A DNA stretch of 64,000 bases. It comes from a virus. The stretch covers positions 27,447-91,446 of IMG/VR virus record IMGVR_UViG_3300036985_001509; one strand, given 5' to 3'. Below, in pieces: positions 1-64,000 of the stretch (positions within the stretch are counted from its first letter, which is position 1; every line of letters starts with the position of its first letter). Position numbers and translations under genes: made by a program. Under the pieces are notes generated by a model that was given only the letters and a program-made list of their open reading frames with translations, ran no database searches and was not told the origin of the DNA.

Positions 1-2577
1 GCTTTCGATTTTCTGTTCTACCTCTGGTCTAATTGCTCCTTTTGAATCGTAGTACCAGTCTCTAGCAAATCTAGCTCCTTGAGTATGTTCTTGTGTAGCT
101 TTTTGTTTTGCTAACTGTACTTGTTTTTTAGTGATGGGAAAGGTCTCAGATATAGGTCTTCCTGATAAAACATCACCAATCCCACGATCTAGTCCACGAT
201 TAAAAGATTTAATAGCAGATTGTGTAGATTTAGAAAAAGGAGATAGCATTGCGTTTGTTATCTTCTTTCCTATTTTGTTGAATGATAAATCCATGCCTGC
301 AACAGGATTCAGCATGTTGTTTGCAAACTGTCCTGTACTTCTAGTTCCAGCTCCTCCAAGAGCTCCTGTCAGCAATGGACTTACTATTCCAGCAATATAA
401 GGTAGATTAGAATCTGTTTCTCTAGCCATGTATGGGGCTGTAGCCAATCCCTCACCCATCTCTCCAAACATTGTGATCGGATTAATCCAGTCAGTCCAAT
501 TATTAGACCTAGACATAGATCCTAGGTTTCTACCAGACACATACTGTTGCTCTCTCCAGTCCATATCCTTCCACAACTTGCTCTCACCAGTTGGGAATGT
601 AAATGGAACGTTAGGATTTTCTCTTGTAGCTTCAGCCGCTTTGCCTTCAGCCATTGCTTGTCTATCATATTCCTTGTTCTCTTCTATAACACGCAAGTTT
701 TCAGCTCTACCTCTTTCTACAGCTTGTTCACGTGTATTAGTTGCAGTGAGTGGTTTGTTCTTTTGAGTTTGTCTTCTAAGTGTCTCAGTTGTAATGCGCT
801 TTTGCATTTCCTCTGACATGGGTTCACCCTTAGTAACAACAGGAGCAGTCTTCTTACTCTTTAAGTATTCCAACATCTTACCTGTCTGAGCCTGGGGAAC
901 ATCATACTTATCCAACCAACCGCCATTCTTGCTGATTGTCTTGGGGGTGAAATCAAGTCCCTCTTGATAGAACTTCATCTCTTGGCCATTCTGTGCACTA
1001 GCTTTGGTCTTCTTAGCATAGGGACCGTTAGCAGGAGCAGGACTCTGTGTACGTGCGTACGTGAATCCTACAGAACCAGGAAGACTTCCACCCATTGCAA
1101 ACTGTCCTGTAGCAGATCCATAATCTTTTCCTTCCTGAGAACTAGTAAATCTTTGTTGTTCTACAAATGTTTTCCAGCTATTTCTGTCAGGGAAGTACAT
1201 TGTCTTCTGAACATCCTTATCAAATGTGGGATAGGTGTAGCTGTATTTAGTAGGCTTAGACATATCCACTCTTGCCTGTTCAAACGTGGGTTGAGTTATA
1301 GTAGGTCTAACATCAGTGAGTTCAATATTAGGAAGATCGACACTAAGATTTGGTTTTTCTAGTACACGTTTTTTATATTCTACTGGTTGTACTGGTTTTT
1401 TGTAAATAGGACTATTAGCAGTGCCATCAAAGTAAGTACCAATAGCTCTAATCTTATCACTAACTACATCTGGAGAAGAATGATACATTATTTGATTAGG
1501 TCCAAATCCCAAACTCTTATAATAATCTATTAATTTTTTATCTTCTCGTCTAGATGAGAAATCATTAAAACCTCCTTCAAACTGATCTTTTTCGCTTTGA
1601 AAATCTTTAGATATTGGACCAAACTCTTCTAATCCTTTGACAATTTTCTTAACTCTTCCTTTTTTAAGTTCATCTGTAGTCCATTCAATATTATATTTAC
1701 TAGTTTCACTACCAGGTCCCATTAACTTATCCTGCATTTGATAAGCTTTGTACAAATTCAAACTGTCCTGGTAACTTCTTAGTCTAGGATCTCTAGGATC
1801 TGATGTATAGATGGGTTGTCTGATTCCTTTTTGAGCCATGGGAACGGTCTGGTTAGCTCCAGCCATAGGAGGCTGTAGAATGCCACCACTTTTAAAATTA
1901 AACTTTACATCTCTATTCCAAACAGGTTTACGACTTTCAGCATTTCTAATAGATTTTATAAGTCTAGTGTATTCCCGTATTTGTGAATCATCTCTGAAAG
2001 GACCAGTTCTATAGTTCTCAACCCACTCATAACCTTTTGCAAGTTTACCCATAGATTTTGGAGGAGTGTTTTTGTCTCCTTCTCTGTATTCTTCCATACC
2101 TGTACCAAGTCCTCTTACCCATCCAGATTTAGTTTCATAGTATTCTGGAACAGTTGCTCTTTTCTCAAGATAGAATTTATCAAATCTATCATCTGTTGGT
2201 AAAGCATATGGAATAGGCTGGTTATAGGACTTTACCCACTCATCACGAAAGTTTGTAAGATAGTCTCTTGAATATGGTGTGAACGTATCTCCAGTTTGAT
2301 ATTTTGGTAAATCACCACCATCTCTCCAAGCACCACCCCAGGCAGGATTGAAATTGAATCCTTTATCTGTTAGTCCTCCCATTGTTCCCTCAATACCATT
2401 CTGTGCTTGGGGAGCATCAAATTTATCTAACCAGCCACCAGACTCAACTTTATAAGGTTTAGCCCCACCAGCAATAGCTCCAAAGAACTTACGTTGTTGT
2501 TCTGTAAGAGGATGCCCATGCACCTCCTTGTCGTGAAGGATCTTCTTTGCTTTTGTGGATGTGAGCTTCTTTGCCAT
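1..2577 (-). CDS. Giant virion-associated protein, 5' part only (truncated by window edge)
   Basis: An open frame of 859 codons starts at ATG 2577 and runs off the left edge without a stop. It lies directly downstream of the tail genes in the minus-strand virion operon, two bases after the preceding stop, so a virion or ejected protein is likely (inference). A 15-residue module beginning GGWLDK and containing PQAQ occurs twice, around bases 2400-2442 and 882-927, and Gly-rich GGSLPGS-type linkers lie next to the second copy. I do not recognise an enzymatic domain in the visible part. No membrane segment is obvious. Confidence 0.85.
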   Translation of the reverse strand, partial: MAKKLTSTKAKKILHDKEVHGHPLTEQQRKFFGAIAGGAKPYKVESGGWLDKFDAPQAQNGIEGTMGGLTDKGFNFNPAWGGAWRDGGDLPKYQTGDTFTPYSRDYLTNFRDEWVKSYNQPIPYALPTDDRFDKFYLEKRATVPEYYETKSGWVRGLGTGMEEYREGDKNTPPKSMGKLAKGYEWVENYRTGPFRDDSQIREYTRLIKSIRNAESRKPVWNRDVKFNFKSGGILQPPMAGANQTVPMAQKGIRQPIYTSDPRDPRLRSYQDSLNLYKAYQMQDKLMGPGSETSKYNIEWTTDELKKGRVKKIVKGLEEFGPISKDFQSEKDQFEGGFNDFSSRREDKKLIDYYKSLGFGPNQIMYHSSPDVVSDKIRAIGTYFDGTANSPIYKKPVQPVEYKKRVLEKPNLSVDLPNIELTDVRPTITQPTFEQARVDMSKPTKYSYTYPTFDKDVQKTMYFPDRNSWKTFVEQQRFTSSQEGKDYGSATGQFAMGGSLPGSVGFTYARTQSPAPANGPYAKKTKASAQNGQEMKFYQEGLDFTPKTISKNGGWLDKYDVPQAQTGKMLEYLKSKKTAPVVTKGEPMSEEMQKRITTETLRRQTQKNKPLTATNTREQAVERGRAENLRVIEENKEYDRQAMAEGKAAEATRENPNVPFTFPTGESKLWKDMDWREQQYVSGRNLGSMSRSNNWTDWINPITMFGEMGEGLATAPYMARETDSNLPYIAGIVSPLLTGALGGAGTRSTGQFANNMLNPVAGMDLSFNKIGKKITNAMLSPFSKSTQSAIKSFNRGLDRGIGDVLSGRPISETFPITKKQVQLAKQKATQEHTQGARFARDWYYDSKGAIRPEVEQKIES

Positions 2578-2578
2578 G

Positions 2579-3445
2579 TTACTTGTAAGAGATTTGGGCT
2601 GGTGTAATGATAAACTGTGATGTCAGGTGGGCATCATACCTATTATCTAGAATATGTCTCACCTTCAGTTCCTTAGCTCTTAGAGGTTCCTTCTTAAAGG
2701 ATCTCTTGCCATAGTCCATGTTGGCTTGATTCACCACCTTGTCTATAGACAGAGATTCACATGTACGTACAAAAAGAGGTTCCTGCTTATACTTAACCAA
2801 TGACCAGAATGTGTTGTACTGATAGAAGTTATCGCTCTTGGTGAACGTAATTGTCTTACTGTCAGTGTTGTATACAGGATACTTCAAGTAGTCCTTCAGG
2901 TTGTTGATTGGTTTGGGAACCAGTTCAAGAACACCAGTGGACTGCTGACCGTTATACAAAACAGCTTTGTTAAACCAAGCATTGTCAGTTTCTATCTTAC
3001 GACTGTCATCAGACACACCGTCTGGATCAGAGAAGTATCTATATGCCTTAGTGTAATCTTGCACGCTCTGAAGGATTTCATCCTGGAAAGAATAGGCAAA
3101 CGGATACTCAATGATGTAGGGTTCGATGTTTCCGTAGAAGTAGTTGTATATCACTGGATTCTTTAGGTGCCTCCAGATACAAGCTGTTCTGGTTCTTGTG
3201 TATTCTGTGGCTGCTAAAGCTACAATGTTTGTAACAGTGATTGGGAATGTTTTCTTGTTCTTACACTTACCAGTGGACTCAACAGTCACCATAATAACAT
3301 TATCATCTACAACATAGCTCACCCCCTGAATCAGCAAATCTCTGGGAACATCTGTTGCCAGGATGGTACCATATTCAGTGCTGATTGTGAAGGGTCCTGC
3401 TGTAGGCCCTGAGCTAGTCAACTTTATGATGATTGTCTTTGGCAT
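2579..3445 (-). CDS. Conserved tail-region protein, function unknown
   Basis: The gene encodes 288 residues and sits between the muzzle-like protein and the giant protein, 12 bases after the former. The N-terminal 80 residues look like a beta-rich domain with alternating hydrophobic residues, and the C-terminal part ends in a basic stretch followed by a beta-like tail. No catalytic motif is visible. Position in the tail block makes a tail or tail-fibre attachment role plausible, but this is inference only. Confidence 0.75.
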   Translation of the reverse strand: MPKTIIIKLTSSGPTAGPFTISTEYGTILATDVPRDLLIQGVSYVVDDNVIMVTVESTGKCKNKKTFPITVTNIVALAATEYTRTRTACIWRHLKNPVIYNYFYGNIEPYIIEYPFAYSFQDEILQSVQDYTKAYRYFSDPDGVSDDSRKIETDNAWFNKAVLYNGQQSTGVLELVPKPINNLKDYLKYPVYNTDSKTITFTKSDNFYQYNTFWSLVKYKQEPLFVRTCESLSIDKVVNQANMDYGKRSFKKEPLRAKELKVRHILDNRYDAHLTSQFIITPAQISYK

Positions 3446-3457
3446 TTGATTAGTCTT

Positions 3458-6400
3458 TTACACTCCACAAGAACCACTAGTAGAGACAGTACCAGATCCA
3501 CCAGTGATTGCTATAGAACCAGTGATTGCACAAACATTCGCAGTGGTGGTGAATGAGCCCAAGGCAGGTTCACCAGTTCCACACTCTGACCAGGTTAGCT
3601 GGATTGAACCAACTGGCTCAACAAGATAGTTTGTACAATTATCTAAGTAAGAGGTAGTTGTAGTTGTGGTTGTGCTGCTACTTGTAGTGGTAGTGGTAGT
3701 AGGTGTTATAGTTGTTGTGGTGGTGGTAGTTGGGACGCAAGGTGTACAGTCTTCATCAGATGTACAAGTTGTTCCACAGTTATACTTATACAATGTACCA
3801 CCACTTGGACTAGTAACTATAAACAAGCTTCCAGCTTTAATACAATGAACTGTTGAACCACCAATAACCAGAGTGTTAGTCTGCTGAATACCCTCACAAT
3901 CTGTATGTATGTAAGTGATTGGTAGATCCTCTCCATTCACCACCGTCCAGCATTGACAAGGTAGTGTTGTAGTGGTAGTAGTGGTTGTTGGAACAGCTGT
4001 AGTGGTTGTGCTAGTTGTTGATGTAGTGGATGTACTTGTTGTAGTAGTTGATGTGGTGGAGCTTGTAGATGTACTAGATGTAGTGGTAGTTGTTGGAACA
4101 GGTCCAATTGTAGCAGCCAATATATCAAAATCATCACAACATCCATTGATACCAGAATAAAAGAAGTTGTTCTCACCAATGTACCAGTTGGGCAGATAGC
4201 TGTGGAAGCTTATCCAGCTCTTGGTATTGAAGTTGAAAGACACTGTCCAACTCTTGTTACAGAAGTATTCTGTGTCTGTCAGATATACCACCTTACGTGT
4301 AACTAAAGGAGCAACGGTGGTTGTAGTGGTGAGAGTGCCTGGTTTGGTCGTTGTACTAGTGGTGGTTCCTGCGGATGTAGTAGTGCTAGTAGTAGTAGGA
4401 GGGTTCTGAGGATAACTACTGTCTATGTAGAACTCATTAGTTACAGGGTCCCACTTAATATCAGCGCTCTTTGGAATATAGTCAAGCTTAGTGATAATAA
4501 CACGGTCATATTTACTATCGTACACACCATGTAAACCAATACCATTGAAGTGGTTATCAATAGGCACATCGGGGAAGTAACGCAAGATCTCAAAGGCCAG
4601 GTGGTCTGTAAAGAACCTGTTCATTCCTGATCCAAAGGCTGACAGGTCTGTAACCTGTGTACCAGCAACCAAGAACACCTGACCACGTTTAGCATCTATT
4701 GTAATCTGTCCCTGTGGAATCTTAAGGAGCATCTTGTGCTGGGTTCCTACATATCCCAAATCAGTTTCAGCAAAATCAATTGGAGGAGCTCCTCTAAACA
4801 GAGAAGGATTACCAACATAAGCTGCCTGAGGGTTACTAGTGTCAATTGTCAACAGGTTGTTGTACAACAAACTCTTGTTCTCAAATCTAGCCAGAATAGC
4901 TCTGTTCTGAATTCCGTCCAGAGAAATAAGATCTCCAAAGTTCTGAGGGAAGTCAAAATAGGAAATAGCTCTGTAAGTGAGCCAGTTATTTACTGTGTTA
5001 TCAGCATCTATATTCTGTGCGTCTGAATAGATTGCTCTAAACGGATACTGTGTAAAACATATAGCCTTCCAGTCATACGGCAGGTGTGTAAATACGTTCT
5101 CTTTGTTTTGCTTGGAGAAGGTTACATTGTAATAGTAGGTATTGTCCTGAGCAATAGAAACATAGTCTTCTTGTACCCAATCATCAGGAATACCTGTACT
5201 TACATGTGGCCAGAAGTCTCCTTCTCTGTTGTTGAAAGCCTGACGTAAGTCAACATTGTAAGAGCTCTCACAGTAGAAATACGGAATGCCGTACGCAAAC
5301 ACATACATCTTACCATCATAGTAGGTTCTGCCAGGACTTGTAATAGGTGTTTGACTATTAGGACAGTCTAACTGGTTAGCCTTGATGGATATGAAGTTTG
5401 TAAGGTTTTGTTGAGCCGCTACTGCTGTAGTGAGGATGGAACGTGCGGAGTGCCAATACTTTGGATAGGCCACATTACCAATCTCATCGTAGAAGATATC
5501 ACTATCATCAGGAGCATTCACCCTGTTATCAATAAAGAAAGGTATCTTGGTCTTGAAGGCAAATTTGCTAATAAACGTATCACCTCCAAAGAAGGTAGCA
5601 CTGCTAACTGTCAGAGGGGTGATATCTCTTTGGAATCCTGTATCTACAGTTGCATAAGAATACATCTGCCCATACTGATTAGCATATATATTCTTCAGAG
5701 ATCCATAGTAGCATATTGTACTTATGTATTCTTCCTTAGCAGGAGTGCCACAGTTATTACTAGTTCCATTAACACCAGCCGCACTGAGAGTCATTCTAGA
5801 CCTATCGTTAACCGTTCCACCAATAGTGGGAGTTTGGTTGGGTAACGGAAGGGGAGGTCTGTTACCATCTGTCTTCAGATATACAGAACTCTCTCTGTTC
5901 CAGTTATTTACATTTCTATCATCTCCTACCCCCTGTACACCAGGAATGAGGTATTGTTTTAAATCAAGCTCACGTTGCTTAATACCTAGGTTGTTGTTAA
6001 TATCATTACCATAGTCATAACTGGCTATAGAGTTGTAGGAATAAGCATAGTTACGTCTGGTGATACCATTAACGTAAATAGTAAGATAGGCCTGATAAGC
6101 AGCAAACAGAGCACTTGCATTAGCAGGATCTGTAATGTTTGCTATATTAGTAGCACTGTTTAACGCATCCTGTTGAGCCTCAGCACTTAGGAGTCTGTAC
6201 ATGGCGTTCTTGTTCACCTGTACAAAGTGAGCCCTACCAGCACCATATATTACATTCTCTAGCTTAAGAATGCTACCCAGGAATGGCTGTCCAAAAGAAG
6301 TTTCAGGAGAGTTAAATACATGTCTGTACTGAGACGCAGGATCACTAAAAGCATCTAGTTTATCTGGATAGCAATTATCATTTCCTACAGAGCGTACAAA

Positions 6401-8833
6401 TTCCACCTTGAAAATTGTACCTTCTCCTAGGGTGCTTTGATCAAACGTTGGTGTTGTAAGTGAAGCAATATTAAATACAAACTGTCTTGCTTCTCCAGGA
6501 ACAAATCCAGGAACTACTGCTACATACTGATTGCTTAGGTCAAGAGGTTTATTAAAAATCGAGGTGCAGCAAGGTAATAATGGATCTTCTACAAGCGTAA
6601 GAGCACAATATTTTGTCCAACCATCAATAGGACCTCCAGGCATAGTAAATCCTGTAGGAGGAGGAAGTGGGTTTCCTTGACGTAGTCCGCATCTAGTAAT
6701 AGGCCAAACTAGTCTAAACACAACATTTTGTGGTGTTGCATTAACCTTATCAATTGTAATTTTATATACATTATAAGTATTAGAACCAATTGCTCCTGTA
6801 GCACCTCCTTTAAATATGGGCTTTGGATAGTCAAGAGCACAGAGATGAATAATAGTATTCACCTCAGCAAGCGTAATATCTCTAGTGGCTGTTTCTCCTG
6901 TGTAGCAGTCAAGATATTCAATCTGACCAGCAGCTGTTGGATAGATGCTAAAATCTCTACACTGGGACGTAGTGCTTGTTGCAGCAAGAGGAATAGTATA
7001 AGCGTTGCTCTTCTCTAACAGGAACGGGTCCTGTCTAAGATCGTTATAAGGATAGTTGGGGAAGTAGTATTCTGTACCCTCACGGTCATACTTACCCATG
7101 TTTCTAAGAATACCCTTAGCTACGATAGATCTGTTGGTGCTTCTGTCACCACGGATAATCTTAAATCCAGCTATCTGATTCTTCTGTTCAGTGGTTAGAC
7201 CAGACGCTTGGATGAGAGACTGTACCTGTTGTACATCTATTTTTACACCCATTGGGAAAATAGCATCCTTTTGAATCACCATTGTATCTTGTCCTGTAAA
7301 TAGAGCAGACTCAAATATGGGACTCACTAGCACATCTGGGAACTTGTGGTGTCTAATCTTCTGACCTGCCAGAGTTCCCCACAACTCATCATTACAAGGA
7401 TACTCTTCTAAAGACTCCCAGTAGGCAAAATCACCATATTGATAAGGACCTTTATAGGCTACTGCTGGGGAATAACCAGGAGAGAATCCTGAAACAGTAC
7501 CTGTATTATATATCTTCCAATAGGGACTAGTTCCTGTAATAGGATCTGGGTCACCTACAAAATCATCGTTTGTTTGAGGAACAGGAGCTAAGTCATTGCT
7601 AACTGCAACTCTTCCTGGAATGTGGAACCCATCAGTTTGTTTACCGTTATTGAGGAGGAATACAATCTCAAAGGCATACACCTCATCCCTCAGATATCCT
7701 CTGAAGTTGGTGGCATTTAGCTCATCTGCATAATTCTCATTAGCAGGAATACGGTAGGTTTCCCATTGCAAGGTGATACCAGTAGCTATCTGCTGGTAGT
7801 TAATTCTTTCAACAGACGTAAGCTGATCCCAAACCAGAATATCGCGTACAGCCGTTACGTCCTGAGCAATCTCGTAATAGGGGAACTTCTCAAATATGTC
7901 ATCAACTGTCAGACGAATGGCAGTTTTGTTCTGACCTGAATAGGTAATCACCTGACCTGGACCATCAATAAAATATGTACCTATCAACTCTACAGAGGTG
8001 ATAGCATTTACAGTTCTAATAACTGCTACATTAAAATATTGGTAGAGTCCTGTATTATCTAAGTTGCTGACAGTGAGTTCAATAGATCTACCCACTGGAT
8101 AATTAAAATTAGCAGTGGTGATACTTGGGTCAGCAATAGGGGTGGGGTTAGTAACAGAGTAGTAGGAAGTGTAAGGATTGGAAGCAGAGTCACAATACTG
8201 AATAGCAAACTGATATGTGCCTGCCTGTAGCTCACCACCTGAAACTATATTTGTAACGTCCAGTTGGGGAATGACAAAGTCAGGTTGTACATTTAGTCCG
8301 TTACAATCTATATCACTGCTGTAAACAGGATCGCACGCGGGCGTACCCCCTATAAGAATATAGGGTAGATTCTCAGGATTGAGATCAATATATCTACGGG
8401 GATTGAGTCCATCTGTCCAATATACCTCTGTGGTACACTCTGTAATCTTGTGAACAGATTTATGGATTGGATTATTAATGTTGAAATTGAGACAAGGGGC
8501 ATTTACATACTTACGGTAAACGCAGTCATTATTATCCATGTATCCTATCTCAGAATCACCTGTTTCTGGATTAGTAATGAAGAATACATGTTTGTTCTTC
8601 TCTTGGATGAAATGGGTACCAATTAATACAAAGCCAGAAGGGAATGTAACGCAAAGTTCATTCCCTGGCTCATTCTGATAGTTTACAGAATTAGCATCAA
8701 AGTTTTCGACAGCAGCATTCAGCGCGTACGTTAGCTTACCTTTACCAACCTGGTTGAGGGTCTGATCGAGGTTTAAGCCAGTGGTAGCGTTGTTGAACTC
8801 CTGTCTTATACTGCCTTGTTCTTGCTCAGCCAT
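3458..8833 (-). CDS. Very large tail protein, muzzle/nozzle-like, with Thr-rich C-terminal linkers
   Basis: This 1791-residue protein is the largest complete gene in the window. The first 1450 residues or so are a continuous beta-rich body, which in size and position (after the ring-protein gene) matches the muzzle protein that closes the tail of crAss-like phages; the assignment is by context, not by a motif. The C-terminal 330 residues differ: three blocks of Thr/Ser-rich linker (PTTTTTTT type) separate small Cys-containing domains of about 50-60 residues with a C...Y/W...C...C pattern. Similar Thr-linked Cys domains occur in the fibre protein at 12454-14043. The linkers look disordered and are candidates for O-glycosylation (inference). 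Confidence 0.85.
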   Translation of the reverse strand: MAEQEQGSIRQEFNNATTGLNLDQTLNQVGKGKLTYALNAAVENFDANSVNYQNEPGNELCVTFPSGFVLIGTHFIQEKNKHVFFITNPETGDSEIGYMDNNDCVYRKYVNAPCLNFNINNPIHKSVHKITECTTEVYWTDGLNPRRYIDLNPENLPYILIGGTPACDPVYSSDIDCNGLNVQPDFVIPQLDVTNIVSGGELQAGTYQFAIQYCDSASNPYTSYYSVTNPTPIADPSITTANFNYPVGRSIELTVSNLDNTGLYQYFNVAVIRTVNAITSVELIGTYFIDGPGQVITYSGQNKTAIRLTVDDIFEKFPYYEIAQDVTAVRDILVWDQLTSVERINYQQIATGITLQWETYRIPANENYADELNATNFRGYLRDEVYAFEIVFLLNNGKQTDGFHIPGRVAVSNDLAPVPQTNDDFVGDPDPITGTSPYWKIYNTGTVSGFSPGYSPAVAYKGPYQYGDFAYWESLEEYPCNDELWGTLAGQKIRHHKFPDVLVSPIFESALFTGQDTMVIQKDAIFPMGVKIDVQQVQSLIQASGLTTEQKNQIAGFKIIRGDRSTNRSIVAKGILRNMGKYDREGTEYYFPNYPYNDLRQDPFLLEKSNAYTIPLAATSTTSQCRDFSIYPTAAGQIEYLDCYTGETATRDITLAEVNTIIHLCALDYPKPIFKGGATGAIGSNTYNVYKITIDKVNATPQNVVFRLVWPITRCGLRQGNPLPPPTGFTMPGGPIDGWTKYCALTLVEDPLLPCCTSIFNKPLDLSNQYVAVVPGFVPGEARQFVFNIASLTTPTFDQSTLGEGTIFKVEFVRSVGNDNCYPDKLDAFSDPASQYRHVFNSPETSFGQPFLGSILKLENVIYGAGRAHFVQVNKNAMYRLLSAEAQQDALNSATNIANITDPANASALFAAYQAYLTIYVNGITRRNYAYSYNSIASYDYGNDINNNLGIKQRELDLKQYLIPGVQGVGDDRNVNNWNRESSVYLKTDGNRPPLPLPNQTPTIGGTVNDRSRMTLSAAGVNGTSNNCGTPAKEEYISTICYYGSLKNIYANQYGQMYSYATVDTGFQRDITPLTVSSATFFGGDTFISKFAFKTKIPFFIDNRVNAPDDSDIFYDEIGNVAYPKYWHSARSILTTAVAAQQNLTNFISIKANQLDCPNSQTPITSPGRTYYDGKMYVFAYGIPYFYCESSYNVDLRQAFNNREGDFWPHVSTGIPDDWVQEDYVSIAQDNTYYYNVTFSKQNKENVFTHLPYDWKAICFTQYPFRAIYSDAQNIDADNTVNNWLTYRAISYFDFPQNFGDLISLDGIQNRAILARFENKSLLYNNLLTIDTSNPQAAYVGNPSLFRGAPPIDFAETDLGYVGTQHKMLLKIPQGQITIDAKRGQVFLVAGTQVTDLSAFGSGMNRFFTDHLAFEILRYFPDVPIDNHFNGIGLHGVYDSKYDRVIITKLDYIPKSADIKWDPVTNEFYIDSSYPQNPPTTTSTTTSAGTTTSTTTKPGTLTTTTTVAPLVTRKVVYLTDTEYFCNKSWTVSFNFNTKSWISFHSYLPNWYIGENNFFYSGINGCCDDFDILAATIGPVPTTTTTSSTSTSSTTSTTTTSTSTTSTTSTTTTAVPTTTTTTTTLPCQCWTVVNGEDLPITYIHTDCEGIQQTNTLVIGGSTVHCIKAGSLFIVTSPSGGTLYKYNCGTTCTSDEDCTPCVPTTTTTTTITPTTTTTTSSSTTTTTTTSYLDNCTNYLVEPVGSIQLTWSECGTGEPALGSFTTTANVCAITGSIAITGGSGTVSTSGSCGV
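3650..4400 (-). repeat. Three Thr/Ser-codon repeat blocks in the muzzle-like gene
   Basis: On the plus strand the stretch appears as runs of GTAGTGGTTGT-type triplets, that is, Thr codons on the minus strand. Blocks lie at about 3650-3737, 3962-4105 and 4305-4400. They separate Cys-containing domains and are simple-sequence DNA prone to slippage and recombination. Confidence 0.85.
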
Positions 8834-8838
8834 TTGTA

Positions 8839-9810
8839 TTAATTATTACGTCTCCAACCGTATCTATTGCTACGATTAGGTAATTCGTACATATTGAATC
8901 TGTTCAGATCGTTCTTAATTCTACGTTGCTTAGCCCACGGATCTTGTTTCTTAATCTCAATGTCAGCCATAATGAACGCCTCCTCAGCTTGTTGTTTGTA
9001 ATATCCGAGCTTTTGTTGGAGCTGATTAAAGGTTTCATCATTGGTCTGATTGGTGAGAGTTTCCATCATTTTATACTTGATGAAAGCCTCAATATATTCC
9101 CTGATACGGAAGTTGTCAGGGACCATCTGATTTCCACCAGCATCATATTCTGTAGCATAGAATATCAAGTGTACCACTCCGTTGCGGAAGTTGGTTACAA
9201 ACTTGTTGTCTCTGATGTCAAATGAGTCATACCCAGCAGAACCAGGGGTAAACTCACGAAGAGGAGGTGCCTCTTGATAAAACTCCCAATTACTGGTATA
9301 GTCCACACCACAGTTATTCTGAGCAGAAATGTTTCCTGGTTTTAGCAGATACTCTCTTGTGTAAAGTACGGGAGCTTGGTTGTTTGTTTTGTATACAGAC
9401 TGAACCAGGTTGGGCATGCACTTAGGGCAGAACTCCAGACCACAGTTACCAGCCTCACAGGGATTACCATACACAATTACAGGGCTCACCTGAATAGTTG
9501 TAGAGGTGGCAGCCTGTGAGTAGAAAGAGTTAGCTTGTTGATAAGGGAAACCGTTTACAGCTGTACACATCCATGCCTCACGAACAGCATAAAAGTTATC
9601 AGGAAGTCTAGCCTCGTAGTCACAGATGTATAACGCCTGCTCTTGAATCACATATGTTGCTCTACCCAGCTTTCTAAGACACTTGTCCAGATAGGTGGGG
9701 AACATAAGATCGTCAATAGCCCCTGTATCGAAATAGCTTTTAAACTCTTCCTTTACAGTGGAATAGACAACCTCAGGAGAGATGAAATTATATTTATAGT
9801 AGTATGACAT
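8839..9810 (-). CDS. Tail ring/adaptor protein (crAss-like, P22 gp4-like position)
   Basis: The gene encodes 323 residues just upstream of the muzzle-like gene, with 5 bases between them. The N-terminus is rich in Tyr, and a helical segment with YLDKCLRKLG follows at about residues 40-50, as expected of head-to-tail adaptor proteins. The C-terminal 90 residues are helical and charged with NQTNDE and QQKLGYYKQQAEEA segments. Assignment as a ring or adaptor protein rests on gene order and general character; no decisive motif was seen. Confidence 0.65.
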   Translation of the reverse strand: MSYYYKYNFISPEVVYSTVKEEFKSYFDTGAIDDLMFPTYLDKCLRKLGRATYVIQEQALYICDYEARLPDNFYAVREAWMCTAVNGFPYQQANSFYSQAATSTTIQVSPVIVYGNPCEAGNCGLEFCPKCMPNLVQSVYKTNNQAPVLYTREYLLKPGNISAQNNCGVDYTSNWEFYQEAPPLREFTPGSAGYDSFDIRDNKFVTNFRNGVVHLIFYATEYDAGGNQMVPDNFRIREYIEAFIKYKMMETLTNQTNDETFNQLQQKLGYYKQQAEEAFIMADIEIKKQDPWAKQRRIKNDLNRFNMYELPNRSNRYGWRRNN

Positions 9811-9815
9811 CTAGT

Positions 9816-10292
9816 TTACTTTTTCCATTCGTGATAAATATGCTGATATCTATCGTCGGTTTTGATGTAGTGAGACAACAATCTTGATGTGTTTCTGGAG
9901 GGTTTGAAATACCACAGTCCTGAGTGTCTAAACCTAGCTGTGTCTTTAAACCAAATCCATCCGAAGAAATACCCCTCTGTGTGGAAATTGAAGTTGTAGA
10001 TGCGCTTGCCCTTTTCCTTGGTCTTCTTCCAATCTATGGGCAGGTTGACAAACTCTTTACCATCCACCCCCTTCATCTTTCTGCGCTTCTTCTTATTAAT
10101 AGAGAACTCACCAAACCCAAACGGAAGCTTTGCTCTTTCCCCTGTCTCCAGGATGTATTCTTTGAAAGCTTCGTTATAGGTGTAGATGATATCTCTCCAT
10201 TCATCAAACGTAAGTTTGATAGAAGGATTCTTCTTACAGAAATTGTTGTAGTTTTCTTTGCTGGCGCTTCTCCAGTCTATTTTGATTCGCAT
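9816..10292 (-). CDS. HU/IHF-like DNA-binding protein of the structural operon
   Basis: This 158-residue basic protein has a helical N-terminal half with FDEWRDIIYTYNEAFKEYI, then a GFGEFSINKKKRRK segment at about residues 60-73 that resembles the start of the beta arm of HU/IHF proteins (the KLPGFGxFxIxKK pattern). crAss-like phages are known to encode IHF-like subunits among virion genes, which fits this location between two tail-ring genes. The C-terminal 60 residues are rich in aromatic and basic residues and go beyond the usual 90-residue length of HU. It probably binds DNA near the portal or in packaging (inference). Confidence 0.6.
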   Translation of the reverse strand: MRIKIDWRSASKENYNNFCKKNPSIKLTFDEWRDIIYTYNEAFKEYILETGERAKLPFGFGEFSINKKKRRKMKGVDGKEFVNLPIDWKKTKEKGKRIYNFNFHTEGYFFGWIWFKDTARFRHSGLWYFKPSRNTSRLLSHYIKTDDRYQHIYHEWKK

Positions 10293-10295
10293 GGC

Positions 10296-11024
10296 TTATC
10301 TCAAGTTTGGAGCGTTTGGTGCTTGACCATCAACTCCATCACTTGTGATGTCTGTCTTCAACCTGAAGTAGGTAGTTAATAACTTCTGAGAAGTTAATTC
10401 AAGAACTTGCTTTTCTAGATAACCAGGAACAGGAGACTCTTTATCAAGAGGATTCTTGCAGAGTTCTTCTGTTGTATATTCTGGTGTGCCACAGCCACAC
10501 TCTGGATACATAATGGAATTAGGAACATCCTCCTCGAACAAAGCAACAAGTCTGATGGCTTTCAGGAGGGGGTTGTTCACATAGAGATACCCATTAGAAA
10601 TCCAGTAGTATTCTTCCTTCTTAATGATAGGAAGCTTAAGCAAGTTAATGTATCTGTTGATGGTTATTTCTTTTAGTTTCTTTCCCTGTCCACTCATGGC
10701 ATTAATAGAGTAGACACCCTGTATAACATACTGGTAGTTACCCTCTGTAACGCGTGGAAGTTTGAACCTGGTTCTAGCCACGGAACAAGGATCTACGTAG
10801 TCACAACATTCAGAAATAGGAACTTCCACCATCTCCAGACAGGGAACGGTGGTGAATACTGTGTCAGTAGCCCAAAGCTTCCTCAGATTAGTCTCACGTT
10901 TAATCAGGAGGAAGGCATTGTTCTTAATCTCAGACATGACAGCTCTGTCCGTGATCAAGCTATCTGTAGACAGAAGCTTGTGCATGGAGCGCACGTCTGA
11001 AACTAATTTCCTAAAAGTAGCCAT
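10296..11024 (-). CDS. Head-tail connector / tail stabilisation protein candidate
   Basis: The gene encodes 242 residues and lies between the metallophosphoesterase gene (one-base overlap) and the HU/IHF-like gene (3-base gap). It begins with a helical region (residues 1-45) followed by beta-rich sequence with a CGCGTPEY segment at about 175-182. Gene order matches the ring or stabilisation proteins that crAss-like phages carry next to IHF-like genes. The specific role is inference. Confidence 0.55.
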   Translation of the reverse strand: MATFRKLVSDVRSMHKLLSTDSLITDRAVMSEIKNNAFLLIKRETNLRKLWATDTVFTTVPCLEMVEVPISECCDYVDPCSVARTRFKLPRVTEGNYQYVIQGVYSINAMSGQGKKLKEITINRYINLLKLPIIKKEEYYWISNGYLYVNNPLLKAIRLVALFEEDVPNSIMYPECGCGTPEYTTEELCKNPLDKESPVPGYLEKQVLELTSQKLLTTYFRLKTDITSDGVDGQAPNAPNLR

Positions 11025-12274
11025 TATAAATACTGTTTGAATATATTCGTCATCCCGTCTCTAACATCTATAAGGAACCCTGTCACCTCGCTCTTACTCA
11101 CTGTGTATCCATTCTTGTCATCCCAAGAGCTCTTGGCTGATGAAAAGGCGGGAAGCTGATAGAACTTAATACCATTGAAATCTAAACTTAATTCATGGTG
11201 TTTGTCTCCTGTGAAAATGTAGAAGTTATCATGGCGTGACCACTCTTCTTTATACTCCATGGGAAACAGATTAGCAAGCTTGGCAGGTTTGATAGCATCT
11301 CCGTGGTTAAACATCATAGCTGACTTTCCGTAGCTCAGATACTTTCTGTACTTAGGGGAGATGTCAAATATCACACGATGCTGATTTCTGTAGTAGGTTT
11401 GTAACCAACTGGCCAAGTGCCATCCTACATATTCATCGTGATTACCTGCTACAAACACAACCTCTACTGTCTCACTGTGGTGGAGAAGTAGGTTGATAAC
11501 ACTTATCTCATGATCACAAATGGCTTCAAAAGCTTCATGATAGGATAGGATGTTCTGTTGCGGGGTTCCTTTTGTAGTTGAATTGGTGAACTCGCTATTA
11601 AACTCGTCCGAACCAATTATGTATTTTGTCTCTGAGAGATTGTTTGAGAGACCTGCCTGGATTAAGATGATTTCCACCTTTTGGATGAAATCACCGAATC
11701 TCTCATCAATATCATTGTTCCCATTAATGTCCAGCTTATTTAGGTGGGAGTCCTGTTTGTTGATAATCAAGCACCCTTCTCTTTTACCAGGCTCGTAGGT
11801 AGGAGCCATTATATCAGGAGAAGAAGGCTGGTAGTTCCCAAGGAAGGATATAAAGTTGTCCTGGAATAGCTGATCTTCTTTTTTCTTACCCAACCAGGCT
11901 TTTACCTGGTAGTGAGGTGTTTCAGCATTACCCCAGTAGTTTTGGACGTATTTAGTTATCTCCCACTTGTCCGTATCAATCTTGCACTTTTCAATTAACT
12001 CATCTAAACTCTTGATTTCTTCCTTACTATTGAAGACCACCTCACCAGTTCCTTTCTGCACATCCTCAAAGAATCTTACAATTTGATCCTCTAGTTCTCC
12101 AATATAGTTCCCAATCTCCGCATCATTCTCCGCAGTTTCTGCGTTTCTCAACTCTCTAATCAACGCATCCACCTCATCCTCTGTAGTGTTTAGTTTGTCT
12201 GCATAGAACTTTTTGCTCTTTTTCCAGTGGAGCATTTGCTCTAGCTGGTGCAGAAGAGATTGATTTTCAGGCAT
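11024..12274 (-). CDS. Calcineurin-like metallophosphoesterase
   Basis: The 416-residue protein carries the five motif regions of metal-dependent phosphoesterases: DSH (D175, H177), GSDEF (about 221-225), GNHD (277-280), FNHGD (about 323-327) and TGDKHH near residue 354. The family hydrolyses phosphodiester or phosphomonoester bonds with two metal ions, and SbcD/Mre11 nucleases belong to it. The first 110 residues lack the catalytic motifs and include a helical segment (residues 20-43) resembling a DNA-binding helix-turn-helix. It is the first gene after a terminator and has its own host-type promoter at 12303-12334. Its placement between fibre and tail genes is unusual for a DNA enzyme. Substrate unknown. 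Confidence 0.8.
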   Translation of the reverse strand: MPENQSLLHQLEQMLHWKKSKKFYADKLNTTEDEVDALIRELRNAETAENDAEIGNYIGELEDQIVRFFEDVQKGTGEVVFNSKEEIKSLDELIEKCKIDTDKWEITKYVQNYWGNAETPHYQVKAWLGKKKEDQLFQDNFISFLGNYQPSSPDIMAPTYEPGKREGCLIINKQDSHLNKLDINGNNDIDERFGDFIQKVEIILIQAGLSNNLSETKYIIGSDEFNSEFTNSTTKGTPQQNILSYHEAFEAICDHEISVINLLLHHSETVEVVFVAGNHDEYVGWHLASWLQTYYRNQHRVIFDISPKYRKYLSYGKSAMMFNHGDAIKPAKLANLFPMEYKEEWSRHDNFYIFTGDKHHELSLDFNGIKFYQLPAFSSAKSSWDDKNGYTVSKSEVTGFLIDVRDGMTNIFKQYL

Positions 12275-12302
12275 TTATAATTTTGTTTAATTAAAATTGC
12301 CC

Positions 12303-12334
12303 TAAAGGTACGATACTTTTTGATATTTTCCAAA
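12303..12334 (-). promoter_or_regulatory. Bacteroidota-type promoter for the metallophosphoesterase/tail operon
   Basis: Reading the minus strand, TTTG (plus 12331-12334) is followed by 20 bases and then TACCTTTA (plus 12303-12310), seven of eight bases of the TAnnTTTG consensus. It lies between the terminator at 12389 and the start codon at 12274. Confidence 0.7.
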
Positions 12335-12375
12335 TTATTTTAACCACTCAGGTTAGCGTGAATAACCAAGTTGGT

Positions 12376-12437
12376 TATAAATAAAAAACTCCCCAGGGTA
12401 GAAACCCCAGGGAGAACGCCCTGAAAACCAACAAACA
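12376..12437 (-). terminator. Strong intrinsic terminator after the Thr-repeat fibre gene
   Basis: On the minus strand a 10-bp stem (plus 12389-12398 with 12405-12414, two G-U pairs, 6-base loop) is followed by TTTTTTATTT. Upstream, AAAAACTCCC near plus 12425-12436 can pair with the GGGGAGTTTTTT at the stem end, so an alternative, mutually exclusive fold is possible. The terminator separates the fibre genes from the metallophosphoesterase/tail operon. Confidence 0.85.
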
Positions 12438-12453
12438 GGGAGTTTTTGATTAG

Positions 12454-14043
12454 TTACGGAGTCTCATCAACCGTTACCGTAATGCTATGATTGCTGTCTA
12501 GGAAGTAGTTCTTAACAGAATTCACAGATGTTGATATCGCAGAAGGTACAGTGATTGTCTCACCAGAGCTGCCATCATTAGCAGTTCCTACAATTGTTAT
12601 CGTGTATGCCTGTGCTAATACCAATTCACGTATTGTTACATTACAGTATCCAGCAATATTTGATTGAGTGATAGGACCAGCCTGACCACCGTTTATGATC
12701 ACCTCAATAGGTGTGCCTGTTCCAGGCGAGTATAAACAGTTAGCCAAGTCTGCTGTGTAATCATTTGTTGTAGGATCTCCAGCTCCTCTTTGAATTATCA
12801 TGTCACCATCTCCCAGTGTAGGAGAAGTTACCACTGTAAAGCAAGTGTTAGCACTTAAGGTAGGAAGAGGCACAAATACTGTTTCACCAGGTATACAAGT
12901 GACAGGATCAAGAGGATTAGAAGAATAAGGGAAGTAGTCAATGAAGTATGCATATTCTGTAGTTCCTCCTCCAATAGAATATGGAGTACCACCCACAGTA
13001 ACAGAATAGCTATTCAGAGTGACACCCAACGGAGTTGTCAAACCTGCATCAGAGAAGAACGCAATCCATACAGATTTAGATTGAGAAGGTTCTGCTACAG
13101 GACCTCCATCACAAGTAACATTTGTTGTGGTATCTACCTCTCCTTGAGACCAGAACAATGCTGCATAGGCATCTTCAGGGAAGCCACTGGTAATACAGAA
13201 AGCAACAGTGGTCGTGGTTGTAGTTGTAGGAGGAATGCCAGTAGTAGTTGTGGTAGTTGTTGTAGGAGGCTCAATAGTGGTTGTAGTAGTGGTAGTGGGT
13301 GATTCAATAGTTGTAGTGGTAGTTGTTGTAGGAGGTATTAATGTGGTTGTAGTTGTGGTAGTAGGTGGTACTAAAGTAGTTGTAGTAGTAGTGGTTGGAG
13401 GCTCAATAGTGGTTGTAGTTGTGGTGGTTGGGGGAATAAGAGTAGTTGTAGTAGTTGTAGTTGTGGGCGGTACAGCTGTTGTAGTTGTAGTTGTTGTAGG
13501 TGGTGTAGTGGTAGTTGTTGTTGTAGTTGTGGGACACGCGCCAAGAGTTGAAAGCGTTACACCAGGGATGGGTGGTACAACAACAGATCCTGTACAAGCA
13601 CACACATAAATAGTGCTAGGTCCTGCGACACATGTTTGAATGTATATTCCTCCACAAGCGTAGTAAACAATGTCAACACTTGAAACAGTGGAATTGGTTA
13701 CAGAATAGAATGTACAAGAAGGACATGCTATTGTAGTGGTGGTAGTAGTAGTTGGAACTACAGTTGTGGTGGTGCTGGTTGTTGTTGGGCAACAGTTGTT
13801 CAGAGAAGCTTGAAGAATACTGATTTGTTGCTTCAACAAACATATTTGAGCATCAACCTTTTGAAACGCTACAGTTACTGTGTCACAGGTCTTGATTTGT
13901 GTACAAGGTAGATTGGGACCACTATAAGAAACGTTATTTGTTGGTATAGGAGATGCATTACAAGGATCGCATCCACCATATCCACCACAGGGAGATGGAG
14001 GTGGGGTTGGTGTGCAGCACGGGTTTGGTGGTAGGAATATCAT
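12454..14043 (-). CDS. Fibre-like virion protein with a long Thr/Pro tandem repeat
   Basis: The protein has 529 residues. Residues 1-40 are Pro/Cys-rich, followed by a short helical coiled-coil-like segment (about 55-80), a Thr linker, a Cys-containing domain of about 55 residues starting CPSC, then about ten units of a run of seven or more Thr followed by x-x-P-P (about residues 170-280), and finally a beta-rich C-terminal region of about 240 residues. The arrangement (short N-terminal attachment part, flexible stalk, globular tip) suggests a virion fibre or decoration (inference). The Cys domain resembles those at the end of the muzzle-like protein. The gene is followed by a strong terminator and preceded by a collar-domain fibre gene. 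Confidence 0.75.
   Translation of the reverse strand: MIFLPPNPCCTPTPPPSPCGGYGGCDPCNASPIPTNNVSYSGPNLPCTQIKTCDTVTVAFQKVDAQICLLKQQISILQASLNNCCPTTTSTTTTVVPTTTTTTTIACPSCTFYSVTNSTVSSVDIVYYACGGIYIQTCVAGPSTIYVCACTGSVVVPPIPGVTLSTLGACPTTTTTTTTTPPTTTTTTTAVPPTTTTTTTTLIPPTTTTTTTIEPPTTTTTTTLVPPTTTTTTTLIPPTTTTTTTIESPTTTTTTTIEPPTTTTTTTTGIPPTTTTTTTVAFCITSGFPEDAYAALFWSQGEVDTTTNVTCDGGPVAEPSQSKSVWIAFFSDAGLTTPLGVTLNSYSVTVGGTPYSIGGGTTEYAYFIDYFPYSSNPLDPVTCIPGETVFVPLPTLSANTCFTVVTSPTLGDGDMIIQRGAGDPTTNDYTADLANCLYSPGTGTPIEVIINGGQAGPITQSNIAGYCNVTIRELVLAQAYTITIVGTANDGSSGETITVPSAISTSVNSVKNYFLDSNHSITVTVDETP
13203..13533 (-). repeat. Tandem Thr/Pro-coding repeat, about ten units
   Basis: Units of about 33-36 bases each encode a Thr run plus a short spacer such as IEPP, LIPP or LVPP. 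Codons within the units vary (ACC, ACT, ACA), but the overall pattern is highly regular, so unit number could change by recombination. Confidence 0.9.
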
Positions 14044-14064
14044 TTTATATAACGAGTTTAACTA

Positions 14065-15180
14065 TTAAGGAATGTACATGATGTAATAGCATCCCAGACC
14101 AGGCTGGAAGTTAGGGTGGCTTAGTCCACCTCCTGCAGAAGCAACTGTAACAGTGGTTGCTACAGTGATGCCTGTTAGTGCTGTATCTACAACATCAACT
14201 CTTACCTTTCCATTTTCCCAGTCAAATGCATCAGAGCCACTAGTGCTAATGCCAGTTCCTCTTCCATCATTACCAGCGTATGTGTCTGGAATAAGACTAT
14301 GTTGGTGACCAGGGTCTGTTGGGGTACTTACAGCAGTGGCAGGGTGCGTGTGGGAAGGAATCTGATTAGTAGTGAGGACTACAGAGTTAGTTCCTTGTGC
14401 TCCGAATAATGCATAAGCAGGGTTACCAAGAGCTGGATCAACAACAGGACTTAAAGCACCCCCACCCATACCAGATGTAACACCAACTGGTACACGTCCT
14501 CTTTTATCAGGAGTACCGTTGTTACCATTACAGAGGTAGATTTTATCCCAAAGACCAAGTCCAGCACCTGTAGCGTCAAAGTTACCTGTTAAGCTACCAT
14601 AGTATTCAACAACAGTGAAAGGCACCATTCTAGTATTGTAGTTGGTACCACCTCCACTGATTGATGCTAAATATGCAGCAATCAGTGTGTTTAGGTTTGC
14701 AAGCTGTACATAGTTGGTACTTACGTTCAAAGCAAGTGCGTCCAACTCAACCTCCAGACCGCAAATCTTAGTAATGGCTGCCTGAAGGATGGCATGTGTT
14801 CCAGAAGTGCTGGTTACACCAGTGAGACATCCAATTGTATAAGGTCCTTCTAGTGCAGCAAAGTCAGCCTCTAATTCTGTCAGACGTTCGTCTAATTCAC
14901 AGATGGCTTTAATTAGAGCACTAATTACATTAGGAAGTGTAAGGTCTTCACAAGCGATTAAGTTTTTCTTTACAATATCGCAAATGATGGCAGGATTAAT
15001 ATCCAACGTAATACCTTCACCATTCAGTGTAGATGTAAGAAATCCAATCAATGCTTGCTCTACATATGAGAGCGAATCACCAGTCTTGATTCCCAAAATG
15101 GGAACATCAATCCCTGTATATCTTACACACTGATCAGATACTATCTCCGTACATCCATTATAGCAGTTAGAACAAGACAT
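14065..15180 (-). CDS. Tail-collar-domain fibre protein
   Basis: The C-terminal part of this 371-residue protein matches the phage tail collar fold (PF07484 type): an N-terminal strand at about 195, WDKIYLCNG at about 218, DKRGRVPVGV at about 231, and then the histidine pairs IPSHTHP and PGHQHS that bind metal in trimeric fibres. Residues 1-60 are Cys-rich and include a helical YVEQALIGFL segment; 60-190 contain helices and beta strands, likely a trimeric stalk. It probably forms a head or tail fibre used in host recognition (inference). The gene lies 21 bases upstream of the Thr-repeat protein gene, suggesting a joint fibre. Confidence 0.8.
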   Translation of the reverse strand: MSCSNCYNGCTEIVSDQCVRYTGIDVPILGIKTGDSLSYVEQALIGFLTSTLNGEGITLDINPAIICDIVKKNLIACEDLTLPNVISALIKAICELDERLTELEADFAALEGPYTIGCLTGVTSTSGTHAILQAAITKICGLEVELDALALNVSTNYVQLANLNTLIAAYLASISGGGTNYNTRMVPFTVVEYYGSLTGNFDATGAGLGLWDKIYLCNGNNGTPDKRGRVPVGVTSGMGGGALSPVVDPALGNPAYALFGAQGTNSVVLTTNQIPSHTHPATAVSTPTDPGHQHSLIPDTYAGNDGRGTGISTSGSDAFDWENGKVRVDVVDTALTGITVATTVTVASAGGGLSHPNFQPGLGCYYIMYIP

Positions 15181-15447
15181 TTATCTAAATTTTAGAATTT
15201 TAACTCTGCTGGCAATCATGTTTACACTGAATGCAGCGTTATAATCGGGATTGCAATACTTATAAACAAGAATCCTCCTGTAGTTCAGAAGGTCCAACAT
15301 TGTTCCACCAGGAACAGGTTGGTTCAAAATAAATACAACATTGTTGTATAAATTGTTAGCCAGGTCAGCTAGTCTGCAATCTATCTCAGCAATAAGTGCT
15401 GGGATACTAGCGCACTCTGGACAATTTGTAAGCCTGGGTGATAACAT
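15181..15447 (-). CDS. Small conserved virion-operon protein, unknown
   Basis: The 88-residue product starts with a CPEC pair and continues with a helical region, then an IASRVKILKFR tail. It overlaps the upstream zinc-ribbon gene by 41 bases and abuts the fibre gene. No function recognised. Confidence 0.6.
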   Translation of the reverse strand: MLSPRLTNCPECASIPALIAEIDCRLADLANNLYNNVVFILNQPVPGGTMLDLLNYRRILVYKYCNPDYNAAFSVNMIASRVKILKFR

Positions 15448-15559
15448 TTGTTATAATTTTTCGTCCTTGCTTAGTGGCTGCATTACACAACGCACAAAGA
15501 CCATTAATCAATTGACATCCACACCCAACGTTAGCTCCGCAGTTTCTACATTTTGCCAT
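15407..15559 (-). CDS. Small zinc-ribbon-like protein (50 aa)
   Basis: A short frame starting at ATG 15559 encodes 50 residues with CRNCG, CGC and CALC, six or more cysteines arranged as in a treble-clef or zinc ribbon. It fills the gap between the genes at 15181-15447 and 15561-16124, and its 3' end overlaps the next start by 41 bases. Similar tiny Cys-rich proteins are common in Bacteroidota phages, which supports it being real; the function is unknown. Confidence 0.6.
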   Translation of the reverse strand: MAKCRNCGANVGCGCQLINGLCALCNAATKQGRKIITNVITQAYKLSRVR

Positions 15560-15560
15560 A

Positions 15561-16124
15561 TTAATAGAAATTTATTACGTAGTTGTTCCCAGAGCAACCG
15601 CAGTTATTTCTGAGGAAGTTATCAAGCATCATGTCTGCCTGGTTATATAACCTCATCGCATCCTGTGTAGCGCAGTTGTTAGCTGCTGCTATAGATCCTT
15701 GGATGAAGAAATATATGGAAGTGAGGTTCACCTTTGCTTGTGTTTTAATAGCTCTATCACATTCCATCATATCAAGCTTCATGAATGCGCCATCAAACTT
15801 TTCTTGTAATCTCTCAACACGCATAATTGACTTTTCTACAAAGTTTACATATGCAGGTGCCACTGAGTATTTTAGAAAATACACACCATCAGGAAGTGGT
15901 TGTTCCACTCCTGGTGCAGTGATACCCAAGTTTGAAGAGTTGAAAACATTAAAATCGTTAACGCTGAAAGGTCTAAACACAATACCAAAACCAGGAACAT
16001 TAATCTCAATAGTAGCTCCAGAAACAACAGGGGGGTTTGTAGGATAGACAGATGCATCAGCAACTCCCAACGTAAGTGTGTTGTACGTAGGAATCACTAG
16101 TATGTCTAGTTTCAAGTCTGCCAT
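15561..16124 (-). CDS. Conserved head/tail protein, unknown
   Basis: This 187-residue protein has a beta-rich N-terminal 100 residues and a helical C-terminal half (IMRVERLQEKFDG, then a helix with CDRAIKTQAKV) ending in a NNCGCSGNN segment. It lies just after the hairpin at 16141-16181 in the virion operon. No catalytic motif is visible. It is probably structural by location. Confidence 0.6.
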   Translation of the reverse strand: MADLKLDILVIPTYNTLTLGVADASVYPTNPPVVSGATIEINVPGFGIVFRPFSVNDFNVFNSSNLGITAPGVEQPLPDGVYFLKYSVAPAYVNFVEKSIMRVERLQEKFDGAFMKLDMMECDRAIKTQAKVNLTSIYFFIQGSIAAANNCATQDAMRLYNQADMMLDNFLRNNCGCSGNNYVINFY

Positions 16125-16126
16125 GT

Positions 16127-16181
16127 TGTTTTAAATAAATAAGCCAGAGGATCTGAGTTTGTATCCTCTCACCTCTGGCTT
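16127..16181 (-). terminator. Hairpin terminator or attenuator between virion genes
   Basis: On the minus strand a 10-bp perfect stem (plus 16141-16150 with 16172-16181) is followed by TTATTTATTTAAAA. Inside it, a second 7-bp stem (AGAGGAT with ATCCTCT) overlaps one arm, so two folds compete. Because the next gene starts only about 3 bases after the U-rich stretch, partial read-through is likely. Confidence 0.75.
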
Positions 16182-16217
16182 AGGTTAATATAATATTTCT
16201 ATGTATCTACCCTACTA

Positions 16218-17405
16218 TTACGGAATCAAAGTTGATGTAGTAGTAGTAGAAGGCCATACAGTGGTGGTGGTAGATGTAGTGGTGATACAAGAGTTATCAG
16301 CAGTTACAGTACCCAAACCAGCCTCAAGAACAGCCTCAATGAGTCCACCAATCGGATTAGCAGAACCATTCGCTTGTGTTTGAGGAACAGCGATGATTAC
16401 AGTGCTATCTTCATAGATGTAGTCACCCCACTGATACTCAGACTTGTTGTACTCGTTGAACTTGATGTAGTAGGTATCATAGGTAGTACCATCAGATACC
16501 CAGCTTTCAAAGTTCTCATTGTAGCCACCCATTCTGTAGAGGTGCTTCAAATATCCAGCTTGGTAGCTGTAGAAGTTCTTCTCCAGTTGAGCGATTTCAG
16601 CAGATGTACCAACGGCATAAGAAGAACGCTGTTGGATAACTGGATCAGCTACAATGTTACAATTGTCTGCTACGATGAAGTCAGCTGTGGTAGCGGGACC
16701 GCTATACACGAATGTACGGAACCACATTCTGTCATACTCGAAAGGGAATGCAGCAACATCACAAGGCTGACCATATTTGGTAAGAGGCTTACCAGTGATA
16801 CGCAAGAGTGCGTCTTGGTTGTTACCAATTCTCTGGAACTGATAGAAGTCAGAGAAAGTGATGTTGTCAGGGTTGTTACCAGGAGCCTGATACAAGAAGT
16901 GAAGGATGATGTCATCGATCAAAGCAGGCACATCAACAGTAGTACAAGGATCTCCACCACAATCGCAACAAGGTGCGTTCACAGTGATAGAACGAGTGAA
17001 ACCGTTGAAATACAGGGTATCCAAGTAGCTAGAGTGGGCACGGAGAGTGATGGTAACAATGTCACCACACTGTACGTTCCAGTTTCCTACGTCTGTAATC
17101 TGAGTTACAGGAGTAGGGCAACCTTGCACCTTGTACCACTCAGTTACGTTGCTGTTGCAACCAGATCCTGAAGGACAACCTTTAATCTTATCAGAACGCT
17201 TGGAGCCTTGCAGATAAGTGTTAGTACGGCCCTGCGCAACATAAAAATAGGGAGCAGCGGCAATATTGCCAGCTGTGGCAAGGGTGTAATCATTTCTGAA
17301 GATACCCACTTGGCCAGCGCTCAAGTTTTGCGTAGATCCAGAACTAGGGAGCGCAGTTTGCCCTACTGGTACTACGAAGAGCGTAGTTAATGAAAAATCA
17401 GCCAT
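16218..17405 (-). CDS. Abundant virion protein candidate with Thr-rich C-terminus
   Basis: This 395-residue protein begins with FVVPVGQTALPSSGSTQNL and a YFYVAQGRTNTYLQGSKRSD segment (about 55-72), a beta-rich opening I associate with conserved structural proteins of crAss-like and related phages. A Cys cluster CCDCGGDPC lies near residue 145. The last 20 residues are a Thr/Ser run ending in TLIP, the third virion protein here with such a tail. It is followed by the hairpin at 16141. An auxiliary capsid or head-associated role is inferred from position near the capsid gene. Confidence 0.65.
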   Translation of the reverse strand: MADFSLTTLFVVPVGQTALPSSGSTQNLSAGQVGIFRNDYTLATAGNIAAAPYFYVAQGRTNTYLQGSKRSDKIKGCPSGSGCNSNVTEWYKVQGCPTPVTQITDVGNWNVQCGDIVTITLRAHSSYLDTLYFNGFTRSITVNAPCCDCGGDPCTTVDVPALIDDIILHFLYQAPGNNPDNITFSDFYQFQRIGNNQDALLRITGKPLTKYGQPCDVAAFPFEYDRMWFRTFVYSGPATTADFIVADNCNIVADPVIQQRSSYAVGTSAEIAQLEKNFYSYQAGYLKHLYRMGGYNENFESWVSDGTTYDTYYIKFNEYNKSEYQWGDYIYEDSTVIIAVPQTQANGSANPIGGLIEAVLEAGLGTVTADNSCITTTSTTTTVWPSTTTTSTLIP

Positions 17406-17434
17406 TTTTCTTTATTTTAGGTGATTAAAAAAAT

Positions 17435-18166
17435 TTATTCGTTTGTTTGAATTCTGTATATCGAGTTCTGTACAGCAGGTTGATTCTCAGTGTACATTGC
17501 AAGATTCTGTACTGTTAAGTCTAATAGCTCATCCTCCAGATATAGTTCAAGTTCGCAGTCTTGATCAAATGATGGTTCTCCATCTAGCATGATGTATCCT
17601 GTCTTATTTATATACAAAGGATAACGCATGTAGGATATGTAAATCTTGCTCGGAGTGAAGGTACCATCAGTGAAGATGGATATTTCATCTGTCGAAAGGA
17701 AGTTGAAAGTCTCCTGATATTCAAAGGAAGGCCTGTAGTGATCGTTATTCAGGATGAACTGTAGGTCACCGTGTTTAGCCAAGTCTCTGTTAATCCAGAT
17801 CTTTCTATCCTTACACACCCCCTTGTCAGCCAGTATATAACTATCAATGTAGAACATATACTTGGGAACAAGCAGGTGCAGATTAGCAAACCATTGATTT
17901 AGTTCAACGTTCTTGAGAGTGAGGTCAAGAGGTTGACTGTTATAGGTAACCACTAAGCTTTGGAGGTCCTCGTAACGCTTCTTAAAAGCATCAAGTCCCA
18001 TCCCGCTCACTACACTAAAACCATCAACCTTTTGTTTTATCAGCTTAATCTGGGCTTCATTCAAAGCCAAGATCTTATCTTCTAAGTTTATCTGCTGGTG
18101 TATGTTGGTCGATAGTTTATTTAGTTTTTGGTCAATCTTATATAATAAACTATCTACTGGTATCAT
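17435..18166 (-). CDS. Virion-operon protein, unknown (243 aa)
   Basis: The N-terminal 55 residues are helical (LLYKIDQKLNKLSTNIHQQ); the remainder is mixed alpha/beta with many Tyr and acidic residues. The start overlaps the upstream gene's stop by 4 bases (ATGA), showing translational coupling. No family recognised; probably head-tail connection or completion by location. Confidence 0.6.
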   Translation of the reverse strand: MIPVDSLLYKIDQKLNKLSTNIHQQINLEDKILALNEAQIKLIKQKVDGFSVVSGMGLDAFKKRYEDLQSLVVTYNSQPLDLTLKNVELNQWFANLHLLVPKYMFYIDSYILADKGVCKDRKIWINRDLAKHGDLQFILNNDHYRPSFEYQETFNFLSTDEISIFTDGTFTPSKIYISYMRYPLYINKTGYIMLDGEPSFDQDCELELYLEDELLDLTVQNLAMYTENQPAVQNSIYRIQTNE

Positions 18167-19131
18167 ACTGCAGCTAATTTCTTAGTTTTCAGCTTACCTT
18201 CAAGAGTCAGAAGCAAGTCCTGATTATCGTCGTCAGCAAGCAGTTTAATTAAATCATCTTCGTCCTTAGCTACTTCAAATTCACCCTCATAAACCTTACC
18301 GTTAGGTCTGAGTCGGTATATGGAATGAGTGATTGCTTGTTTCACTAAGTCCTTGATATGGAGTAAGTTATCCCTCATATCTGCGAAGCGTGTGAACACT
18401 TCAACAGGATTTAACCCTTGATACTTACCGTTCTTAAACTCGGTTTGTTTGAGGACATTGTCTACAAGGTTGTAAACTGCTTCCTCTTTAGTATCATCAG
18501 TTACAGGTAATCCCAACAAGCGAGCCACTTTTCTTTTTCTCTCAGGGGTCATACTGTCAAACTTGACAATAGCCTTGTTGATGAGTTGCTTCTTCTTGAA
18601 CATCACTGCGTTCTCAATATCCTCGTCAGCCACATAAAACTGTGTATCTGCAGGAAACTCACCACGCTCCCAAGCTTGATAAGAGCTTGCAATTGTGGGG
18701 TGAACACGCAACCAAGAGAAAGCTAATTCCTGAAGAGGAATAGAAAGATCGAAGAAGTTATCTCCATCCAACAACTTCACAGGTTGAACATGCAACGAGT
18801 CACTTGAGGATGTAGACAATCCATAGTTCCAGAAATTGGAACGAGGACCTAAGTCAACATCTCCTAACGCAGCCTGAAGTTTGTCTCTCAAAGCTGTCAC
18901 ACGCTCAGTCTCCATTTCTCTCTCAAGAGGATCAGAGATTCTGCGAATGTAGGCAGCTTCAGGATCAACTCCTGTGCGGTACTTACCATCAAGCTCTCTG
19001 TAAGGATACTTGAACACCCCTGTTCCAGGGATACGTGTCAGCCCTCTAAGAGAAAGACCACCTTGCATTGTTTGCAACTGAGAGTTGTTATACTCTTTCT
19101 TAATAGTTGAGATTTTACCTAACTTACCCAT
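18163..19131 (-). CDS. Virion-operon protein downstream of the capsid gene (322 aa)
   Basis: The protein is rich in charged helices (DPLEREMETERVTALRDKLQ near residue 90; MTPERKRKVARLLGLP near 200) and ends in TKKLAAV. It is the first gene after the hairpin/tRNA-like region that follows the major capsid gene and is coupled to the next gene by a 4-base overlap. Function not recognised. Confidence 0.6.
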   Translation of the reverse strand: MGKLGKISTIKKEYNNSQLQTMQGGLSLRGLTRIPGTGVFKYPYRELDGKYRTGVDPEAAYIRRISDPLEREMETERVTALRDKLQAALGDVDLGPRSNFWNYGLSTSSSDSLHVQPVKLLDGDNFFDLSIPLQELAFSWLRVHPTIASSYQAWERGEFPADTQFYVADEDIENAVMFKKKQLINKAIVKFDSMTPERKRKVARLLGLPVTDDTKEEAVYNLVDNVLKQTEFKNGKYQGLNPVEVFTRFADMRDNLLHIKDLVKQAITHSIYRLRPNGKVYEGEFEVAKDEDDLIKLLADDDNQDLLLTLEGKLKTKKLAAV

Positions 19132-19158
19132 ATGTAGTTTATTTATTTGGTTTATTAG

Positions 19159-19215
19159 CAGAGATGTGAGGATCGAACCTCTGGCAAACGAGAGACACCT
19201 CGTTCCCCATCTCTG
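19159..19215 (-). ncRNA. tRNA-like element lacking a D arm, in the capsid mRNA 3' region
   Basis: On the minus strand an 8-bp acceptor-like stem (plus 19159-19166 with 19208-19215) encloses a 6-bp anticodon-like arm with a 6-base loop and a T-arm-like hairpin containing TTCGAT. There is no D arm and the T arm is one base short of the canonical form. It is not a normal tRNA; I call it a tRNA-like fold, possibly a processing or stability element. Confidence 0.5.
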
Positions 19216-19221
19216 TAGTTT

Positions 19222-19287
19222 GAGAAGAGCTCCCCCACCCTGAAGTGGGGGGCACTCTCTTCTCGGATATAGTGCAGCTAAGCTGCA
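19222..19287 (-). other. Two hairpins directly after the major capsid gene
   Basis: Hairpin one: a 6-bp stem TGCAGC/GCTGCA with 3-base loop at 19273-19287. Hairpin two: 8-bp outer stem (19222-19229 with 19257-19264) and 7-bp inner stem (19232-19238 with 19245-19251, 6-base loop). Neither is followed by a U run, so they look like mRNA stabilising or processing structures rather than an intrinsic terminator. Confidence 0.7.
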
Positions 19288-19292
19288 GCAGT

Positions 19293-20846
19293 TTAGAACT
19301 GCGGGATTTCTTCAATCAACACTGTACGAGACAGGTCTTCGATGAATACATCACAACGGTCCTTCATCCAGATTTCATATCCTGGGAATTTGTTCGCAGA
19401 GCTCATACCCTGAGACTTAGCAAAGCCTAAGTGATGGCGAGTTCCATCGATATATCCCCAAGTCATAGAAGGTGCACCCTTCATACGAACTTCACGGATG
19501 TTATTAACCATAGAACCATCAGACATCGGAGATACGTCAAACACCATGAATACAGGGGTAGACTTCTTGTTCTGTCCGAATTCCAGGTTAGATTGAGGCA
19601 GGTCAAGTTCTTTCAGGTGAATCAGTTCAACACGACCAGTCTCACGAGTTACCATTGCATCGAATGCAAAGTTGTAAGTGATGTGTTGTCCTTCGCCTTG
19701 CAGGTAACGGTTTCCGCTATCAGCCATGAAGGTCAGACCGCTGTTCAAAGCGTCAGTCTTCAAAGCTTGTTGGAACACGTCAAAACCTGCTTCGTTTGTA
19801 TACATTTTGACACGACGGTCTTTAACATCCACACGACGGTAGAACAGGTCACCAAACACAGCACGGATCAAGTTCGCAGTGAACTCACCACGGTTGTACT
19901 GTACGAGGTTACCGTTGTTACGCATACGATGGTAAACACCAGCAGATGTACGCTTCAGTTCTTGCTTGCTACCGTTAGTCTTAACAGTACCAGGACGAGA
20001 CCAAATCATACGCTTAACTTTCAACTCAAGCATAGACTTACGCATCCAGAACTCAATAAATGGCTCCCACTTAACATCATTACGAGTCAAGGGAAGTTGG
20101 TTACGACGCTGAGGTGCATATACAAGGATATCCAAAGGACGTCCTGCAGAGTCACGCATCATTTTGTCATCAGCCCACTCAGTGATCTTGTGCTCGAAAC
20201 CATATGCAGAACCCAAAGATTCAAACATAGTGATTTGCTCACCCAAACGGGGAAGACCAAGCAGATCCTGATCGAATTCACCGATTGCAGCATCTACCAG
20301 CTCAAGCTCAATACCCACTTGCAAGAATGTAGAACTTACAAAATCTACAGTGGGGTTGTCAGTCACAAGTGTGAAACTGTACAAGAATCCCATGTTCCAA
20401 GGAATAGGGTCCTTGATAACATAGAAGCGAGGACCATACTGACGGCTACCAACAGAAACGATTGCGTTCTTAGAGAACTCGTTTGTGTCAAGCACCAATT
20501 GGAACTCTTGACCATCGATACCAGGCTTGCTCAACTCGAGAGTGGAGTTAGGTACGTCGATAATTTTAGGGAATTTGTAGGGAACAGCTACTTGCCATTT
20601 CCAAGCATCGCTATTATTATCAATGTAATAAGGCGTGCTTTTGTTGATCATGTCGAGGAAGTCATTGCTATACAGAGAGCTCTGCGTGTAGAGACTGATG
20701 ATCTTCTTGTCGTAATCAGCAGGCTCGGTTGAGTGAAAGCTCTCCAGGTGGTTAGCGTCAGTTAGCTTACCTACAGCACGCTTGTCCATAGAAGCGACAC
20801 GAGCATACGTGAAGCCAGTTAGACCTGGGATTGTTTGAATTGCCAT
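19293..20846 (-). CDS. Major capsid protein, crAss-like
   Basis: The 517-residue protein has the length and gene neighbourhood (portal, scaffold, capsid) of the HK97-fold capsid proteins of crAss-like phages. It shows no transmembrane or enzymatic motif; a mid-region with WMRKSMLELKVKR and WSRPGTVK, and a C-terminal region with FPGYEIWMKDRCD, are compatible with that family (by recall, not alignment). Arg codons are mostly CGT, unlike the AGA/AGG-rich neighbours, consistent with very high expression. A 5' space of only 28 bases separates it from the scaffold gene, and hairpins plus a tRNA-like element follow. Confidence 0.85.
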   Translation of the reverse strand: MAIQTIPGLTGFTYARVASMDKRAVGKLTDANHLESFHSTEPADYDKKIISLYTQSSLYSNDFLDMINKSTPYYIDNNSDAWKWQVAVPYKFPKIIDVPNSTLELSKPGIDGQEFQLVLDTNEFSKNAIVSVGSRQYGPRFYVIKDPIPWNMGFLYSFTLVTDNPTVDFVSSTFLQVGIELELVDAAIGEFDQDLLGLPRLGEQITMFESLGSAYGFEHKITEWADDKMMRDSAGRPLDILVYAPQRRNQLPLTRNDVKWEPFIEFWMRKSMLELKVKRMIWSRPGTVKTNGSKQELKRTSAGVYHRMRNNGNLVQYNRGEFTANLIRAVFGDLFYRRVDVKDRRVKMYTNEAGFDVFQQALKTDALNSGLTFMADSGNRYLQGEGQHITYNFAFDAMVTRETGRVELIHLKELDLPQSNLEFGQNKKSTPVFMVFDVSPMSDGSMVNNIREVRMKGAPSMTWGYIDGTRHHLGFAKSQGMSSANKFPGYEIWMKDRCDVFIEDLSRTVLIEEIPQF

Positions 20847-20874
20847 TTTTTATCCTTTTGTGTTTAAGAAAAAA

Positions 20875-22161
20875 TTATAAAAACCATGAATTTTGTTTAG
20901 AAGGCTGAGAGCCATTGCTAGTTGACGACTTAGCTTTAGTCACTTGCCTAGCCACTTCCCCAAACAGCTCGTTAGATTTCTTTGTAACGCCTGTCTTTTG
21001 GATGGTAGATAGAGTGGGATCTTTTTCCAAGATCTTCAGTAGCAATGCAACCTTTACTTTAGTTGCATGGTTTTCAGGTCTTTTCAACTCTAAGATGGTA
21101 CGGTCGAAATCTGTGAGAGTTTCTCCTGATGCTGTTTTGTACTTATCTACCAGCAGGAAGTCTTGTAGTTCGTTTGCCAACTTAGGGTTGAGGGGGATTC
21201 CGTCAAACTCCTTGGATTTCAGTTTATCCTGAAGGACTTGCTGAACGTTATTAATATACTGATTCTTTACAGCTTGTTTCTGTTGTAGCTCCACCTCAGC
21301 CTTTTGCTCCATTTGGGCAAGTTTCTGGGCTTCCTTTTTAACAAGCACTTTGTGGTGCTTTGTTGCTACGCTTTCCAGATCGCCATAGTTTTTGAGTCTT
21401 TCAACCTCTGTGTTGATGTCTTCAGTCTCAAATCCTTGATCAGCTAGAGCTTGCTTAATCACTGACACTTGATTATTCTCTTGTGACAGATCCATATCAG
21501 CGAAGCTCACTACGTTATTATATGTACCAAAGTATTCCTTTGGATTAACACCTTTTACGAATATAGCCTCGAACGCTTGTTGATAATCTTCACCAAATTG
21601 ACCAATGAAGTTATTTACTACCTCAATTGCTCCCTTTTTCTTTTCTTCTTGGAAACGTGCCAGGAATTCTTCAGGGGTGGAGATGTTAATCTCTTCTTCC
21701 TCATCATCCTGTGAAAACACTCCAAGTTTGAGAAGATCGCGGGACAGAGCTGTGAATTGACTCAATTCATCTTCTCCCTCTTCAGCAGGTTCTTCAGAAG
21801 CTTGCTCTGCAGGTTTAGCTTCAGCAGCAGGAGCTTTCTTCTTAACTGGTTGAGGATCAGCATCTTCTGCATCTTCCTCAGTTCCACTATTGTCTCCTAA
21901 GAAACTAGAAATAAGTTCTTGACCTGAAAGATCTTTACCATCTTCTTTAGGAACAACCTCTTTACCCTTTGGAACATCTGGTGTTTTAGGGGCTTCAGGA
22001 GGAGTGGCCTCTTTTACAATCTCCTGAAGTTGATCAGGACTGCTTGTAGAGGTTTCGGGAGACAAAAGATCACTAAGAAGTTCTGCACTACCAGGACCCA
22101 TCTCCATAGTGTTCTCAATACTAAAGTTGCCAAAGGATGGCGTCTCAAGGTTCTCAGCCAT
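20875..22161 (-). CDS. Acidic scaffold-like protein
   Basis: This 428-residue protein lies between portal-side genes and the capsid gene, the classical scaffold position. Residues 30-160 are low-complexity, rich in Glu, Asp, Pro, Ala and Lys (EAKPAEQASEEPAEEGEDE type). The C-terminal half is strongly helical with long charged stretches (QKLAQMEQKAEVELQQKQ), likely coiled coil. It ends in WFL. A host-type promoter lies at 22195-22223. Internal capsid scaffolding is inferred from position and composition. Confidence 0.75.
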   Translation of the reverse strand: MAENLETPSFGNFSIENTMEMGPGSAELLSDLLSPETSTSSPDQLQEIVKEATPPEAPKTPDVPKGKEVVPKEDGKDLSGQELISSFLGDNSGTEEDAEDADPQPVKKKAPAAEAKPAEQASEEPAEEGEDELSQFTALSRDLLKLGVFSQDDEEEEINISTPEEFLARFQEEKKKGAIEVVNNFIGQFGEDYQQAFEAIFVKGVNPKEYFGTYNNVVSFADMDLSQENNQVSVIKQALADQGFETEDINTEVERLKNYGDLESVATKHHKVLVKKEAQKLAQMEQKAEVELQQKQAVKNQYINNVQQVLQDKLKSKEFDGIPLNPKLANELQDFLLVDKYKTASGETLTDFDRTILELKRPENHATKVKVALLLKILEKDPTLSTIQKTGVTKKSNELFGEVARQVTKAKSSTSNGSQPSKQNSWFL

Positions 22162-22194
22162 ATGTAGTTGTTTTTGAATGGTTTATAAGAAGTA

Positions 22195-22223
22195 AAAATA
22201 TACAAAGGTCATTGAATCACAAA
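22195..22223 (-). promoter_or_regulatory. Probable Bacteroidota-type promoter for scaffold and capsid genes
   Basis: On the minus strand TTTG (plus 22220-22223), 17 bases, then TATATTTT (plus 22195-22202), one base off TAnnTTTG. It lies about 34 bases upstream of the scaffold start codon. Confidence 0.5.
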
Positions 22224-22225
22224 GA

Positions 22226-22283
22226 GTTAGAGGGCTATATTGGCTGTTTTCGTAGATAATATAGCATTAATGTTTTTTACTCT
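22226..22283 (-). other. Nested hairpin between zincin-like and scaffold genes
   Basis: GTTAGAG and CTCTAAC (7 bp) enclose CTATATT and AATATAG (7 bp) with an intervening loop. No U run follows on the minus strand. It may be a processing site or weak terminator of the portal operon. The 11-base string TATAGCATTAA at 22260-22270 recurs at 30409-30419. Confidence 0.5.
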
Positions 22284-22290
22284 AACCAAA

Positions 22291-22545
22291 TCACTTTAAC
22301 TCCACCCACCTGAAACCCATTTTCCATAGGAATCTGGCTGTCAAGGAGGACTCTTTGCGGATCTTTGTTTCGCTCCAGTCAGGGTGTTTTAGGTGGAAGT
22401 GTTCATGCAGGGCGATAAGTAGATACCTGTATCCAGTCAATCTTATATCTATTTCTATCTTATTCTTTTCATCCCAGGCAAGTCCATGGGCTTTTTCTCT
22501 ACCTAACTTACGATGCTCAACCTTGTGGGGATTCTTGATTTCCAT
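22291..22545 (-). CDS. Minimal HExxH zincin-like protein (84 aa)
   Basis: Starting at ATG 22545 (an upstream ATG at 22560 is also in frame), the protein has IALHEHFHLKHPDW at residues 44-57, where H47-E48-x-x-H51 is a zinc-metallopeptidase signature and the later His or Asp could be the third ligand. The whole protein is only 84 residues, far shorter than known secreted peptidases but similar to small phage-borne zincin-like proteins. Its position between portal and scaffold genes suggests head maturation proteolysis, which is inference. It overlaps the upstream gene's stop by 29 bases. Confidence 0.6.
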   Translation of the reverse strand: MEIKNPHKVEHRKLGREKAHGLAWDEKNKIEIDIRLTGYRYLLIALHEHFHLKHPDWSETKIRKESSLTARFLWKMGFRWVELK

Positions 22546-22759
22546 AATGATTAGATTCAAATATCTCTTTAAGAGCGGTGTAAGTAATTAGTAATGACAT
22601 CCTCTTTATCTTGTCTACCATCTCAGCTTCTTCCTCAGATAGCAAAACTGTGTCCAGGTCCTCAATCACACCAACAGCCTGGATGCAGGCTGTGATGTCT
22701 TCATGAGGCGTGGGGTCAAATGGGAAAATTTCGTCAGTGATGATTTCGTCTTTATCCAT
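22517..22759 (-). CDS. Small acidic protein, unknown (80 aa)
   Basis: An acidic N-terminus (MDKDEIITDEIFPFDP) precedes helical sequence with LLSEEEAEMVDKIKRM. The start codon overlaps the portal stop by one base and its 3' end overlaps the zincin-like gene. Function not recognised. Confidence 0.55.
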   Translation of the reverse strand: MDKDEIITDEIFPFDPTPHEDITACIQAVGVIEDLDTVLLSEEEAEMVDKIKRMSLLITYTALKEIFESNHYGNQESPQG

Positions 22760-25353
22760 TATTCTTTCTTAGGTTTTTTAGCTCTACCTTTTGCGTTCTC
22801 TTTAGCTATGGCCAAGTCATTTCTCTGGTTCTCACGATCTACCTTAAGTTTCTCTCTTTCAAGAGATATCTTCTCAGCGGCCAGTCTGTTCTTGGTGCTA
22901 ATGTCTGCCATCTTCATCTGATAGTCCTTAGCCGTTCTGTCTTGCTCTGCACTTATCTTACTGATTTCCAACACATCAGGAACTCCTGACTCATCTACAT
23001 CAGAGAGTCCCATGCCCATAGACTTGGCTTCAGCAGCAATCAGTGCCACCTCTTTCTTGTTTATGCGGTCAAGCTCGTTCTGGTAGTTTTCATTAGCAAT
23101 ATCCTGCTCCTTCTGCATCTGAGCCTGTTGCATTTGAGCTTGAGCAATTTGACTCTGCTGTTCAACCTGCTGCTGTTGCATGTCAAGTTTCTGCTGCTCC
23201 ATTTTCTGCTGTCTGTCACGCAAGTCTTTAAACACCTTCTTCATTTCTCTCATAGACTTGGTGCTGTACAGCTCAATTACGTCATACAGAGATCCACCAT
23301 TCTGCATCAAAGGTTGTGCCAGCTGACGAAGCTCATTGAACATCTGTGTATCCTCAGGACGATTTGTCAAGAATACCTTCAGGTCACGGAACTTAAGATC
23401 AGAACCGTTCACTGATACAAAAGCGCTCTCACCCTCGCTAGTGATATAGCTGAGAGTGGACTGGGGCTTCTTGCTTTCTACATACAGGGCAGCATCAATG
23501 ATGGCCTGGTAGAGTTGACCCATAACATACTCATGGGCTATGAACAGGGGCTCTGTTTGAGAATAAGATTGTTGTACGGCTGTGTTTACACCTGTAGCAG
23601 ATTCGCTAGATGTAATAGATCCCATACGTTGTCTACTCATCCCCACGAGTTCCCAACATTCGCTCTTTAACTGTTGGGCTAGGGTATAACGAGATTGGAT
23701 TTCCTGTGTACGTGTAAGGTCAATATCTCTAAACTGGTTGAATGAGCTTGGGCTCTTCAGGTTTTCAGGGCTGTCGTCAATAAAGACAACACCTCTGTTT
23801 CTTGCTTCTAATTCCCAAATGTCAAGAGCATCCTGAGCATCACCATCCTTAGGAACAGGAATATGTCTGATGGATGTTAAATACACCTTACCCACTTCCT
23901 TCTCCAGCAGCTTATAGAGCTGGTTCATACATACATTATACAACACCTGGAAAGGCTTCATTAAATCCACCAGAGACTTAGCTTCTGTGTTCTTCACCTC
24001 AAAGGTGATACCAATAAGAGGGCAGTAGTTGAGGAGCTTGAAAGGTTTAACGTGGTAGATATCTGGACCAATCTTGGTGCCCTGATACCACTGGTTAATC
24101 CAGCCCCATTCCAAACTTTGCTGTGTAGGAATGGTGCCGCTCTTGTAGTTTTCATCTACCAGAACTGACTGTTCGTTACCCATCTCGTCTACATAGATGA
24201 GTTTACCAATCTTCTTCTTGCTCAACCAGTAACCTCTAACAACAACATACTTATATCCAAAGGATGATACGTTGGAGGTGAGTCCCAAGAAATCCTTGAG
24301 ACCATCATTGTTCTCCTTCATTTCACTCTCGATAATCATACGGGTTTGAAGGACCAGTGGATCAAATGTATCATAGGTAACTGAGTCAATACCAGGAACA
24401 GCGTTGGGGTTACCCAGATTTGATTCACGGACGTTAATTAGTCCATAGTCTTGCAGAGAACTTCTTAGATGGTCTATTTCTTCTTTAGTAAGATCAGGAA
24501 TGCTTTCAATGATCTCTGAAAGCTCCATAACTTGAACAGTACCTGCAGCATACGCACCTTGAGCTCGCCCTGTAGGGTCAGAGATATATTTTCTATCAGG
24601 CGTTGTAAGGAACCATGTGTTTTTCGGGTTAGCCACCTCGATATTGAATCCCAGCTTAGAATTGTCCTCATAGATGTGATAGAATTCTCTTCCAGAAATA
24701 AGCATGTCTCTAAACGCGTCCTCACTTTTCTCCTTCAGGTTGAACTCAGCCTTCTGGCAAGTGAGCACATGATTGGCCCATTTCTCAGCTACAGAAGTGT
24801 AGCTATCTAGGACATCCTGTACTTCCTCCATTGTCATCTGTTGAACTTCCTCTTCAGAAAGCTCCTCACCATTCATAGCAGCGTTTGCCAATATCTGCTG
24901 TCTAGCTCTACCCAGAACATATTGTTGAAGTATATCTGTCTTAAACTCCAGCTCTTCAGACTTACTATCATCATCAAACGCCTTCACCCTGAATGTATCA
25001 GGGCGTTTACTAATCTCACCCACCAGCTCGTTTACAGGAGTGGTGATGATGGAATACATCTTAACATACGCAGGCAATTGTAGATCGGCTGTAAGCACAT
25101 CTGTAAAACTTCTCACCTGAGGCTCCTGATAGAAATCTTCCATCCTCAGGATGCCTTTCATTAGGTCGTAGTTTTTGACAAATGTATCTCGGTTCTTTAC
25201 ATACTCAGCATAAGCCTTGTTTGCAAAGTAGTCCATAGTGTTCTTAATCCAGCTCTCATCTTGCTTCTCCTTATCAGTCTTGAACTGATCAGGGAAGATG
25301 TTAAGATAGGCATACCTAATGGTAGCATCTTTCGTATATCTAATAATTGCCAT
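22759..25353 (-). CDS. Portal protein, crAss-like
   Basis: The 864-residue protein directly follows the large terminase gene with a one-base overlap, and precedes scaffold and capsid genes, as portals do. The C-terminal 200 residues are a long Gln/Lys/Glu-rich helix (RDRQQKMEQQKLDMQQQQ) expected of a portal barrel or internal crown, and the body contains mixed alpha/beta sequence of the right size for crAss-like portals. A dodecameric DNA channel at the capsid vertex is the family role. Identification is by size, composition and order. Confidence 0.85.
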   Translation of the reverse strand: MAIIRYTKDATIRYAYLNIFPDQFKTDKEKQDESWIKNTMDYFANKAYAEYVKNRDTFVKNYDLMKGILRMEDFYQEPQVRSFTDVLTADLQLPAYVKMYSIITTPVNELVGEISKRPDTFRVKAFDDDSKSEELEFKTDILQQYVLGRARQQILANAAMNGEELSEEEVQQMTMEEVQDVLDSYTSVAEKWANHVLTCQKAEFNLKEKSEDAFRDMLISGREFYHIYEDNSKLGFNIEVANPKNTWFLTTPDRKYISDPTGRAQGAYAAGTVQVMELSEIIESIPDLTKEEIDHLRSSLQDYGLINVRESNLGNPNAVPGIDSVTYDTFDPLVLQTRMIIESEMKENNDGLKDFLGLTSNVSSFGYKYVVVRGYWLSKKKIGKLIYVDEMGNEQSVLVDENYKSGTIPTQQSLEWGWINQWYQGTKIGPDIYHVKPFKLLNYCPLIGITFEVKNTEAKSLVDLMKPFQVLYNVCMNQLYKLLEKEVGKVYLTSIRHIPVPKDGDAQDALDIWELEARNRGVVFIDDSPENLKSPSSFNQFRDIDLTRTQEIQSRYTLAQQLKSECWELVGMSRQRMGSITSSESATGVNTAVQQSYSQTEPLFIAHEYVMGQLYQAIIDAALYVESKKPQSTLSYITSEGESAFVSVNGSDLKFRDLKVFLTNRPEDTQMFNELRQLAQPLMQNGGSLYDVIELYSTKSMREMKKVFKDLRDRQQKMEQQKLDMQQQQVEQQSQIAQAQMQQAQMQKEQDIANENYQNELDRINKKEVALIAAEAKSMGMGLSDVDESGVPDVLEISKISAEQDRTAKDYQMKMADISTKNRLAAEKISLEREKLKVDRENQRNDLAIAKENAKGRAKKPKKE

Positions 25354-27377
25354 TATGTAAACAATTTACTTTTTTTCCTTGGGAATAGTCCTCTTGATTC
25401 TGTAAATAGCTGGTTTTTCTTGTTTGGTCTAAAGAATGCTTTTAGTCTGTCATCTCCTGAACCTCCCACCTTTCCAAGTATTGGGTCCATTTTAAGAGCC
25501 TGAGCTATTGCTAACTCTGCTGCTACAATACGGTCAAAGTTACCTTGATCGTTATACTGAATAATCTCTTCCAGTAGAACAGGATCAAATATCTTTGACA
25601 CACCCAGTACCTCTTTAATGATATCACCATCCTCGTTCTTTTCCTGATATACAACAGCCTCCATATACTTCTTGAGACAGTTGTGCAGATAGTCTCTTAT
25701 CTTATCTGCTGAGCGGTGCACCCCATACTCACGTTTAACGGTGGTACCAGGCACCACTTCCTTCAACCATTCAGGTTGCTTCTCGAGGTAGTGTGCATCT
25801 CCTTTAGCTTTCATGTATTCTATGAAGGAGATGTCATCATTTTCACAGAGCGTACGTGCATTATAATACTTAATGAGAAGACGAGCTTGTTCTTCCCAGG
25901 TTTCTTTCTTCTCAGGCCTTGCACAATACGAAGCTACGAACATATCCTGGTACTTCTCACCAGTTATGTCGTGCATTCTCTTATAAATATATACAGACCC
26001 TAAGGATGTAGAATAGGCAGCTTGCCCCTGTCTGTAAGGGTCAACTCCTGCTACATAGAGTCCGTACGGAGGGTTTTCCAGAGGAAACTCATATATCACT
26101 ACAGGAGCATCCTTCAGATCCGTATTCTTTAGGGGGAAGTTAGTGATGGGTTGTTTATCTGTAAACTCATGACTAATCTTCTCTCCATCATGGAACAGAA
26201 TAACAGGTGTGCCTGTACGTTCCTGATTAATAAGCCTAGCTTTCTGTCGCTTGGCTCCCTCAATATCAAATATGTTTGTGTCCTCGTTCAGGAAGATATC
26301 ATCCACTTCCATGGGATAGTACATCTTCTCTTTTAGGTAGGCCACTCTATCTCCAGCCTTCTTAAGGCGTTCTAGATTACCTTCTGTAATTTGTTTAGCT
26401 TTCTCCTCATTACTCACCAACATCTTAACGTCATGACTATCGCTTCCTTCAGGCTCTCCCAGAAATGCACCCAGCGTGCTCTCTTCCTTAGCCTCCATTC
26501 GATACTTATACGAAATAAACAAGCCATGAATACGTTTCTCATCCTTTTCATTGTTGTAGGTTAAGAAGTTGAAATTATCTACATCAAACATCAGGGACTT
26601 GGCGTCCATGAATCGCTTCATGTCACCACCAGTACCTGTAAGAATGGGAGAACAACCCCATCCATAAGGGGTTGTGAAACCTGGTACAGCAGCCTGGAAA
26701 CCTCTAAGGAAATTACCTTTACCAATCTCATCGATAATTAGTTTACGTGGTTTTGTACCAGCAATTGCTTCCTCATTGTTACCCTCGTCAAGGTTACGAA
26801 TGAGTATCTGGGAGAACGGTATACGCTCTCCTGATTTGGTCTTAATACCTAGGGTGACTTGGTTTTTCCAGTTGTCCTCAACTCTCTGCCATCTCCATGC
26901 TTCAGGTAGGAAGTTCAGGCCCTTGTCCAGCTTATCTGTGATCAGCTTTATATCGGGGGCATTCAACCCAGCGATCACATTCTGGGAATTCTCATCAAAT
27001 GTAGCGCCCCACCCTATGTAAGAAGCCTCTAAAACAGACTTAGCGAAACGTCGTATACCTAGTATCACCAAGCCCTTTTTATCTTGTTGTGCTCTATCTA
27101 TCTCATTGGTCACTATCCACTCATTGTCACGCAGGAGAGGATTGGCATATTTCTGGGAGATTCTCCCACGCTCATCTATCACATCCACCTCTGTGTGCCA
27201 AACATTTAGATGCCAGTAGAGAAACGGGTTGATATACACCCCGCCCATCATAGCACCGTTTAAGCATATGTCTCTGTGGAAGTCAAAGAAAGGCTTAAAC
27301 TCTGCAGACTCACGGTCAGGCAGACGCCCCTGGTTGATAAACCAGTCTTTGTAATCTATGCTTTGTATGTTGATCAT
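25353..27377 (-). CDS. terL: Terminase large subunit
   Basis: This 674-residue ATPase-nuclease packages DNA into the prohead. A Walker A variant GIRRFAKS lies at residues 107-114, Walker B LIIDEIG at 213-219 with catalytic E217, and the RNase H-like nuclease domain begins with VAGVDPYRQG near residue 440 and includes a late Asp in FDRIVAAELA near 625. Length matches tailed-phage large terminases, with a somewhat extended N-terminus. It overlaps the portal and the preceding 111-residue gene by one base each. Confidence 0.93.
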   Translation of the reverse strand: MINIQSIDYKDWFINQGRLPDRESAEFKPFFDFHRDICLNGAMMGGVYINPFLYWHLNVWHTEVDVIDERGRISQKYANPLLRDNEWIVTNEIDRAQQDKKGLVILGIRRFAKSVLEASYIGWGATFDENSQNVIAGLNAPDIKLITDKLDKGLNFLPEAWRWQRVEDNWKNQVTLGIKTKSGERIPFSQILIRNLDEGNNEEAIAGTKPRKLIIDEIGKGNFLRGFQAAVPGFTTPYGWGCSPILTGTGGDMKRFMDAKSLMFDVDNFNFLTYNNEKDEKRIHGLFISYKYRMEAKEESTLGAFLGEPEGSDSHDVKMLVSNEEKAKQITEGNLERLKKAGDRVAYLKEKMYYPMEVDDIFLNEDTNIFDIEGAKRQKARLINQERTGTPVILFHDGEKISHEFTDKQPITNFPLKNTDLKDAPVVIYEFPLENPPYGLYVAGVDPYRQGQAAYSTSLGSVYIYKRMHDITGEKYQDMFVASYCARPEKKETWEEQARLLIKYYNARTLCENDDISFIEYMKAKGDAHYLEKQPEWLKEVVPGTTVKREYGVHRSADKIRDYLHNCLKKYMEAVVYQEKNEDGDIIKEVLGVSKIFDPVLLEEIIQYNDQGNFDRIVAAELAIAQALKMDPILGKVGGSGDDRLKAFFRPNKKNQLFTESRGLFPRKKSKLFT

Positions 27378-27712
27378 TATCTTCTGCTCCTGAGGAAGTC
27401 TTCAGCCATAGAGCTTAACTCTCCATTACCTCTCACTTCCACCTTAGCTTCTTCTTTCTCACGCAGTTTCTCTACAACCTCCAGAAGAGCCAAGTAATTT
27501 TTCATTGTTTCTTGGATGAACTTACCCTGGGCCTCAATAGAGGCAATTACCATGGGAAGCATACCTCCTTTGGCTGTAGGTTTCCACTCAATCCTGTCCT
27601 TCAGTTCATGAAGAGGATTGGCATCAACATATGCTTTCCAGCTTTTGAGCTGTTCTTCAGCCCAGTCAAGCTCAGCATTTATGTATGTAGTTTTTTTAAT
27701 AGTCTTCGCCAT
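27377..27712 (-). CDS. Candidate small terminase subunit
   Basis: The 111-residue protein sits immediately upstream of terL with a one-base overlap, the usual site of terS. It is helical, with a central AELDWAEEQLKSWKAYVD segment and a C-terminal coiled-coil-like stretch rich in Glu and Lys. No DNA-binding motif is clear, so the role is inferred from position only. Confidence 0.45.
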   Translation of the reverse strand: MAKTIKKTTYINAELDWAEEQLKSWKAYVDANPLHELKDRIEWKPTAKGGMLPMVIASIEAQGKFIQETMKNYLALLEVVEKLREKEEAKVEVRGNGELSSMAEDFLRSRR

Positions 27713-27977
27713 CTTGCTCTTTTAAAATGTCATCCAGATTCATGCCATCCTTAATAATCTGGTCAAGTTCGTTCTCATCTGTATGAGGAACGTCTAGCTC
27801 CAGTTCAGATTTATACTTCTCTAGAGCAAAAAGAATCTCTTTGTCAGTCAGTCCCCACACATCCCCATACCCATCAAGGGCTGTGGCTATGTGCCTACCC
27901 ATATTATAGTTGGGATAGGCAGCATGTAGTTGTTGGAGAACAATCAGTACCTGACTGTAATGGCTAGACTTTCTCAT
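27696..27977 (-). CDS. Small protein, unknown (93 aa)
   Basis: The protein is helical and acidic towards the C-terminus (LDDILKEQDGEDY), with an N-terminal LIVLQQLHAAYPNYNMGRH segment. The end overlaps the next start by 17 bases, typical of this compact operon. Conserved crAss-like regulators or packaging helpers occur here, but I recognise no family. Confidence 0.55.
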   Translation of the reverse strand: MRKSSHYSQVLIVLQQLHAAYPNYNMGRHIATALDGYGDVWGLTDKEILFALEKYKSELELDVPHTDENELDQIIKDGMNLDDILKEQDGEDY

Positions 27978-27981
27978 CAGT

Positions 27982-28164
27982 TTATTTTACTATCAAGCCA
28001 ACACTTGTGGCAGATAGCTTTTCTAATCCTGGAGAAACTACATCCTTGATTAGCTTAGCTATTTGCTCATTAGCTAACGTTTTTACTTCTTCTGAAATTC
28101 CTGGGGTTGCTACCAAAGCTCCGAGCTTCTCAATAACAATCCATGCTTCTACTATTGGGTTCAT
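27982..28164 (-). CDS. Small helical protein, unknown (60 aa)
   Basis: A 60-residue product with an Ala/Glu/Leu-rich helix (WIVIEKLGALVATPG, EEVKTLANEQIAKLIKD). It overlaps the start of the preceding gene by 4 bases. No function recognised. Confidence 0.55.
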   Translation of the reverse strand: MNPIVEAWIVIEKLGALVATPGISEEVKTLANEQIAKLIKDVVSPGLEKLSATSVGLIVK

Positions 28165-28409
28165 ATTAATTGGTTTAAATCGTCGTCATTAAGTTCTTTA
28201 GAGGGGTCTATCTCTATCTCTACATCAAAATTTTCTTCCTCTTTATTGTAATACTCTTCCTTGATGGCAATTCCTATATTGTCCTGGAAGTCGTTTGCTA
28301 TGCCTATAATATCTACAAAGTCAGCACCCTTGTTCCAGGCATCTGTCAGCACATCAATGAGCACCTTTACAGGTATCTTTCTAAGGGTAACTTCTTGTCT
28401 ATTTTCCAT
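28161..28409 (-). CDS. Small acidic protein, unknown (82 aa)
   Basis: The protein has a helical core (VKVLIDVLTDAWNKGADFVD) and a very acidic second half with NKEEENFDVEIEIDPSKELNDDD. It overlaps the zinc-ribbon gene at its start by 11 bases. No function recognised. Confidence 0.55.
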   Translation of the reverse strand: MENRQEVTLRKIPVKVLIDVLTDAWNKGADFVDIIGIANDFQDNIGIAIKEEYYNKEEENFDVEIEIDPSKELNDDDLNQLI

Positions 28410-28695
28410 GGCTTTTCATTTCTTCTTCCTGATCTGGCGTAACCAAAGCCACCCATTTGTTTAAAGGGCAGCTGCACGAGAGACATTTGGTTTTGGCAGA
28501 CAGGGTACATCCACAATGTGTGCAATGTGCGTCTGGCCTGATGGTTTTATAATTTTTACGATTTGCCGAGTGGTATTCACAACCCTCACAAATAGTAAGT
28601 CTTTCTTTACTCGTATCCTTTATCGTCTTCTTCAGCTCTTTGGGAGGCAGGAGGTTGTTCCTCCACCCCTCGTAAATTTGAGACATTAGATTCAT
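28399..28695 (-). CDS. Zinc-ribbon protein
   Basis: The 98-residue protein has CEGCEYH, then HCTHCGC, then CLSCSCP, eight cysteines in a double zinc-ribbon arrangement between about residues 35 and 77. It starts inside the 3' end of the HU/IHF-like gene (89-base overlap). A nucleic-acid-binding or protein-scaffold role is likely for such ribbons; the partner is unknown. Confidence 0.7.
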   Translation of the reverse strand: MNLMSQIYEGWRNNLLPPKELKKTIKDTSKERLTICEGCEYHSANRKNYKTIRPDAHCTHCGCTLSAKTKCLSCSCPLNKWVALVTPDQEEEMKSHGK

Positions 28696-29074
28696 ATATC
28701 TTTGGTTTTAAGTCTCTTATCCCGTCAAGGGCTATTTGAAGCTTCAGGGCTGCCGACTTCCTTTTGGCTTCTGGCAGCGTTTCGTCATTTGCCCATTTCT
28801 CAAACAAGGCTTTCTGACTCAGAAACTTCTCCATCGTCTTGTGCGCCTTCTTCTCATTAAAAAACAACTTCCCAAATCCACTGATTTCCAAGCTTTTATG
28901 CTGTGTCAGCGCCTCGTTGGCGCTTTGGAACTGGTGGTTAATAATGGTCTCCAGTGTCTTCTCGCTCATCCTCATCTTGACTGCCATCTTTCTGATGATC
29001 CAGTCCTTGACGGATAGGCTCATTGGCTTATTATCCGTGAACAAGTCTGATTTCAAGGGTGATGTCATGGTCAA
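28607..29074 (-). CDS. HU/IHF-family DNA-binding protein
   Basis: Residues 20-85 follow the HU/IHF pattern: an SVKDWIIRKMAVKMRMSEKTLETIINHQF helical region (quoted in part: TLETIINHQFQSANEAL) and then EISGFGKLFFNEKKAHK, the entry to the DNA-embracing beta arm. The C-terminal 60 residues are extra and charged. IHF-like subunits are a hallmark of crAss-like virion operons. It overlaps the upstream HTH gene by 44 bases and the downstream zinc-ribbon gene by 89 bases. Confidence 0.75.
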   Translation of the reverse strand: MTMTSPLKSDLFTDNKPMSLSVKDWIIRKMAVKMRMSEKTLETIINHQFQSANEALTQHKSLEISGFGKLFFNEKKAHKTMEKFLSQKALFEKWANDETLPEAKRKSAALKLQIALDGIRDLKPKIYESNVSNLRGVEEQPPASQRAEEDDKGYE

Positions 29075-29381
29075 AGTTTAACAGGATTTGAGGGTTCACC
29101 TTCACCTTTGTCCCATCCTTCACCAGCACCCCTATCTTCTTGAGCCTAGAAATGATGTTATTTATGGAGGCATTGGTGGTGCCATATCTCTCACAGAAAT
29201 CCTTACGTATGTTAGCATAAGAGATGTTACCCCTTACAGCAGCAAAAGCCAGAAGTTGTATTTCTCTCTGTGTTAGCTTCAAATCGTTCACAGCAGACAG
29301 AATAGTGTAATACCTCTCCGCTAAGAGTGTACTATCCACCTCTTGTTTCTTCAGCTTCTGTAAGACGATTGTGGCTTTCAT
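29031..29381 (-). CDS. HTH-type regulator, first gene of the leftward operon
   Basis: This 116-residue protein contains LTQREIQLLAFAAVRG and YANIRKDFCERYGTTNASINNIISRLKKIGVL (quoted in part), a winged-helix or MarR-like arrangement with the recognition helix near TTNASINNIISR. It is the first gene after the perfect host-type promoter at 29396-29427, so it may control the switch to virion gene expression (inference). The predicted leader is very short, about 7 bases. Confidence 0.65.
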   Translation of the reverse strand: MKATIVLQKLKKQEVDSTLLAERYYTILSAVNDLKLTQREIQLLAFAAVRGNISYANIRKDFCERYGTTNASINNIISRLKKIGVLVKDGTKVKVNPQILLNFDHDITLEIRLVHG

Positions 29382-29395
29382 AAATTTAGTTAGTA

Positions 29396-29427
29396 CAAAG
29401 ATAAGGGGTTATTCTAACATATTCAAA
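29396..29427 (-). promoter_or_regulatory. Perfect Bacteroidota-type promoter of the leftward virion operon
   Basis: On the minus strand TTTG (plus 29424-29427), 20 bases, then TATCTTTG (plus 29396-29403), an exact match to TTTG-N20-TAnnTTTG. The start codon at 29381 follows 15 bases later, implying a nearly leaderless transcript. Confidence 0.85.
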
Positions 29428-29780
29428 CACAATCTTTTATGCTATAGCTATATTATGTCTTATTTCCAACTTAATCCCGTAAATAGGCTTTCTATCTACA
29501 GGGTGAATAGATCCCATAACCCACCCACCACCCCAAAGCTACAACATCCTTAGGATAGATTCCAAATTTTTTTTCGTAAACCCCCACCCTTACTTTTTGC
29601 CCCCTAGGGTGAGCCCCTAGTTTGACCATCCCCCCTGGTTTGTTCCACGTGAAAAAACCCCCCTATCCGTGAGGGGACGGGTTACTCCACACCAAGGACC
29701 CAGGGGCAGGATGCGCGGTGGGAGCCACCCCCCGTGCTTCGTTAACAAGGAGTCACCTTGTAAAAAACTGTCGAAAAATC
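29428..29780. other. Divergent control region with C-rich structured leader
   Basis: This 353-base stretch has no convincing gene. It holds an AAATTTTTTTT tract at 29564-29574, direct repeats CCCCTAG at 29601-29607 and 29614-29620, many C runs on the plus strand, a parS-like site at 29641-29656, and a hairpin ACAAGG/CCTTGT at 29745-29761 that hides an AAGGAG. Possible rightward promoters are imperfect: TTTG 29596-29599 with TAGTTTG 29618-29624, or TTTG 29639-29642 with TATCCGTG 29664-29671. It could also be a replication origin (inference). Confidence 0.6.
29641..29656. promoter_or_regulatory. parS-like ParB-binding site
   Basis: TGTTCCACGTGAAAAA differs from the canonical parS TGTTCCACGTGAAACA at one of 16 positions. 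No parB gene is seen in the window, so a host ParB or a gene outside the window would have to bind it. Confidence 0.5.
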
Positions 29781-30200
29781 ATGGCACAAGAACTGCGTAT
29801 CAAATCAGGCGTATGGTCAGCGAAAGGCAACTTCACAGCCAAAACTGCGTACGGCAAAACTTTCTTCATCCACAAGAACACCATGGCAGAGTTGGGCTAC
29901 GAGCCTAATGCTGAGGTTAAGTACCCATTTTATGCAGTGGTAGACACCACCATGATCGGTCAGCTTGACCAGAATGGCGATCCTCTAATGGGAGAAGATG
30001 GCAAGCCCGTACAGGTTGCTCGTGAGAGCGCATTGAGCGTGTTCGCCACACTGGAAGAGTTGCAGGCTTGCGCAATCGAAGAGCGTACCATCGGTGCGGA
30101 CATCGAGATTGCTGTTCAGCAGCACGTTCGCAGCAAGGTTAGCACCAGCGGTCTGAGCGAGTCTGCTGTCAACAGCATTCTTGCAAGCTCACTCGTGTAA
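29781..30200 (+). CDS. First rightward gene, probably strongly expressed, unknown (139 aa)
   Basis: The start ATG 29781 (product begins MAQELRIKSG) is preferred over earlier in-frame GTG starts in the structured leader. The protein has beta-rich segments with FIHKNTMAELGYEPN and a VDTTMIGQLDQNGDP loop, ending in a Ser-rich helical region. Its codons are more GC-rich than those of neighbouring early genes, similar to the capsid gene, suggesting abundant product. A terminator follows directly. No family recognised; an early DNA-binding or host-takeover role would be guesswork. Confidence 0.75.
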   Translation: MAQELRIKSGVWSAKGNFTAKTAYGKTFFIHKNTMAELGYEPNAEVKYPFYAVVDTTMIGQLDQNGDPLMGEDGKPVQVARESALSVFATLEELQACAIEERTIGADIEIAVQQHVRSKVSTSGLSESAVNSILASSLV

Positions 30201-30208
30201 GATTATTC

Positions 30209-30243
30209 GGAAGTGTTCTCAATCAGGGAACACTTCCTTTTAT
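30209..30243 (+). terminator. Intrinsic terminator after the first rightward gene
   Basis: Perfect 10-bp stem (30209-30218 with 30228-30237), 9-base loop, then TTTTATA. Confidence 0.85.
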
Positions 30244-30251
30244 ACCTTATA

Positions 30252-30354
30252 TATATGGGTGGGTAAACATGAAATGTTACGTTGGGTGGGACATATTATG
30301 ATGCATAACGCATTGATTCTCTGTGAGTTAGAGAGTGGTAGTGTCACCCATATA
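30252..30354 (+). ncRNA. Structured RNA candidate 1
   Basis: A 10-bp closing stem (30252-30261 with 30345-30354) encloses about 83 bases that contain further hairpins, including GTAA(A)CAT/ATGTTAC around 30262-30280 and TCTC/GAGA near 30316-30335. It lies between a terminator and the next gene and has no coding potential. Confidence 0.4.
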
Positions 30355-30456
30355 CACTTTTAGGGGGTAAAATCACAATTGCTCATATTGAGCGCTTATA
30401 GCTATAAATATAGCATTAACTAACCAAAAAGCCTGTATACAGGCAAAACGATAGTT

Positions 30457-30786
30457 ATGTACAAAGATATTTCTACGGAAGGTCTTTCCTTCCCTAAGAC
30501 ATTGGTTATTCGTAATAGTGTAGATGGTTGGATATGGCAGATATATCATGTTGATAGTCACCAGCAAGCTTATTATATAGCTGAGAATGCTAAGAACAGT
30601 GGATATGAAGGAAGGACATTAGAGGACTATAATGGTGGTAAAGAGACATTTCCAAATTGGAGAATGGAAATGGCTAGAGAGCTTGTCAAATTACTGCCTA
30701 ATCACCTTGTTCTTAAAGAGGATGCAGTGGATGTGCTTATAGATGATCCATACGAGGATGAAAGATGCTATGATGAGAGCCTGTAA
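30457..30786 (+). CDS. Small early protein, unknown (109 aa)
   Basis: Mixed alpha/beta protein with an acidic C-terminus (DDPYEDERCYDESL). AGA/AGG is favoured for Arg. Its stop codon lies in the loop of the downstream terminator hairpin. A palindrome GCTATAAATATAGC lies upstream at 30400-30413. No function recognised. Confidence 0.65.
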   Translation: MYKDISTEGLSFPKTLVIRNSVDGWIWQIYHVDSHQQAYYIAENAKNSGYEGRTLEDYNGGKETFPNWRMEMARELVKLLPNHLVLKEDAVDVLIDDPYEDERCYDESL

Positions 30787-30803
30787 CAGGGCTCTTTTGT
30801 TTT
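30777..30803 (+). terminator. Terminator whose loop holds the stop codon
   Basis: GAGCC/GGGCTC stem around a loop containing the TAA stop of the preceding gene, followed by TTTTGTTTT. Confidence 0.7.
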
Positions 30804-30834
30804 AATGCACCATCCTAGCTTCCCAAGGGCTAGC

Positions 30835-30908
30835 AGAATATGTAATGAGGACTTATGTCCTTCGTGATGGTTTATACAGAGCTGAGAATTCTGTTCATTA
30901 CATATTCT
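30835..30908 (+). ncRNA. Structured RNA candidate 2 with 14-bp closing stem
   Basis: A perfect 14-bp inverted repeat (30835-30848 with 30895-30908) encloses GGAC-TTAT-GTCC and ACAGA...TCTGT hairpins, giving a three-way-junction-like fold of 74 bases. A separate CTAGC/GCTAG hairpin precedes it at 30814-30833. It sits in a 242-base intergenic region without a gene. Confidence 0.55.
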
Positions 30909-31028
30909 GAGTGCAGAGGGATATGTACAGGTGTTCATCTGTTCTACTTCATAGAATAGAGGCTTTTTGGTGAGGCAAAACCATATATTTTTCTCTAAAT
31001 CCTTATTAATCAATTAAATACGATTGCT

Positions 31029-31304
31029 ATGTCAAAATTTACTAGAATTAAGGCACCTAAATACAGAATAGGTAGATATGTCCTTAATGAATATGAGCTT
31101 AGATGCTTACAAGTTGAAGTGGCTAGAGGTCTTAAACAGCCTGGCATCAAGGTTAAAGATGATGCTAATCAAATAGCCACCATCCAAGCTAACGGTAGTA
31201 TGGATATTAATGTTGAAGGTTATGACATAACCTCTAGGTATGCATTAAATCTAATTGCTATCAGAAGAGACAGAGAAAGAGCGTTAAAAACAAATCCTTA
31301 TTAA
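31029..31304 (+). CDS. Small basic early protein, unknown (91 aa)
   Basis: Basic protein with YVLNEYELRCLQVEVARG and a C-terminal ALNLIAIRRDRERAL helix. It might bind nucleic acid, but no motif is diagnostic. Confidence 0.6.
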   Translation: MSKFTRIKAPKYRIGRYVLNEYELRCLQVEVARGLKQPGIKVKDDANQIATIQANGSMDINVEGYDITSRYALNLIAIRRDRERALKTNPY

Positions 31305-31326
31305 TCAACAACTTAAATCAAAAAAG

Positions 31327-31575
31327 ATGAAAAAAGACCTCTTATACCCAATATGTTTGGGTGTTACAGCTATGATAACCATATGCTGTTTGTATGTGTG
31401 CTGTAAGGCAGTTGATGCTTTGGACAGTATTAATAACAGGATGGACAGGGCTAATGTGGAATACCAATTTGTTGTCACAGACAGTACAATTACAGTTTGG
31501 GATGATAACAGATGGGTTGGGACAGTGAAGCTAGAAGGTCAGCTAGACAGTTTAATTACATTTGATAACCAATAA
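31327..31575 (+). CDS. Small membrane-anchored protein, unknown (82 aa)
   Basis: A single hydrophobic N-terminal segment (ICLGVTAMITICCLYVCC, residues about 8-25) follows KKD. The rest is polar with a short beta-like VTDSTITVWDDNRW part. Probably an inner-membrane anchor with the tail outside or inside the cell; function unknown. Confidence 0.6.
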   Translation: MKKDLLYPICLGVTAMITICCLYVCCKAVDALDSINNRMDRANVEYQFVVTDSTITVWDDNRWVGTVKLEGQLDSLITFDNQ

Positions 31576-31644
31576 ATTAAGTGTTATGCTCACCCTTTGT
31601 ATCATGCCTGTGTTTAAAGGCACAAGGAAGGAGACTATTACAGC

Positions 31645-31917
31645 ATGTATTATATGTCTCCTTATGGACAGTATTTATATAATTCCAATCATCAACCATT
31701 TAAATTCCTGATCATGAAACAGTTATTGATCATGCTGCTGTTGACAGTAGCTTTTGTTATCATCTGCCCATTTGTGTTCATTTATTGCCTGTGGGATTTC
31801 AACTTCTCAACCGTGAGAGGGCTCAGAAGGGACTATTTGGAGACCATGAGCTATCCTATTTATCAGTTGTTCCATTACAAGACCAAGCATTATAGAAGAG
31901 TGCCTGGTAGATTTTAG
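31645..31917 (+). CDS. Small membrane protein, unknown (90 aa)
   Basis: A hydrophobic stretch (LLIMLLLTVAFVIICPFVFI, about residues 27-46) is followed by a Tyr- and basic-rich tail. An alternative start at 31714 would give 67 residues beginning directly with the membrane segment; AAGGAG-like sequence upstream supports 31645 only weakly. Confidence 0.55.
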   Translation: MYYMSPYGQYLYNSNHQPFKFLIMKQLLIMLLLTVAFVIICPFVFIYCLWDFNFSTVRGLRRDYLETMSYPIYQLFHYKTKHYRRVPGRF

Positions 31918-31925
31918 TATATTTG
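31918..31925 (+). promoter_or_regulatory. TAnnTTTG element upstream of the tRNA
   Basis: TATATTTG matches the -7 element; no TTTG is seen at the -33 distance. It lies 11 bases before the tRNA 5' end. Confidence 0.45.
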
Positions 31926-31935
31926 CTTATAGGCT

Positions 31936-32009
31936 GATCCTGTAGCTCAGTTGAATAGAGCAACAGCCTTCTAAGCTGTGGGCCATTGGTTTGAATCCAA
32001 TCAGGATCA
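31936..32009 (+). tRNA. tRNA-Arg (anticodon UCU)
   Basis: A complete cloverleaf can be drawn: acceptor GATCCTG/CAGGATC, D arm GCTC/GAGC, anticodon stem ACAGC/GCTGT with loop CTTCTAA (anticodon TCT at 31970-31972), T arm ATTGG/CCAAT with loop TTTGAAT, discriminator A at 32009. CCA is not encoded. It reads AGA codons, which are common in the phage's replication genes but rare in the capsid gene. Confidence 0.95.
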
Positions 32010-32037
32010 CGAATTTTCATAAGCCAAGCAATCGTAC

Positions 32038-32070
32038 GGGCCTGTGTTTCCACACTGGGCCCTTTTTATT
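32038..32070 (+). terminator. Terminator after the tRNA
   Basis: GGGCC/GGCCC plus GTGT/ACAC stem with small internal loop, followed by TTTTTATTT. Confidence 0.8.
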
Positions 32071-32096
32071 TACATCATCTATTAAATCAAATAAAC

Positions 32097-32243
32097 ATGA
32101 CACCAGCACCTAAAACAGGCAGATACTTTATAGCTGCCCTCTTTGTAATCATTATTATTGTATTGCTCTGTAGTTCTTGTGCTACACAAGGATATGGCTG
32201 CAATGGTAAAGGCAAAATCATTACACGTGTTAAACAATTCTAA
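32097..32243 (+). CDS. Small lipoprotein (48 aa)
   Basis: A short frame starts at ATG 32097. A hydrophobic segment (FIAALFVIIIIVLLC) leads to CSSC, a lipobox-like site, then CATQGYGCNGKGK and a basic tail. Small lipoproteins of this YGC type occur in Bacteroidota phages. Envelope location is likely; superinfection exclusion is a possible role (inference). Confidence 0.6.
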   Translation: MTPAPKTGRYFIAALFVIIIIVLLCSSCATQGYGCNGKGKIITRVKQF

Positions 32244-32254
32244 ATCAATTAGTT

Positions 32255-32404
32255 ATGAAAACCATCCTTTTTAACGACCCTCGAGAATTCATTCAGTTCA
32301 AAACCTTAGCCAACCGTATTCACCTTATTTTTATGTATAAAGTGCTGCATGGCGTATTCCATGTAGAGGCTGATGCATTACGTCTTGACGAGTTGGGTTA
32401 CTAA
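32255..32404 (+). CDS. Small protein, unknown (49 aa)
   Basis: Starts ATG 32255, product MKTILFNDPREFIQF... with FHVEADALRLDELGY at the end. The next 40 bases hold a terminator with a nine-T run. No function recognised. Confidence 0.5.
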   Translation: MKTILFNDPREFIQFKTLANRIHLIFMYKVLHGVFHVEADALRLDELGY

Positions 32405-32409
32405 GGATG

Positions 32410-32448
32410 AAAGGACAGCTCTGAAACACGGGCTGTTCCTTTTTTTTT
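32410..32448 (+). terminator. Intrinsic terminator with nine-T run
   Basis: GGA-CAGC/GCTG-T-TCC stem with one bulge and a loop of about 12 bases, followed by TTTTTTTTT. Confidence 0.85.
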
Positions 32449-32453
32449 GTGCC

Positions 32454-32519
32454 ACATGCGTCACATGCGACATGCGTCATAAAAAGGCCAAAAACACATC
32501 AAAATGTGCTTTTTATGAC
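32454..32519 (+). repeat. ACATGCG triple repeat and 11-bp inverted repeat
   Basis: ACATGCG occurs at 32454-32460, 32463-32469 and 32470-32476. Directly after, GTCATAAAAAG (32476-32486) and CTTTTTATGAC (32509-32519) form an 11-bp inverted repeat with a CACAT/ATGTG hairpin inside. No gene overlaps. It may be an operator, an iteron-like site or an RNA hairpin. Confidence 0.7.
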
Positions 32520-32587
32520 ACATTTATATGCAATACCATCCATTTTACTGCAAAATCACACTATTATATGCATTTTAATACACTTTT

Positions 32588-32737
32588 ATGAACATTACAG
32601 CACTGATCGTTTTCTTCACCATCAGCTTTGTTATAGCTGTGTTGTGGGTGAGAGGCATAGATAAAATGAAACGGGAACATCCTGACTACAAGGGTGAAGA
32701 CTTTTTAAATCACGATGATAAAAACACATCCTCATGA
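32588..32737 (+). CDS. Small membrane protein (49 aa)
   Basis: Start ATG 32588. An N-terminal membrane segment (ALIVFFTISFVIAVLWV) is followed by a charged tail. Its stop overlaps the next start by 4 bases (ATGA), so the two membrane proteins are coupled. Confidence 0.55.
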   Translation: MNITALIVFFTISFVIAVLWVRGIDKMKREHPDYKGEDFLNHDDKNTSS

Positions 32738-33003
32738 GTAAAGTAATGATAGCATTGGGCATTGTGCTCACTATGTCTGTTCTTCTGTACCAAGTGTCAA
32801 ACAAGGACAGAAAGATTAAGGCTCTAAACCAGCAGATTGTGGAGCTAGAACAAAAAGCCAAACTTGTAGACTCTCTGGAGGCTGAGTTGTTTCCTTTAGA
32901 GACACAGCTTAGCAGATATGAGATGGCTTTTACTATAATGGCAAGACGATATCCTAAATGTGCTGATATATACAGCATGATAATATCGGAGGAAACAGAA
33001 TGA
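32734..33003 (+). CDS. Membrane-anchored coiled-coil protein (89 aa)
   Basis: An N-terminal membrane segment (MIALGIVLTMSVLLY) is followed by a charged helix (KIKALNQQIVELEQKAKLVDSLEAEL) of coiled-coil character. This architecture resembles i-spanins or other lysis helpers, but the context is not a lysis cassette and the assignment is open. The stop overlaps the next ATG. Confidence 0.6.
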   Translation: MSKVMIALGIVLTMSVLLYQVSNKDRKIKALNQQIVELEQKAKLVDSLEAELFPLETQLSRYEMAFTIMARRYPKCADIYSMIISEETE

Positions 33004-33209
33004 TAGCTAATCTTAAACGCTACGCTATGCGTAGAATAAATTTAAAACCTATGGCACAACAAAATGAAAATAACGAGTTATATGACTTAGAGGATCTTCG
33101 CTCTGAATATGAATCAACTTATTTAGCATATGCTTTATTTGCAGAAAATGCTGATTTTATGAATTTTGAGCAGTGGTTAGAAAAACATAAAGGTTTGAAA
33201 ATTAAATAA
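33000..33209 (+). CDS. Small acidic early protein, unknown (69 aa)
   Basis: The start ATG 33000 overlaps the previous stop (ATGA). An internal ATG at 33051 begins MAQQ, as does the next gene, so 52 residues is an alternative. No function recognised. Confidence 0.5.
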   Translation: MIANLKRYAMRRINLKPMAQQNENNELYDLEDLRSEYESTYLAYALFAENADFMNFEQWLEKHKGLKIK

Positions 33210-33211
33210 CT

Positions 33212-33415
33212 ATGGCACAACAAACAGCAGTAGACTATCTGATAGAACAATTACAAGCACCTTGTAGAGGTATACCTTCCCACATTATAGAACAAGCCAA
33301 ACAAATGGAGAAGGAGCAGATAATAAAAGCTGCAAAAGTTATTCTATTTGCCTCAACAGGGCCAGGCGATACAGCTGCAGAACAATACTACAACGAAACT
33401 TATAAAACTAAATAA
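33212..33415 (+). CDS. Small conserved phage/Bacteroidota protein, unknown (67 aa)
   Basis: The pattern TAVDYLIEQL, QAKQMEKEQIIKA and AEQYYNETYK is one I recognise from many small Bacteroidota phage proteins without a known function. It is helical and has no membrane segment. Confidence 0.65.
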   Translation: MAQQTAVDYLIEQLQAPCRGIPSHIIEQAKQMEKEQIIKAAKVILFASTGPGDTAAEQYYNETYKTK

Positions 33416-33416
33416 C

Positions 33417-33635
33417 ATGGTAGGAACCATCTTTAGAAAACATGTCGAAAGACATGAAATGGGCACAGCAGGCAAAACTATGTATCAGAGCTGGAAGGTT
33501 GTTAGTGACCTAGGTAATGACATATATGCCTGTGTACGCGTAGATAATACGCAAGATCCTATGGGTGCTGCTAGTCCGCAGAAGCGCACATTCAGAGGTA
33601 CAGACATTCAGAAGCACCTAAAAAATAAACAATAA
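33417..33635 (+). CDS. Small early protein, unknown (72 aa)
   Basis: The start ATG 33417 begins MVGTIFRKHV; it follows the previous stop by one base. Charged, with a basic C-terminus (IQKHLKNKQ). The stop overlaps the next start by one base. Confidence 0.6.
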   Translation: MVGTIFRKHVERHEMGTAGKTMYQSWKVVSDLGNDIYACVRVDNTQDPMGAASPQKRTFRGTDIQKHLKNKQ

Positions 33636-34156
33636 TGTTTATCACCGTAGAGCTCGTATTTAAGAGCCACATGCCCAGAGCATTGGAGCCTGGACTATTG
33701 TTCATTACCAAGATCAATCCTGGCACCAGAAAAGAATATTCGGAGATATGGGCGCTTGATAAACATCCTGCAGAAAGCCTAGAGGAGTTTATTGTCAAAC
33801 ATGGCGCACCTGTTGAGCCCTATTTAATGTACGACGAACAAGCGTTAGCAGAACCAGAAGAGATTGGTTGGTGGGACGTGGGTGATACTTCTGATGAGCT
33901 CAGAGACATCACACTCAAGGACATCAACTTTCTTCTAGAAAACTACGATGGGTATGTTGACGTAGAGATTGATGATGATGCATTTGATAACGAGGATGAA
34001 ATCAGTCCTGTTTTGTACATGAACAAGGTGCTATTATGTGTCCCTGGGTTGTATGATGATGAGGATGAAGAAGAAGAGGATGATGATGATGGGTATGATG
34101 AGGGAGAAGACCCGTTCTTTGACCATATGGACGATGATTCCTGGAAAGAAATTTAA
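33635..34156 (+). CDS. Highly acidic protein, unknown (173 aa)
   Basis: The C-terminal 45 residues are mostly Asp/Glu (DDEDEEEEDDDDGYDEGED). The first 130 residues are mixed, with a WALDKHPAESLEEFI segment. Acidic tails of this kind occur in DNA mimics and protein-binding partners; no function is assigned. Confidence 0.65.
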   Translation: MFITVELVFKSHMPRALEPGLLFITKINPGTRKEYSEIWALDKHPAESLEEFIVKHGAPVEPYLMYDEQALAEPEEIGWWDVGDTSDELRDITLKDINFLLENYDGYVDVEIDDDAFDNEDEISPVLYMNKVLLCVPGLYDDEDEEEEDDDDGYDEGEDPFFDHMDDDSWKEI

Positions 34157-34157
34157 A

Positions 34158-34337
34158 ATGAAAAATCTAATGAAACTAGTTAAAGAATTCATCTTTGGCA
34201 GGCGTGCAGAGCCTGTCTGCCAAATCAAAACCACATTACGCACTGTCTATCCTACTAACCAACCGAGTGAGTGGGAGTGGAAACAGGAGTTTAGAGTGGG
34301 TATGATGTGTGGTAAAAAAGCAATCTATTTAAATTAA
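34158..34337 (+). CDS. Small basic protein, unknown (59 aa)
   Basis: ATG 34158 follows the previous stop by one base. The sequence has a helical basic start (MKNLMKLVKEFIFGRR) and a WEWKQEFR segment. Earlier in-frame Met-rich starts lie inside the acidic gene and are unlikely. Confidence 0.55.
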   Translation: MKNLMKLVKEFIFGRRAEPVCQIKTTLRTVYPTNQPSEWEWKQEFRVGMMCGKKAIYLN

Positions 34338-34342
34338 TATCT

Positions 34343-34918
34343 ATGGGAATGGATGTTTATGGCAAAGCTCCTCAAACAGTTGGGGAGAGGCCTGAGAGAC
34401 CAGAAGATTGGGACTCTCTAACAGAATATGAACGTGATATGTATTACAATGAGGTGAACATCTGGGAAGCTAACAATCCTGGTGTTTATTTCAGGGCTAA
34501 CAATTGGTCTTGGAGGCCAATACATGCTGTGTGTGACTTTGCTATTAACATTACAAAGCTTCCTTTTGATACTACGTATTGGGGCTCAAATGATGGCAAA
34601 GGTTTAAAGAACCAAGAAGAATGTGATATGTTAGCTGATGCTATTGAGGTGTATCTCACCCTCAACAATGCAAACATGCATGACATGGATGACAGAATGT
34701 ATCTGTGTCTTGGTTCATGGACCACCTCTAGTGGACATTTTATGCCACAAGAGCTTGAAGATGAGCTTAATGAAACCTACAAACCAGGTACAATCCTGTA
34801 CAATGGTGTTGTTACAAAGGATGGTACGCTAGCATTCTCAGCACACAGTTGTCCTCTCTATCATATTAACAACTTTACAACATTCCTCCGCAAATGTGGA
34901 GGATTTGAAATCTGGTAA
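34343..34918 (+). CDS. Conserved phage protein of the MGMDVYGK type, unknown
   Basis: This 191-residue protein opens with MGMDVYGKAPQ and has YFRANNWSWRPIHAV at about residues 50-64, a pattern I recall from many phage and prophage proteins with no assigned function. Aromatic residues are frequent. The gene follows the small basic gene by 5 bases. Confidence 0.6.
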   Translation: MGMDVYGKAPQTVGERPERPEDWDSLTEYERDMYYNEVNIWEANNPGVYFRANNWSWRPIHAVCDFAINITKLPFDTTYWGSNDGKGLKNQEECDMLADAIEVYLTLNNANMHDMDDRMYLCLGSWTTSSGHFMPQELEDELNETYKPGTILYNGVVTKDGTLAFSAHSCPLYHINNFTTFLRKCGGFEIW

Positions 34919-34919
34919 A

Positions 34920-34951
34920 TCTATCAAATCACAATTTAAAATCCAAAGCAC
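34920..34951 (+). promoter_or_regulatory. Leader motif AAATCACAAT...AAAGCACATG, copy 1
   Basis: The 5' leader AAATCACAATTTAAAA, ten bases, AAAGCAC directly precedes the ATG at 34952. Near-identical leaders occur before the genes at 42778 and 43471. Confidence 0.65.
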
Positions 34952-35254
34952 ATGTCAAGAAAAAGCATCTTCAAAACCGCAGAAATCCTACAGATTAAAA
35001 AGCAAATCCGTCAGGGAGGAAAGGTAAAGCAAATGGCAAAACGCCTTGCTCCTCAGTACAATGTAACAGAGGAACAAATGCTCAACAAGCTGTATTACAT
35101 ATCAGCTCGCACCTACATGATGAGAGGTAGACCTAGCAAGAAGGCTAAAGCTCCTGCAGCTCCTGTAACAAGAGTAGAAAAGCCTACTGAGAACATATCA
35201 GTGGTAGGTAAAAAGGTGGTGGTATACAGCAATCACATACGTATTTATTTCTAA
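34952..35254 (+). CDS. Basic protein, possible DNA binding (100 aa)
   Basis: Lys/Arg-rich, with AEILQIKKQIRQGGKVKQMAKRL at the N-terminus and RGRPSKKAKAPAAPV in the middle (AT-hook-like RGRP core). This suggests minor-groove DNA or RNA binding; not verified. Confidence 0.6.
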   Translation: MSRKSIFKTAEILQIKKQIRQGGKVKQMAKRLAPQYNVTEEQMLNKLYYISARTYMMRGRPSKKAKAPAAPVTRVEKPTENISVVGKKVVVYSNHIRIYF

Positions 35255-35273
35255 CATCTAAATACACATCCTT

Positions 35274-35486
35274 ATGTCAGCAACACTCGTCTATCGCTCC
35301 GAATGGAGCAAAATCACACCCCTAGTTTACTCTGATGACTCTAACAATGATGCAGTTAATCGTTTGATTGACAGCATCTTTAGAGCCAAACGAACCAACA
35401 GACTTGTCCTTGATAACAACAAAATGTATTACAAGCCTAGTAACCAGTACAAAAGATTTGTTGTTCGCATGCGTAAAATTAGGTAG
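35274..35486 (+). CDS. Small basic early protein, unknown (70 aa)
   Basis: Basic C-terminus (KPSNQYKRFVVRMRKIR) and a polar N-terminus. It is followed by a strong terminator. No family recognised. Confidence 0.55.
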   Translation: MSATLVYRSEWSKITPLVYSDDSNNDAVNRLIDSIFRAKRTNRLVLDNNKMYYKPSNQYKRFVVRMRKIR

Positions 35487-35498
35487 ATTTGGACTACG

Positions 35499-35533
35499 GT
35501 TCCTACTCTCATTTAGAGGGTAGGAACTTTTAA
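35499..35533 (+). terminator. Intrinsic terminator
   Basis: Perfect 12-bp stem (35499-35510 with 35516-35527, one G-U pair), 5-base loop ATTTA, then TTTTAAAT. Confidence 0.85.
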
Positions 35534-35544
35534 ATCCAAACTAT

Positions 35545-35775
35545 ATGGCAAAAGACAAATGCGTACTATGTAGCGCAGAAACTCTCTATGATGAGAGTTT
35601 GCACATAGATTATAGACATGGATATATTGAAGGAGCTGGACAGCTCTGCAAATCCTGTTATGATAGGGGAACAAAACGAACGCACATCACTATTCCTGCG
35701 GACGTTATTTATAATACCCCGAATGATCAAGAATTAGGACAGAAGGTAAGAACTATTTATAATCAAAGCACTTAA
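35545..35775 (+). CDS. Small zinc-ribbon protein (76 aa)
   Basis: CVLCSAE near the start and LCKSCYD near residue 37 form a two-CxxC zinc-ribbon pattern. It is the first gene of the operon leading into DNA polymerase, 1 base before the next gene. Confidence 0.6.
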   Translation: MAKDKCVLCSAETLYDESLHIDYRHGYIEGAGQLCKSCYDRGTKRTHITIPADVIYNTPNDQELGQKVRTIYNQST

Positions 35776-35776
35776 A

Positions 35777-36034
35777 ATGGCAACTAAAAAACCAGTGGTA
35801 AAAGAAACATCACGCATCACTATTATAACTAATAGTGAAGAAGAATGCATAGTAAAATTGAAAGGTGATTCAATGATAGCAACAGCAGCACTGGCAGCTC
35901 TAATGGCTGCAGACCATGAGGATAATCAATTTCGTGAGATGATGGCATTAGCTATTCAAGTGGTGCTTCATGAAGATAAACAAAGCAAGAAGAAATCTAC
36001 AAAAAAGAAAGCAGCTCCTAAAAAGAAGAAATAA
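35777..36034 (+). CDS. Small protein with Lys-rich tail (85 aa)
   Basis: Helical protein ending in KKKSTKKKAAPKKKK, histone-like in composition. Its stop overlaps the polymerase start by one base, so it may be a replication accessory DNA-binding protein (inference). Confidence 0.6.
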   Translation: MATKKPVVKETSRITIITNSEEECIVKLKGDSMIATAALAALMAADHEDNQFREMMALAIQVVLHEDKQSKKKSTKKKAAPKKKK

Positions 36035-37989
36035 TGAATGTTGTTATTTATGACATCGAGACCTTAAAAGAGTATTTCCTGGTGGTAGCGTTGGTTCCTC
36101 AAGAGCCATACAGAGTGTTTAAAGTGAATCGTGAAGAGAACAATCTAGGTGCATTCATTAAGTTTGCTGAAGAGTACAAAGATTATTATTGGGTTGGCTA
36201 CAATAATCTTCGTTTTGACTCTCAAGTGGTGGAATGGATAATGCGTAATTATGAATACTGGCATGAGCTTTCCAGTTTGGAAATCACTGCTAGAATACAC
36301 CAGAAGGCTGCAGATGTCATACATGATGCAAATTATGATGTTTTCCCTGAGTACAGGGAACATGACCTCAGCCTTAAACAGCTTGATCTCTTCCGAATTC
36401 ACCACTTTGACAACAAGAATAGACGCGTTAGTCTAAAGAGGTTGGAGTTTGAGATGGACCTTGAGAACATTGAGGAGATGCCTATACACCATGACAAGAC
36501 AGACATGACTAGGGATGATCTCATTCTTACGACAGAATACTGTCTTAATGATGTGTGGGCCACCTATCAGTTCTACAAGGTGACTATTGGTGATACAGAT
36601 CATCCTTTGTACAAGGGCGATAATAAGATACAGCTCAGACAGGATATACAAGATGAGTTTGGCATTCCCTGCTTAAACTATTCTGATAGTAAGATTGGGG
36701 ATGAAATGATCAAAAAGTATTACTGCCAAGAGAAAGGTATAGAGTATCGTGATCTACCAAAGGGTGGTAAGTTTGAGAAGAAGACGCATGTAAAGAACTG
36801 TATTGCAGACTATGTGAAGTTTCAAACACCTGAACTGCAGCAGTTTCTAGCAAGTATTAGAAAGCTCAGCTTAGGCATGAAAGATGACTTTAAAGAGGAA
36901 CTACATTTCTACGGTAATGTATATTCTTTCATGAAGGGTGGATTACATACAGAGAATAAGCCCAAGATATTTGAGGCTGATGATGAATATGAGATTATTG
37001 ACTGGGATGTATCCAGCTATTATCCAGCCATCATCATCAACAACGGGCGCTATCCAAGACACCTGGGTAAGGAGTTTCTGCAAGGTTACAAGACCATGTT
37101 TGAGAAACGACTAGAGCTCAAGCCTTTGGCTAAAAAGGATAGAAAGATTAAGGGTATTGTAGGAGCCCTAAAGCTCGCTGTAAACTCTGTTTATGGTAAG
37201 AGTTCTGATGTACAGTCCTGGATCTATGACAGGCAGCTCACCATGTTCACCACTATTACGGGTGAACTAAGCCTTATGATGCTCATCGAGGCATATGAGC
37301 TGGCTGGTATTAACGTGATATCTGCTAACACTGATGGTGTAACTATTAGAATCAAGAAGGACCTGATAGATAAAATGCACCAGATAAACAAGTGGTGGTC
37401 TGATATCACTGAGTATGAGCTAGAAAGGGCTGACTATCAAAAGATTATATTTTCCACGGTAAATGACTATCTTGCGATAAAAACAGATGGAGAGATCAAG
37501 AAGAAAGGCGATTTCCTCACGGATTTCGAGCTTCATAAGAACAAGTCAGCGCGTATTGTCCCACTTGCTCTGGAACAATATTTTGTTAGTAATATACCTG
37601 TTGCTGATACTATTCGCGGTCATAGTAACATCTTTGACTTCTGCCTCAGACAGAAAGCTTCCAAAGACTTCCACTATGAAGGAATAGATAGGTCCACAGG
37701 TAATAAGACTGTATACAATAAGCTGATTCGTTATTACATCTCCAACACTGGAGAGAAGCTCCTGAAGATTAAGAATGAGGATTCTACAAGTGGTGCTGCA
37801 GCTGTTTCCCAAGTGGAAGCTGGTGAGTGGCTGGCCACTGTATGCAATAGACTTGATAAAAATCATCCTCTGGACAACATCAACTACCTGTATTACATAG
37901 ACAGGGCTGAGAAACTAATCAGTAAGATTGAGTCTGAGGGTAAAGCTCGCAGGGTGGTGATAAACCCAAATCAGTTAAGTTTATTCTGA
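36034..37989 (+). CDS. Family B DNA polymerase with proofreading exonuclease
   Basis: The 651-residue enzyme replicates the phage genome. The 3'-5' exonuclease motifs are visible: IYDIET (D7, E9), GYNNLRFDS (about 55-63) and YCLNDVWATY (about 169-178). Polymerase motif A is DWDVSSYYPAII near 325, motif B KLAVNSVYG near 378 and motif C ANTDG near 430. It lacks the long archaeal-type insertions and is similar in length to small protein-primed or crAss-like PolB enzymes. It ends in NPNQLSLF. Gene coupling is tight at both ends. Confidence 0.9.
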   Translation: MNVVIYDIETLKEYFLVVALVPQEPYRVFKVNREENNLGAFIKFAEEYKDYYWVGYNNLRFDSQVVEWIMRNYEYWHELSSLEITARIHQKAADVIHDANYDVFPEYREHDLSLKQLDLFRIHHFDNKNRRVSLKRLEFEMDLENIEEMPIHHDKTDMTRDDLILTTEYCLNDVWATYQFYKVTIGDTDHPLYKGDNKIQLRQDIQDEFGIPCLNYSDSKIGDEMIKKYYCQEKGIEYRDLPKGGKFEKKTHVKNCIADYVKFQTPELQQFLASIRKLSLGMKDDFKEELHFYGNVYSFMKGGLHTENKPKIFEADDEYEIIDWDVSSYYPAIIINNGRYPRHLGKEFLQGYKTMFEKRLELKPLAKKDRKIKGIVGALKLAVNSVYGKSSDVQSWIYDRQLTMFTTITGELSLMMLIEAYELAGINVISANTDGVTIRIKKDLIDKMHQINKWWSDITEYELERADYQKIIFSTVNDYLAIKTDGEIKKKGDFLTDFELHKNKSARIVPLALEQYFVSNIPVADTIRGHSNIFDFCLRQKASKDFHYEGIDRSTGNKTVYNKLIRYYISNTGEKLLKIKNEDSTSGAAAVSQVEAGEWLATVCNRLDKNHPLDNINYLYYIDRAEKLISKIESEGKARRVVINPNQLSLF

Positions 37990-38246
37990 TGGCACACAAG
38001 AAACAAAAACCTCTTCCTAACACTCATCCAAGACTAAGAATAGTGGCTGAGCTACAAAAGATTAAAGAAGAGGGAACAGAGTTTCCTGAACATCCTTCTC
38101 CCAAAAGAATAACAGAGATGAGAAAGGATGAAAGAAAGACACACAAGCTTCTGAAGAAGAAAGAACAGAAGAGAAACACTCCAAAGACAAAAGCATTTGT
38201 CGGGTGGGAGTACAAAGATAGATACTCACACAGAAAAACTCAGTAA
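37989..38246 (+). CDS. Small very basic protein (85 aa)
   Basis: Lys/Arg-rich throughout (RKDERKTHKLLKKKEQKRN), overlapping the polymerase stop by one base. A DNA-binding partner of the polymerase is possible but unproven. Confidence 0.6.
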   Translation: MAHKKQKPLPNTHPRLRIVAELQKIKEEGTEFPEHPSPKRITEMRKDERKTHKLLKKKEQKRNTPKTKAFVGWEYKDRYSHRKTQ

Positions 38247-38247
38247 C

Positions 38248-38679
38248 ATGAACATTAAAAAAGGAGACAAGTTTAAGGACTACATCGGTACTCCTTGTTT
38301 CATTAGTTACATTAAGGGAGACATTATAAAGCTGTCATTTATAGAAGAGCGTCCACACGTTGAGGTTTGGGATAAGAAGGAACTCTTGGCTGAAATCAGC
38401 AAGAATCGATTCTTTCCTGAGCCACGCATTGTGGTGAACAGAAACAATGTTTCTGAGCATCTCGTTGAATATCAGCTAAATATGATAGGTAAGACAACAG
38501 AAGAAGCTCGTAAGTTGGAAGACTGGTATCAGCAATGGACCATGACCACACAGCAATTTGAACTGTTTAAAGCATATGCAATCCCTCTGCTTCGTAAGGT
38601 ATTTAAATTCAACAAACGAAACGCGGAGAAGACATTTGACTGGTTCAATCTAGGCTACGGTCTCCGTATAAAAGACTAA
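38248..38679 (+). CDS. Replication-region protein, unknown (143 aa)
   Basis: The start ATG 38248, one base after the previous stop, is preferred over an upstream in-frame start. The N-terminal half is beta-like (KGDKFKDYIGTPCFISYIKGD), the C-terminal half helical with WYQQWTMTTQQFEL. No family recognised. Confidence 0.6.
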   Translation: MNIKKGDKFKDYIGTPCFISYIKGDIIKLSFIEERPHVEVWDKKELLAEISKNRFFPEPRIVVNRNNVSEHLVEYQLNMIGKTTEEARKLEDWYQQWTMTTQQFELFKAYAIPLLRKVFKFNKRNAEKTFDWFNLGYGLRIKD

Positions 38680-38682
38680 TCC

Positions 38683-38841
38683 ATGGGAGCTATCTTCCTA
38701 ATTGTAATGCTCGTTATAATAACGATCATTGCTTACTTTGTAATCAAGGACGGTAATCAACAACTTGAAGAACTAGATGACGATCCCACAATCACATGTT
38801 GGGATGATGACAAGAATCACACAGAAGGAGGGTTTCACTAA
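38683..38841 (+). CDS. Small membrane protein (52 aa)
   Basis: A short frame with an N-terminal membrane segment (IFLIVMLVIITIIAYFVI) and an acidic tail. The leader of the following gene begins right after its stop. Confidence 0.5.
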   Translation: MGAIFLIVMLVIITIIAYFVIKDGNQQLEELDDDPTITCWDDDKNHTEGGFH

Positions 38842-38852
38842 AAACAAATTTT

Positions 38853-39407
38853 ATGGGAGCGACAGCATTCACCGTAAGAAGCAGAGGCATGTCTGCTAAA
38901 GAAGCATATGAAAGAGCTGTAGAAGCAGCTGAATCAGAATATGGTCATCAAGAGGGATATTCTGGAGCTATTAATGCTACACCAGGATTCTCAGATGCTA
39001 CATCTAAGTATTTGGCTAGTAAGCTTCCTAGGTATAACTTCATAGAAGAGCGCCTAGATAAGCTAACTAAGTTCCAAGGTGCTGAATGCATTTGCATTCG
39101 AGAACCAAAGGGTAACAAGAATAAGATTAAGACACAAGTGGAGCATGTTACAGCTCCTGGCACAAAGAAGTGGGTACTTAAGTTTGTAGCAATGAGTAAT
39201 GCTAAAGGCACTATTGGTAGCTATCGTACAAAAGGAGAAGCTGTTGCTGCTGCGCGTAAATACACAGAGCAGTCTGGTAACTCTAGTTATGTAGAAATGC
39301 GTAAAGAACTAGAGAAAGGATCACCACTAACAGCTAAAATCACCTATAAAACATCAAAAGATGAATGTGAAGGAGAATGGGAGTTTTATGGTTGGGCCAG
39401 CTGCTAA
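38853..39407 (+). CDS. Conserved phage protein, unknown (184 aa)
   Basis: The N-terminal 60 residues are helical with AAESEYGHQEGYSGAIN, the remainder mixed. A GTAFTVRSRG-like start (TAFTVRSRGMSAKEAY) and a C-terminal EWEFYGWASC region are features I cannot assign to a known family. The next gene overlaps its 3' end. Confidence 0.55.
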   Translation: MGATAFTVRSRGMSAKEAYERAVEAAESEYGHQEGYSGAINATPGFSDATSKYLASKLPRYNFIEERLDKLTKFQGAECICIREPKGNKNKIKTQVEHVTAPGTKKWVLKFVAMSNAKGTIGSYRTKGEAVAAARKYTEQSGNSSYVEMRKELEKGSPLTAKITYKTSKDECEGEWEFYGWASC

Positions 39408-39588
39408 TTTTTCTGAGGATTTTGAGAGGGAAGCGTTGAAAGATTGCGTATATTTGTATGAAGAGCAACAAAGAATAATGCAGGAGATTAATGAAGAAGA
39501 ATATAGACTGCCTGCAACAATTACGCTCTTAACACCCCTTCCTGAACCCACGAAAGATGAATCTAAAGCTAACCCCTTACCATTTTGA
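39361..39588 (+). CDS. Small acidic protein, unknown (75 aa)
   Basis: Starts within the previous gene (47-base overlap); an alternative ATG at 39388 shortens it to 66 residues. Acidic with a Pro-rich end. The 3' end overlaps the next gene by 32 bases. Confidence 0.5.
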   Translation: MNVKENGSFMVGPAANFSEDFEREALKDCVYLYEEQQRIMQEINEEEYRLPATITLLTPLPEPTKDESKANPLPF

Positions 39589-40183
39589 AGAGCTGATCAA
39601 AAAGAGTTATTCTCTAGACCTTGTTTTCTTACTAAAGCTGATTGAAGAACAGTATGACATATCTGCCCTAACACAGGATAGCATGAAGATTGCTGCGCTT
39701 CATCAGACTTTAGTGAGAAAGGGGCTTATAACAGAGACAGAGGATAAACTTACAACAATCGGTCAAGAGCTCATCAAATTTGTTGACACAAAAGAATCTA
39801 AGAAGATTGTAAAGAAGAAGCCTGCCACCACAGAGTTTGAAGAGTGGTGGAAAGCATATCCAGGCACAGACACGTTTAAGCATGGTGGAAAGAGCTTTGT
39901 TGGTGCTAGGAGTTTGAGACAGAACAAGGACGAGTGCAGGCTTAAGTTTGATAAGATTCTTCTTGAGGGTGAATATACAGCTGGTGAGCTAATAGAGGCT
40001 CTTAAGTTTGATGTAGTCCAAAAGAAGGAGAATTCTGTGAAGACAGGCACTAATAGGCTTAGTTATATGCAGAACAGTCTCACCTATCTGAATCAACGCA
40101 GCTATGAACCATTTATTGAATTAATCAAAGAGGGCGCACATGTTCAACAGGCCCCTAAAATTGTAGGAGGAACAGACATATGA
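39557..40183 (+). CDS. Replication protein, candidate helicase loader
   Basis: This 208-residue protein lies directly upstream of the DnaB-like helicase with a 4-base overlap. Its C-terminal half has FEEWWKAYPGTDTFKHGGKSF (in part) and a helix RLSYMQNSLTYLNQ, a pattern seen in phage replication proteins that load or accompany the helicase. No Walker motif is seen. Function inferred from the neighbourhood. Confidence 0.55.
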   Translation: MNLKLTPYHFEELIKKSYSLDLVFLLKLIEEQYDISALTQDSMKIAALHQTLVRKGLITETEDKLTTIGQELIKFVDTKESKKIVKKKPATTEFEEWWKAYPGTDTFKHGGKSFVGARSLRQNKDECRLKFDKILLEGEYTAGELIEALKFDVVQKKENSVKTGTNRLSYMQNSLTYLNQRSYEPFIELIKEGAHVQQAPKIVGGTDI

Positions 40184-41241
40184 GCTTTGAACAACTAAAA
40201 CAAGAAGTCCAGCTGGGCATAGAGGGTAGAAATAGTGGGATACCTATGGGCTTCGACAGGCTCAATAGATATATTGGTATCCGTAGAGGTATCTATTTTC
40301 TAGTGGGTGGTTTGACAGGCTCTGGTAAAACATCCTTCATAGATGATGCTTATGTTTTGAATCCTTTTGACTGGTATATCATGCAAAACGACCCAAAAAT
40401 CAAGTTACGCATCATATATCGTTCAATGGAACGCTCTCGCACCTATAAACTGGCTAAATGGGTGAGCAGGAAGATATTCCTAGACCATGGTATAATCATA
40501 CCTGTTAGCAGATTATTAGGTTGGAACGAGAAAATGACTCCAGATGAGCATGACCTGTTCTTAATGTATGAGGATTATATGCATCAAATGGATGATGTAA
40601 TCACCATCATCGATGGGCCAGAGAATGCTGTAGGTATTGCTAAAGAATTAAAGGCGCACGCCTTGAAATATGGGCGCATTGAACAGGTTGATGAGTATAA
40701 TAAGCGCTATTTCCCAAATAATGAGCGAGAAATCACTATTGTAATCATTGACCACATTGGTCTATTGAAGACCACCAAGGACCAACCTACAAAGAAAGAA
40801 GCTATTGACAAGATGAGTGATGAACTCAGATATGCTCGTGACTTCTATGGGTATACACCAGTTGTGGTGAGTCAGTTCAATAGGTCCATTTCTAACATTG
40901 TAAGGCTAAAGAATGGTGATGTAGAACCTCAGCTCGAGGATTTTGCAGAATCATCCAGTACACAGAACGATGCTGATGTGGTACTAGCCCTGTTTGATCC
41001 TATGCGCTATAAGGTAGCAGACCCTAGTGGGTATGACCTGGAAAAGCTAAAGGACCAGTTTGGCGCTAAGTATTTCAGAAGCTTAAGGCTCATAAAGAAT
41101 TCCTATGGGGAAGATGATGTTCGCATAGGGCTGGGCTTTATGGGTCAGATAGGTATGTTCAAAGAGCTGCCTAGACGCAAAGACATGACAGACGCTGATT
41201 ATGAAGCAGTATTGAACAAAACCTTTTTTCTAAACAAATAA
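40180..41241 (+). CDS. DnaB-like replicative helicase (SF4)
   Basis: Residues 44-52 form a Walker A GGLTGSGKT; IVIIDHIG near 188-195 is Walker B; VVVSQFNRS (near 245) and DADVVLALFDP (near 273) match the later RecA-like motifs. The first 40 residues lack the N-terminal domain of bacterial DnaB, so this is a short helicase of 353 residues. It is coupled to the loader-like gene upstream. It unwinds DNA at the replication fork with the phage primase and polymerase. Confidence 0.85.
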   Translation: MSFEQLKQEVQLGIEGRNSGIPMGFDRLNRYIGIRRGIYFLVGGLTGSGKTSFIDDAYVLNPFDWYIMQNDPKIKLRIIYRSMERSRTYKLAKWVSRKIFLDHGIIIPVSRLLGWNEKMTPDEHDLFLMYEDYMHQMDDVITIIDGPENAVGIAKELKAHALKYGRIEQVDEYNKRYFPNNEREITIVIIDHIGLLKTTKDQPTKKEAIDKMSDELRYARDFYGYTPVVVSQFNRSISNIVRLKNGDVEPQLEDFAESSSTQNDADVVLALFDPMRYKVADPSGYDLEKLKDQFGAKYFRSLRLIKNSYGEDDVRIGLGFMGQIGMFKELPRRKDMTDADYEAVLNKTFFLNK

Positions 41242-41247
41242 CAAAAC

Positions 41248-41418
41248 ATGGAAACAAAACTATTTAGCACAGCTCCGCGTGCAAAAGATCCCTTTTGGCA
41301 GATTGTATTTCTGCCTACAGTTACAATGCTCAGGAACCGTGAGTTTAACGAATCGTACACTGTGCTAAGTGTGGAATGGTTATTCTGGTCCTTAACAATC
41401 ATCAAACATGACAGTTAG
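41248..41418 (+). CDS. Small protein between two helicase genes (56 aa)
   Basis: ATG 41248 lies 6 bases after the DnaB-like gene; the stop overlaps the SF2 helicase start by 11 bases. The product has FWQIVFLPTVTML and WLFWSLTI, possibly a weak membrane association. No function recognised. Confidence 0.5.
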   Translation: METKLFSTAPRAKDPFWQIVFLPTVTMLRNREFNESYTVLSVEWLFWSLTIIKHDS

Positions 41419-42505
41419 AGATGAACGTCAGAAAGAGTTTGCCAGAGCATGGATAGATAGCGGTAAGTTTGGTATTCTCAATCTGTGTCCCAGGTTTGGT
41501 AAAATCTTCACTACTATCAACATCCTTGAGGAGATAAAGCCTAAGAATGTGCTTATAGCCTACCCAGATAACAAGATTAAGGCATCCTGGAAGACAGACT
41601 TTGAGAAACGTGGATATGATGACAGTCATGTCACGTATACCACTCATCTGTCTCTCAAGAAACATCTAGAAGAATCGTTTGACCTAATAGTGATTGATGA
41701 GATACATCTGCTCTCAGAGGCTCAAATAGAAGTGGCTAGAGAGATGATAGATAAACACATGGAATTCAATCACATAGGAGGACATATACTGGGTTTGACA
41801 GGAACTATGACCACTTGGACAGAACGTACACTCTCAGAAGAGCTCGATCTGTCTGTTGTAGCCACATATTCAATAGACACAGCTATACAAGAAGGTGTAA
41901 TTGTGGATTATGAGATTACAGTAGTAAAGGTTCCTCTAGATATCAAACATCTGAACAATTACAAGGGTAAATGGCGCACTGAGAAAGCTCAGTTTGACGC
42001 CTATGGATGGGTGATAAACAGTCTCGAGGCACAGGGTAAATCCACCATGTTTCTTAGACTCGCAAGGATGCGTGTTATACAGAACTCTGTAGCTAAAATG
42101 GAAAAGACTAGAGAGCTACTCAAAAAGCATAAAGATGAACGAGTGTTAGTGTTCTGTGGTGTCACCAAGATAGCTGATCAACTGGGCATCCCATCCTATC
42201 ACAGTAAGAAAGATGAGAAGCAGAAGTTTGAGGACTTTGCTTCTGGTAAGGGTAAGCACATGGCTGTCGTAAAGATTGGTAACACAGGTGTGACTTATAA
42301 ACCTCTCAACCGTGTGATAATCAATTATTTTGACAGTAATGCAGAAAATCTTGCTCAGAAGATTAATAGATGTATGGCTATGGAATATAACAATCCTGAT
42401 AAGAGAGCCCAAATTTACATTGTATGTTCTGATGAGGATGTTGAAGCAAGGTGGCTCAAAAAAGCGCTAGAATTCTTTGATAAATCTAAAATTAAGTTTG
42501 TATGA
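41408..42505 (+). CDS. SF2 helicase, UvsW/DEAD-like
   Basis: The 365-residue protein has the SF2 motifs: CPRFGKIFT at residues 27-35 (motif I; the usual GKT/S is GKI here), DEIH at 97-100 (motif II), GLTGTM near 124 (motif III), and later conserved regions ending with QKINRCMAME. It probably remodels branched DNA during replication and recombination. It overlaps the alpha-CTD-like gene by 4 bases. Confidence 0.85.
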   Translation: MTVRDERQKEFARAWIDSGKFGILNLCPRFGKIFTTINILEEIKPKNVLIAYPDNKIKASWKTDFEKRGYDDSHVTYTTHLSLKKHLEESFDLIVIDEIHLLSEAQIEVAREMIDKHMEFNHIGGHILGLTGTMTTWTERTLSEELDLSVVATYSIDTAIQEGVIVDYEITVVKVPLDIKHLNNYKGKWRTEKAQFDAYGWVINSLEAQGKSTMFLRLARMRVIQNSVAKMEKTRELLKKHKDERVLVFCGVTKIADQLGIPSYHSKKDEKQKFEDFASGKGKHMAVVKIGNTGVTYKPLNRVIINYFDSNAENLAQKINRCMAMEYNNPDKRAQIYIVCSDEDVEARWLKKALEFFDKSKIKFV

Positions 42506-42747
42506 CAGAAGACCACATTGCAAAACATATAGATGATGTCAAGTTATTAAACCGTCTCATTAAGATTAACATAAAGACAGTTGGTGACTTACTTGAGAAC
42601 CAAGATAAGATATTGAATACCAAAGGCATTGGTCAAAAGTCTTGCACTATTATAGATGAGTATTTAGGTACACATCTTTACAAGAAAAAACAAGAGCTTT
42701 TAGAGAGAAAAATTTGGTTGTCTCGAAGAAGTTTGCTATCTTTATAG
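42502..42747 (+). CDS. Stand-alone RNA polymerase alpha-CTD-like / HhH protein (81 aa)
   Basis: Residues 12-57 follow the alpha C-terminal domain pattern: LLNRLIKINIKTVGDLL, a short spacer and KGIGQKSCTIIDEYL, matching the LxxxAInxxGDLL...LGxKSLxEI fold of bacterial alpha-CTD. A helix-hairpin-helix DNA-binding fold is the more cautious reading. The remaining 25 residues are Lys/Arg-rich. It is coupled to the helicase gene upstream and overlaps a promoter downstream. Confidence 0.6.
   Translation: MTEDHIAKHIDDVKLLNRLIKINIKTVGDLLENQDKILNTKGIGQKSCTIIDEYLGTHLYKKKQELLERKIWLSRRSLLSL
42713..42744 (+). promoter_or_regulatory. Bacteroidota-type promoter before the Sak4-like gene
   Basis: TTTG (42713-42716), 20 bases, then TATCTTTA (42737-42744), seven of eight bases of TAnnTTTG. 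It overlaps the 3' end of the alpha-CTD-like gene. Confidence 0.75.
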
Positions 42748-42750
42748 CTA

Positions 42751-42777
42751 TTAAATCACAATAAACCCTTAAAGCAC
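42751..42777 (+). promoter_or_regulatory. Leader motif AAATCACAAT...AAAGCACATG, copy 2
   Basis: AAATCACAATAAACC, then TTAAAGCAC directly before the ATG at 42778. Confidence 0.65.
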
Positions 42778-43449
42778 ATGGCAAGTAAATTAATCGGAAT
42801 TGTAGGTCAAACAGGCACAGGAAAATCCACAGCTATTAAACACCTAGATCCAAAAGAAACGTACATTATTAACGTAGCAAAGAAAGAACTACCGTTCAAA
42901 GGCTCAGAGAAACTGTACAACGCAGAGAACAAAAATTACAAAGAGGTGGATGATGCAAATGAAATTACACGTTTGCTCAAGACCATTTCAGACAAAGCTC
43001 CTCACATTAAGAATATCGTTATTGAGGACAGCAATTACATTATGGGATTCAACATTGTATCTAAAGCTACAGAAGTTGGTTACACCAAGTTCAGCTTGAT
43101 GGCTAAAGATATGGTGGACCTATTCAGAGAATCCCGCAAACTTCGTGAAGACATTATAGTGTTCTATCTTACACACCCTGAAACTATTGAGGATGGTGGT
43201 GATATTGTAGGATATAAAATTAAGACCGCTGGTAAACTGATTGACAATCAGGTGTTGCTAGAGGGCTTGATGACTGTCTGTCTCTACACTTATGTAGAAG
43301 AGAATAAGGATGGCACAGCTAGCTACCATTTCATCACAAACAGGTTTAAGAAAATGCCTGCAAAGAGTCCAGATGGTATGTTTACAGAAATCAAAATCTC
43401 CAACAACTTACAGTTGGTGGTGGATACAATTAGAGAGTATTATTCATAA
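42778..43449 (+). CDS. Sak4-like RecA-fold ATPase
   Basis: The 223-residue protein has GQTGTGKST near residues 9-17 (Walker A) and IKNIVIEDSNYI near 79-90 (Walker B region). Length and the following SSB-like gene match the Sak4/AAA_24 group of phage single-strand annealing or recombination ATPases. A host-type promoter and the repeated leader precede it. Confidence 0.75.
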   Translation: MASKLIGIVGQTGTGKSTAIKHLDPKETYIINVAKKELPFKGSEKLYNAENKNYKEVDDANEITRLLKTISDKAPHIKNIVIEDSNYIMGFNIVSKATEVGYTKFSLMAKDMVDLFRESRKLREDIIVFYLTHPETIEDGGDIVGYKIKTAGKLIDNQVLLEGLMTVCLYTYVEENKDGTASYHFITNRFKKMPAKSPDGMFTEIKISNNLQLVVDTIREYYS

Positions 43450-43470
43450 ATCACAATTAAAACAAAGCAC
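43450..43470 (+). promoter_or_regulatory. Leader motif AAATCACAAT...AAAGCACATG, copy 3
   Basis: AAATCACAATTAAAAC, then AAAGCAC before the ATG at 43471. Confidence 0.65.
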
Positions 43471-44334
43471 ATGGCAATTCAAGGAGACAAAAGAGAAAGA
43501 CAAGCATTACCTGAGGTAAGTAAAAAGGTGGGGCTATTTGAAGCACGCGTGGTGGCTATCAACCCCACAGCAGAAGAGTTCAAAGAGGTGTTAAACATCG
43601 ATCTTCCAGAGGAAAGTAAAGCAACTGAGTATTTAGGTGAAAGTCGTGACAAGAACACTTTCCTTCGCATAGATTTCTGGCTGGAGGAAGTTAAGAAACA
43701 GGACAGGTTTAAGGTGACATTCTTCTTAGAAGATAAGGAGCGTGAGAACAGAGATGGTAGTAAAAAGCAGTACATCAACAATATTGGTACTACTACATGG
43801 GCTGTTGATGAAAATGAACTTCCTGACTGGTTTACCAAACGTGACTATCGCGTAGCAAAGGTGGGTGAGGAAGAACTTTACAACTTCATGCGCACATGGT
43901 TGGAGCTTGATTATTCTCAGCCTGGCGCAGATCTTTCATTAGAGTGGAAGAAGCTCATGAAAGGAAACGTTAAGGAACTGAAAGATCAGGTGAATGGTGC
44001 ATATTGTACTAATGTTGCAGCTCTTGCCACCGTTACAGTTAAACAAAAAGATGGTGAGAACAAAGAATATCAGAGCATTTACAATAAAGCATTCCTGCCT
44101 GCGTACTATCTGAAGAACTTCCGTTTGATTAACTATAGCGATCCTACAGTACAAAGTGCTCTGCGTACTAAGAAGCTTAAAGATCTTAGACCGCATGAAC
44201 GTTTTGTAGTGAACGTTACAGGAGAATATGGTTGTAAAGACTATTACACTCTGCGTGACTTACAGGAGTATAACCCAGATGACAATCTGGTGGCTTCTGA
44301 CAAGACACTCTCTGATGACGGTAGTGACTATTAA
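43471..44334 (+). CDS. Probable single-stranded DNA-binding protein
   Basis: This 287-residue protein follows the Sak4-like gene and has a beta-rich core and an acidic C-terminal tail (SDKTLSDDGSDY), as in SSB proteins whose acidic tip recruits partners. Basic and aromatic residues are frequent in the core. No OB-fold alignment was made, so the call rests on tail, pairing and size. A terminator follows. Confidence 0.55.
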   Translation: MAIQGDKRERQALPEVSKKVGLFEARVVAINPTAEEFKEVLNIDLPEESKATEYLGESRDKNTFLRIDFWLEEVKKQDRFKVTFFLEDKERENRDGSKKQYINNIGTTTWAVDENELPDWFTKRDYRVAKVGEEELYNFMRTWLELDYSQPGADLSLEWKKLMKGNVKELKDQVNGAYCTNVAALATVTVKQKDGENKEYQSIYNKAFLPAYYLKNFRLINYSDPTVQSALRTKKLKDLRPHERFVVNVTGEYGCKDYYTLRDLQEYNPDDNLVASDKTLSDDGSDY

Positions 44335-44350
44335 TTTCCATTCCCCTCAC

Positions 44351-44390
44351 AGCCCTCATCAGAGCAATCTGGTGGGGGCTTTATTTTTTA
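44351..44390 (+). terminator. Intrinsic terminator after the SSB-like gene
   Basis: 12-bp stem (44351-44362 with 44369-44380, G-U pairs) with loop AGCAAT, then TTATTTTTT. Confidence 0.85.
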
Positions 44391-44394
44391 TTCT

Positions 44395-44775
44395 ATGATA
44401 ACAATTCCTGTTAGTGTAGGTGAGCTTATTGACAAGTACACCATTCTACAAATCAAACGTTCCAAGGTGAGTGCTGATAAGCTTGAGAAAGTGGAGAAAG
44501 AAGCAAAACAATTGCTTCCTCTGGTTGGTAAGTTTATTGCCATAGATTCTATATCTAGGTTGTATGAAGACCTTATAGGAGTGAATCTGCAGCTTTGGAA
44601 TGTAGAAGATGAGATAAGAAAGCTTGAAAAGGACAAAGACTTTGGTGATAAGTTCATTGAACTTGCTAGAGCTGTCTATCATCTAAACGATGAACGCTTT
44701 GTTGTCAAGAATAAAATCAACATGCTCACAGATTCAGACATTCAAGAAGTTAAACAGTATATTGACTACAAATGA
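44395..44775 (+). CDS. DUF6165-like protein
   Basis: The opening PVSVGELIDKYTILQIKRSK and the later VNLQLWNVEDEIRKLEKDKDF and ARAVYHLNDERFVVKNKIN match DUF6165 proteins, which in bacteria commonly sit with glycosyltransferase genes. The 126-residue protein is helical. Here it follows a terminator and overlaps the primase gene by 4 bases, so its link to the glycan cluster at 60-63 kb is only suggestive. Confidence 0.7.
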   Translation: MITIPVSVGELIDKYTILQIKRSKVSADKLEKVEKEAKQLLPLVGKFIAIDSISRLYEDLIGVNLQLWNVEDEIRKLEKDKDFGDKFIELARAVYHLNDERFVVKNKINMLTDSDIQEVKQYIDYK

Positions 44776-45776
44776 TTACAGGAGAAAGAAAGGTGAGGCT
44801 CACTCCTCAGGCTATTCTTCAGAAGATCTCAGAGTATGACATATTCAGGTTTTACATGCCTGAAAAGGGTTGGAAAATCAACCAAGCTACATTCTCTCCG
44901 TTTAGGCAAGAGAATAATCCATCCTTTCTGATAGGTAACAAGAGGGGGTTTCTGTCTTTCATAGACTTTGCGGACACCAGCAGGCGTGGAGATTGCTTTA
45001 CATTTGTCAAGCTACTACACAACCTGTCCACTATGGATGATGTCCTAAGGATGATTGATAGAGACTTTGGACTAGGATTCTTACCAAACACAAGAACAGG
45101 AGATTACAAGCGCATTACAAAAGAATACAAACAGCCAGACGATATTGGCAAGCGCTACTCCCTGATTCAGGTGGTTACACGTAAGTTTACCCAAGAAGAA
45201 CTCTCCTATTGGAATGACTATCACCAGAGCCTGGATGACCTTAGGGCTAACAGTGTCTATGCTATTAAGAAGCTCTATCTGAACAAACAACTGTTTCCAC
45301 TAAAGGACACAGAGCTCAGATTTGGCTATTTCTATGATGGACATTGGAAGATCTATCGTCCGTTTGGAGATAAGAAAAGCAAATGGGTGCCTAATAATGT
45401 CCCCATCACAATGATGGATGGTAAAGAGGATATTTTCAACTGTAAGGTGGCCTTCATCAACAAGTCTAAAAAGGATTACATGGTGATGAAAAAGGTGTTC
45501 CCTTGCTGTTGTGCTGTCCAGAACGAAGGTGTGGGCTGTTTCTCTGATGAGAATGTAGAATACCTAAAAGCCAACTCTGACAGGCAGATTCTGAGCTTTG
45601 ATAGCGATGAGACTGGTGTACACAACTCTAAACAGATTACAGAACTGTTTGATTTTGAATACACTAACGTCCCACGTAAGTATCTATCTGAAGGAATCAA
45701 AGACTGGGCTGACCTAGTAAAAAACCATGGGTATGAACCCGTAGAAAACTATTTAAGACAAAAATCAATTTTATGA
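44772..45776 (+). CDS. Phage primase (DnaG/TOPRIM-like)
   Basis: The 334-residue protein has ATFSPFRQENNPSFLI near residues 34-49, the CHC2-like position but without cysteines, then a TOPRIM-like segment with ILSFDSDETG near residue 275. It synthesises RNA primers with the DnaB-like helicase in the family role. Shorter than bacterial DnaG, as in many phages. It overlaps both neighbours by 4 bases. Confidence 0.75.
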   Translation: MITGERKVRLTPQAILQKISEYDIFRFYMPEKGWKINQATFSPFRQENNPSFLIGNKRGFLSFIDFADTSRRGDCFTFVKLLHNLSTMDDVLRMIDRDFGLGFLPNTRTGDYKRITKEYKQPDDIGKRYSLIQVVTRKFTQEELSYWNDYHQSLDDLRANSVYAIKKLYLNKQLFPLKDTELRFGYFYDGHWKIYRPFGDKKSKWVPNNVPITMMDGKEDIFNCKVAFINKSKKDYMVMKKVFPCCCAVQNEGVGCFSDENVEYLKANSDRQILSFDSDETGVHNSKQITELFDFEYTNVPRKYLSEGIKDWADLVKNHGYEPVENYLRQKSIL

Positions 45777-46582
45777 AAATTGCAACTTACAATTCAACCA
45801 AGGACCTGCTCGTAAAAGCACAAGTTCCCCAACAAACAAAAACATATAAGCCTATCACCCATCATCAGCTTATTGATCTCACATTAAATTCCATCCAGTC
45901 AGCAGGCTTTACACTGGACAAAGAGTTGTATTCTAGTACACTAGATGGTCAAATAGCAAATGGTAAGTTTACCATCAGCAATGTAGGAGATACAGAAATG
46001 CAGCTCCAGATTGGCTGGCAGAATAGCTACAACAAGACCCTGAGCTTGAAGTTTGCCATTGGTGCACACATCTTTATTTGTCAGAATGGTGCTGTACATG
46101 GTGATATGGGCTCCTTCAAGAAGAAGCACAAGGGGAATGTTCAAGAGTTCACTCCTACAGCCATTACAGAATACATCAAACAGGCTGGTGAAACCTTTAG
46201 AACCATGCAAACAGAGCGTGATGCTATGAAACAAATCGAGGTGACAAAGCGTGTAAAAGCTGAGCTAATCGGTAGATTGCTTCTAGAGGAGCAATTGATC
46301 AGCACCATGCAGGTAAACCAGATTGCAGCTGAGCTCACTAATCCTACGTTTGATTATGGTGCTCCTGGTTCTATGTGGGAACTCTACCAGTTCACTACAC
46401 AGACCATGAAGGATACTCACCCCAGATTCTGGATTAACGACCACATGAAAGCCCACAACTTCTTTGTGAGCGAAAGTGGTATACTTGTTCCACCTGTAGC
46501 TGCAGCACAATCAATCATGGCCATGAGTGGTGACACACAAGAAGAAATAGAACAGTTTAGACAGTTACAAATGACATTTTAA
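45773..46582 (+). CDS. DUF932-like phage/plasmid protein
   Basis: The protein has 269 residues. The middle part (LSLKFAIGAHIFICQNGAVHG, then VQEFTPTAITEYI) resembles the DUF932 family of phage/plasmid-like proteins, whose biochemical role is unclear. It lies between primase and UDG-like genes. Confidence 0.6.
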   Translation: MKIATYNSTKDLLVKAQVPQQTKTYKPITHHQLIDLTLNSIQSAGFTLDKELYSSTLDGQIANGKFTISNVGDTEMQLQIGWQNSYNKTLSLKFAIGAHIFICQNGAVHGDMGSFKKKHKGNVQEFTPTAITEYIKQAGETFRTMQTERDAMKQIEVTKRVKAELIGRLLLEEQLISTMQVNQIAAELTNPTFDYGAPGSMWELYQFTTQTMKDTHPRFWINDHMKAHNFFVSESGILVPPVAAAQSIMAMSGDTQEEIEQFRQLQMTF

Positions 46583-46583
46583 T

Positions 46584-47303
46584 ATGAATTGGGAGAAATT
46601 TGAAGACCAGTTTGACGAGAGCTGGCACTACAAAATGAAGCCATTCATTGAGAGTGAAGCTTGTGATGCTATCTATGAGTTTCTCAAAAAGGAAGCAAAG
46701 AGGGGCAAGAAGATTGCCCCCCTTTCTCCTAACGTGTTTAGAGCGTTTAGAGAAACCAAGCTGTCAGACATCAAGGTGATTATGATAGGCATGTGCCCCT
46801 ATCACACCTTTAGAGATGGGAGTCCTATAGCTGACGGTTTGCTCATGGGCTGTTCTACAACAGGCTATCCACAACCATCATTGGACAAGTTCTATGATGC
46901 TTTGGAGAAAGAGCTCCACAATGGGCTTAACCTGAATAGAAGAAAGAACCCAGATGTTAGCTATTTAGCTAACCAGGGCGTGCTTATGCTTAACGCAGCT
47001 TTCACTGTAGAGGCTAATAAAGCAGGCTCACATAATGCCATTTGGGAACCATTCATGAAGTATTTACTTGAGAATGTGTTAGATACAACAGGCGCTCCAA
47101 TCATCTTCCTTGGGAAAGATGCAGCTAAATATGAGCGCTATGTAGCCCCTTTTACATGGACATTTACAGTTTCTCACCCCGCCAGTGCATCATACAAGAA
47201 TACAGACTGGGATACAGAGGGTGTGTTTAAGAAAGTGAGCCAGATAGTTAAACAAAACAACAATCTTGAAATCGATTGGCTGGATGTTCATCCACCATTC
47301 TAA
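46584..47303 (+). CDS. Uracil-DNA glycosylase homologue with Asp-to-Cys catalytic change
   Basis: The protein matches family 1 UDG in order: the water-activating motif region (residues 69-74 GMCPYH, expected GQDPYH), QGVLMLNAAFTVEANKAGSH (about 136-155, the uracil-binding NTxxTV region) and the DNA-minor-groove loop SHPASASY (about 206-213, expected HPSPLS). The catalytic Asp position is Cys71 (bases 46794-46796 TGC) and the Gln is Met. Other residues look conserved, so it may be inactive, changed in specificity, or bind uracil-DNA without cleavage. Confidence 0.75.
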   Translation: MNWEKFEDQFDESWHYKMKPFIESEACDAIYEFLKKEAKRGKKIAPLSPNVFRAFRETKLSDIKVIMIGMCPYHTFRDGSPIADGLLMGCSTTGYPQPSLDKFYDALEKELHNGLNLNRRKNPDVSYLANQGVLMLNAAFTVEANKAGSHNAIWEPFMKYLLENVLDTTGAPIIFLGKDAAKYERYVAPFTWTFTVSHPASASYKNTDWDTEGVFKKVSQIVKQNNNLEIDWLDVHPPF

Positions 47304-47314
47304 AATCTAAAAAC

Positions 47315-47626
47315 ATGCAAATTGATGTATCACAACTCCAATTAGGAGATGAGTTCCTCTATGCTATAATGGGAAATATTGCTAGAGCTAAGGTGATTAG
47401 ACCTGTAGAAGTTAAAAAGGTGCAGCCTAATTATCAAACCCAGCCAGGAAAGGTGTTCTACAAATCAGTGAAGTGTAAGGTGGCTATGGAAGAAAGAACC
47501 TTCACCACAAGCTGGAACAATCGCACATATACCAAAAAAGAATACTGCGCATCAGACAACTACACTGTTGAGAAGTTTGTAGATCTCAATCACAGAAACG
47601 TTTGGTTAATTAAAAAAGAAGACTAA
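47315..47626 (+). CDS. Replication-region protein, unknown (103 aa)
   Basis: The ATG at 47315 gives a product starting MQIDVSQLQLGDEFLY; an earlier start in frame would overlap the UDG-like gene. Beta-rich and basic (VEVKKVQPNYQTQPGK). Its stop overlaps the next gene by one base. Confidence 0.6.
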   Translation: MQIDVSQLQLGDEFLYAIMGNIARAKVIRPVEVKKVQPNYQTQPGKVFYKSVKCKVAMEERTFTTSWNNRTYTKKEYCASDNYTVEKFVDLNHRNVWLIKKED

Positions 47627-48021
47627 TGAAACCTTTAAAAGTTGGAGAAAACCTCACCTTGAACATGGGTGACTTTATTGTGATTGCCTCAGGTGGTCAA
47701 TTAGATTATGGGTGGTACTGTGGACAGGGTAGAGGTGGGTCCACCCTTCATTATTACAGTATATGGGCTCCTGGAAGTGCTTTAGAAGACTATGAAAAGT
47801 ATGAAAAAGGAGAACCAATACGATCATGGGTAGCTGAAAGATTTAAAAGGCAGAAAGGATTTAATTCTAAATGCTTTTACAAGAACTTTCTGAGTACCTA
47901 TTATGAAAGTAGAATATTGAAGCCAGCTAATCCAGACGATCTATTTACACATCCAGAGCAACTAGCAAAATACAACAAATCAAAAGAAGCACTAATCAGA
48001 ATTAAATTCCTACAACCATGA
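47626..48021 (+). CDS. Conserved protein, unknown (131 aa)
   Basis: Beta-rich N-terminus with MGDFIVIASGGQLDYGWYCGQG, then a charged helix. No family recognised. It overlaps the rIIA-like gene by 4 bases. Confidence 0.55.
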   Translation: MKPLKVGENLTLNMGDFIVIASGGQLDYGWYCGQGRGGSTLHYYSIWAPGSALEDYEKYEKGEPIRSWVAERFKRQKGFNSKCFYKNFLSTYYESRILKPANPDDLFTHPEQLAKYNKSKEALIRIKFLQP

Positions 48022-50348
48022 TTTTAGAAAAACAGAAAGAAGCAATGGTTCACCAGGAAGGTGAAACACAAGAATCTATTGGAATGTCCCTTGACTTAGA
48101 ATCAGCACAGGTATTGATGCAGATGCTTAGTAAGAATCTGTATTCAGATGCTATTGGTTCTACTGTCAGAGAGTGTGCATCCAATGCACTAGACTCACAC
48201 CGCAGGGCTGGTGTTGATAAGCCTATCGTTGTTGCTCTGAGCAAGAACAAAGAAGACAACTATGAGTTCTCTGTGGAGGACTTTGGTATTGGTTTGGATG
48301 CTGATGACGTAAAGAATATCATCAGTAAGTATGGTAAGAGTACAAAGCGTAATAGCGCTACAGAACTAGGCATGATGGGGCTAGGTTTCAAAGCCCCGCT
48401 AGCGTACAGCTCAAGCTTCTATTTTGTCTGTCGTAAGGATGGAATGGAACGCAAGTATATGATGTACGAGGGTGAAGATGTCAATACTATTGACCTTCTT
48501 TATGAAGCACCCACAGATCAGCCTAATGGTGTTAAAGTGATTGTACCTATCAAGTATTATGATAGATACAGTTTTGAGAACAAAATCAAGGAGCAGCTCG
48601 CTTATTTTGAGAGTGTCTACTTTGATGTACCAAACATCGCTAATAACTTTGTAATTACACGCCATGAACTCTTCCAATTTTCGGAGCTGTCTAGTGATAA
48701 TAATTTGCATGTTTGTCTGGATAATGTCTATTATCCTCTTGACTTCAGCAAACTGGGAATTGATAGAATCCATCTTCCAGTGGCTCTCAGATTTAGTCTG
48801 ACGGATGGCTTGTTCCCAACTCCAAACAGGGAATCCATTCGATACACACAGGAGGCCAAGACTATCATCCTGGATAAGATCAGAGATGCTTCCAACTACT
48901 TCATCCAGAGGTACAATGACACGGTTAAGGACACTACCAACCTGAAGATAGTTATTGACTATTACAACTCTGACAGTCGCTATCTGAAGATAGGTAAGAA
49001 CAGCTGGGACATTCATCCTCTATCTAAGTTTGCTACCATAGGTATTGCAGCCCCTAAGCTCAAGGGTATCGAACTGCTTGATATGGAGCGCCTTGTGAAG
49101 CTTCAGGATTATCTTCTTGGTGAGTATGAGGGTAAGTATTATGTAACTGGTAAGTCTGTGCGTGAAGCAAAGCGTTATTACCAAACTACGTCTCTCAGAA
49201 AGCTCACTCACACGATTTATGTCTATGAGTCGGACAGAATCTCTGGCTTGAAAAAAGACTATCTGAAGAGTGTGCAGCCTGATAATCACACAGAGGCGCT
49301 CATTGTTAGAAAGGTTGGTTCTTTCCCTTTACGCAGCAAGAATGCACGTGGTGATTTTGACAACTATTACACCATGTTACAGCTGGGTAACCATCCCAAA
49401 ACTGAATGGAGAAAGCGTATTCAGGAGTTCCAATCCATCATCAAGAGCTATACTGACCACTTCGTAAACATTGACGCTCTAGAGGTGCCTCAGGAGTTTA
49501 TCGATGGTAGAAAGAAGAATCGCATCAGCACTGGTCAAATCAAGGGCACAGGAGCTACTGGTGGTGGTCCTCGTAGAATTAAGCTGAAAGGTGAGATGAT
49601 ATGTAAGCAGGCTGAACATCTAGAGCGCTGGGTGGATGGAAAGAACTGTAAATGGGTGAGCAAGACCTATGACATGTCTAAGTTCCACCAGAACGAATTC
49701 ATCCTCGTATATGGTAAGCAGGAAGATGCTGACAAGATGGACAAGTGGTTCAAACCTACGCGTAATCTTAAAGTGGAACTAGCCATCCTCAGCGAGCGTG
49801 AGATTAAGCTTGTAGAGAAAGTCCAATTACATAACCTAATGTCATTTAGTAAATTTATGGAAGGAAAGAATAAACCGTTCCAACGGATAGTAACAGCATG
49901 TCTTATCGATAAGCTCTATGACGAATATAAATACATATTCCGTAGCTGTGCAGTTCTTGAACATATCTCTAAAGACTTGTACAACAAGATTGTGAGTCTG
50001 AGAGAATATAGAGAGAAGAACTTCAGAGACATCAACGATGAGTATAGAAATATCCTCATAGAGCATGCAAAGGAAATCAAGGGTTTTGATATGTCTATCT
50101 ATTCCACTGTTGTGGAGATAGAAAGTATCTGTAAGAAGCTTCCATTCCTAGACCCAATGATGAGTAACATCCGTTTTTATGGAGATGAGGATGATAAAAA
50201 GCCAATGGTTATAGCCCTGAAGGATCTATTCAAATACCACAAGCATAGAATAGATTGGAAGAATTATTCAATCCGTTTCAATGAGGACCTCCCTTTAGAG
50301 GAGACGCTAACAACGGAAACTGTTGAACAATTGGTACAACAAGATTAA
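48018..50348 (+). CDS. rIIA-like GHKL ATPase
   Basis: The 776-residue protein starts with a GHKL ATP-binding domain: N-box RECASNALD at 51-59, DFGIG at 88-92 and MMGLGFKAP at 119-127. The rest is charged helical sequence. T4 rIIA has the same fold and similar size, is membrane-associated and is tied to rIIB and to exclusion by host systems. The rIIB-like gene is the next gene, which supports the pair. The biochemical role is unknown in all these phages. Confidence 0.75.
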   Translation: MILEKQKEAMVHQEGETQESIGMSLDLESAQVLMQMLSKNLYSDAIGSTVRECASNALDSHRRAGVDKPIVVALSKNKEDNYEFSVEDFGIGLDADDVKNIISKYGKSTKRNSATELGMMGLGFKAPLAYSSSFYFVCRKDGMERKYMMYEGEDVNTIDLLYEAPTDQPNGVKVIVPIKYYDRYSFENKIKEQLAYFESVYFDVPNIANNFVITRHELFQFSELSSDNNLHVCLDNVYYPLDFSKLGIDRIHLPVALRFSLTDGLFPTPNRESIRYTQEAKTIILDKIRDASNYFIQRYNDTVKDTTNLKIVIDYYNSDSRYLKIGKNSWDIHPLSKFATIGIAAPKLKGIELLDMERLVKLQDYLLGEYEGKYYVTGKSVREAKRYYQTTSLRKLTHTIYVYESDRISGLKKDYLKSVQPDNHTEALIVRKVGSFPLRSKNARGDFDNYYTMLQLGNHPKTEWRKRIQEFQSIIKSYTDHFVNIDALEVPQEFIDGRKKNRISTGQIKGTGATGGGPRRIKLKGEMICKQAEHLERWVDGKNCKWVSKTYDMSKFHQNEFILVYGKQEDADKMDKWFKPTRNLKVELAILSEREIKLVEKVQLHNLMSFSKFMEGKNKPFQRIVTACLIDKLYDEYKYIFRSCAVLEHISKDLYNKIVSLREYREKNFRDINDEYRNILIEHAKEIKGFDMSIYSTVVEIESICKKLPFLDPMMSNIRFYGDEDDKKPMVIALKDLFKYHKHRIDWKNYSIRFNEDLPLEETLTTETVEQLVQQD

Positions 50349-50354
50349 ACAAAA

Positions 50355-50377
50355 GGGGGGATGTAATGTCCCCCCCT
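50355..50377 (+). terminator. GC-rich hairpin after rIIA-like gene
   Basis: 7-bp stem GGGGGGA/TCCCCCC (50355-50361 with 50369-50375), 7-base loop, followed by ATTAAAATTTT. With no U-only tract it may be a weak terminator or a spacer hairpin between rIIA-like and rIIB-like genes. Confidence 0.55.
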
Positions 50378-50401
50378 ATTAAAATTTTAAAACACAATCA
50401 A

Positions 50402-51901
50402 ATGAGTATCTTTAGCCTAAACTGGTTTAAATCAAGAAAACAACAAGAGATCGAGGATCTCAAGCATGAAATCAAAATGAAGGAGCTGCAGAGACAGCTA
50501 GAAAGAATGGATAGCGCCCCAGTGCCTGCACAACAAAGCACAACCTGGAATTATAACTATGTACCCAGTCAACCAACTGTGCCTACAAAGCCCTACAAGA
50601 ATATCAAGTTGGTCAACGACACGCTCACTATTGTTCTGAATGATGGGTCTATCATCACTAAACCTGGTGCAAGTAACGATGACTTTATAACTGCTCGCAA
50701 AGCATCCACAGAAGAGCAGCTTCTCACTCTTGTTGCTAGTCCAGAGATTGTGGCTGAAAGAAAGAAAGAAGAAGCAGAACTGGCTAGAAATAAAGCACTT
50801 AGAGATGGCATCAATAAACTTGGTGAGCTAAATGACTTCCGTGTAGATGGTGGTTCTGTCTACCTCACAGGTATTGATCGTTCCCTACCACAGCTGCTAG
50901 TTGAGGAGTTTGTTGTAATTGCATCCAGAAGCAACTTCAATTCCTATTTGCTGGCTAAAGATGAGGAGTTTCAGTCCCTGAAGCGCTTCTTTATGTGGTG
51001 CTGTCTGAATCCTCGTGCAGAGGTGGCAGATAAGCTATATAACTTCCTGAAAAACAACGCATTCAAAATCACCAAGCAGGGCTTCTTCGCTGCACTCAGA
51101 AATGTGGTAACACTACACGGATCTACAGAACTGGTCCAGTTTGTATCCAACGCCTACACCAAGGTGAAAGCTGTGTGGAAGAAGAGTCCAGATGATTATG
51201 AAGTGTATCTAAAGGATGGTGCTTATTCCTTCATCCATGTAGATGATACATACACTACAGAAACAGTAGAAGGTGAAGAGTATTATGATGAAGATGTCGA
51301 AGATTATGTATGTGAAGAAGATGAAGAAATCACTGTAAAGAGAACAGACCTTGGAGAACACATCGGTAATCTGACAGAAATCTATCTGGACCTGCCTAAT
51401 AGAAGCGAGAACAGATTTACAGATGCTCATACAAAAACCTTTGACATTCGTGTAGGTAGACCTGTAAACATGGACCCTAAAGCATGTCGTTGGAATACAG
51501 ACGATTGTGGTGCTGAGGGTTTACACTTCACCTCTGATGAGATTCACTATGTAGGATGTGGTGACCAGTCTGTACTGGTGCTCATTAACCCAATGAAGGT
51601 GGTGGGTATTGGTGAGAGCAAAGGTAGATGTTGGGAGTATTTACCAATCATGACTGTTCCTCGTGATGAAGCAACATCTATTCTGCATGATCTGGACTTT
51701 GACATGCTGCAGCTTGACGATAGCTATGCTGTTCGTGAGCTTGAGGGTTTGACAGAGAAAGCAAAAGATGGTTTTGTTGCTGAGAGCAAGAAGCATGAAT
51801 TCAACATGCCTCATATCTCTACAAGAGACATTGAGAACATCGTAGCTTCTTTGGATGAGATGAAGAACGAAATCAGCAAGCGCATCGTTGCTCTTGATTA
51901 A
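50402..51901 (+). CDS. rIIB-like protein
   Basis: Starting at ATG 50402 (499 residues; an in-frame start at 50366 is less likely), the protein has a coiled N-terminus, an Asp/Glu-rich middle (YYDEDVEDYVCEEDEE) and a C-terminal part with GLHFTSDEIHYVGCG and VLINPMKVVGI that follows the conserved GLH...NP pattern of T4 rIIB. It is longer than T4 rIIB. A 13-bp hairpin follows. Pairing with rIIA-like gene supports the call. Confidence 0.65.
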   Translation: MSIFSLNWFKSRKQQEIEDLKHEIKMKELQRQLERMDSAPVPAQQSTTWNYNYVPSQPTVPTKPYKNIKLVNDTLTIVLNDGSIITKPGASNDDFITARKASTEEQLLTLVASPEIVAERKKEEAELARNKALRDGINKLGELNDFRVDGGSVYLTGIDRSLPQLLVEEFVVIASRSNFNSYLLAKDEEFQSLKRFFMWCCLNPRAEVADKLYNFLKNNAFKITKQGFFAALRNVVTLHGSTELVQFVSNAYTKVKAVWKKSPDDYEVYLKDGAYSFIHVDDTYTTETVEGEEYYDEDVEDYVCEEDEEITVKRTDLGEHIGNLTEIYLDLPNRSENRFTDAHTKTFDIRVGRPVNMDPKACRWNTDDCGAEGLHFTSDEIHYVGCGDQSVLVLINPMKVVGIGESKGRCWEYLPIMTVPRDEATSILHDLDFDMLQLDDSYAVRELEGLTEKAKDGFVAESKKHEFNMPHISTRDIENIVASLDEMKNEISKRIVALD

Positions 51902-51908
51902 TAATTTT

Positions 51909-51956
51909 GGGAGTGTCACTATTTTTCGTAATTTAGTGACATTCCCTTATTATAAC
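51909..51956 (+). terminator. Hairpin terminator after rIIB-like gene
   Basis: 13-bp stem (51909-51921 with 51934-51946, one G-U pair), 12-base loop, followed by TTATTATAA. Confidence 0.7.
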
Positions 51957-51959
51957 TCT

Positions 51960-52364
51960 ATGACAACTAAGAAGATACGTAAGCCTAGGAAGCCAAAGGT
52001 GCTGCGCACTAGAAATGCTGGAACCATGACAGAATCAGCATTCTGGTCCTTCATTCGTAGTGCCCTAAGGCAGAAGAGCAGATTTTGGAAACCTATATTG
52101 CAATGCAAATATGAAGCCCGTAGAACCTATAAAGGTCCTAATAAGAGGCAGAAGTTTGAATACCTGTGCAACAGCTGTAATAAATGGTTCCCAGAGAAGA
52201 AAATTAACGTGGATCATACAGTTCCTGCAGGTTCTCTAAACTGTGCAGCAGACCTCCCAGGATTTGTGGAGCGCCTGTTTTGTGAGAAAGAACATCTGCA
52301 AGTGCTATGTGAGACATGTCATGATGAAAAAACTAAACAAGAAAAACTATGTCAGAAGAAGTAA
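51960..52364 (+). CDS. HNH endonuclease-like protein
   Basis: Starting at ATG 51960 (134 residues), the C-terminal half has LCNSCNKWF, INVDHTVPAG and VLCETCHDEKT, an HNH arrangement with two CxxC zinc ligands. The basic N-terminus fits DNA binding. HNH proteins in phages act as homing or packaging nucleases; which applies here is unknown. It overlaps the next gene by 16 bases. Confidence 0.7.
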   Translation: MTTKKIRKPRKPKVLRTRNAGTMTESAFWSFIRSALRQKSRFWKPILQCKYEARRTYKGPNKRQKFEYLCNSCNKWFPEKKINVDHTVPAGSLNCAADLPGFVERLFCEKEHLQVLCETCHDEKTKQEKLCQKK

Positions 52365-52627
52365 ACCAAATTGTCATCAACAAAGAGCCCTCCTTTACAG
52401 AGGTGTGGCACGAGGGGTACATTGAATCCAATGGGGAACGTCATTACTTTTGGCTTATTAATCCTCAGGGTGTAGATCCTAGAGGTAATGAATATGCTCA
52501 AGAGGTGAGATGGTTCTTTGCTCGTGTCCCTAGAGAAGTGAGAGCTATGTACAATTCTATTATTGAAGCATTTAAACAGACAGAGAATGATAGTGCAAAC
52601 AGTGCACGAGATTCTAAATCCCTTTGA
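52349..52627 (+). CDS. Small protein, unknown (92 aa)
   Basis: Aromatic-rich (WHEGYIESNGERHYFWL), with a C-terminal Ser-rich end. Overlaps both neighbours, 41 bases with the next. No function recognised. Confidence 0.5.
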   Translation: MSEEVNQIVINKEPSFTEVWHEGYIESNGERHYFWLINPQGVDPRGNEYAQEVRWFFARVPREVRAMYNSIIEAFKQTENDSANSARDSKSL

Positions 52628-52814
52628 TGTAGAAGTGCGAGAACTGGGGTATGGGGTGGCTTTATTTCTGATAACAGGAAGCATCCATTCCAACCCTCAG
52701 TTTATCGTGCGTTTCTATCATACAGGAGAAATTAGAACCGTGGACCAAAATGACCTACGTGTATACGGTAATCCAACAGCAGGTGAATCTTTAAAACCAA
52801 AAGACAATGATTAA
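52587..52814 (+). CDS. Small protein, unknown (75 aa)
   Basis: ATG 52587 gives MIVQTVHEILNPFDVEV; an earlier in-frame ATG exists at 52563. A beta-rich product with GSIHSNPQFIVRFYHTGE. No family recognised. Confidence 0.5.
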   Translation: MIVQTVHEILNPFDVEVRELGYGVALFLITGSIHSNPQFIVRFYHTGEIRTVDQNDLRVYGNPTAGESLKPKDND

Positions 52815-53853
52815 AGGACAAGTAAAAACAGAAGCAAACTATCGTGCTAAGGCAATTGATAGTTCGTCCAGCCTGAAGGAATTCAGCATGGACAGGAAGA
52901 AATACTATCGTAAGTATATCCTGGGTGAGACTGTAGAAGATAAAGACACCCAAGCAGCTACAATTGGTAGGGTGGTAGAAACTCTATTACTGGAACCAGA
53001 GCTATTTGATGAGAAATTTTATATGTCAGCTTGTGCTAGTGCCCCTACAGGATTAATGTTGGCGTTTGTAGAAGCTTTGTACAAGTTTACTAAAGAGGCC
53101 ACAGATGATAACGGTAATGTAACTAGAAGCTTTGAGGACATATCTAAAGATGCATATACAGAATCTGGATTCAAGATTAAGTATGATGCTGTCATTGGTA
53201 AGTTTGTAGGATCTGATGCAGAAATCTTCTACAACGAGATTCGCAAGGTGAGAAGTCAAAACCTCACTGTCATCACTACAGAGGATGTGAGTAATGCAGA
53301 GAAGATTGTAGAGGAGCTCCGCAACAATCCTGTTACTAAAGACGTGGTTAATCTTGTCAGTAGCCCACGCTATACAGTGCACAACCAGCTACAGGTGGAA
53401 GGATATGAGGTGGATGATCACAAGTTCAAGAGCATGATGGATAAGGTGATCGTTGATCACGAACAGCGAACAATCCAGGTGTATGATCTTAAGTGTACGT
53501 GGAGCGTAGAGAACTTCCTAGAGGAGTATTATCTCTATCGTAGAGCTTATATTCAGGCCTATTTGTATTTCTGGGCAGCGTTTAAGTTCAGAGATGACTA
53601 TAAGCTTGATGGCTATAGAGTTGATCCACCTATGTTTATTGTTTGTGACAGCACCAACTATTACAATCCATTGATATACACACTCTCCCATGGGGATCTA
53701 GAGGACGCATATAACGGTTTTACTCACAAGAATAGAGAATATGTGGGCGTTCAGGATCTAATTGAGGACCTGAAGTGGGCTCTTGAGAATAATGTGTGGA
53801 ACATTAGCAGAGAAAACAGCATTAACAATGGACTTGTAAACATTAGAGGATGA
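52807..53853 (+). CDS. PD-(D/E)XK exonuclease-like protein
   Basis: The 348-residue protein has an AATIGRVVETLLLEP helix near 50-64 and FKSMMDKVIVD plus VYDLKCTW near residues 203-228, the spaced Asp and D-x-K of PD-(D/E)XK recombination nucleases. Such phage exonucleases resect DNA for recombination with the Sak4/RecA proteins. It overlaps neighbours by 8 and 4 bases. Confidence 0.7.
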   Translation: MIKGQVKTEANYRAKAIDSSSSLKEFSMDRKKYYRKYILGETVEDKDTQAATIGRVVETLLLEPELFDEKFYMSACASAPTGLMLAFVEALYKFTKEATDDNGNVTRSFEDISKDAYTESGFKIKYDAVIGKFVGSDAEIFYNEIRKVRSQNLTVITTEDVSNAEKIVEELRNNPVTKDVVNLVSSPRYTVHNQLQVEGYEVDDHKFKSMMDKVIVDHEQRTIQVYDLKCTWSVENFLEEYYLYRRAYIQAYLYFWAAFKFRDDYKLDGYRVDPPMFIVCDSTNYYNPLIYTLSHGDLEDAYNGFTHKNREYVGVQDLIEDLKWALENNVWNISRENSINNGLVNIRG

Positions 53854-54404
53854 ATGATGTAAAAAAGACAATCACAAGCATATTTATGGTGCCCACCCTC
53901 AAGATACCAAGAGGTGAGCTGCAAGAGAATGGTTTTATCAATGGTTATGTTAGAGATGATAGCAGAGAGGTGCAGTATGATCACTGCATCTATCTGCTCT
54001 TTCAGCCTAAGAGCCTATACAAGTTCAGAGAGTTTCTGGATAGCGAATATGAACGAACCAAGTCTATTATTGATGACTATGATTACAACGATGGTTTTGT
54101 AGTGGTGGTTTATCAACTGGACAAGAAGTTTACTAAAGACTTCATGTTGATTAAAGAAGGTTTGTATTCCCGCACATCCAAGGACTTTCAGGCTCTATTC
54201 CCTAAGATAATCAAGATTAATAAGAACGGTTTGCAGCGAGATGAAATCAGCTTGCAATACCGTGTGTTCAATAGAACAGAAGACTTGATTAAGTTCTGGG
54301 AGGACAAACTAGGCGTAGAGTTTGATGATGACCAGGAGGTTTGGCATGCATTTATTACGGAAGATGAAATTCTTAACACTGAAAAACTCAAAGAGTATGT
54401 ATGA
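53850..54404 (+). CDS. Replication/repair region protein, unknown (184 aa)
   Basis: Mixed alpha/beta, acidic in the C-terminal third (VEFDDDQEVWHAFITEDE). The start overlaps the exonuclease stop by 4 bases. No family recognised. Confidence 0.55.
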   Translation: MNDVKKTITSIFMVPTLKIPRGELQENGFINGYVRDDSREVQYDHCIYLLFQPKSLYKFREFLDSEYERTKSIIDDYDYNDGFVVVVYQLDKKFTKDFMLIKEGLYSRTSKDFQALFPKIIKINKNGLQRDEISLQYRVFNRTEDLIKFWEDKLGVEFDDDQEVWHAFITEDEILNTEKLKEYV

Positions 54405-54609
54405 TAATCAAATAGCAGAAACGCTAAGAAAAACCTACGGAGATGAGAAGTTCAAGATCTATTGTGAGATGCAAGTGATTAGACACAAGCTTGCTAACAG
54501 AGAACTGGACAGACTTAGTGGTTCAGAAGACGAGAGCTATGAGCGCTACTTCTGGAAGACAAAGCTTGATGAAATTACTAAAAACGAAAAACTAAAAGAA
54601 AATGTATAA
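54397..54609 (+). CDS. Small charged protein, unknown (70 aa)
   Basis: ATG 54397 gives MYDNQIAETL; earlier in-frame starts inside the upstream gene are unlikely. Charged helix-rich sequence. Overlaps both neighbours by 8 bases. Confidence 0.55.
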   Translation: MYDNQIAETLRKTYGDEKFKIYCEMQVIRHKLANRELDRLSGSEDESYERYFWKTKLDEITKNEKLKENV

Positions 54610-55021
54610 TCTACTAGAAAAGTATCCCTACGCTACAGAGGCTATAAGGGATTGGTTTATGGGGAAGATGATCGAGTCTTTTAAAGACCAGAACGTCCCT
54701 AGTGATTTTAAAGAATACATGCGTCAGCAGGGAATTCCAAATGATAGGTTGGCTCAGATGATTCAAGGTAATCCCAGAGTGTTGTTTGATGTATTTGATG
54801 ATAACAACGTGATTATCAACGTATTGTGTATATACAAAGGTTTTACGTGGGATGTAGGAGATGTGAAAAGTGTTCAAGTGTATTCCTCTAGAAAGGAAGC
54901 TGAGGGTGCTGCTGTTGAACGCGCCTTTCAAATACTGGATGAAAAGTTAAACATTATTGTTTCTGAAACCAAAAACGATGAAAGACCAGATAGTACAACA
55001 AGTGATAACAAAATATTCTGA
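54602..55021 (+). CDS. Protein of the nucleotide-metabolism region, unknown (139 aa)
   Basis: Helix-rich first half (AIRDWFMGKMIESFKDQN), beta-rich middle with VLFDVFDDNNVIINV. No catalytic motif recognised. Confidence 0.5.
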   Translation: MYNLLEKYPYATEAIRDWFMGKMIESFKDQNVPSDFKEYMRQQGIPNDRLAQMIQGNPRVLFDVFDDNNVIINVLCIYKGFTWDVGDVKSVQVYSSRKEAEGAAVERAFQILDEKLNIIVSETKNDERPDSTTSDNKIF

Positions 55022-55229
55022 GCGCAGCGAAAGAGGTTATCAGAAGTATGGCACCACCTTAGAAGAGAATAACAGGGACGTCTACCTGAAACATCTTCAG
55101 GAGGAGCTTATGGACGCTACCCTCTACCTAGAGAAACTTATTACGTTAGAACAGGAGATGAGAATCCTCTGCATGAAGCATTTAGATAATAAGGAACTAG
55201 GTGATGCTGTAAGGAAATTAGTTAGCTAG
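54978..55229 (+). CDS. MazG-like small pyrophosphohydrolase candidate
   Basis: ATG 54978 gives an 83-residue protein. KYGTTLEENNRDVYLKHLQEELMDATLYLEKL has the Glu-Glu-x-x-Asp helix of MazG-like NTP pyrophosphohydrolases (quoted parts: EELMDATLYLEKL). Position before ribonucleotide reductase fits nucleotide-pool control. It is short for an active enzyme and may work as an oligomer. Confidence 0.5.
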   Translation: MKDQIVQQVITKYSERSERGYQKYGTTLEENNRDVYLKHLQEELMDATLYLEKLITLEQEMRILCMKHLDNKELGDAVRKLVS

Positions 55230-55252
55230 AATTTTCTAATTGTCTTGGAACT

Positions 55253-55290
55253 TAAGGGGTGGTGATTTAACTTCGCCACCCCTTATTTTT
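55253..55290 (+). terminator. Intrinsic terminator before ribonucleotide reductase
   Basis: Perfect 10-bp stem (55253-55262 with 55276-55285), 13-base loop, then TTTTT. Confidence 0.85.
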
Positions 55291-55314
55291 CACCTTTTAA
55301 AACACGATTTTTCT

Positions 55315-57165
55315 ATGGATTTAGGATTGGACGCACTAAGTAAATTAACAGTTTTTAGTAAGTACGCAAAGTATGTACCCGAATTAAAGCGAAGAGAGAC
55401 CTGGGAAGAGATTGTAGCCAGGTATGAGAGCATGATGATCAAGAAGTATCCTAAGCTGGAAAGCCAGATTAAGGAGACTTCTCAGTTCATTTTAAACAAG
55501 AAAGTGCTTCCTTCCATGAGAGCCCTGCAGTTTGCAGGACCAGCCGCTGAGGTGAACAACTCAAGAATCTACAACTGCTGCTATCTACCTATTGATAGCA
55601 TTCATAGCTTCAGTGAGACTATGTTCTTGCTATTGGGTGGTACAGGAGTGGGCTATAGTGTTCAGAAACAACACGTTGGACAGCTTCCAACTGTTACAAA
55701 GCCTGGTAAAGCTCGTAACTACTTGATTGAGGACAGCATTATGGGATGGGCAGACGCTATCAAGGTGCTCATGAAAGCCTATCTAGAGGGTGGTTTTATG
55801 CCCAAGTTTGACTTCAGAGCCATCCGCAAGAAGGGTGCTCGACTGGTTACAGCTGGTGGTAAAGCCCCTGGACCAGAGCCTTTAAAGATATGTCTGGCTC
55901 ATGTAGAGGCTGTTTTGAGCCGAATAGAGCCTGGTAATCAGCTCACACCTCTTCAGTGCCACGATATCCTGTGTCACATCGCAAACAGTGTACTGGCTGG
56001 TGGTATCCGCAGATCTGCTATGATTGCCCTGTTTAGCCATGATGATGAGGAAATGATCACCTGCAAGTATGGTAACTGGTGGGAGACTAATGAACAGCGT
56101 GGTAGAGCTAATAACTCTGCTGTACTTCTCAGAGGGGATGTCGTAGCTCAGGAGTTCTTTGATCTCTGGAAGCGCATTGAAGCTTCTGGATCAGGGGAGC
56201 CTGGGATTTATTGGACAAACAATCTAGACTGGGGAACTAATCCCTGCTGTGAGATTGCTCTCAGACCCTATCAGTTCTGTAACCTGTGTGAGGTGAATGT
56301 AAGTGATGTAGTTAATCAGCAGGACCTGAATGATCGTGTTACAGCAGCTGCGTTCTTTGGAACTCTGCAGGCTGGATTTACAGACTTTCACTACCTAAGA
56401 CCCATTTGGTCTAAAACCACCCAGAAAGATGCCCTCCTTGGGATAGGCATGACTGGGATTGGGTCAGGGGAAATCTTGAAATATAACCTAGCAGCTGCAG
56501 CACGTGTGGCCAAGATGACTAATGCTATCATTAGCGAGCAGATTGGTACAAATGAAGCAGCACGTGTAACATGCATTAAGCCTTCTGGTACAACCAGCCT
56601 TGTTCTGGGAACAGCTAGCGGTATACATGCCTGGCACAACGATTATTACCTGCGCACTATGCGTTTTGGTAAGAATGAAGATGTGGCTAGCTATCTAATG
56701 GTAAACCATCCAGAACTGGTTGAGGATGATGTACTTAGACCACATGATACTGTCTGTGTGCGCATTCCTGTAAAGGCGCCTGAAGGGTCCATTTTCCGTA
56801 CAGAGAGCCCTCTTGAAACATTAGAGCGTGTCAAGAAGTTCTCCATCGAGTGGATCAAAGAAGGTCACCTGATAGGAGACAATACACACAACGTATCAGC
56901 CACTATTTCTCTTAAGCCCGAAGAATGGCCTATTGCAGGAGAGTGGATGTGGGACAATAGACAATTTTACAATGGCCTAAGTGTTCTCCCTTATTTTGGA
57001 CACACTTACAAACAGGCTCCTTTTGAAGACATCACAGAGGAAGAATATAATAACAGGCTTGCTACCCTTCATACACTAGATCTCACCAAGGTGACAGAAC
57101 TAGACGATGCTGTAGAATTTTCTCAAATTGCAAGTTGTGCGGGAGGGGCTTGTGAAGTACAGTAA
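55315..57165 (+). CDS. Adenosylcobalamin-dependent (class II) ribonucleotide reductase
   Basis: ATG 55315 (616 residues) lies after the terminator; an upstream TTG would place the start inside the hairpin. The protein shows NNSRIYNCCYLPID near 81-94, LLGGTGVGYSVQK near 104-116, NPCCEIALRPYQFCNLCEVN near 306-325 (active-site Cys region), ASGIHAW near 431-437 and a C-terminal CAGGACEVQ redox tail. This matches class II (B12-dependent) NrdJ/RTPR enzymes, somewhat short. It supplies deoxynucleotides. No thioredoxin is seen next to it. Confidence 0.85.
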   Translation: MDLGLDALSKLTVFSKYAKYVPELKRRETWEEIVARYESMMIKKYPKLESQIKETSQFILNKKVLPSMRALQFAGPAAEVNNSRIYNCCYLPIDSIHSFSETMFLLLGGTGVGYSVQKQHVGQLPTVTKPGKARNYLIEDSIMGWADAIKVLMKAYLEGGFMPKFDFRAIRKKGARLVTAGGKAPGPEPLKICLAHVEAVLSRIEPGNQLTPLQCHDILCHIANSVLAGGIRRSAMIALFSHDDEEMITCKYGNWWETNEQRGRANNSAVLLRGDVVAQEFFDLWKRIEASGSGEPGIYWTNNLDWGTNPCCEIALRPYQFCNLCEVNVSDVVNQQDLNDRVTAAAFFGTLQAGFTDFHYLRPIWSKTTQKDALLGIGMTGIGSGEILKYNLAAAARVAKMTNAIISEQIGTNEAARVTCIKPSGTTSLVLGTASGIHAWHNDYYLRTMRFGKNEDVASYLMVNHPELVEDDVLRPHDTVCVRIPVKAPEGSIFRTESPLETLERVKKFSIEWIKEGHLIGDNTHNVSATISLKPEEWPIAGEWMWDNRQFYNGLSVLPYFGHTYKQAPFEDITEEEYNNRLATLHTLDLTKVTELDDAVEFSQIASCAGGACEVQ

Positions 57166-57328
57166 GTTTGATCTTATAGAGGGCATGCATTATTACCTAG
57201 AAGGTAATAAGGTGGTGTTTACAGAGCTGTTCCATAAACAACGTGGCTATTGTTGTGGTGCGGGCTGTAAACATTGCCCTTTTGATCCAAAGCACAATAA
57301 AGGAAATAAGAAGACGAAAAAAGTTTGA
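57152..57328 (+). CDS. DUF5522-like Cys protein
   Basis: GTG 57152 is a plausible start overlapping the RNR stop; ATG 57185 is an alternative. FHKQRGYCCGAGCKHCPFDP matches the DUF5522 Cys motif known from Bacteroidota (YHLKRGYCCxxxCRHCPY). The protein is about 58 residues, with a Lys-rich tail. Possibly a redox or metal protein aiding RNR (inference). Confidence 0.65.
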   Translation: MKYSKFDLIEGMHYYLEGNKVVFTELFHKQRGYCCGAGCKHCPFDPKHNKGNKKTKKV

Positions 57329-57344
57329 TTCGACAGTTAACGAA

Positions 57345-57380
57345 AGCCCTGGGTGTGTCTACACTCGGGGCTAATTTTTT
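57345..57380 (+). terminator. Intrinsic terminator after RNR/DUF5522
   Basis: 12-bp stem (57345-57356 with 57361-57372, two G-U pairs), 4-base loop GTCT, then AATTTTTT. Confidence 0.9.
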
Positions 57381-57413
57381 GTAAAAAAGTTAGGTTTTCA
57401 TAGGGAAAACCGT

Positions 57414-57421
57414 TATATTTG
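57414..57421 (+). promoter_or_regulatory. TAnnTTTG element before recA-like gene
   Basis: TATATTTG matches the -7 element exactly. No TTTG is found at the -33 distance (TTAGG there), as at the tRNA promoter. It is 22 bases before the ATG at 57443. Confidence 0.6.
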
Positions 57422-57442
57422 TGTATTAAACAACAACTACAT

Positions 57443-58477
57443 ATGGCAAAGGCAAAACAAGAAAACTCTGAATCCAAACAGAGTAAATTTCAAGAAGCAT
57501 TAGACAAATTAAACAAGACGTATGGTGTAGGCACAGTGCTTGCACTAGACAGTAAAACTGGTGGTGATTATGACATCATCAGCACAGGGTCACTTGGTTT
57601 TGATTACATTACACTAGGTGTGGGTGGCTTTGTAAAAGGTCGCATGTATGAACTGATGGGATGGGAGGGTACAGGCAAATCAACCATCTGCGGTCATGCT
57701 GCAGCAGAGTGTCAAAGAAAAGGAGGTACTGTTCTGTATATTGATGGCGAGCATGCTGTTGATAAGAAATACTTTCAGGCCCTGGGTGTAGATACAACTA
57801 AAATGTTGATTGCTCAACCTGCTTGTGGTGAGGAAGGATTCAACATTGCTATGGAGATGATCAACACTGGAGAAATTGACCTAGTAATTATTGACTCAGA
57901 CTCATCACTTATTCCTAAGAAGGTGTTAGATGGTGAGGTGGGTGATAGTGCTATTGGTAAGAAAGCTGTTCTGAACAGCAATGCCTATCCTAAGCTGAAG
58001 ACAGCCCTAGCTGCAAACAATGTTTGCATGATTGTAATCAGTCAGTATCGCGAGAAGATTGGTGTTATGTTTGGTAATCCCACCACAACACAAGGAGGAC
58101 ATGCGCTGAAGTTTTACAGTGATTGTAGAATTGAGGTGAGCAGAAGCCTTGCAAAAGAGGGGGACGTCACTTATGGTAATCTAACTAAGGTGAAAGCTAC
58201 CAAGAACAAACTAAATCCTCCCTACCGTATGGCTAGCTTTGAAATCATCTATGGTGAGGGTATTGATAAGGTAGGTGAAACACTCACTCTCATGAACGAG
58301 TATGAGGTGGGTAGGAAGTATGGCAAAACCATGACTTTCAATGAAACTAAGTATGACCTGGAAGAGTTTAAGAGAATGCTTTTAGACAACCCTGAGTTCT
58401 ACGCAGAGATTAAAACCGCTATTCTTGACAAAATAAAACAAGCAGATGTCCTCCAGGAAGCCGAAGATCAGATTTAA
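57443..58477 (+). CDS. RecA-like recombinase
   Basis: ATG 57443 gives 344 residues; the TTG/ATG upstream is unlikely because the promoter overlaps it. Walker A WEGTGKST lies near residues 72-79, Walker B LVIIDSDSS near 148-156, and a VVISQYREK-like strand (MIVISQYREK) near 197. It is shorter than bacterial RecA and fits phage UvsX/RecA types. It works with the exonuclease and Sak4-like proteins in recombination-dependent replication. The end overlaps dUTPase by 32 bases. Confidence 0.85.
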   Translation: MAKAKQENSESKQSKFQEALDKLNKTYGVGTVLALDSKTGGDYDIISTGSLGFDYITLGVGGFVKGRMYELMGWEGTGKSTICGHAAAECQRKGGTVLYIDGEHAVDKKYFQALGVDTTKMLIAQPACGEEGFNIAMEMINTGEIDLVIIDSDSSLIPKKVLDGEVGDSAIGKKAVLNSNAYPKLKTALAANNVCMIVISQYREKIGVMFGNPTTTQGGHALKFYSDCRIEVSRSLAKEGDVTYGNLTKVKATKNKLNPPYRMASFEIIYGEGIDKVGETLTLMNEYEVGRKYGKTMTFNETKYDLEEFKRMLLDNPEFYAEIKTAILDKIKQADVLQEAEDQI

Positions 58478-58892
58478 AAAGAAAGATGAGCAGACCAAGC
58501 TACCTGTAAAGGGTAGCTTGACTGCTGCTTGTTTTGATGTATTTGCCCACAGTGTTAAGATTGAACGTCCTAATAAGATGATTATTGGGCTAGGATTTAG
58601 CACAGAAATCCCTACGGGGTATAGAGGAGTGATTGCTCCTCGTAGTAGTTTATCCAAAACTGACTGGATACTAGGTAACTCTATTGGTATTATAGACTCA
58701 GACTATCGTGGTGAATGGATGGTTGTGTTTAAATGCCTAGGAGAGATGATTTATCAGCCTCTGCCCTATGGGGTAGGTGAAAGATGTGCTCAGATTTACT
58801 TTGAGCCAGTGCAAGGATTCTATATGGAGGAAGTAGATGAGCTCTCTGACACTGAACGTGGAGAAGGAGGTTTTGGATCAACTGGTAAATAG
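58446..58892 (+). CDS. dut: dUTPase (deoxyuridine triphosphatase)
   Basis: All five dUTPase motifs are visible in this 148-residue protein: AACFDVFA (I), PRSSLSKT (II), GIIDSDYRGE (III), GERCAQIYF (IV) and RGEGGFGSTGK (V). It hydrolyses dUTP to dUMP to keep uracil out of phage DNA and to feed dTMP synthesis. It overlaps the recA-like gene by 32 bases. Confidence 0.95.
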   Translation: MSSRKPKIRFKKKDEQTKLPVKGSLTAACFDVFAHSVKIERPNKMIIGLGFSTEIPTGYRGVIAPRSSLSKTDWILGNSIGIIDSDYRGEWMVVFKCLGEMIYQPLPYGVGERCAQIYFEPVQGFYMEEVDELSDTERGEGGFGSTGK

Positions 58893-58898
58893 TTTTCT

Positions 58899-59120
58899 AT
58901 GAGTAAACTTATATTGTCTGTCGATCAGGATGAAATGAGTTTGTTTAACAAACAGTATCTCAGTCTTCCAGAGCTCTGTGATGAGATTGAGGCAAGGTTA
59001 GAGAACAAACCAGACGGTCGTAAGCGCAAGGATGTGGCTAAATGGAAGGAGGAAACTAACTTCCTGATAGACATGTACAATGCTAAGGCTAAGTTTAAAA
59101 CCTACAACAAAGTAAAGTGA
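58899..59120 (+). CDS. Small protein, unknown (73 aa)
   Basis: Helical, basic C-terminus (YNAKAKFKTYNKVK) with EARLENKPDGRKRKD in the middle. Overlaps the next start by 4 bases. Confidence 0.55.
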   Translation: MSKLILSVDQDEMSLFNKQYLSLPELCDEIEARLENKPDGRKRKDVAKWKEETNFLIDMYNAKAKFKTYNKVK

Positions 59121-59530
59121 AATGTAAAACATGTGGAGCAAATGCTGAAAGTGAATACTGTTTTAGGCACAAACCCAGAAAACCCCTACCTAGAACGTCC
59201 AGTAGATTTGCTAAAAAACTGGACAAACCTGTAAAATCTGAAGAGGAAATTCGACAGATTTCCGAAATGAGGGAGTTTTTCTTACAATTATGGAAAAAAC
59301 TTCCTCATTATTCTATGGTTAGTGGAAAATATTTGGGAAAAGAGCCTTTAACAGTATTCTTTCATCATGTTCTTCCCAAAGAAAAGTACCCAGAAGCTTC
59401 TTTGGATGAACAAAATATCATACTTTTAACGCTAGAGGAGCACAATCAAGTGGAAATGGATATCTACAGATATGAGGAAGTGAATATTAGACGTAATCTT
59501 CTAAAAGCTAAGTATGAAAGAGCCAAATAG
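59117..59530 (+). CDS. HNH/NinG-like protein
   Basis: CKTCGANAESEYC opens the 137-residue protein (zinc-binding), and FFHHVLPKEKYPEASLDEQN (quoted in part) followed by LTLEEHNQVEMDI carries an H...H-N-x-H-like pattern of HNH or NinG-type recombination nucleases. Overlaps PhoH-like gene by 17 bases. Likely a structure-specific nuclease, not verified. Confidence 0.55.
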   Translation: MKCKTCGANAESEYCFRHKPRKPLPRTSSRFAKKLDKPVKSEEEIRQISEMREFFLQLWKKLPHYSMVSGKYLGKEPLTVFFHHVLPKEKYPEASLDEQNIILLTLEEHNQVEMDIYRYEEVNIRRNLLKAKYERAK

Positions 59531-60173
59531 AGAGCGTAAGGCTGATATCAAATCGATAAATGCCATACAGCTTAATGAGGAACAGAAGGAGGCAAAGAGG
59601 TTAATCATTGAGAATCAAATAGTTATAATCACTGGTAGAGCTGGATGTGGTAAGAGCCTTGTATGTGCTCAGGCATCCCTTGATTTTCTTAAGAAGAAAC
59701 AAGTGGATTGTGTTTACAACACCAGAGCTGCCATTGAGGTGGGAAGAAGCTTAGGCTTTCTGCCTGGTTCAGTTGGTGAAAAGTTTGATCCTTATATGGA
59801 AGCCTTTATTGAGAACCTCAACAAATGCTGTTCTGATAAAAAGGAGGTGGATAAGCTTATAGAAGATGACAAGATAAAAGCTCTTCCAGTTCAGTTCATC
59901 CGTGGTAAGACAATCGATGATGTATTGATTGTAGAGGAGGCTCAGAACCTCACAAAGGCAGAGATGCTAGCAATCATTACACGCCTTGGTAAGACAGGTA
60001 AGATTATCATCAATGGAGACAATGAACAGAAGGATATCAAAGATGAGTTTAATGGACTCAGCTATGCGATTGAGCTCTCCAAGAAGATCAAGGAGATTAA
60101 ATGGATTAAGCTGAAGGTGAATCACAGAAGTGATCTAGTAGGCAAAATCCTGGATTATGAGTATGGAAAATAA
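59514..60173 (+). CDS. PhoH-like ATPase
   Basis: The 219-residue protein has ITGRAGCGKSLVCAQA near residues 35-50 (Walker A) and VLIVEEAQNLTKAEML near 138-153 (Walker B) followed by RLGKTGKIIINGDNEQKD, the PhoH/KOW-less ATPase pattern common in phages. Its role in phages is not settled; RNA or nucleotide processing is proposed. Confidence 0.85.
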   Translation: MKEPNRERKADIKSINAIQLNEEQKEAKRLIIENQIVIITGRAGCGKSLVCAQASLDFLKKKQVDCVYNTRAAIEVGRSLGFLPGSVGEKFDPYMEAFIENLNKCCSDKKEVDKLIEDDKIKALPVQFIRGKTIDDVLIVEEAQNLTKAEMLAIITRLGKTGKIIINGDNEQKDIKDEFNGLSYAIELSKKIKEIKWIKLKVNHRSDLVGKILDYEYGK

Positions 60174-60202
60174 ACTATCAAATATTTAAAATCACACAAC
60201 AA

Positions 60203-60502
60203 ATGAGTAATCAATTCTTCTACACTCGTAAAGAGTTAAAGAGTGGTACACCAGAAAACCCTGTGTACACTGAATTCCGTGACAGTTTTAACATCAACAA
60301 GGTGATTCGTTCTGTAGCCATTGAGGACGGACGTGTAATGATCTTATTGGATGACTTGCATGAGCGTGCTCAAGAGGTGCCTGAGGTTGATCCCCGTACC
60401 AACAAGGTGAAAGGTGTCAAGCGCCAAAGAAACACATTCCAGTCTGAAATCTATCTTGAAGGAGAAGACGTAAACCGTTTTTACAATGCAACATCAATCT
60501 GA
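60203..60502 (+). CDS. Conserved small protein, unknown (99 aa)
   Basis: A leader AAATCACAC precedes the ATG at 60203. Mixed alpha/beta with DDLHERAQEVPEVDPRTN. Overlaps the glycosyltransferase start by 17 bases, so it may belong to that cluster. Confidence 0.55.
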   Translation: MSNQFFYTRKELKSGTPENPVYTEFRDSFNINKVIRSVAIEDGRVMILLDDLHERAQEVPEVDPRTNKVKGVKRQRNTFQSEIYLEGEDVNRFYNATSI

Positions 60503-61265
60503 ACTACCATTCATCAGTTGTAAGTGCATCACCTACGGTAGGGTGGACACGCTTGAGGAAAGTTTAAACGCTTTCCTCAAGCAGGACTACCCTGCTGATA
60601 AGTGTGAGCTCATTATAGTTAATGACTACCCCATGCAGACATTAGTTTACAATCACCCTCAGGTGAAGGTGTTTAATGTGAGTCACACATTTAGTACCAT
60701 CGGTGATAAGGAAAACTTTGCTACAAAGCTTTGTGATGGGGATATCATTTGCCAATGGGATGATGATGATGTGGCTGCATCTTGGCATTTAAAGAATGTA
60801 GCTAAATACTTTACAGATGACGTAAACATCCTACACTGGAATCCAGGAGTGTTCTTTAATGGTGATAGCATCACTAGCATCACCTGGATAGGTAACTCTG
60901 GTATTGTATTCAGGAAGTCTGCATGGGAAGCTATTGGTGGTCATCCCATCGAGAATGCTGGATACGATATGACATTCATCGAGCGCCTACATGCTTACGG
61001 AGGAAGACTATTTGCTGCTCCTCCCAAGGAAGAAGCTAGCTGGTTCTATATGTGGGGAGGACGTGGTTATCACATGTCTGGTCAAGGACACGATAAACCT
61101 GGTCAACCTAATGTAATACAGAGACACAGCACTCACATTGAAAATCTTAGGCAGCAAGGTAAGATACCTACAGGAGATGTGCTTCTGGTTCCTAGATTTA
61201 AACATGATTACGATCAAATGGTAAAAGACTATGTTAGTAGACTTCATAATCCCAACGTACAGTAG
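60486..61265 (+). CDS. Family 2 glycosyltransferase
   Basis: The GT-A opening ISCKCITYGRVDTLEESLNAFLKQ (in part) and LIIVNDYP, with QWDDDD near residue 93 as the DxD metal site and an ENAGYDMTFIERL acceptor-side segment near 160, are characteristic. 259 residues. It transfers a sugar to an unknown acceptor, possibly virion Thr tracts or a surface glycan. Overlaps the next gene by 35 bases. Confidence 0.85.
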   Translation: MQHQSELPFISCKCITYGRVDTLEESLNAFLKQDYPADKCELIIVNDYPMQTLVYNHPQVKVFNVSHTFSTIGDKENFATKLCDGDIICQWDDDDVAASWHLKNVAKYFTDDVNILHWNPGVFFNGDSITSITWIGNSGIVFRKSAWEAIGGHPIENAGYDMTFIERLHAYGGRLFAAPPKEEASWFYMWGGRGYHMSGQGHDKPGQPNVIQRHSTHIENLRQQGKIPTGDVLLVPRFKHDYDQMVKDYVSRLHNPNVQ

Positions 61266-61797
61266 ACCTGCTCCACTCAGATGCATGATTGCATCTCTTA
61301 TAGCCCAAACCAATCCTAGTTGGAGAGCTAATGTAGTAATTGACAATCCTGAGGATGTAGATAATGTAAAGCTTGTAGAGAGTTTTGCTGATGACAGAAT
61401 CAGATGGACCAAGATGGACAAGCGCTACAATGACTGGGGACACACTCCCCGTGAGTTTGGTAAGCAGATGAGTGAGTGTCAGTATGTTATCATGACTGGT
61501 GATGACAACTATTACACTCCCAACTTTGTACATGAGTTAGAGCTCCGAACAGAGTCCAATCCTGGTATGGTATACTGGGACATGGTTCATTCGCACTTTC
61601 AGTATGCTTATTTCAAATGTGTCCCTGCAGGGGGTCAGATTGATATGGGAGCTTTTGCTACACGCAGAGATTTAGCCCAGCAGATCTATCTAGGTGTAGA
61701 ATATGCTGCTGACGGATGGTTCGTAGAACAGTTTAAACAGAAGTTTCCAGGAGAAAACATTGCCAGAATAGATAAAGTATTATTCGTACACAACTAA
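61231..61797 (+). CDS. Family 2 glycosyltransferase-like
   Basis: FIIPTYSRPAPLRCMIASL at the N-terminus and VIMTGDDNYY near residue 90 (the DDN replacing DxD) mark a GT2 fold. 188 residues, so the C-terminal region is short. Follows directly on the first glycosyltransferase. Confidence 0.75.
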   Translation: MLVDFIIPTYSRPAPLRCMIASLIAQTNPSWRANVVIDNPEDVDNVKLVESFADDRIRWTKMDKRYNDWGHTPREFGKQMSECQYVIMTGDDNYYTPNFVHELELRTESNPGMVYWDMVHSHFQYAYFKCVPAGGQIDMGAFATRRDLAQQIYLGVEYAADGWFVEQFKQKFPGENIARIDKVLFVHN

Positions 61798-61801
61798 TTT
61801 T

Positions 61802-62365
61802 ATGGGAAGACTTACAGACATTGCCAATCGTCAGAAAACTGATAAAGGCACAGAACATTACGAAAAGCACGGATACACAGAGGTTTACGACAGATACATC
61901 CCTGAGACAGGTCATTGTAAGCTGCTAGAGATAGGTATCTGGCATGGAGACTCTCTCAGAATGTGGAATGAATACAACCACGAGATAGAAATCCATGCGT
62001 TGGATATAGATAAGGATGTCAAGCAGTATATTGAGCAGCCTAATCCCTACCACATCTATATTGGGGATCAAACTGATGAGTCTTTGATAAACTATATTGC
62101 TAAAGAGGCTGCTCCTTTCAACTTTATTATTGATGACGGTAGTCATCAAGGTGACCATATTGTAGCATCGTTTAAACTTCTGTGGCAACACATCAAACCT
62201 GGAGGGTACTACTTCATTGAGGATCTGCACGCAGGACATGCTAATAGACCAGTAACTATTGAGAGAATCAAAAGATGGCTAGGAGAGAGTCCTAATTCTA
62301 TGACCCTAATGGCTAACGATAAGCTACTCATCATCAAGAAACCATGGGAATCCCCGTTATCATAA
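61802..62365 (+). CDS. SAM-dependent methyltransferase (glycan or small-molecule type)
   Basis: TDKGTEHYEKHGYTEVYDRY near the start and KLLEIGIWHGDSLRMWNEY (motif I near 41-49), then FNFIIDDGSH (motif near 110) and GGYYFIEDLHAG match class I methyltransferases of the MycE/CmcI-like group often found with glycosyltransferases. 187 residues. It probably methylates a sugar added by the neighbours (inference). Overlaps the next gene by 22 bases. Confidence 0.75.
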   Translation: MGRLTDIANRQKTDKGTEHYEKHGYTEVYDRYIPETGHCKLLEIGIWHGDSLRMWNEYNHEIEIHALDIDKDVKQYIEQPNPYHIYIGDQTDESLINYIAKEAAPFNFIIDDGSHQGDHIVASFKLLWQHIKPGGYYFIEDLHAGHANRPVTIERIKRWLGESPNSMTLMANDKLLIIKKPWESPLS

Positions 62366-62994
62366 ACAACAGAAACCTTCTCACATGGCCCAAGGCTATG
62401 GTGGAGAGGATACAGCGCTACGATGGTGTAGGGGAAATAGTTATTGTAGACAATGAGTCTACCTATCCCCCCTTACTCGAGTGGTATGATACTAATCCCT
62501 GTAGGATAGAGCGCCACGGGAATGTGGGAATTGCAGCCCCCTGGATAAAGCAAACTGTTGCTGGTTTAAACAGCAAGTTCTACGTGGTTACAGACCCAGA
62601 TATGGGGCTTGAAAACACACCCGATGATACATTGCTCTATCTGCAGGACAAAATGAACAGCCTGAACATAGATAAGATAGGGCTGGGACTAGACTGGCAG
62701 AGAGTGGAAGACAAGTCTCCGTATTACAAGCGCCTTCATTTGTATGAGAAAGACAGGTGGGAGAAATCCCCTGTTCAAGATGGTGTATACATGGAAGTGC
62801 AGATAGACACTACGTTTGCCTTATATAGACATCCTGTGTATTTCATAGGAGGAGCATCCACTACATTTCCCTATGTAGCTAGACACTATCCCTGGGAGTT
62901 TTCTCTGGAGGAGGCCAGGGCTAATGAGGAATTCATGTACTATATGAATCACGCAACAAGCGCTTCTTCCTACAAAACTTTAATACGCCCATGA
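62344..62994 (+). CDS. Glycosyltransferase-like protein
   Basis: Opening IPVIINNRNLLTWPKAMVERI and IVIVDNESTYPPLLEWY, with TDPDMG near residue 80 as a D-x-D metal site, fit a GT-A glycosyltransferase; 216 residues. Its stop codon overlaps the start of the following terminator stem. It completes the four-gene glycan cluster. Confidence 0.7.
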   Translation: MGIPVIINNRNLLTWPKAMVERIQRYDGVGEIVIVDNESTYPPLLEWYDTNPCRIERHGNVGIAAPWIKQTVAGLNSKFYVVTDPDMGLENTPDDTLLYLQDKMNSLNIDKIGLGLDWQRVEDKSPYYKRLHLYEKDRWEKSPVQDGVYMEVQIDTTFALYRHPVYFIGGASTTFPYVARHYPWEFSLEEARANEEFMYYMNHATSASSYKTLIRP

Positions 62995-62995
62995 A

Positions 62996-63020
62996 AAAAG
63001 CCCCTAGAAAGGGGCTTTTG
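62996..63020. terminator. Bidirectional intrinsic terminator between convergent modules
   Basis: 10-bp stem (62996-63005 with 63010-63019), loop AGAA, A run and T run on both sides, so it ends transcription from both directions. Confidence 0.9.
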
Positions 63021-63047
63021 TATTAAACAAACAACTATGAACAACAA

Positions 63048-63188
63048 CTATTTTGACAGGCGCTTCACTTTCATGGGCCACATCTTGCTCTTACGACGAA
63101 GCTTTGTATCAGCTTCCTTCATATAATTAGCATTAATGGGCCTAGGTGGGCTCACCTTTGGTGCCTTTTTGGGTCTACCTGATTTCAT
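63048..63188 (-). CDS. Small basic protein (46 aa)
   Basis: The frame from ATG 63188 encodes a Lys/Arg/Pro-rich 46-residue protein (MKSGRPKKAPKVSPPRP). It starts 1 base after the upstream gene's stop and ends before the convergent terminator. Possible DNA-binding or virion protein; unknown. Confidence 0.55.
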   Translation of the reverse strand: MKSGRPKKAPKVSPPRPINANYMKEADTKLRRKSKMWPMKVKRLSK

Positions 63189-63189
63189 A

Positions 63190-63771
63190 TTAATAGCAGC
63201 CTCCTCTGCATTTACCACCCGTTTGCATCATCTTATATCCACCCATAGCTTTCTTCATGTGTGCTTTTCCACCATGCTTCATCATAGGACGTGCTGCTGT
63301 GCGAGATTTTCTTTTTGAAGCTGCTTCTCTACCTATGGCAGCTGCAACTCTTGCTCTTCTTTGCATTGGAGTGGTAGTACCATTCATAGCTTTACCAATA
63401 GTCTTTGGATAAGAACTCAGACGCTTAGATACGTTGCTTCCACTAGGAGAAAGGGTAGCACCGCCACGAGCTTTCTTTACTGATTTGCCATTTTTAATAA
63501 CACCACGTCCTTTCAAAACATCAGCACGTGTCACTTTTCCATCTCCTGTAAGATCAGGAAAGCTTCCGCCTTTTTTAGCCGTACCACCATTGCGCATTCT
63601 AGGACCTCTGCGAGCTTCACGTTTAGCTTCTCTATCAGCTTGACGATCAGCTCTACGATTTTCTTTCTCATACATACGCTCTTCTTTACGAAACGCTTTT
63701 TCAAGACCACATTTCTGGCCTTTAGCTCTACCAACTCGTTCGCCCCATTGGGCTTTTTTCATTGTTGCCAT
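63190..63771 (-). CDS. Basic Gly-rich protein with a DxDG-type motif
   Basis: The 193-residue protein is strongly basic (REAKREARRGPRMRNG), carries FPDLTGDGKVTRADVL near residue 72 (an EF-hand/dockerin-like Ca-binding loop, a motif I associate with phage virion proteins), and ends in GGYKMMQTGGKCRGGCY. It probably is a virion or DNA-associated protein; the loop alone does not fix a function. Confidence 0.6.
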   Translation of the reverse strand: MATMKKAQWGERVGRAKGQKCGLEKAFRKEERMYEKENRRADRQADREAKREARRGPRMRNGGTAKKGGSFPDLTGDGKVTRADVLKGRGVIKNGKSVKKARGGATLSPSGSNVSKRLSSYPKTIGKAMNGTTTPMQRRARVAAAIGREAASKRKSRTAARPMMKHGGKAHMKKAMGGYKMMQTGGKCRGGCY

Positions 63772-63780
63772 TTTATTTAA

Positions 63781-63915
63781 TTATTTTATTGATGAAGAAT
63801 CAACTTTTGTAGAATCTACCTTTACAGAGTCAACGCTAACAGCAGGAGCTGAAGCTTTACCACCACATGCTACTAACATTGTAGCGATTACTAAGATTGC
63901 GATTGCTTTTTTCAT
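63781..63915 (-). CDS. Small lipoprotein (44 aa)
   Basis: ATG 63915 gives MKKAIAILVIATMLVACGG, a signal peptide with lipobox LVAC, followed by a Ser/Val/Asp tail in which VDSxKVDS repeats. Probably an envelope lipoprotein; superinfection exclusion is one possible role (inference). Confidence 0.65.
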   Translation of the reverse strand: MKKAIAILVIATMLVACGGKASAPAVSVDSVKVDSTKVDSSSIK

Positions 63916-63931
63916 TATTGTGTTTTAATTG

Positions 63932-64000
63932 TTAACAATTCCATTTTCTAAGTGACTTATTGATTCTGCTATTTGGATCGTTAGCAGTTTTTGCAGATGT
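63932..64000 (-). CDS. C-terminal end of a gene running off the right edge
   Basis: An open frame of 22 codons plus stop at 63932-63934 reads in from the right edge, ending RINKSLRKWNC. It is in the same strand and spacing as the lipoprotein gene, but the fragment is too short to be sure it is coding. Confidence 0.4.
   Translation of the reverse strand, partial: TSAKTANDPNSRINKSLRKWNC

What the first reader, a model, noticed from the sequence alone, without database searches (positions are those of the whole stretch)
29641..29656. parS-like centromere site in the phage divergent control region
TGTTCCACGTGAAAAA differs from the canonical bacterial parS consensus (TGTTCCACGTGAAACA) at one of 16 bases and lies exactly between the two transcription modules. 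A host ParB could bind, bringing the phage genome into the host segregation or nucleoid system, or could act as a regulator; the site also overlaps an imperfect rightward promoter. No parB is seen in the window.
Basis: partly seen in the sequence, partly recalled or inferred. Interest (0 to 1): 0.7.

Follow-up and report, generated by a model that had tools for sequence, protein, structure and literature searches.

The report
Host-type parS centromere in crAss-like phages
A crAss-like phage and many of its relatives carry a copy of the short DNA "centromere" (parS) that bacteria use to segregate their own chromosome, yet they lack the genes for the machinery that reads it, which suggests that they ride on the host's segregation system.

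Summary
TGTTCCACGTGAAAAA at 29641-29656 is one base from canonical parS and lies in the 400-bp divergent intergenic region of a crAss-like (Crassvirales-type) phage. About 0.0016 such matches are expected in the window, and no simulated sequence reached it.

Related phages carry parS at the same place: 30 loci, 12 unrelated flanking contexts. The flanks are no more alike than shuffled sequence, while the core varies only where bacterial parS varies (NGTTYCACGTGRAACN, mostly). Over 3.16 Mb of related DNA the palindrome occurs 56 times; 1,259 permuted palindromes average 0.15.

Relatives without the intergenic copy sometimes carry parS inside genes, including one perfect 16/16 copy. Records usually hold exactly one. 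No ParB DNA-binding domain was found in any of 24 records, and no ParA or integrase in the 10 tested. Conserved Bacteroidota-type promoters, and genes without Shine-Dalgarno sites, point to a Bacteroidota host.

Best reading: a host-type parS that recruits host ParB (about 0.85). Its most likely use is maintenance or segregation of an episomal phage genome (about 0.45), but this is inferred and nothing was tested biochemically. The claimed overlapping rightward promoter was not found; the identifiable promoters run leftward, 40-170 bp away. Gut crAss phages tested lack the site.

The parts
29641..29656 (+). parS-like site TGTTCCACGTGAAAAA (15/16 to TGTTCCACGTGAAACA; left half-site GTTCCAC perfect, right half-site carries C15 to A)
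29382..29780 (.). divergent intergenic control region between the structural (left) and replication (right) modules; GC skew changes sign here
29534..29566 (-). distal leftward Bacteroidota-type promoter TTTG-N21-TAGCTTTG, conserved in relatives; about 75 bp from the parS-like site
   Evidence: element boundaries read from the sequence
29396..29427 (-). proximal leftward Bacteroidota-type promoter TTTG-N20-TATCTTTG, just upstream of the HTH gene, conserved in relatives
   Evidence: element boundaries read from the sequence
29031..29381 (-). first gene of the leftward structural module: small winged-helix/HTH-like protein (weak, sub-threshold Pfam hits such as Phage_rep_O), conserved in relatives next to the site
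29781..30200 (+). first gene of the rightward module, unknown function, often replaced in relatives
25353..27377 (-). terminase large subunit (phrog_6681), used to find and align relatives

Best explanation
The 16-mer is a host-type chromosomal parS centromere carried by a crAss-like phage that encodes no detectable ParB, ParA or integrase. The host's ParB-CTP clamp loads at this site and slides onto the phage DNA, coupling it to the host's ParA/SMC segregation and nucleoid system. The likely benefit is positioning and inheritance of the phage genome while it persists as a non-integrated episome (carrier or phage-plasmid state). Shown: the sequence identity, its conservation as an isolated island, repeated presence in one or another place, and absence of a canonical phage ParB. 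Inferred: ParB binding (about 0.85) and the segregation/maintenance benefit (about 0.45).
For: GTTNCACGTGNAAC occurs 56 times in 3.16 Mb of related loci, against a mean of 0.15 for 1,259 permuted palindromes; the largest permuted count was 18. In the divergent region, 30 loci fall into 12 unrelated flank contexts (flank identity 0.54, shuffled baseline 0.55), and the varying positions are 1, 2, 5, 12, 15 and 16, positions 2 and 15 rarely. Bacterial parS is TGTTNCACGTGAAACA with such variants as AGTTTCACGTGAAACT and TGTTCCACGTGGAACG (PMC7022226); the latter occurs verbatim in L065 and L070. Of 22 whole records, 15 hold one site, one holds two and six hold none at the pattern used, with zero in the reversed-pattern control. 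Lineages without the intergenic copy can carry one in a Band_7 gene, with 13 of 14 bases invariant in a gene whose third positions are 23% invariant, and one has a perfect 16/16 copy in an unrelated ORF. No HTH_ParB in 24 records, no integrase or ParA-type CbiA domain in 10. Bacteroidota-type promoters and genes without Shine-Dalgarno sites point to hosts of the group in which ParABS and parS were found (PMC10197239). crAss phages are reported to persist episomally by an unknown mechanism (PMC11844821).
Against: ParB binding is untested and the host species is unknown. The window's own copy is imperfect, with one half-site damaged. Six whole relatives have no intact site, gut crAss phages and Lbo-JY46 have none, and on the terminase tree the intergenic site needs 11-14 changes, so it is dispensable or host-dependent. 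Avoidance between intergenic and coding copies is significant without correction for relatedness (Fisher p 2e-5) but not with it. No lysogenic or episomal state is known for this clade.
Confidence: 0.55

Rival explanations
1. The site is a true parS, but its main role is regulation: host ParB binds and spreads from it to repress or insulate the divergent promoters, for example to delay structural genes.
For: The intergenic copy lies 40-170 bp upstream of conserved leftward promoters in most relatives. ParB-type clamps can silence nearby genes (KorB, PMC11790492; P. aeruginosa ParB, PMC5521831; titles and abstracts).
Against: Spacing to the promoters varies; other genomes place the site inside structural genes or more than 10 kb away.
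Confidence: 0.2
2. The site is a true parS used as a decoy or SMC loader: phage copies titrate ParB or load host SMC, disturbing host segregation or organising phage DNA during lytic growth rather than aiding inheritance.
For: Position-independent, one site per genome that becomes multi-copy on replication; fits a virulent phage without lysogeny genes.
Against: A decoy would favour several sites per genome, yet most have exactly one.
Confidence: 0.15
3. The palindrome is an operator of a phage-encoded regulator, such as the adjacent HTH protein (29031-29381), and resembles parS by coincidence.
For: A conserved HTH gene lies beside the intergenic site.
Against: Six fixed half-site bases and the degenerate positions coincide with parS; the HTH gene persists in relatives where the site is lost or found elsewhere; spacing varies.
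Confidence: 0.08
4. Chance match in a C-rich region.
For: Short motif; some near-matches elsewhere may be coding coincidences, for example the VTRET codons of the gene at 19293-20846.
Against: Expected 0.0016 per window; 56 sites versus a mean of 0.15 for permuted palindromes; 12 distinct flank contexts.
Confidence: 0.01

Closest known systems
Chromosomal parS sites (ParABS)
   Same: Same 16-bp palindrome with the same degenerate positions; may lie in intergenic or coding DNA.
   Different: Located on phage genomes; usually a single copy per genome instead of a cluster near oriC; the window's copy is 15/16.
Phage-plasmids with their own partition systems (P1, N15; general knowledge)
   Same: A centromere on a phage genome, plausibly for episomal maintenance.
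   Different: Those encode their own ParA/ParB and plasmid-specific parS; here the site is of the chromosomal type, with no detectable ParA or canonical ParB.
Carjvirus communis (prototypic crAssphage), reported phage-plasmid lifestyle
   Same: A crAss-like phage with proposed episomal persistence (PMC11844821).
   Different: Not in the held collections under NC_024711, so not tested; crAss001, cr50_1 and several other crAss records lack the site.

Membership tests
chromosomal-type parS site | Match to NGTTNCACGTGNAACN | tested here: met
   Window copy 15/16, relatives up to 16/16; the window's own copy deviates at base 15.
chromosomal-type parS site | Conserved beyond chance, independent of flanking sequence | tested here: met
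chromosomal-type parS site | Bound by the host's ParB with CTP-dependent clamp loading | not testable with these tools
   Needs biochemistry.
chromosomal-type parS site | Host possesses ParABS with this parS type | tested here: inconclusive
   Host unknown. Bacteroidota-type promoters and genes without Shine-Dalgarno sites; ParABS and parS reported in gut bacteria including Bacteroides (PMC10197239).
self-contained phage ParABS partition system | Phage-encoded ParB with HTH_ParB | tested here: not met
   0 of 24 records; PF02195 only sub-threshold in four relatives and absent from the own record.
self-contained phage ParABS partition system | Phage-encoded ParA (CbiA/Walker) | tested here: not met
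   0 of 10 records.
crAss-like phage (Crassvirales-type) | Related terminase, portal and divergent gene modules | tested here: met
   Terminase and portal families, terminase homology to crAss-like phages such as cr50_1 and phi17:2, divergent gene layout. Formal taxonomy not tested.

The most novel reading that the evidence does not exclude
A clade of crAss-like phages without partition genes keeps a chromosomal parS as a hitchhiker's centromere, so that the host's own ParB/ParA/SMC system segregates the phage genome as an episome; the site has been gained, lost and moved repeatedly, even into coding sequence.
Probability: 0.45. Interest if true: 0.82.

Novelty: new variant of a known kind. 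Interest (0 to 1): 0.66.

Why it matters
How crAss-like phages persist in their hosts without integrating is described as an open question (PMC11844821). A host-type parS in a phage without its own ParB would make a simple mechanism testable: borrowing the host's chromosome segregation. It would also show that chromosomal parS can be a target of parasitism, and give a sequence tag for finding other hitchhiking phages. The literature searches made here found no paper describing it, but most subscription papers and bioRxiv are not held.

Tried and rejected
Chance: rejected by shuffles, Markov sequences and permuted palindromes. Rightward promoter at the site: not found. Phage-encoded ParB, ParA, integrase: not found. 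Copies downstream of the portal gene (+4.74 kb) and at +7.75 kb looked at first like further intergenic sites; they are coding. The +7.75 kb copies are poor evidence, since 7 of 523 windows in that gene are equally conserved. Mutual exclusion of intergenic and coding copies is not significant after correction for relatedness. Host identification by a genome-collection scan gave only one 7-kb contig binned as Clostridiales, possibly mis-binned; the host stays unidentified. Scans with the Lbo-JY46 and phi17:2 terminases gave almost no relatives. Rfam found nothing in the intergenic region.

Full report
Setting. The window is bases 27447-91446 of a 91,446-base IMG/VR virus record. Its terminase and portal proteins match phage head-and-packaging families. 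Its terminase is 40% identical to Leptolyngbya phage Lbo-JY46, 34% to Cellulophaga phage phi17:2 and mostly 24-29% to gut crAss phages listed. The leftward structural module and the rightward replication module diverge from a 399-bp intergenic region, 29382-29780, which contains the site.

Observation. TGTTCCACGTGAAAAA is at 29641-29656, one mismatch from TGTTCCACGTGAAACA. About 0.0016 such matches are expected in the window and 9e-6 in the intergenic region under local composition; 60 third-order Markov sequences gave none.

Conservation. Eighty related loci were fetched by terminase and scanned. Palindromes of the family NGTTYCACGTGRAACN recur 2.07-3.3 kb upstream of the terminase start, mostly at 2.26-2.4 kb. 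With 109 further non-redundant loci, the pattern GTTNCACGTGNAAC has 56 occurrences in 3.16 Mb; all 1,259 other permutations of the half-site average 0.15, with a maximum of 18. These 56 include coding copies inherited by related contigs, so they are not 56 independent events. Thirty intergenic copies fall into 12 flank contexts whose flanks are as different as shuffled DNA (0.54 versus 0.55), while the cores differ at positions 1, 5, 12 and, less often, 2, 15 and 16. The cores were found by pattern, so the permuted-palindrome count is the unbiased test. Several phage cores equal published bacterial parS sequences or consensus forms (PMC7022226).

Other places. Some relatives without the intergenic copy carry it in coding DNA. 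In a Band_7 gene, the codons GGG TTY CAC GTG AAA CTN (GFHVKL) are kept in five lineages that are 73-87% identical in DNA between lineages; 13 of 14 bases are invariant (tied for the best in-frame window), and the one variable base is a parS-degenerate position, while other lineages encode GFHWRI, GIHFKI or GFHPKI there. A divergent version of that gene holds GATGTTTCACGTGGAA. One genome (G013) has a perfect 16/16 parS in an unrelated 406-aa ORF. A fourth class, in the gene at +7.75 kb, is weak evidence. The intergenic and coding classes never coincide in the 105 loci compared, but correction for relatedness removes significance. Of 22 whole records, 15 carry one site, one carries two, six none; the six have no good alternative. 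Records outside the clade largely lack it. On the terminase tree the intergenic site needs 11-14 changes.

Machinery. No HTH_ParB in 24 records, no ParB_N in the own record, and only sub-threshold ParB_N-only proteins in four relatives. No integrase or CbiA-type ParA in ten records. If the site works, its proteins come from the host.

Host type. Of 58 genes, 5 have Shine-Dalgarno-like motifs (6.3 expected by chance), and positions -14 to -10 are A-rich. Two leftward promoters of the Bacteroidota type (TTTG, spacer, TANNTTTG) lie in the intergenic region and recur in nearly all relatives with an intergenic site. That this pattern is typical of Bacteroidota is general knowledge. ParABS and parS were reported in gut bacteria including Bacteroides (PMC10197239). 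The host species is unknown.

Function. Spacing between the site and the distal promoter ranges from 42 to about 170 bp in most relatives, and no rightward promoter was found. This, and the coding copies, fit a site that works wherever it sits on the molecule, like a centromere, better than an operator. crAss phages persist with their hosts, and an episomal carrier state has been proposed (PMC11844821). The best-supported mechanism is recruitment of host ParB to a phage-borne parS, most likely for positioning and inheritance of an episome. Binding and benefit are inferred; regulation and decoy roles remain open.

Limits. Loci are metagenomic contigs, many cut near this region. The window's own copy is slightly degenerate. 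Nothing was tested biochemically.

Noticed in passing
L125 (IMGVR_UViG_3300037518_000322, 116662 bases; record handle G065): An unrelated phage contig (its only DNA match in the phage collection is to a Streptomyces phage) carries 24 exact GTTNCACGTGNAAC sites in two clusters, none in the reversed-pattern control, many overlapping gene starts (proteins beginning MFHVKH or MFHVEH). No clear ParB HTH domain (one sub-threshold hit). A second phage group with host-type parS.
   Followed up: partly
records G007, G016, G019, G020 (relatives); for example G020:C1:75460-75669: Proteins of about 250-270 aa with a weak ParB_N (PF02195) domain and no detected HTH_ParB; three of the four genomes lack the parS-like site.
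   Followed up: partly
upstream of the terminase in many loci: Many contigs end within about 1-4.5 kb upstream of the terminase, near the divergent C-rich region, and in L074/G019 the site lies across the contig ends from the terminase. Possible genome end, circular map or assembly obstacle.
   Followed up: no
window 30209-30237: Strong terminator-like hairpin (12 pairs plus T tail) directly after the first rightward gene.
   Followed up: no
window 29657-29678: C-rich hairpin-like inverted repeat immediately right of the parS-like site, terminator-like on the minus strand, with its T tail running into the site.
   Followed up: no

What the first reader, a model, noticed from the sequence alone, without database searches (positions are those of the whole stretch)
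42502..42747. Stand-alone RNA polymerase alpha-CTD-like protein
The 81-residue product has the GDLL and LGxKSLxEI-like pattern of the alpha C-terminal domain. A free alpha-CTD could compete for promoters or activators and redirect host RNA polymerase. It sits in a replication operon, ends over a host-type promoter, and may alternatively be a generic HhH DNA-binding protein.
Basis: inference. Interest (0 to 1): 0.6.

Follow-up and report, generated by a model that had tools for sequence, protein, structure and literature searches.

The report
Phage stand-alone polymerase alpha-CTD-like protein
A crAss-like phage carries a tiny gene whose product resembles the DNA-gripping tail of the host RNA polymerase alpha subunit, and related phages carry textbook versions of that domain at the very same place, so these phages probably use a borrowed piece of the host's transcription machine to influence which genes it reads.

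Summary
The ORF at 42502-42747 (+, 81 aa) is real. It starts on the stop codon of a helicase gene (ATGA) in the replication operon of a crAss-like phage (91-kb record). Its alpha-CTD likeness exceeds chance: Pfam RNA_pol_A_CTD 25.4 bits (cut-off 23.8), rpoA models best in NCBIfam, 0 of 2000 shuffles, hhalign E=2.7e-6 against an alpha-CTD profile that excludes it. The strongest evidence is positional: in relatives the same helicase-Sak4 slot holds unmistakable alpha-CTDs (69-80 bits; L152, L153, L199) and one divergent homologue (L029), mostly with the same ATGA overlap. The window copy is divergent: DNA-contact positions are partly kept, the sigma-contact region is not. The structural match to alpha-CTD depends on true alpha-CTD rows in the alignment (control), so it is not independent evidence. 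Most likely it acts on host RNA polymerase, which is thought to transcribe crAss-like late genes; two perfect host-type promoters precede the late operon here. That function is inference. Phage alpha-CTD proteins are already in databases, so this is a new member of a known kind.

The parts
42502..42747 (+). 81-aa alpha-CTD-like (helix-hairpin-helix) protein; domain about residues 13-56, then a basic helical tail (57-80)
   Evidence: Pfam PF03118 25.4 bits E=1.2e-5; NCBIfam rpoA models E=4.5e-5 and 7.9e-5; hhalign E=2.7e-6 against alpha-CTD profile A7; 0 of 2000 shuffles; homologue L029 50% identical over 50 aa
42502..42505 (+). ATGA overlap of the helicase stop codon and the start codon; suggests translational coupling
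   Evidence: sequence; the same overlap in L153, L199 and L029
41408..42505 (+). SF2 (DEAD/ResIII-type) helicase, left border of the slot
   Evidence: Pfam Helicase_C E=6.5e-8, ResIII E=4.5e-7; phrog_16 DNA helicase
42778..43449 (+). Sak4-like ssDNA-annealing ATPase, right border of the slot
   Evidence: phrog_2872 E=2.8e-52
29396..29427 (-). Perfect Bacteroidota-type promoter match (TTTG-N20-TAnnTTTG), 15 nt upstream of the first late-operon ORF (29031-29381); proposed host RNA polymerase target
   Evidence: TAnnTTTG as flavobacterial sigma-A box: PMC9723704
29534..29566 (-). Second perfect Bacteroidota-type promoter match in the same divergent intergenic region

Best explanation
The gene encodes a divergent stand-alone alpha-CTD: a helix-hairpin-helix domain descended from the C-terminal domain of the RNA polymerase alpha subunit, sitting in a conserved slot between a helicase and Sak4 in the replication operon of a clade of crAss-like phages. 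Shown: homology by profile, the slot, the ATGA overlap, and clear alpha-CTDs in the same slot of relatives. Inferred: the protein is made with the replication proteins, transcribed early or middle by the phage's own virion RNA polymerase, and then acts while host RNA polymerase must take over the late operon. With no alpha-NTD it cannot assemble into RNA polymerase. It would bind DNA upstream of promoters, or bind host activators or polymerase surfaces, in place of the host's own alpha-CTD, lowering host promoter use or favouring phage late promoters.
For: Pfam PF03118 above its curated cut-off; rpoA models the only hits in NCBIfam; hhalign of query+L029 against six alpha-CTDs P=88.6%, E=2.7e-6; a query+L029 profile against PDB ranks alpha subunits first (E=0.04-0.06) ahead of pol beta (0.13); 0 of 2000 shuffles. 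In 134 distinct slot sequences the alpha-CTD HMM picks exactly five: L259/L152, L165/L153 and L199 (90-123 bits), window (17.9), L029 (15.1). No other PF03118 match over the cut-off in about 140 related records. The same ATGA overlap occurs in window, L153, L029 and L199. L029, like L152 and L153, is fused in frame to the same 70-aa protein. Two perfect host-type promoters precede the late operon. crAss-like phages are thought to use virion RNAP for early/middle genes and host RNAP for late genes (PMC10136315).
Against: The sequence is very divergent: 21-25% identical to true alpha-CTDs. L029 prefers HHH_5 (6.5e-5) to PF03118 (0.0038, below cut-off). Position 265 is K in the window and N in L029; position 302 is not E; the sigma-contact region is not kept. 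The structural match needs alpha-CTD rows in the alignment (against 73, 77). The gene is absent from the nearest relatives (for example L002, L003, Sak4 95% identical), so it is accessory. No functional data.
Confidence: 0.5

Rival explanations
1. A generic HhH DNA-binding accessory of replication or recombination that binds ssDNA, forks or the neighbouring helicase or Sak4, with no link to RNA polymerase. Its presence in the slot where others have alpha-CTDs would be replacement by a different HhH domain.
For: L029 scores best to HHH_5 and weakly to RuvA; pol beta HhH is close behind alpha in PDB sequence searches; neighbours are helicase and Sak4; the GIGQK[ST] hairpin is the best-conserved stretch while R265/N268 are not conserved between the two.
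Against: The window protein shows no HHH_5 match at E<=1 and passes the PF03118 cut-off; rpoA is the only NCBIfam match; the slot, ATGA overlap and fusion partner are shared with unmistakable alpha-CTDs.
Confidence: 0.3
2. An alpha-CTD used as an RNA-polymerase adaptor rather than a competitor: it carries a phage protein to host RNA polymerase at promoters, the partner being the 70-aa protein that is fused to it in L029, L152 and L153 and encoded next to it in L199.
For: Fusion and adjacency with the 70-aa protein; full DNA-contact residues and sigma-contact acidic residues in L152/L153/L199.
Against: The window phage lacks the 70-aa protein altogether and its own protein has lost the sigma-contact region; most relatives have the 70-aa protein without an alpha-CTD.
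Confidence: 0.12
3. A decaying former alpha-CTD without function.
For: Divergence, loss of key residues, loss of the downstream 70-aa protein, patchy presence.
Against: The frame is intact, with the same start arrangement and a 50%-identical block shared with L029; L152/L153 CTDs show dN/dS about 0.39, mild constraint in that branch.
Confidence: 0.08

Closest known systems
C-terminal domain of bacterial RNA polymerase alpha subunit (Pfam PF03118)
   Same: Profile score above cut-off; HhH hairpin GxGxKS; predicted helices in the same order; positions equivalent to N268, G296, K298, S299 kept (E. coli numbering and sequence from memory)
   Different: Stand-alone, no alpha-NTD or linker; R265 is K, C269 is R, E302 is I; 261-region lost; extra basic C-terminal helix
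Phage proteins annotated 'RNA polymerase, alpha subunit, C-terminal' (BFVD A0A6J5M7I6, A0A6J5L490 and others, uncultured Caudovirales phages; Rhodococcus phage Finch A0A2P1JY10)
   Same: Phage-encoded alpha-CTD without a full alpha subunit
   Different: Most are 98-240 aa with extra sequence; found only as weak structural matches of our model; genomic context not examined
Bacillus phage Goe8 gp005, 'RNA polymerase subunit alpha' (YP_009849950.1)
   Same: A phage alpha-CTD (RSYNCLKRAGVDTIGQL...RNLGQRS) in a phage early region
   Different: 210 aa with an unrelated-looking N-terminal part; full DNA-contact motif; terminal region of a Herelleviridae genome, not a replication operon
Phage factors that target host alpha by other means (Rac of phiKMV-like phages, PMC7552054)
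   Same: Would also change how host RNA polymerase alpha works in infection
   Different: Rac leads to cleavage of the alpha subunit; here the phage would mimic the domain (abstract only)

Membership tests
RNA_pol_A_CTD (Pfam PF03118) | Profile score at or above the curated cut-off (23.8 bits) | tested here: met
   25.4 bits; 24.5 bits in the genome search. The homologue L029 fails (17.3 bits)
RNA_pol_A_CTD (Pfam PF03118) | Best-matching family is alpha-CTD rather than another HhH family | tested here: met
   For the window protein: PF03118 1.2e-5 against HHH_8 0.13; rpoA only in NCBIfam. Not for L029
RNA_pol_A_CTD (Pfam PF03118) | Alpha-CTD fold | tested here: inconclusive
   pLDDT 74, top Foldseek hits all alpha-CTD, E no better than 0.08; but control without alpha-CTD rows: pLDDT 59, no useful hits
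Functional alpha-CTD, DNA contact ('265 determinant') | R265, N268, C269, G296, K298, S299, E302 equivalents | tested here: inconclusive
   K, N, R, G, K, S, I in the window; all or nearly all kept in L152, L153, L199
Functional alpha-CTD, sigma contact ('261 determinant') | Acidic residues near 259-261 | tested here: not met
   No matching acidic pair at the aligned positions in the window protein; D and E/D present in L152/L153
RNA polymerase alpha subunit | N-terminal assembly domain plus CTD | tested here: not met
   81 aa, CTD-like part only; rpoA equivalog cut-offs far from met
HHH_5 / generic HhH | Match to the HHH_5 model | tested here: not met
   No HHH_5 match at E<=1 for the window protein; L029 6.5e-5 but below cut-off
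crAss-like phage (host genome of the finding) | crAss-like terminase, MCP/portal, giant RNAP-type protein, replication module | tested here: met
   TerL hits Cellulophaga phi17:2, Crassvirales and Azobacteroides phage; MCP and portal PHROGs; giant about 4346-aa ORF with a DFDID motif; Sak4 nearest to crAss-like cr128_1. RNAP activity not tested; family not assigned

The most novel reading that the evidence does not exclude
A clade of crAss-like phages encodes a free alpha-CTD as a hand-over factor: made by the virion RNA polymerase with the replication proteins, it reprograms host RNA polymerase from host promoters to the phage's own host-type late promoters.
Probability: 0.18. Interest if true: 0.75.

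Novelty: new member of a known kind. Interest (0 to 1): 0.42.

Why it matters
How crAss-like phages, among the most abundant viruses known, hand transcription from their own virion polymerase to the host enzyme is not worked out. A free alpha-CTD at a fixed place in the replication operon, with textbook copies in relatives, is a concrete and easily testable candidate for one such control. The set (three clear and two divergent members at the same position) also gives a natural series of how a stolen host domain decays or is reshaped in a phage.

Tried and rejected
Direct searches with the 81-aa protein found no relatives in viral contigs or phage records except chance hits to phage DNA polymerases (E 0.08-0.5); relatives came only through the neighbouring genes. 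An alignment of query+L029 and L029 alone found nothing further. Genome-contig search with A3 found no donor. PHROGs has no match. MT839913 and MT839982 looked like phage alpha-CTDs but are full bacterial rpoA operons filed as phage scaffolds. Structure evidence from A4 was discounted after the control fold. A functional promoter at the 3' end of the ORF was rejected. The 70-aa partner protein is absent from the record. Literature searches on phage alpha-CTD in crAss-like phages found nothing; the primary virion-RNAP paper was not held, so the review PMC10136315 was used.

Full report
What is there. The ORF at 42502-42747 (+) encodes 81 aa. Its ATG overlaps the stop of the upstream helicase gene (ATGA), and the Sak4-like gene begins 30 bp downstream. 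Neighbours are a DnaB-like helicase, SF2 helicase, Sak4, primase and a UDG-like protein. The window is part of a 91,446-base virus record. Terminase, Sak4, capsid and portal matches and a giant ORF (about 4346 aa) carrying a DFDID motif outside the window mark a crAss-like phage. The family was not assigned.

Is the alpha-CTD likeness real? Pfam RNA_pol_A_CTD scores 25.4 bits, E=1.2e-5, cut-off 23.8, the only family above cut-off. NCBIfam returns only rpoA models, E=4.5e-5 and 7.9e-5 for the CTD stretch. A small alpha-CTD HMM built here scores it 17.9 bits; the best of 2000 shuffles gives 9.8 and the next of 229 window ORFs 5.7. A profile of query+L029 ranks alpha subunits first in the PDB (E=0.04-0.06), with pol beta HhH next (0.13). 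hhalign of query+L029 against six alpha-CTDs gives P=88.6%, E=2.7e-6.

The decisive context is the slot. Relatives were reached through the neighbouring genes. In 134 distinct helicase-to-Sak4 intervals, about half are empty (about 26-90 bp) and many hold a 70-aa protein of unknown function (listed). Exactly five hold an alpha-CTD-like protein: L259/L152 and L165/L153 (77% identical to each other), L199, the window, and L029. The first three are unmistakable, at 69-80 bits to PF03118. A PF03118 search of about 140 related records found no other match over the cut-off outside this slot, and none in six named crAss-like or related phages. The ATGA overlap is shared by the window, L153, L199 and L029; in L039/L152 other genes lie between the helicase and the alpha-CTD gene. 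L029 and L152/L153 are fused in frame to the 70-aa protein; L199 has it as a separate ORF just downstream; the window has lost it or never had it. By Sak4 tree distance the carriers are scattered among non-carriers, so the gene is accessory, with repeated loss or gain at one place.

What kind of alpha-CTD? In L152, L153 and L199 the DNA-contact residues known from E. coli (R265, N268, C269, G296, K298, S299, E302; numbering and the E. coli sequence are from memory) are kept nearly completely. In the window these positions read K, N, R, G, K, S, I, and the acidic sigma-contact region is gone. L029 has lost the 265 and 268 equivalents and scores better to HHH_5 than to PF03118. The window protein is therefore a divergent member, and a generic HhH role cannot be excluded.

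Structure. The model with A4 (query, L029, L152, L153) has pLDDT 74 and five helices. Its best 22 PDB matches are all alpha-CTDs, the first 9dvt chain A, probability 1.00, target TM 0.76, 1.8 A, although no E-value is below 0.08. BFVD matches include phage proteins named alpha C-terminal. The control fold without the true alpha-CTD rows has pLDDT 59 and no useful match. The structural result is thus consistent with the alpha-CTD fold but not independent of the alignment.

How it may work. In crAss-like phages the virion RNA polymerase transcribes early and middle (replication) genes, and host RNA polymerase is thought to transcribe late genes (PMC10136315). In this phage the late operon runs on the - strand from 29381. 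In the 337-bp divergent region before it lie two of the window's four perfect TTTG-N17-21-TAnnTTTG matches, one ending 15 nt before the first late ORF; TAnnTTTG is the flavobacterial sigma-A box (PMC9723704). The total of four is only mildly above the 1.4 expected (7 of 100 shuffles reach it); it is their placement that is notable, and that was noticed after the fact. A free alpha-CTD made with the replication proteins could displace host alpha-CTDs from upstream DNA or activators when the host enzyme must be turned to these promoters. This is inference; nothing here shows binding.

'GDLL' is correct; the second motif is partial; the operon context is correct; the promoter over the 3' end is a one-off match at a rate reached by 4 of 100 shuffles and is not supported by a sigma-70 scan.

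Novelty. Stand-alone phage alpha-CTDs are already annotated in public data, though no functional study was found in the held library. The new part is the recurrent, fixed slot in a crAss-like clade and the graded series of members. I file it as a new member of a known kind.

Noticed in passing
window 29381-29718: Divergent region between the late (-) and early (+) modules holds two perfect Bacteroidota-type promoters on the - strand, facing the late operon; a G+C-rich stretch with GGGG runs lies further upstream.
   Followed up: partly
helicase-Sak4 slot, e.g. L038, L043, L199:4498-4710: A 70-aa protein family of unknown function (consensus like KIELVEE..PWY.V.VDG...ILKSEEIDV) occupies this slot in many relatives, no Pfam match and no significant PHROG; fused to the alpha-CTD in L029, L152 and L153.
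   Followed up: partly
L012, L016, L039, L042, L058, L067, L068 slots: About 183-aa proteins beginning MISCIYTITN, which look like GIY-YIG-type homing endonucleases (recognised by eye, not tested), are inserted at the same helicase-Sak4 boundary.
   Followed up: no
G000 record bases about 6437-19477 (L155, L156): Giant about 4346-aa ORF with a DFDID motif, candidate virion RNA polymerase; part lies outside the window.
   Followed up: partly
MT839913.1 and MT839982.1 (phages collection): Records filed as bacteriophage scaffolds are bacterial rpoA-region fragments.
   Followed up: yes
L154:1959-2591 (Bacillus phage Goe8 gp005): A 210-aa phage protein with a well-conserved alpha-CTD at its end, near the genome terminus; an independent phage use of alpha-CTD.
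   Followed up: no
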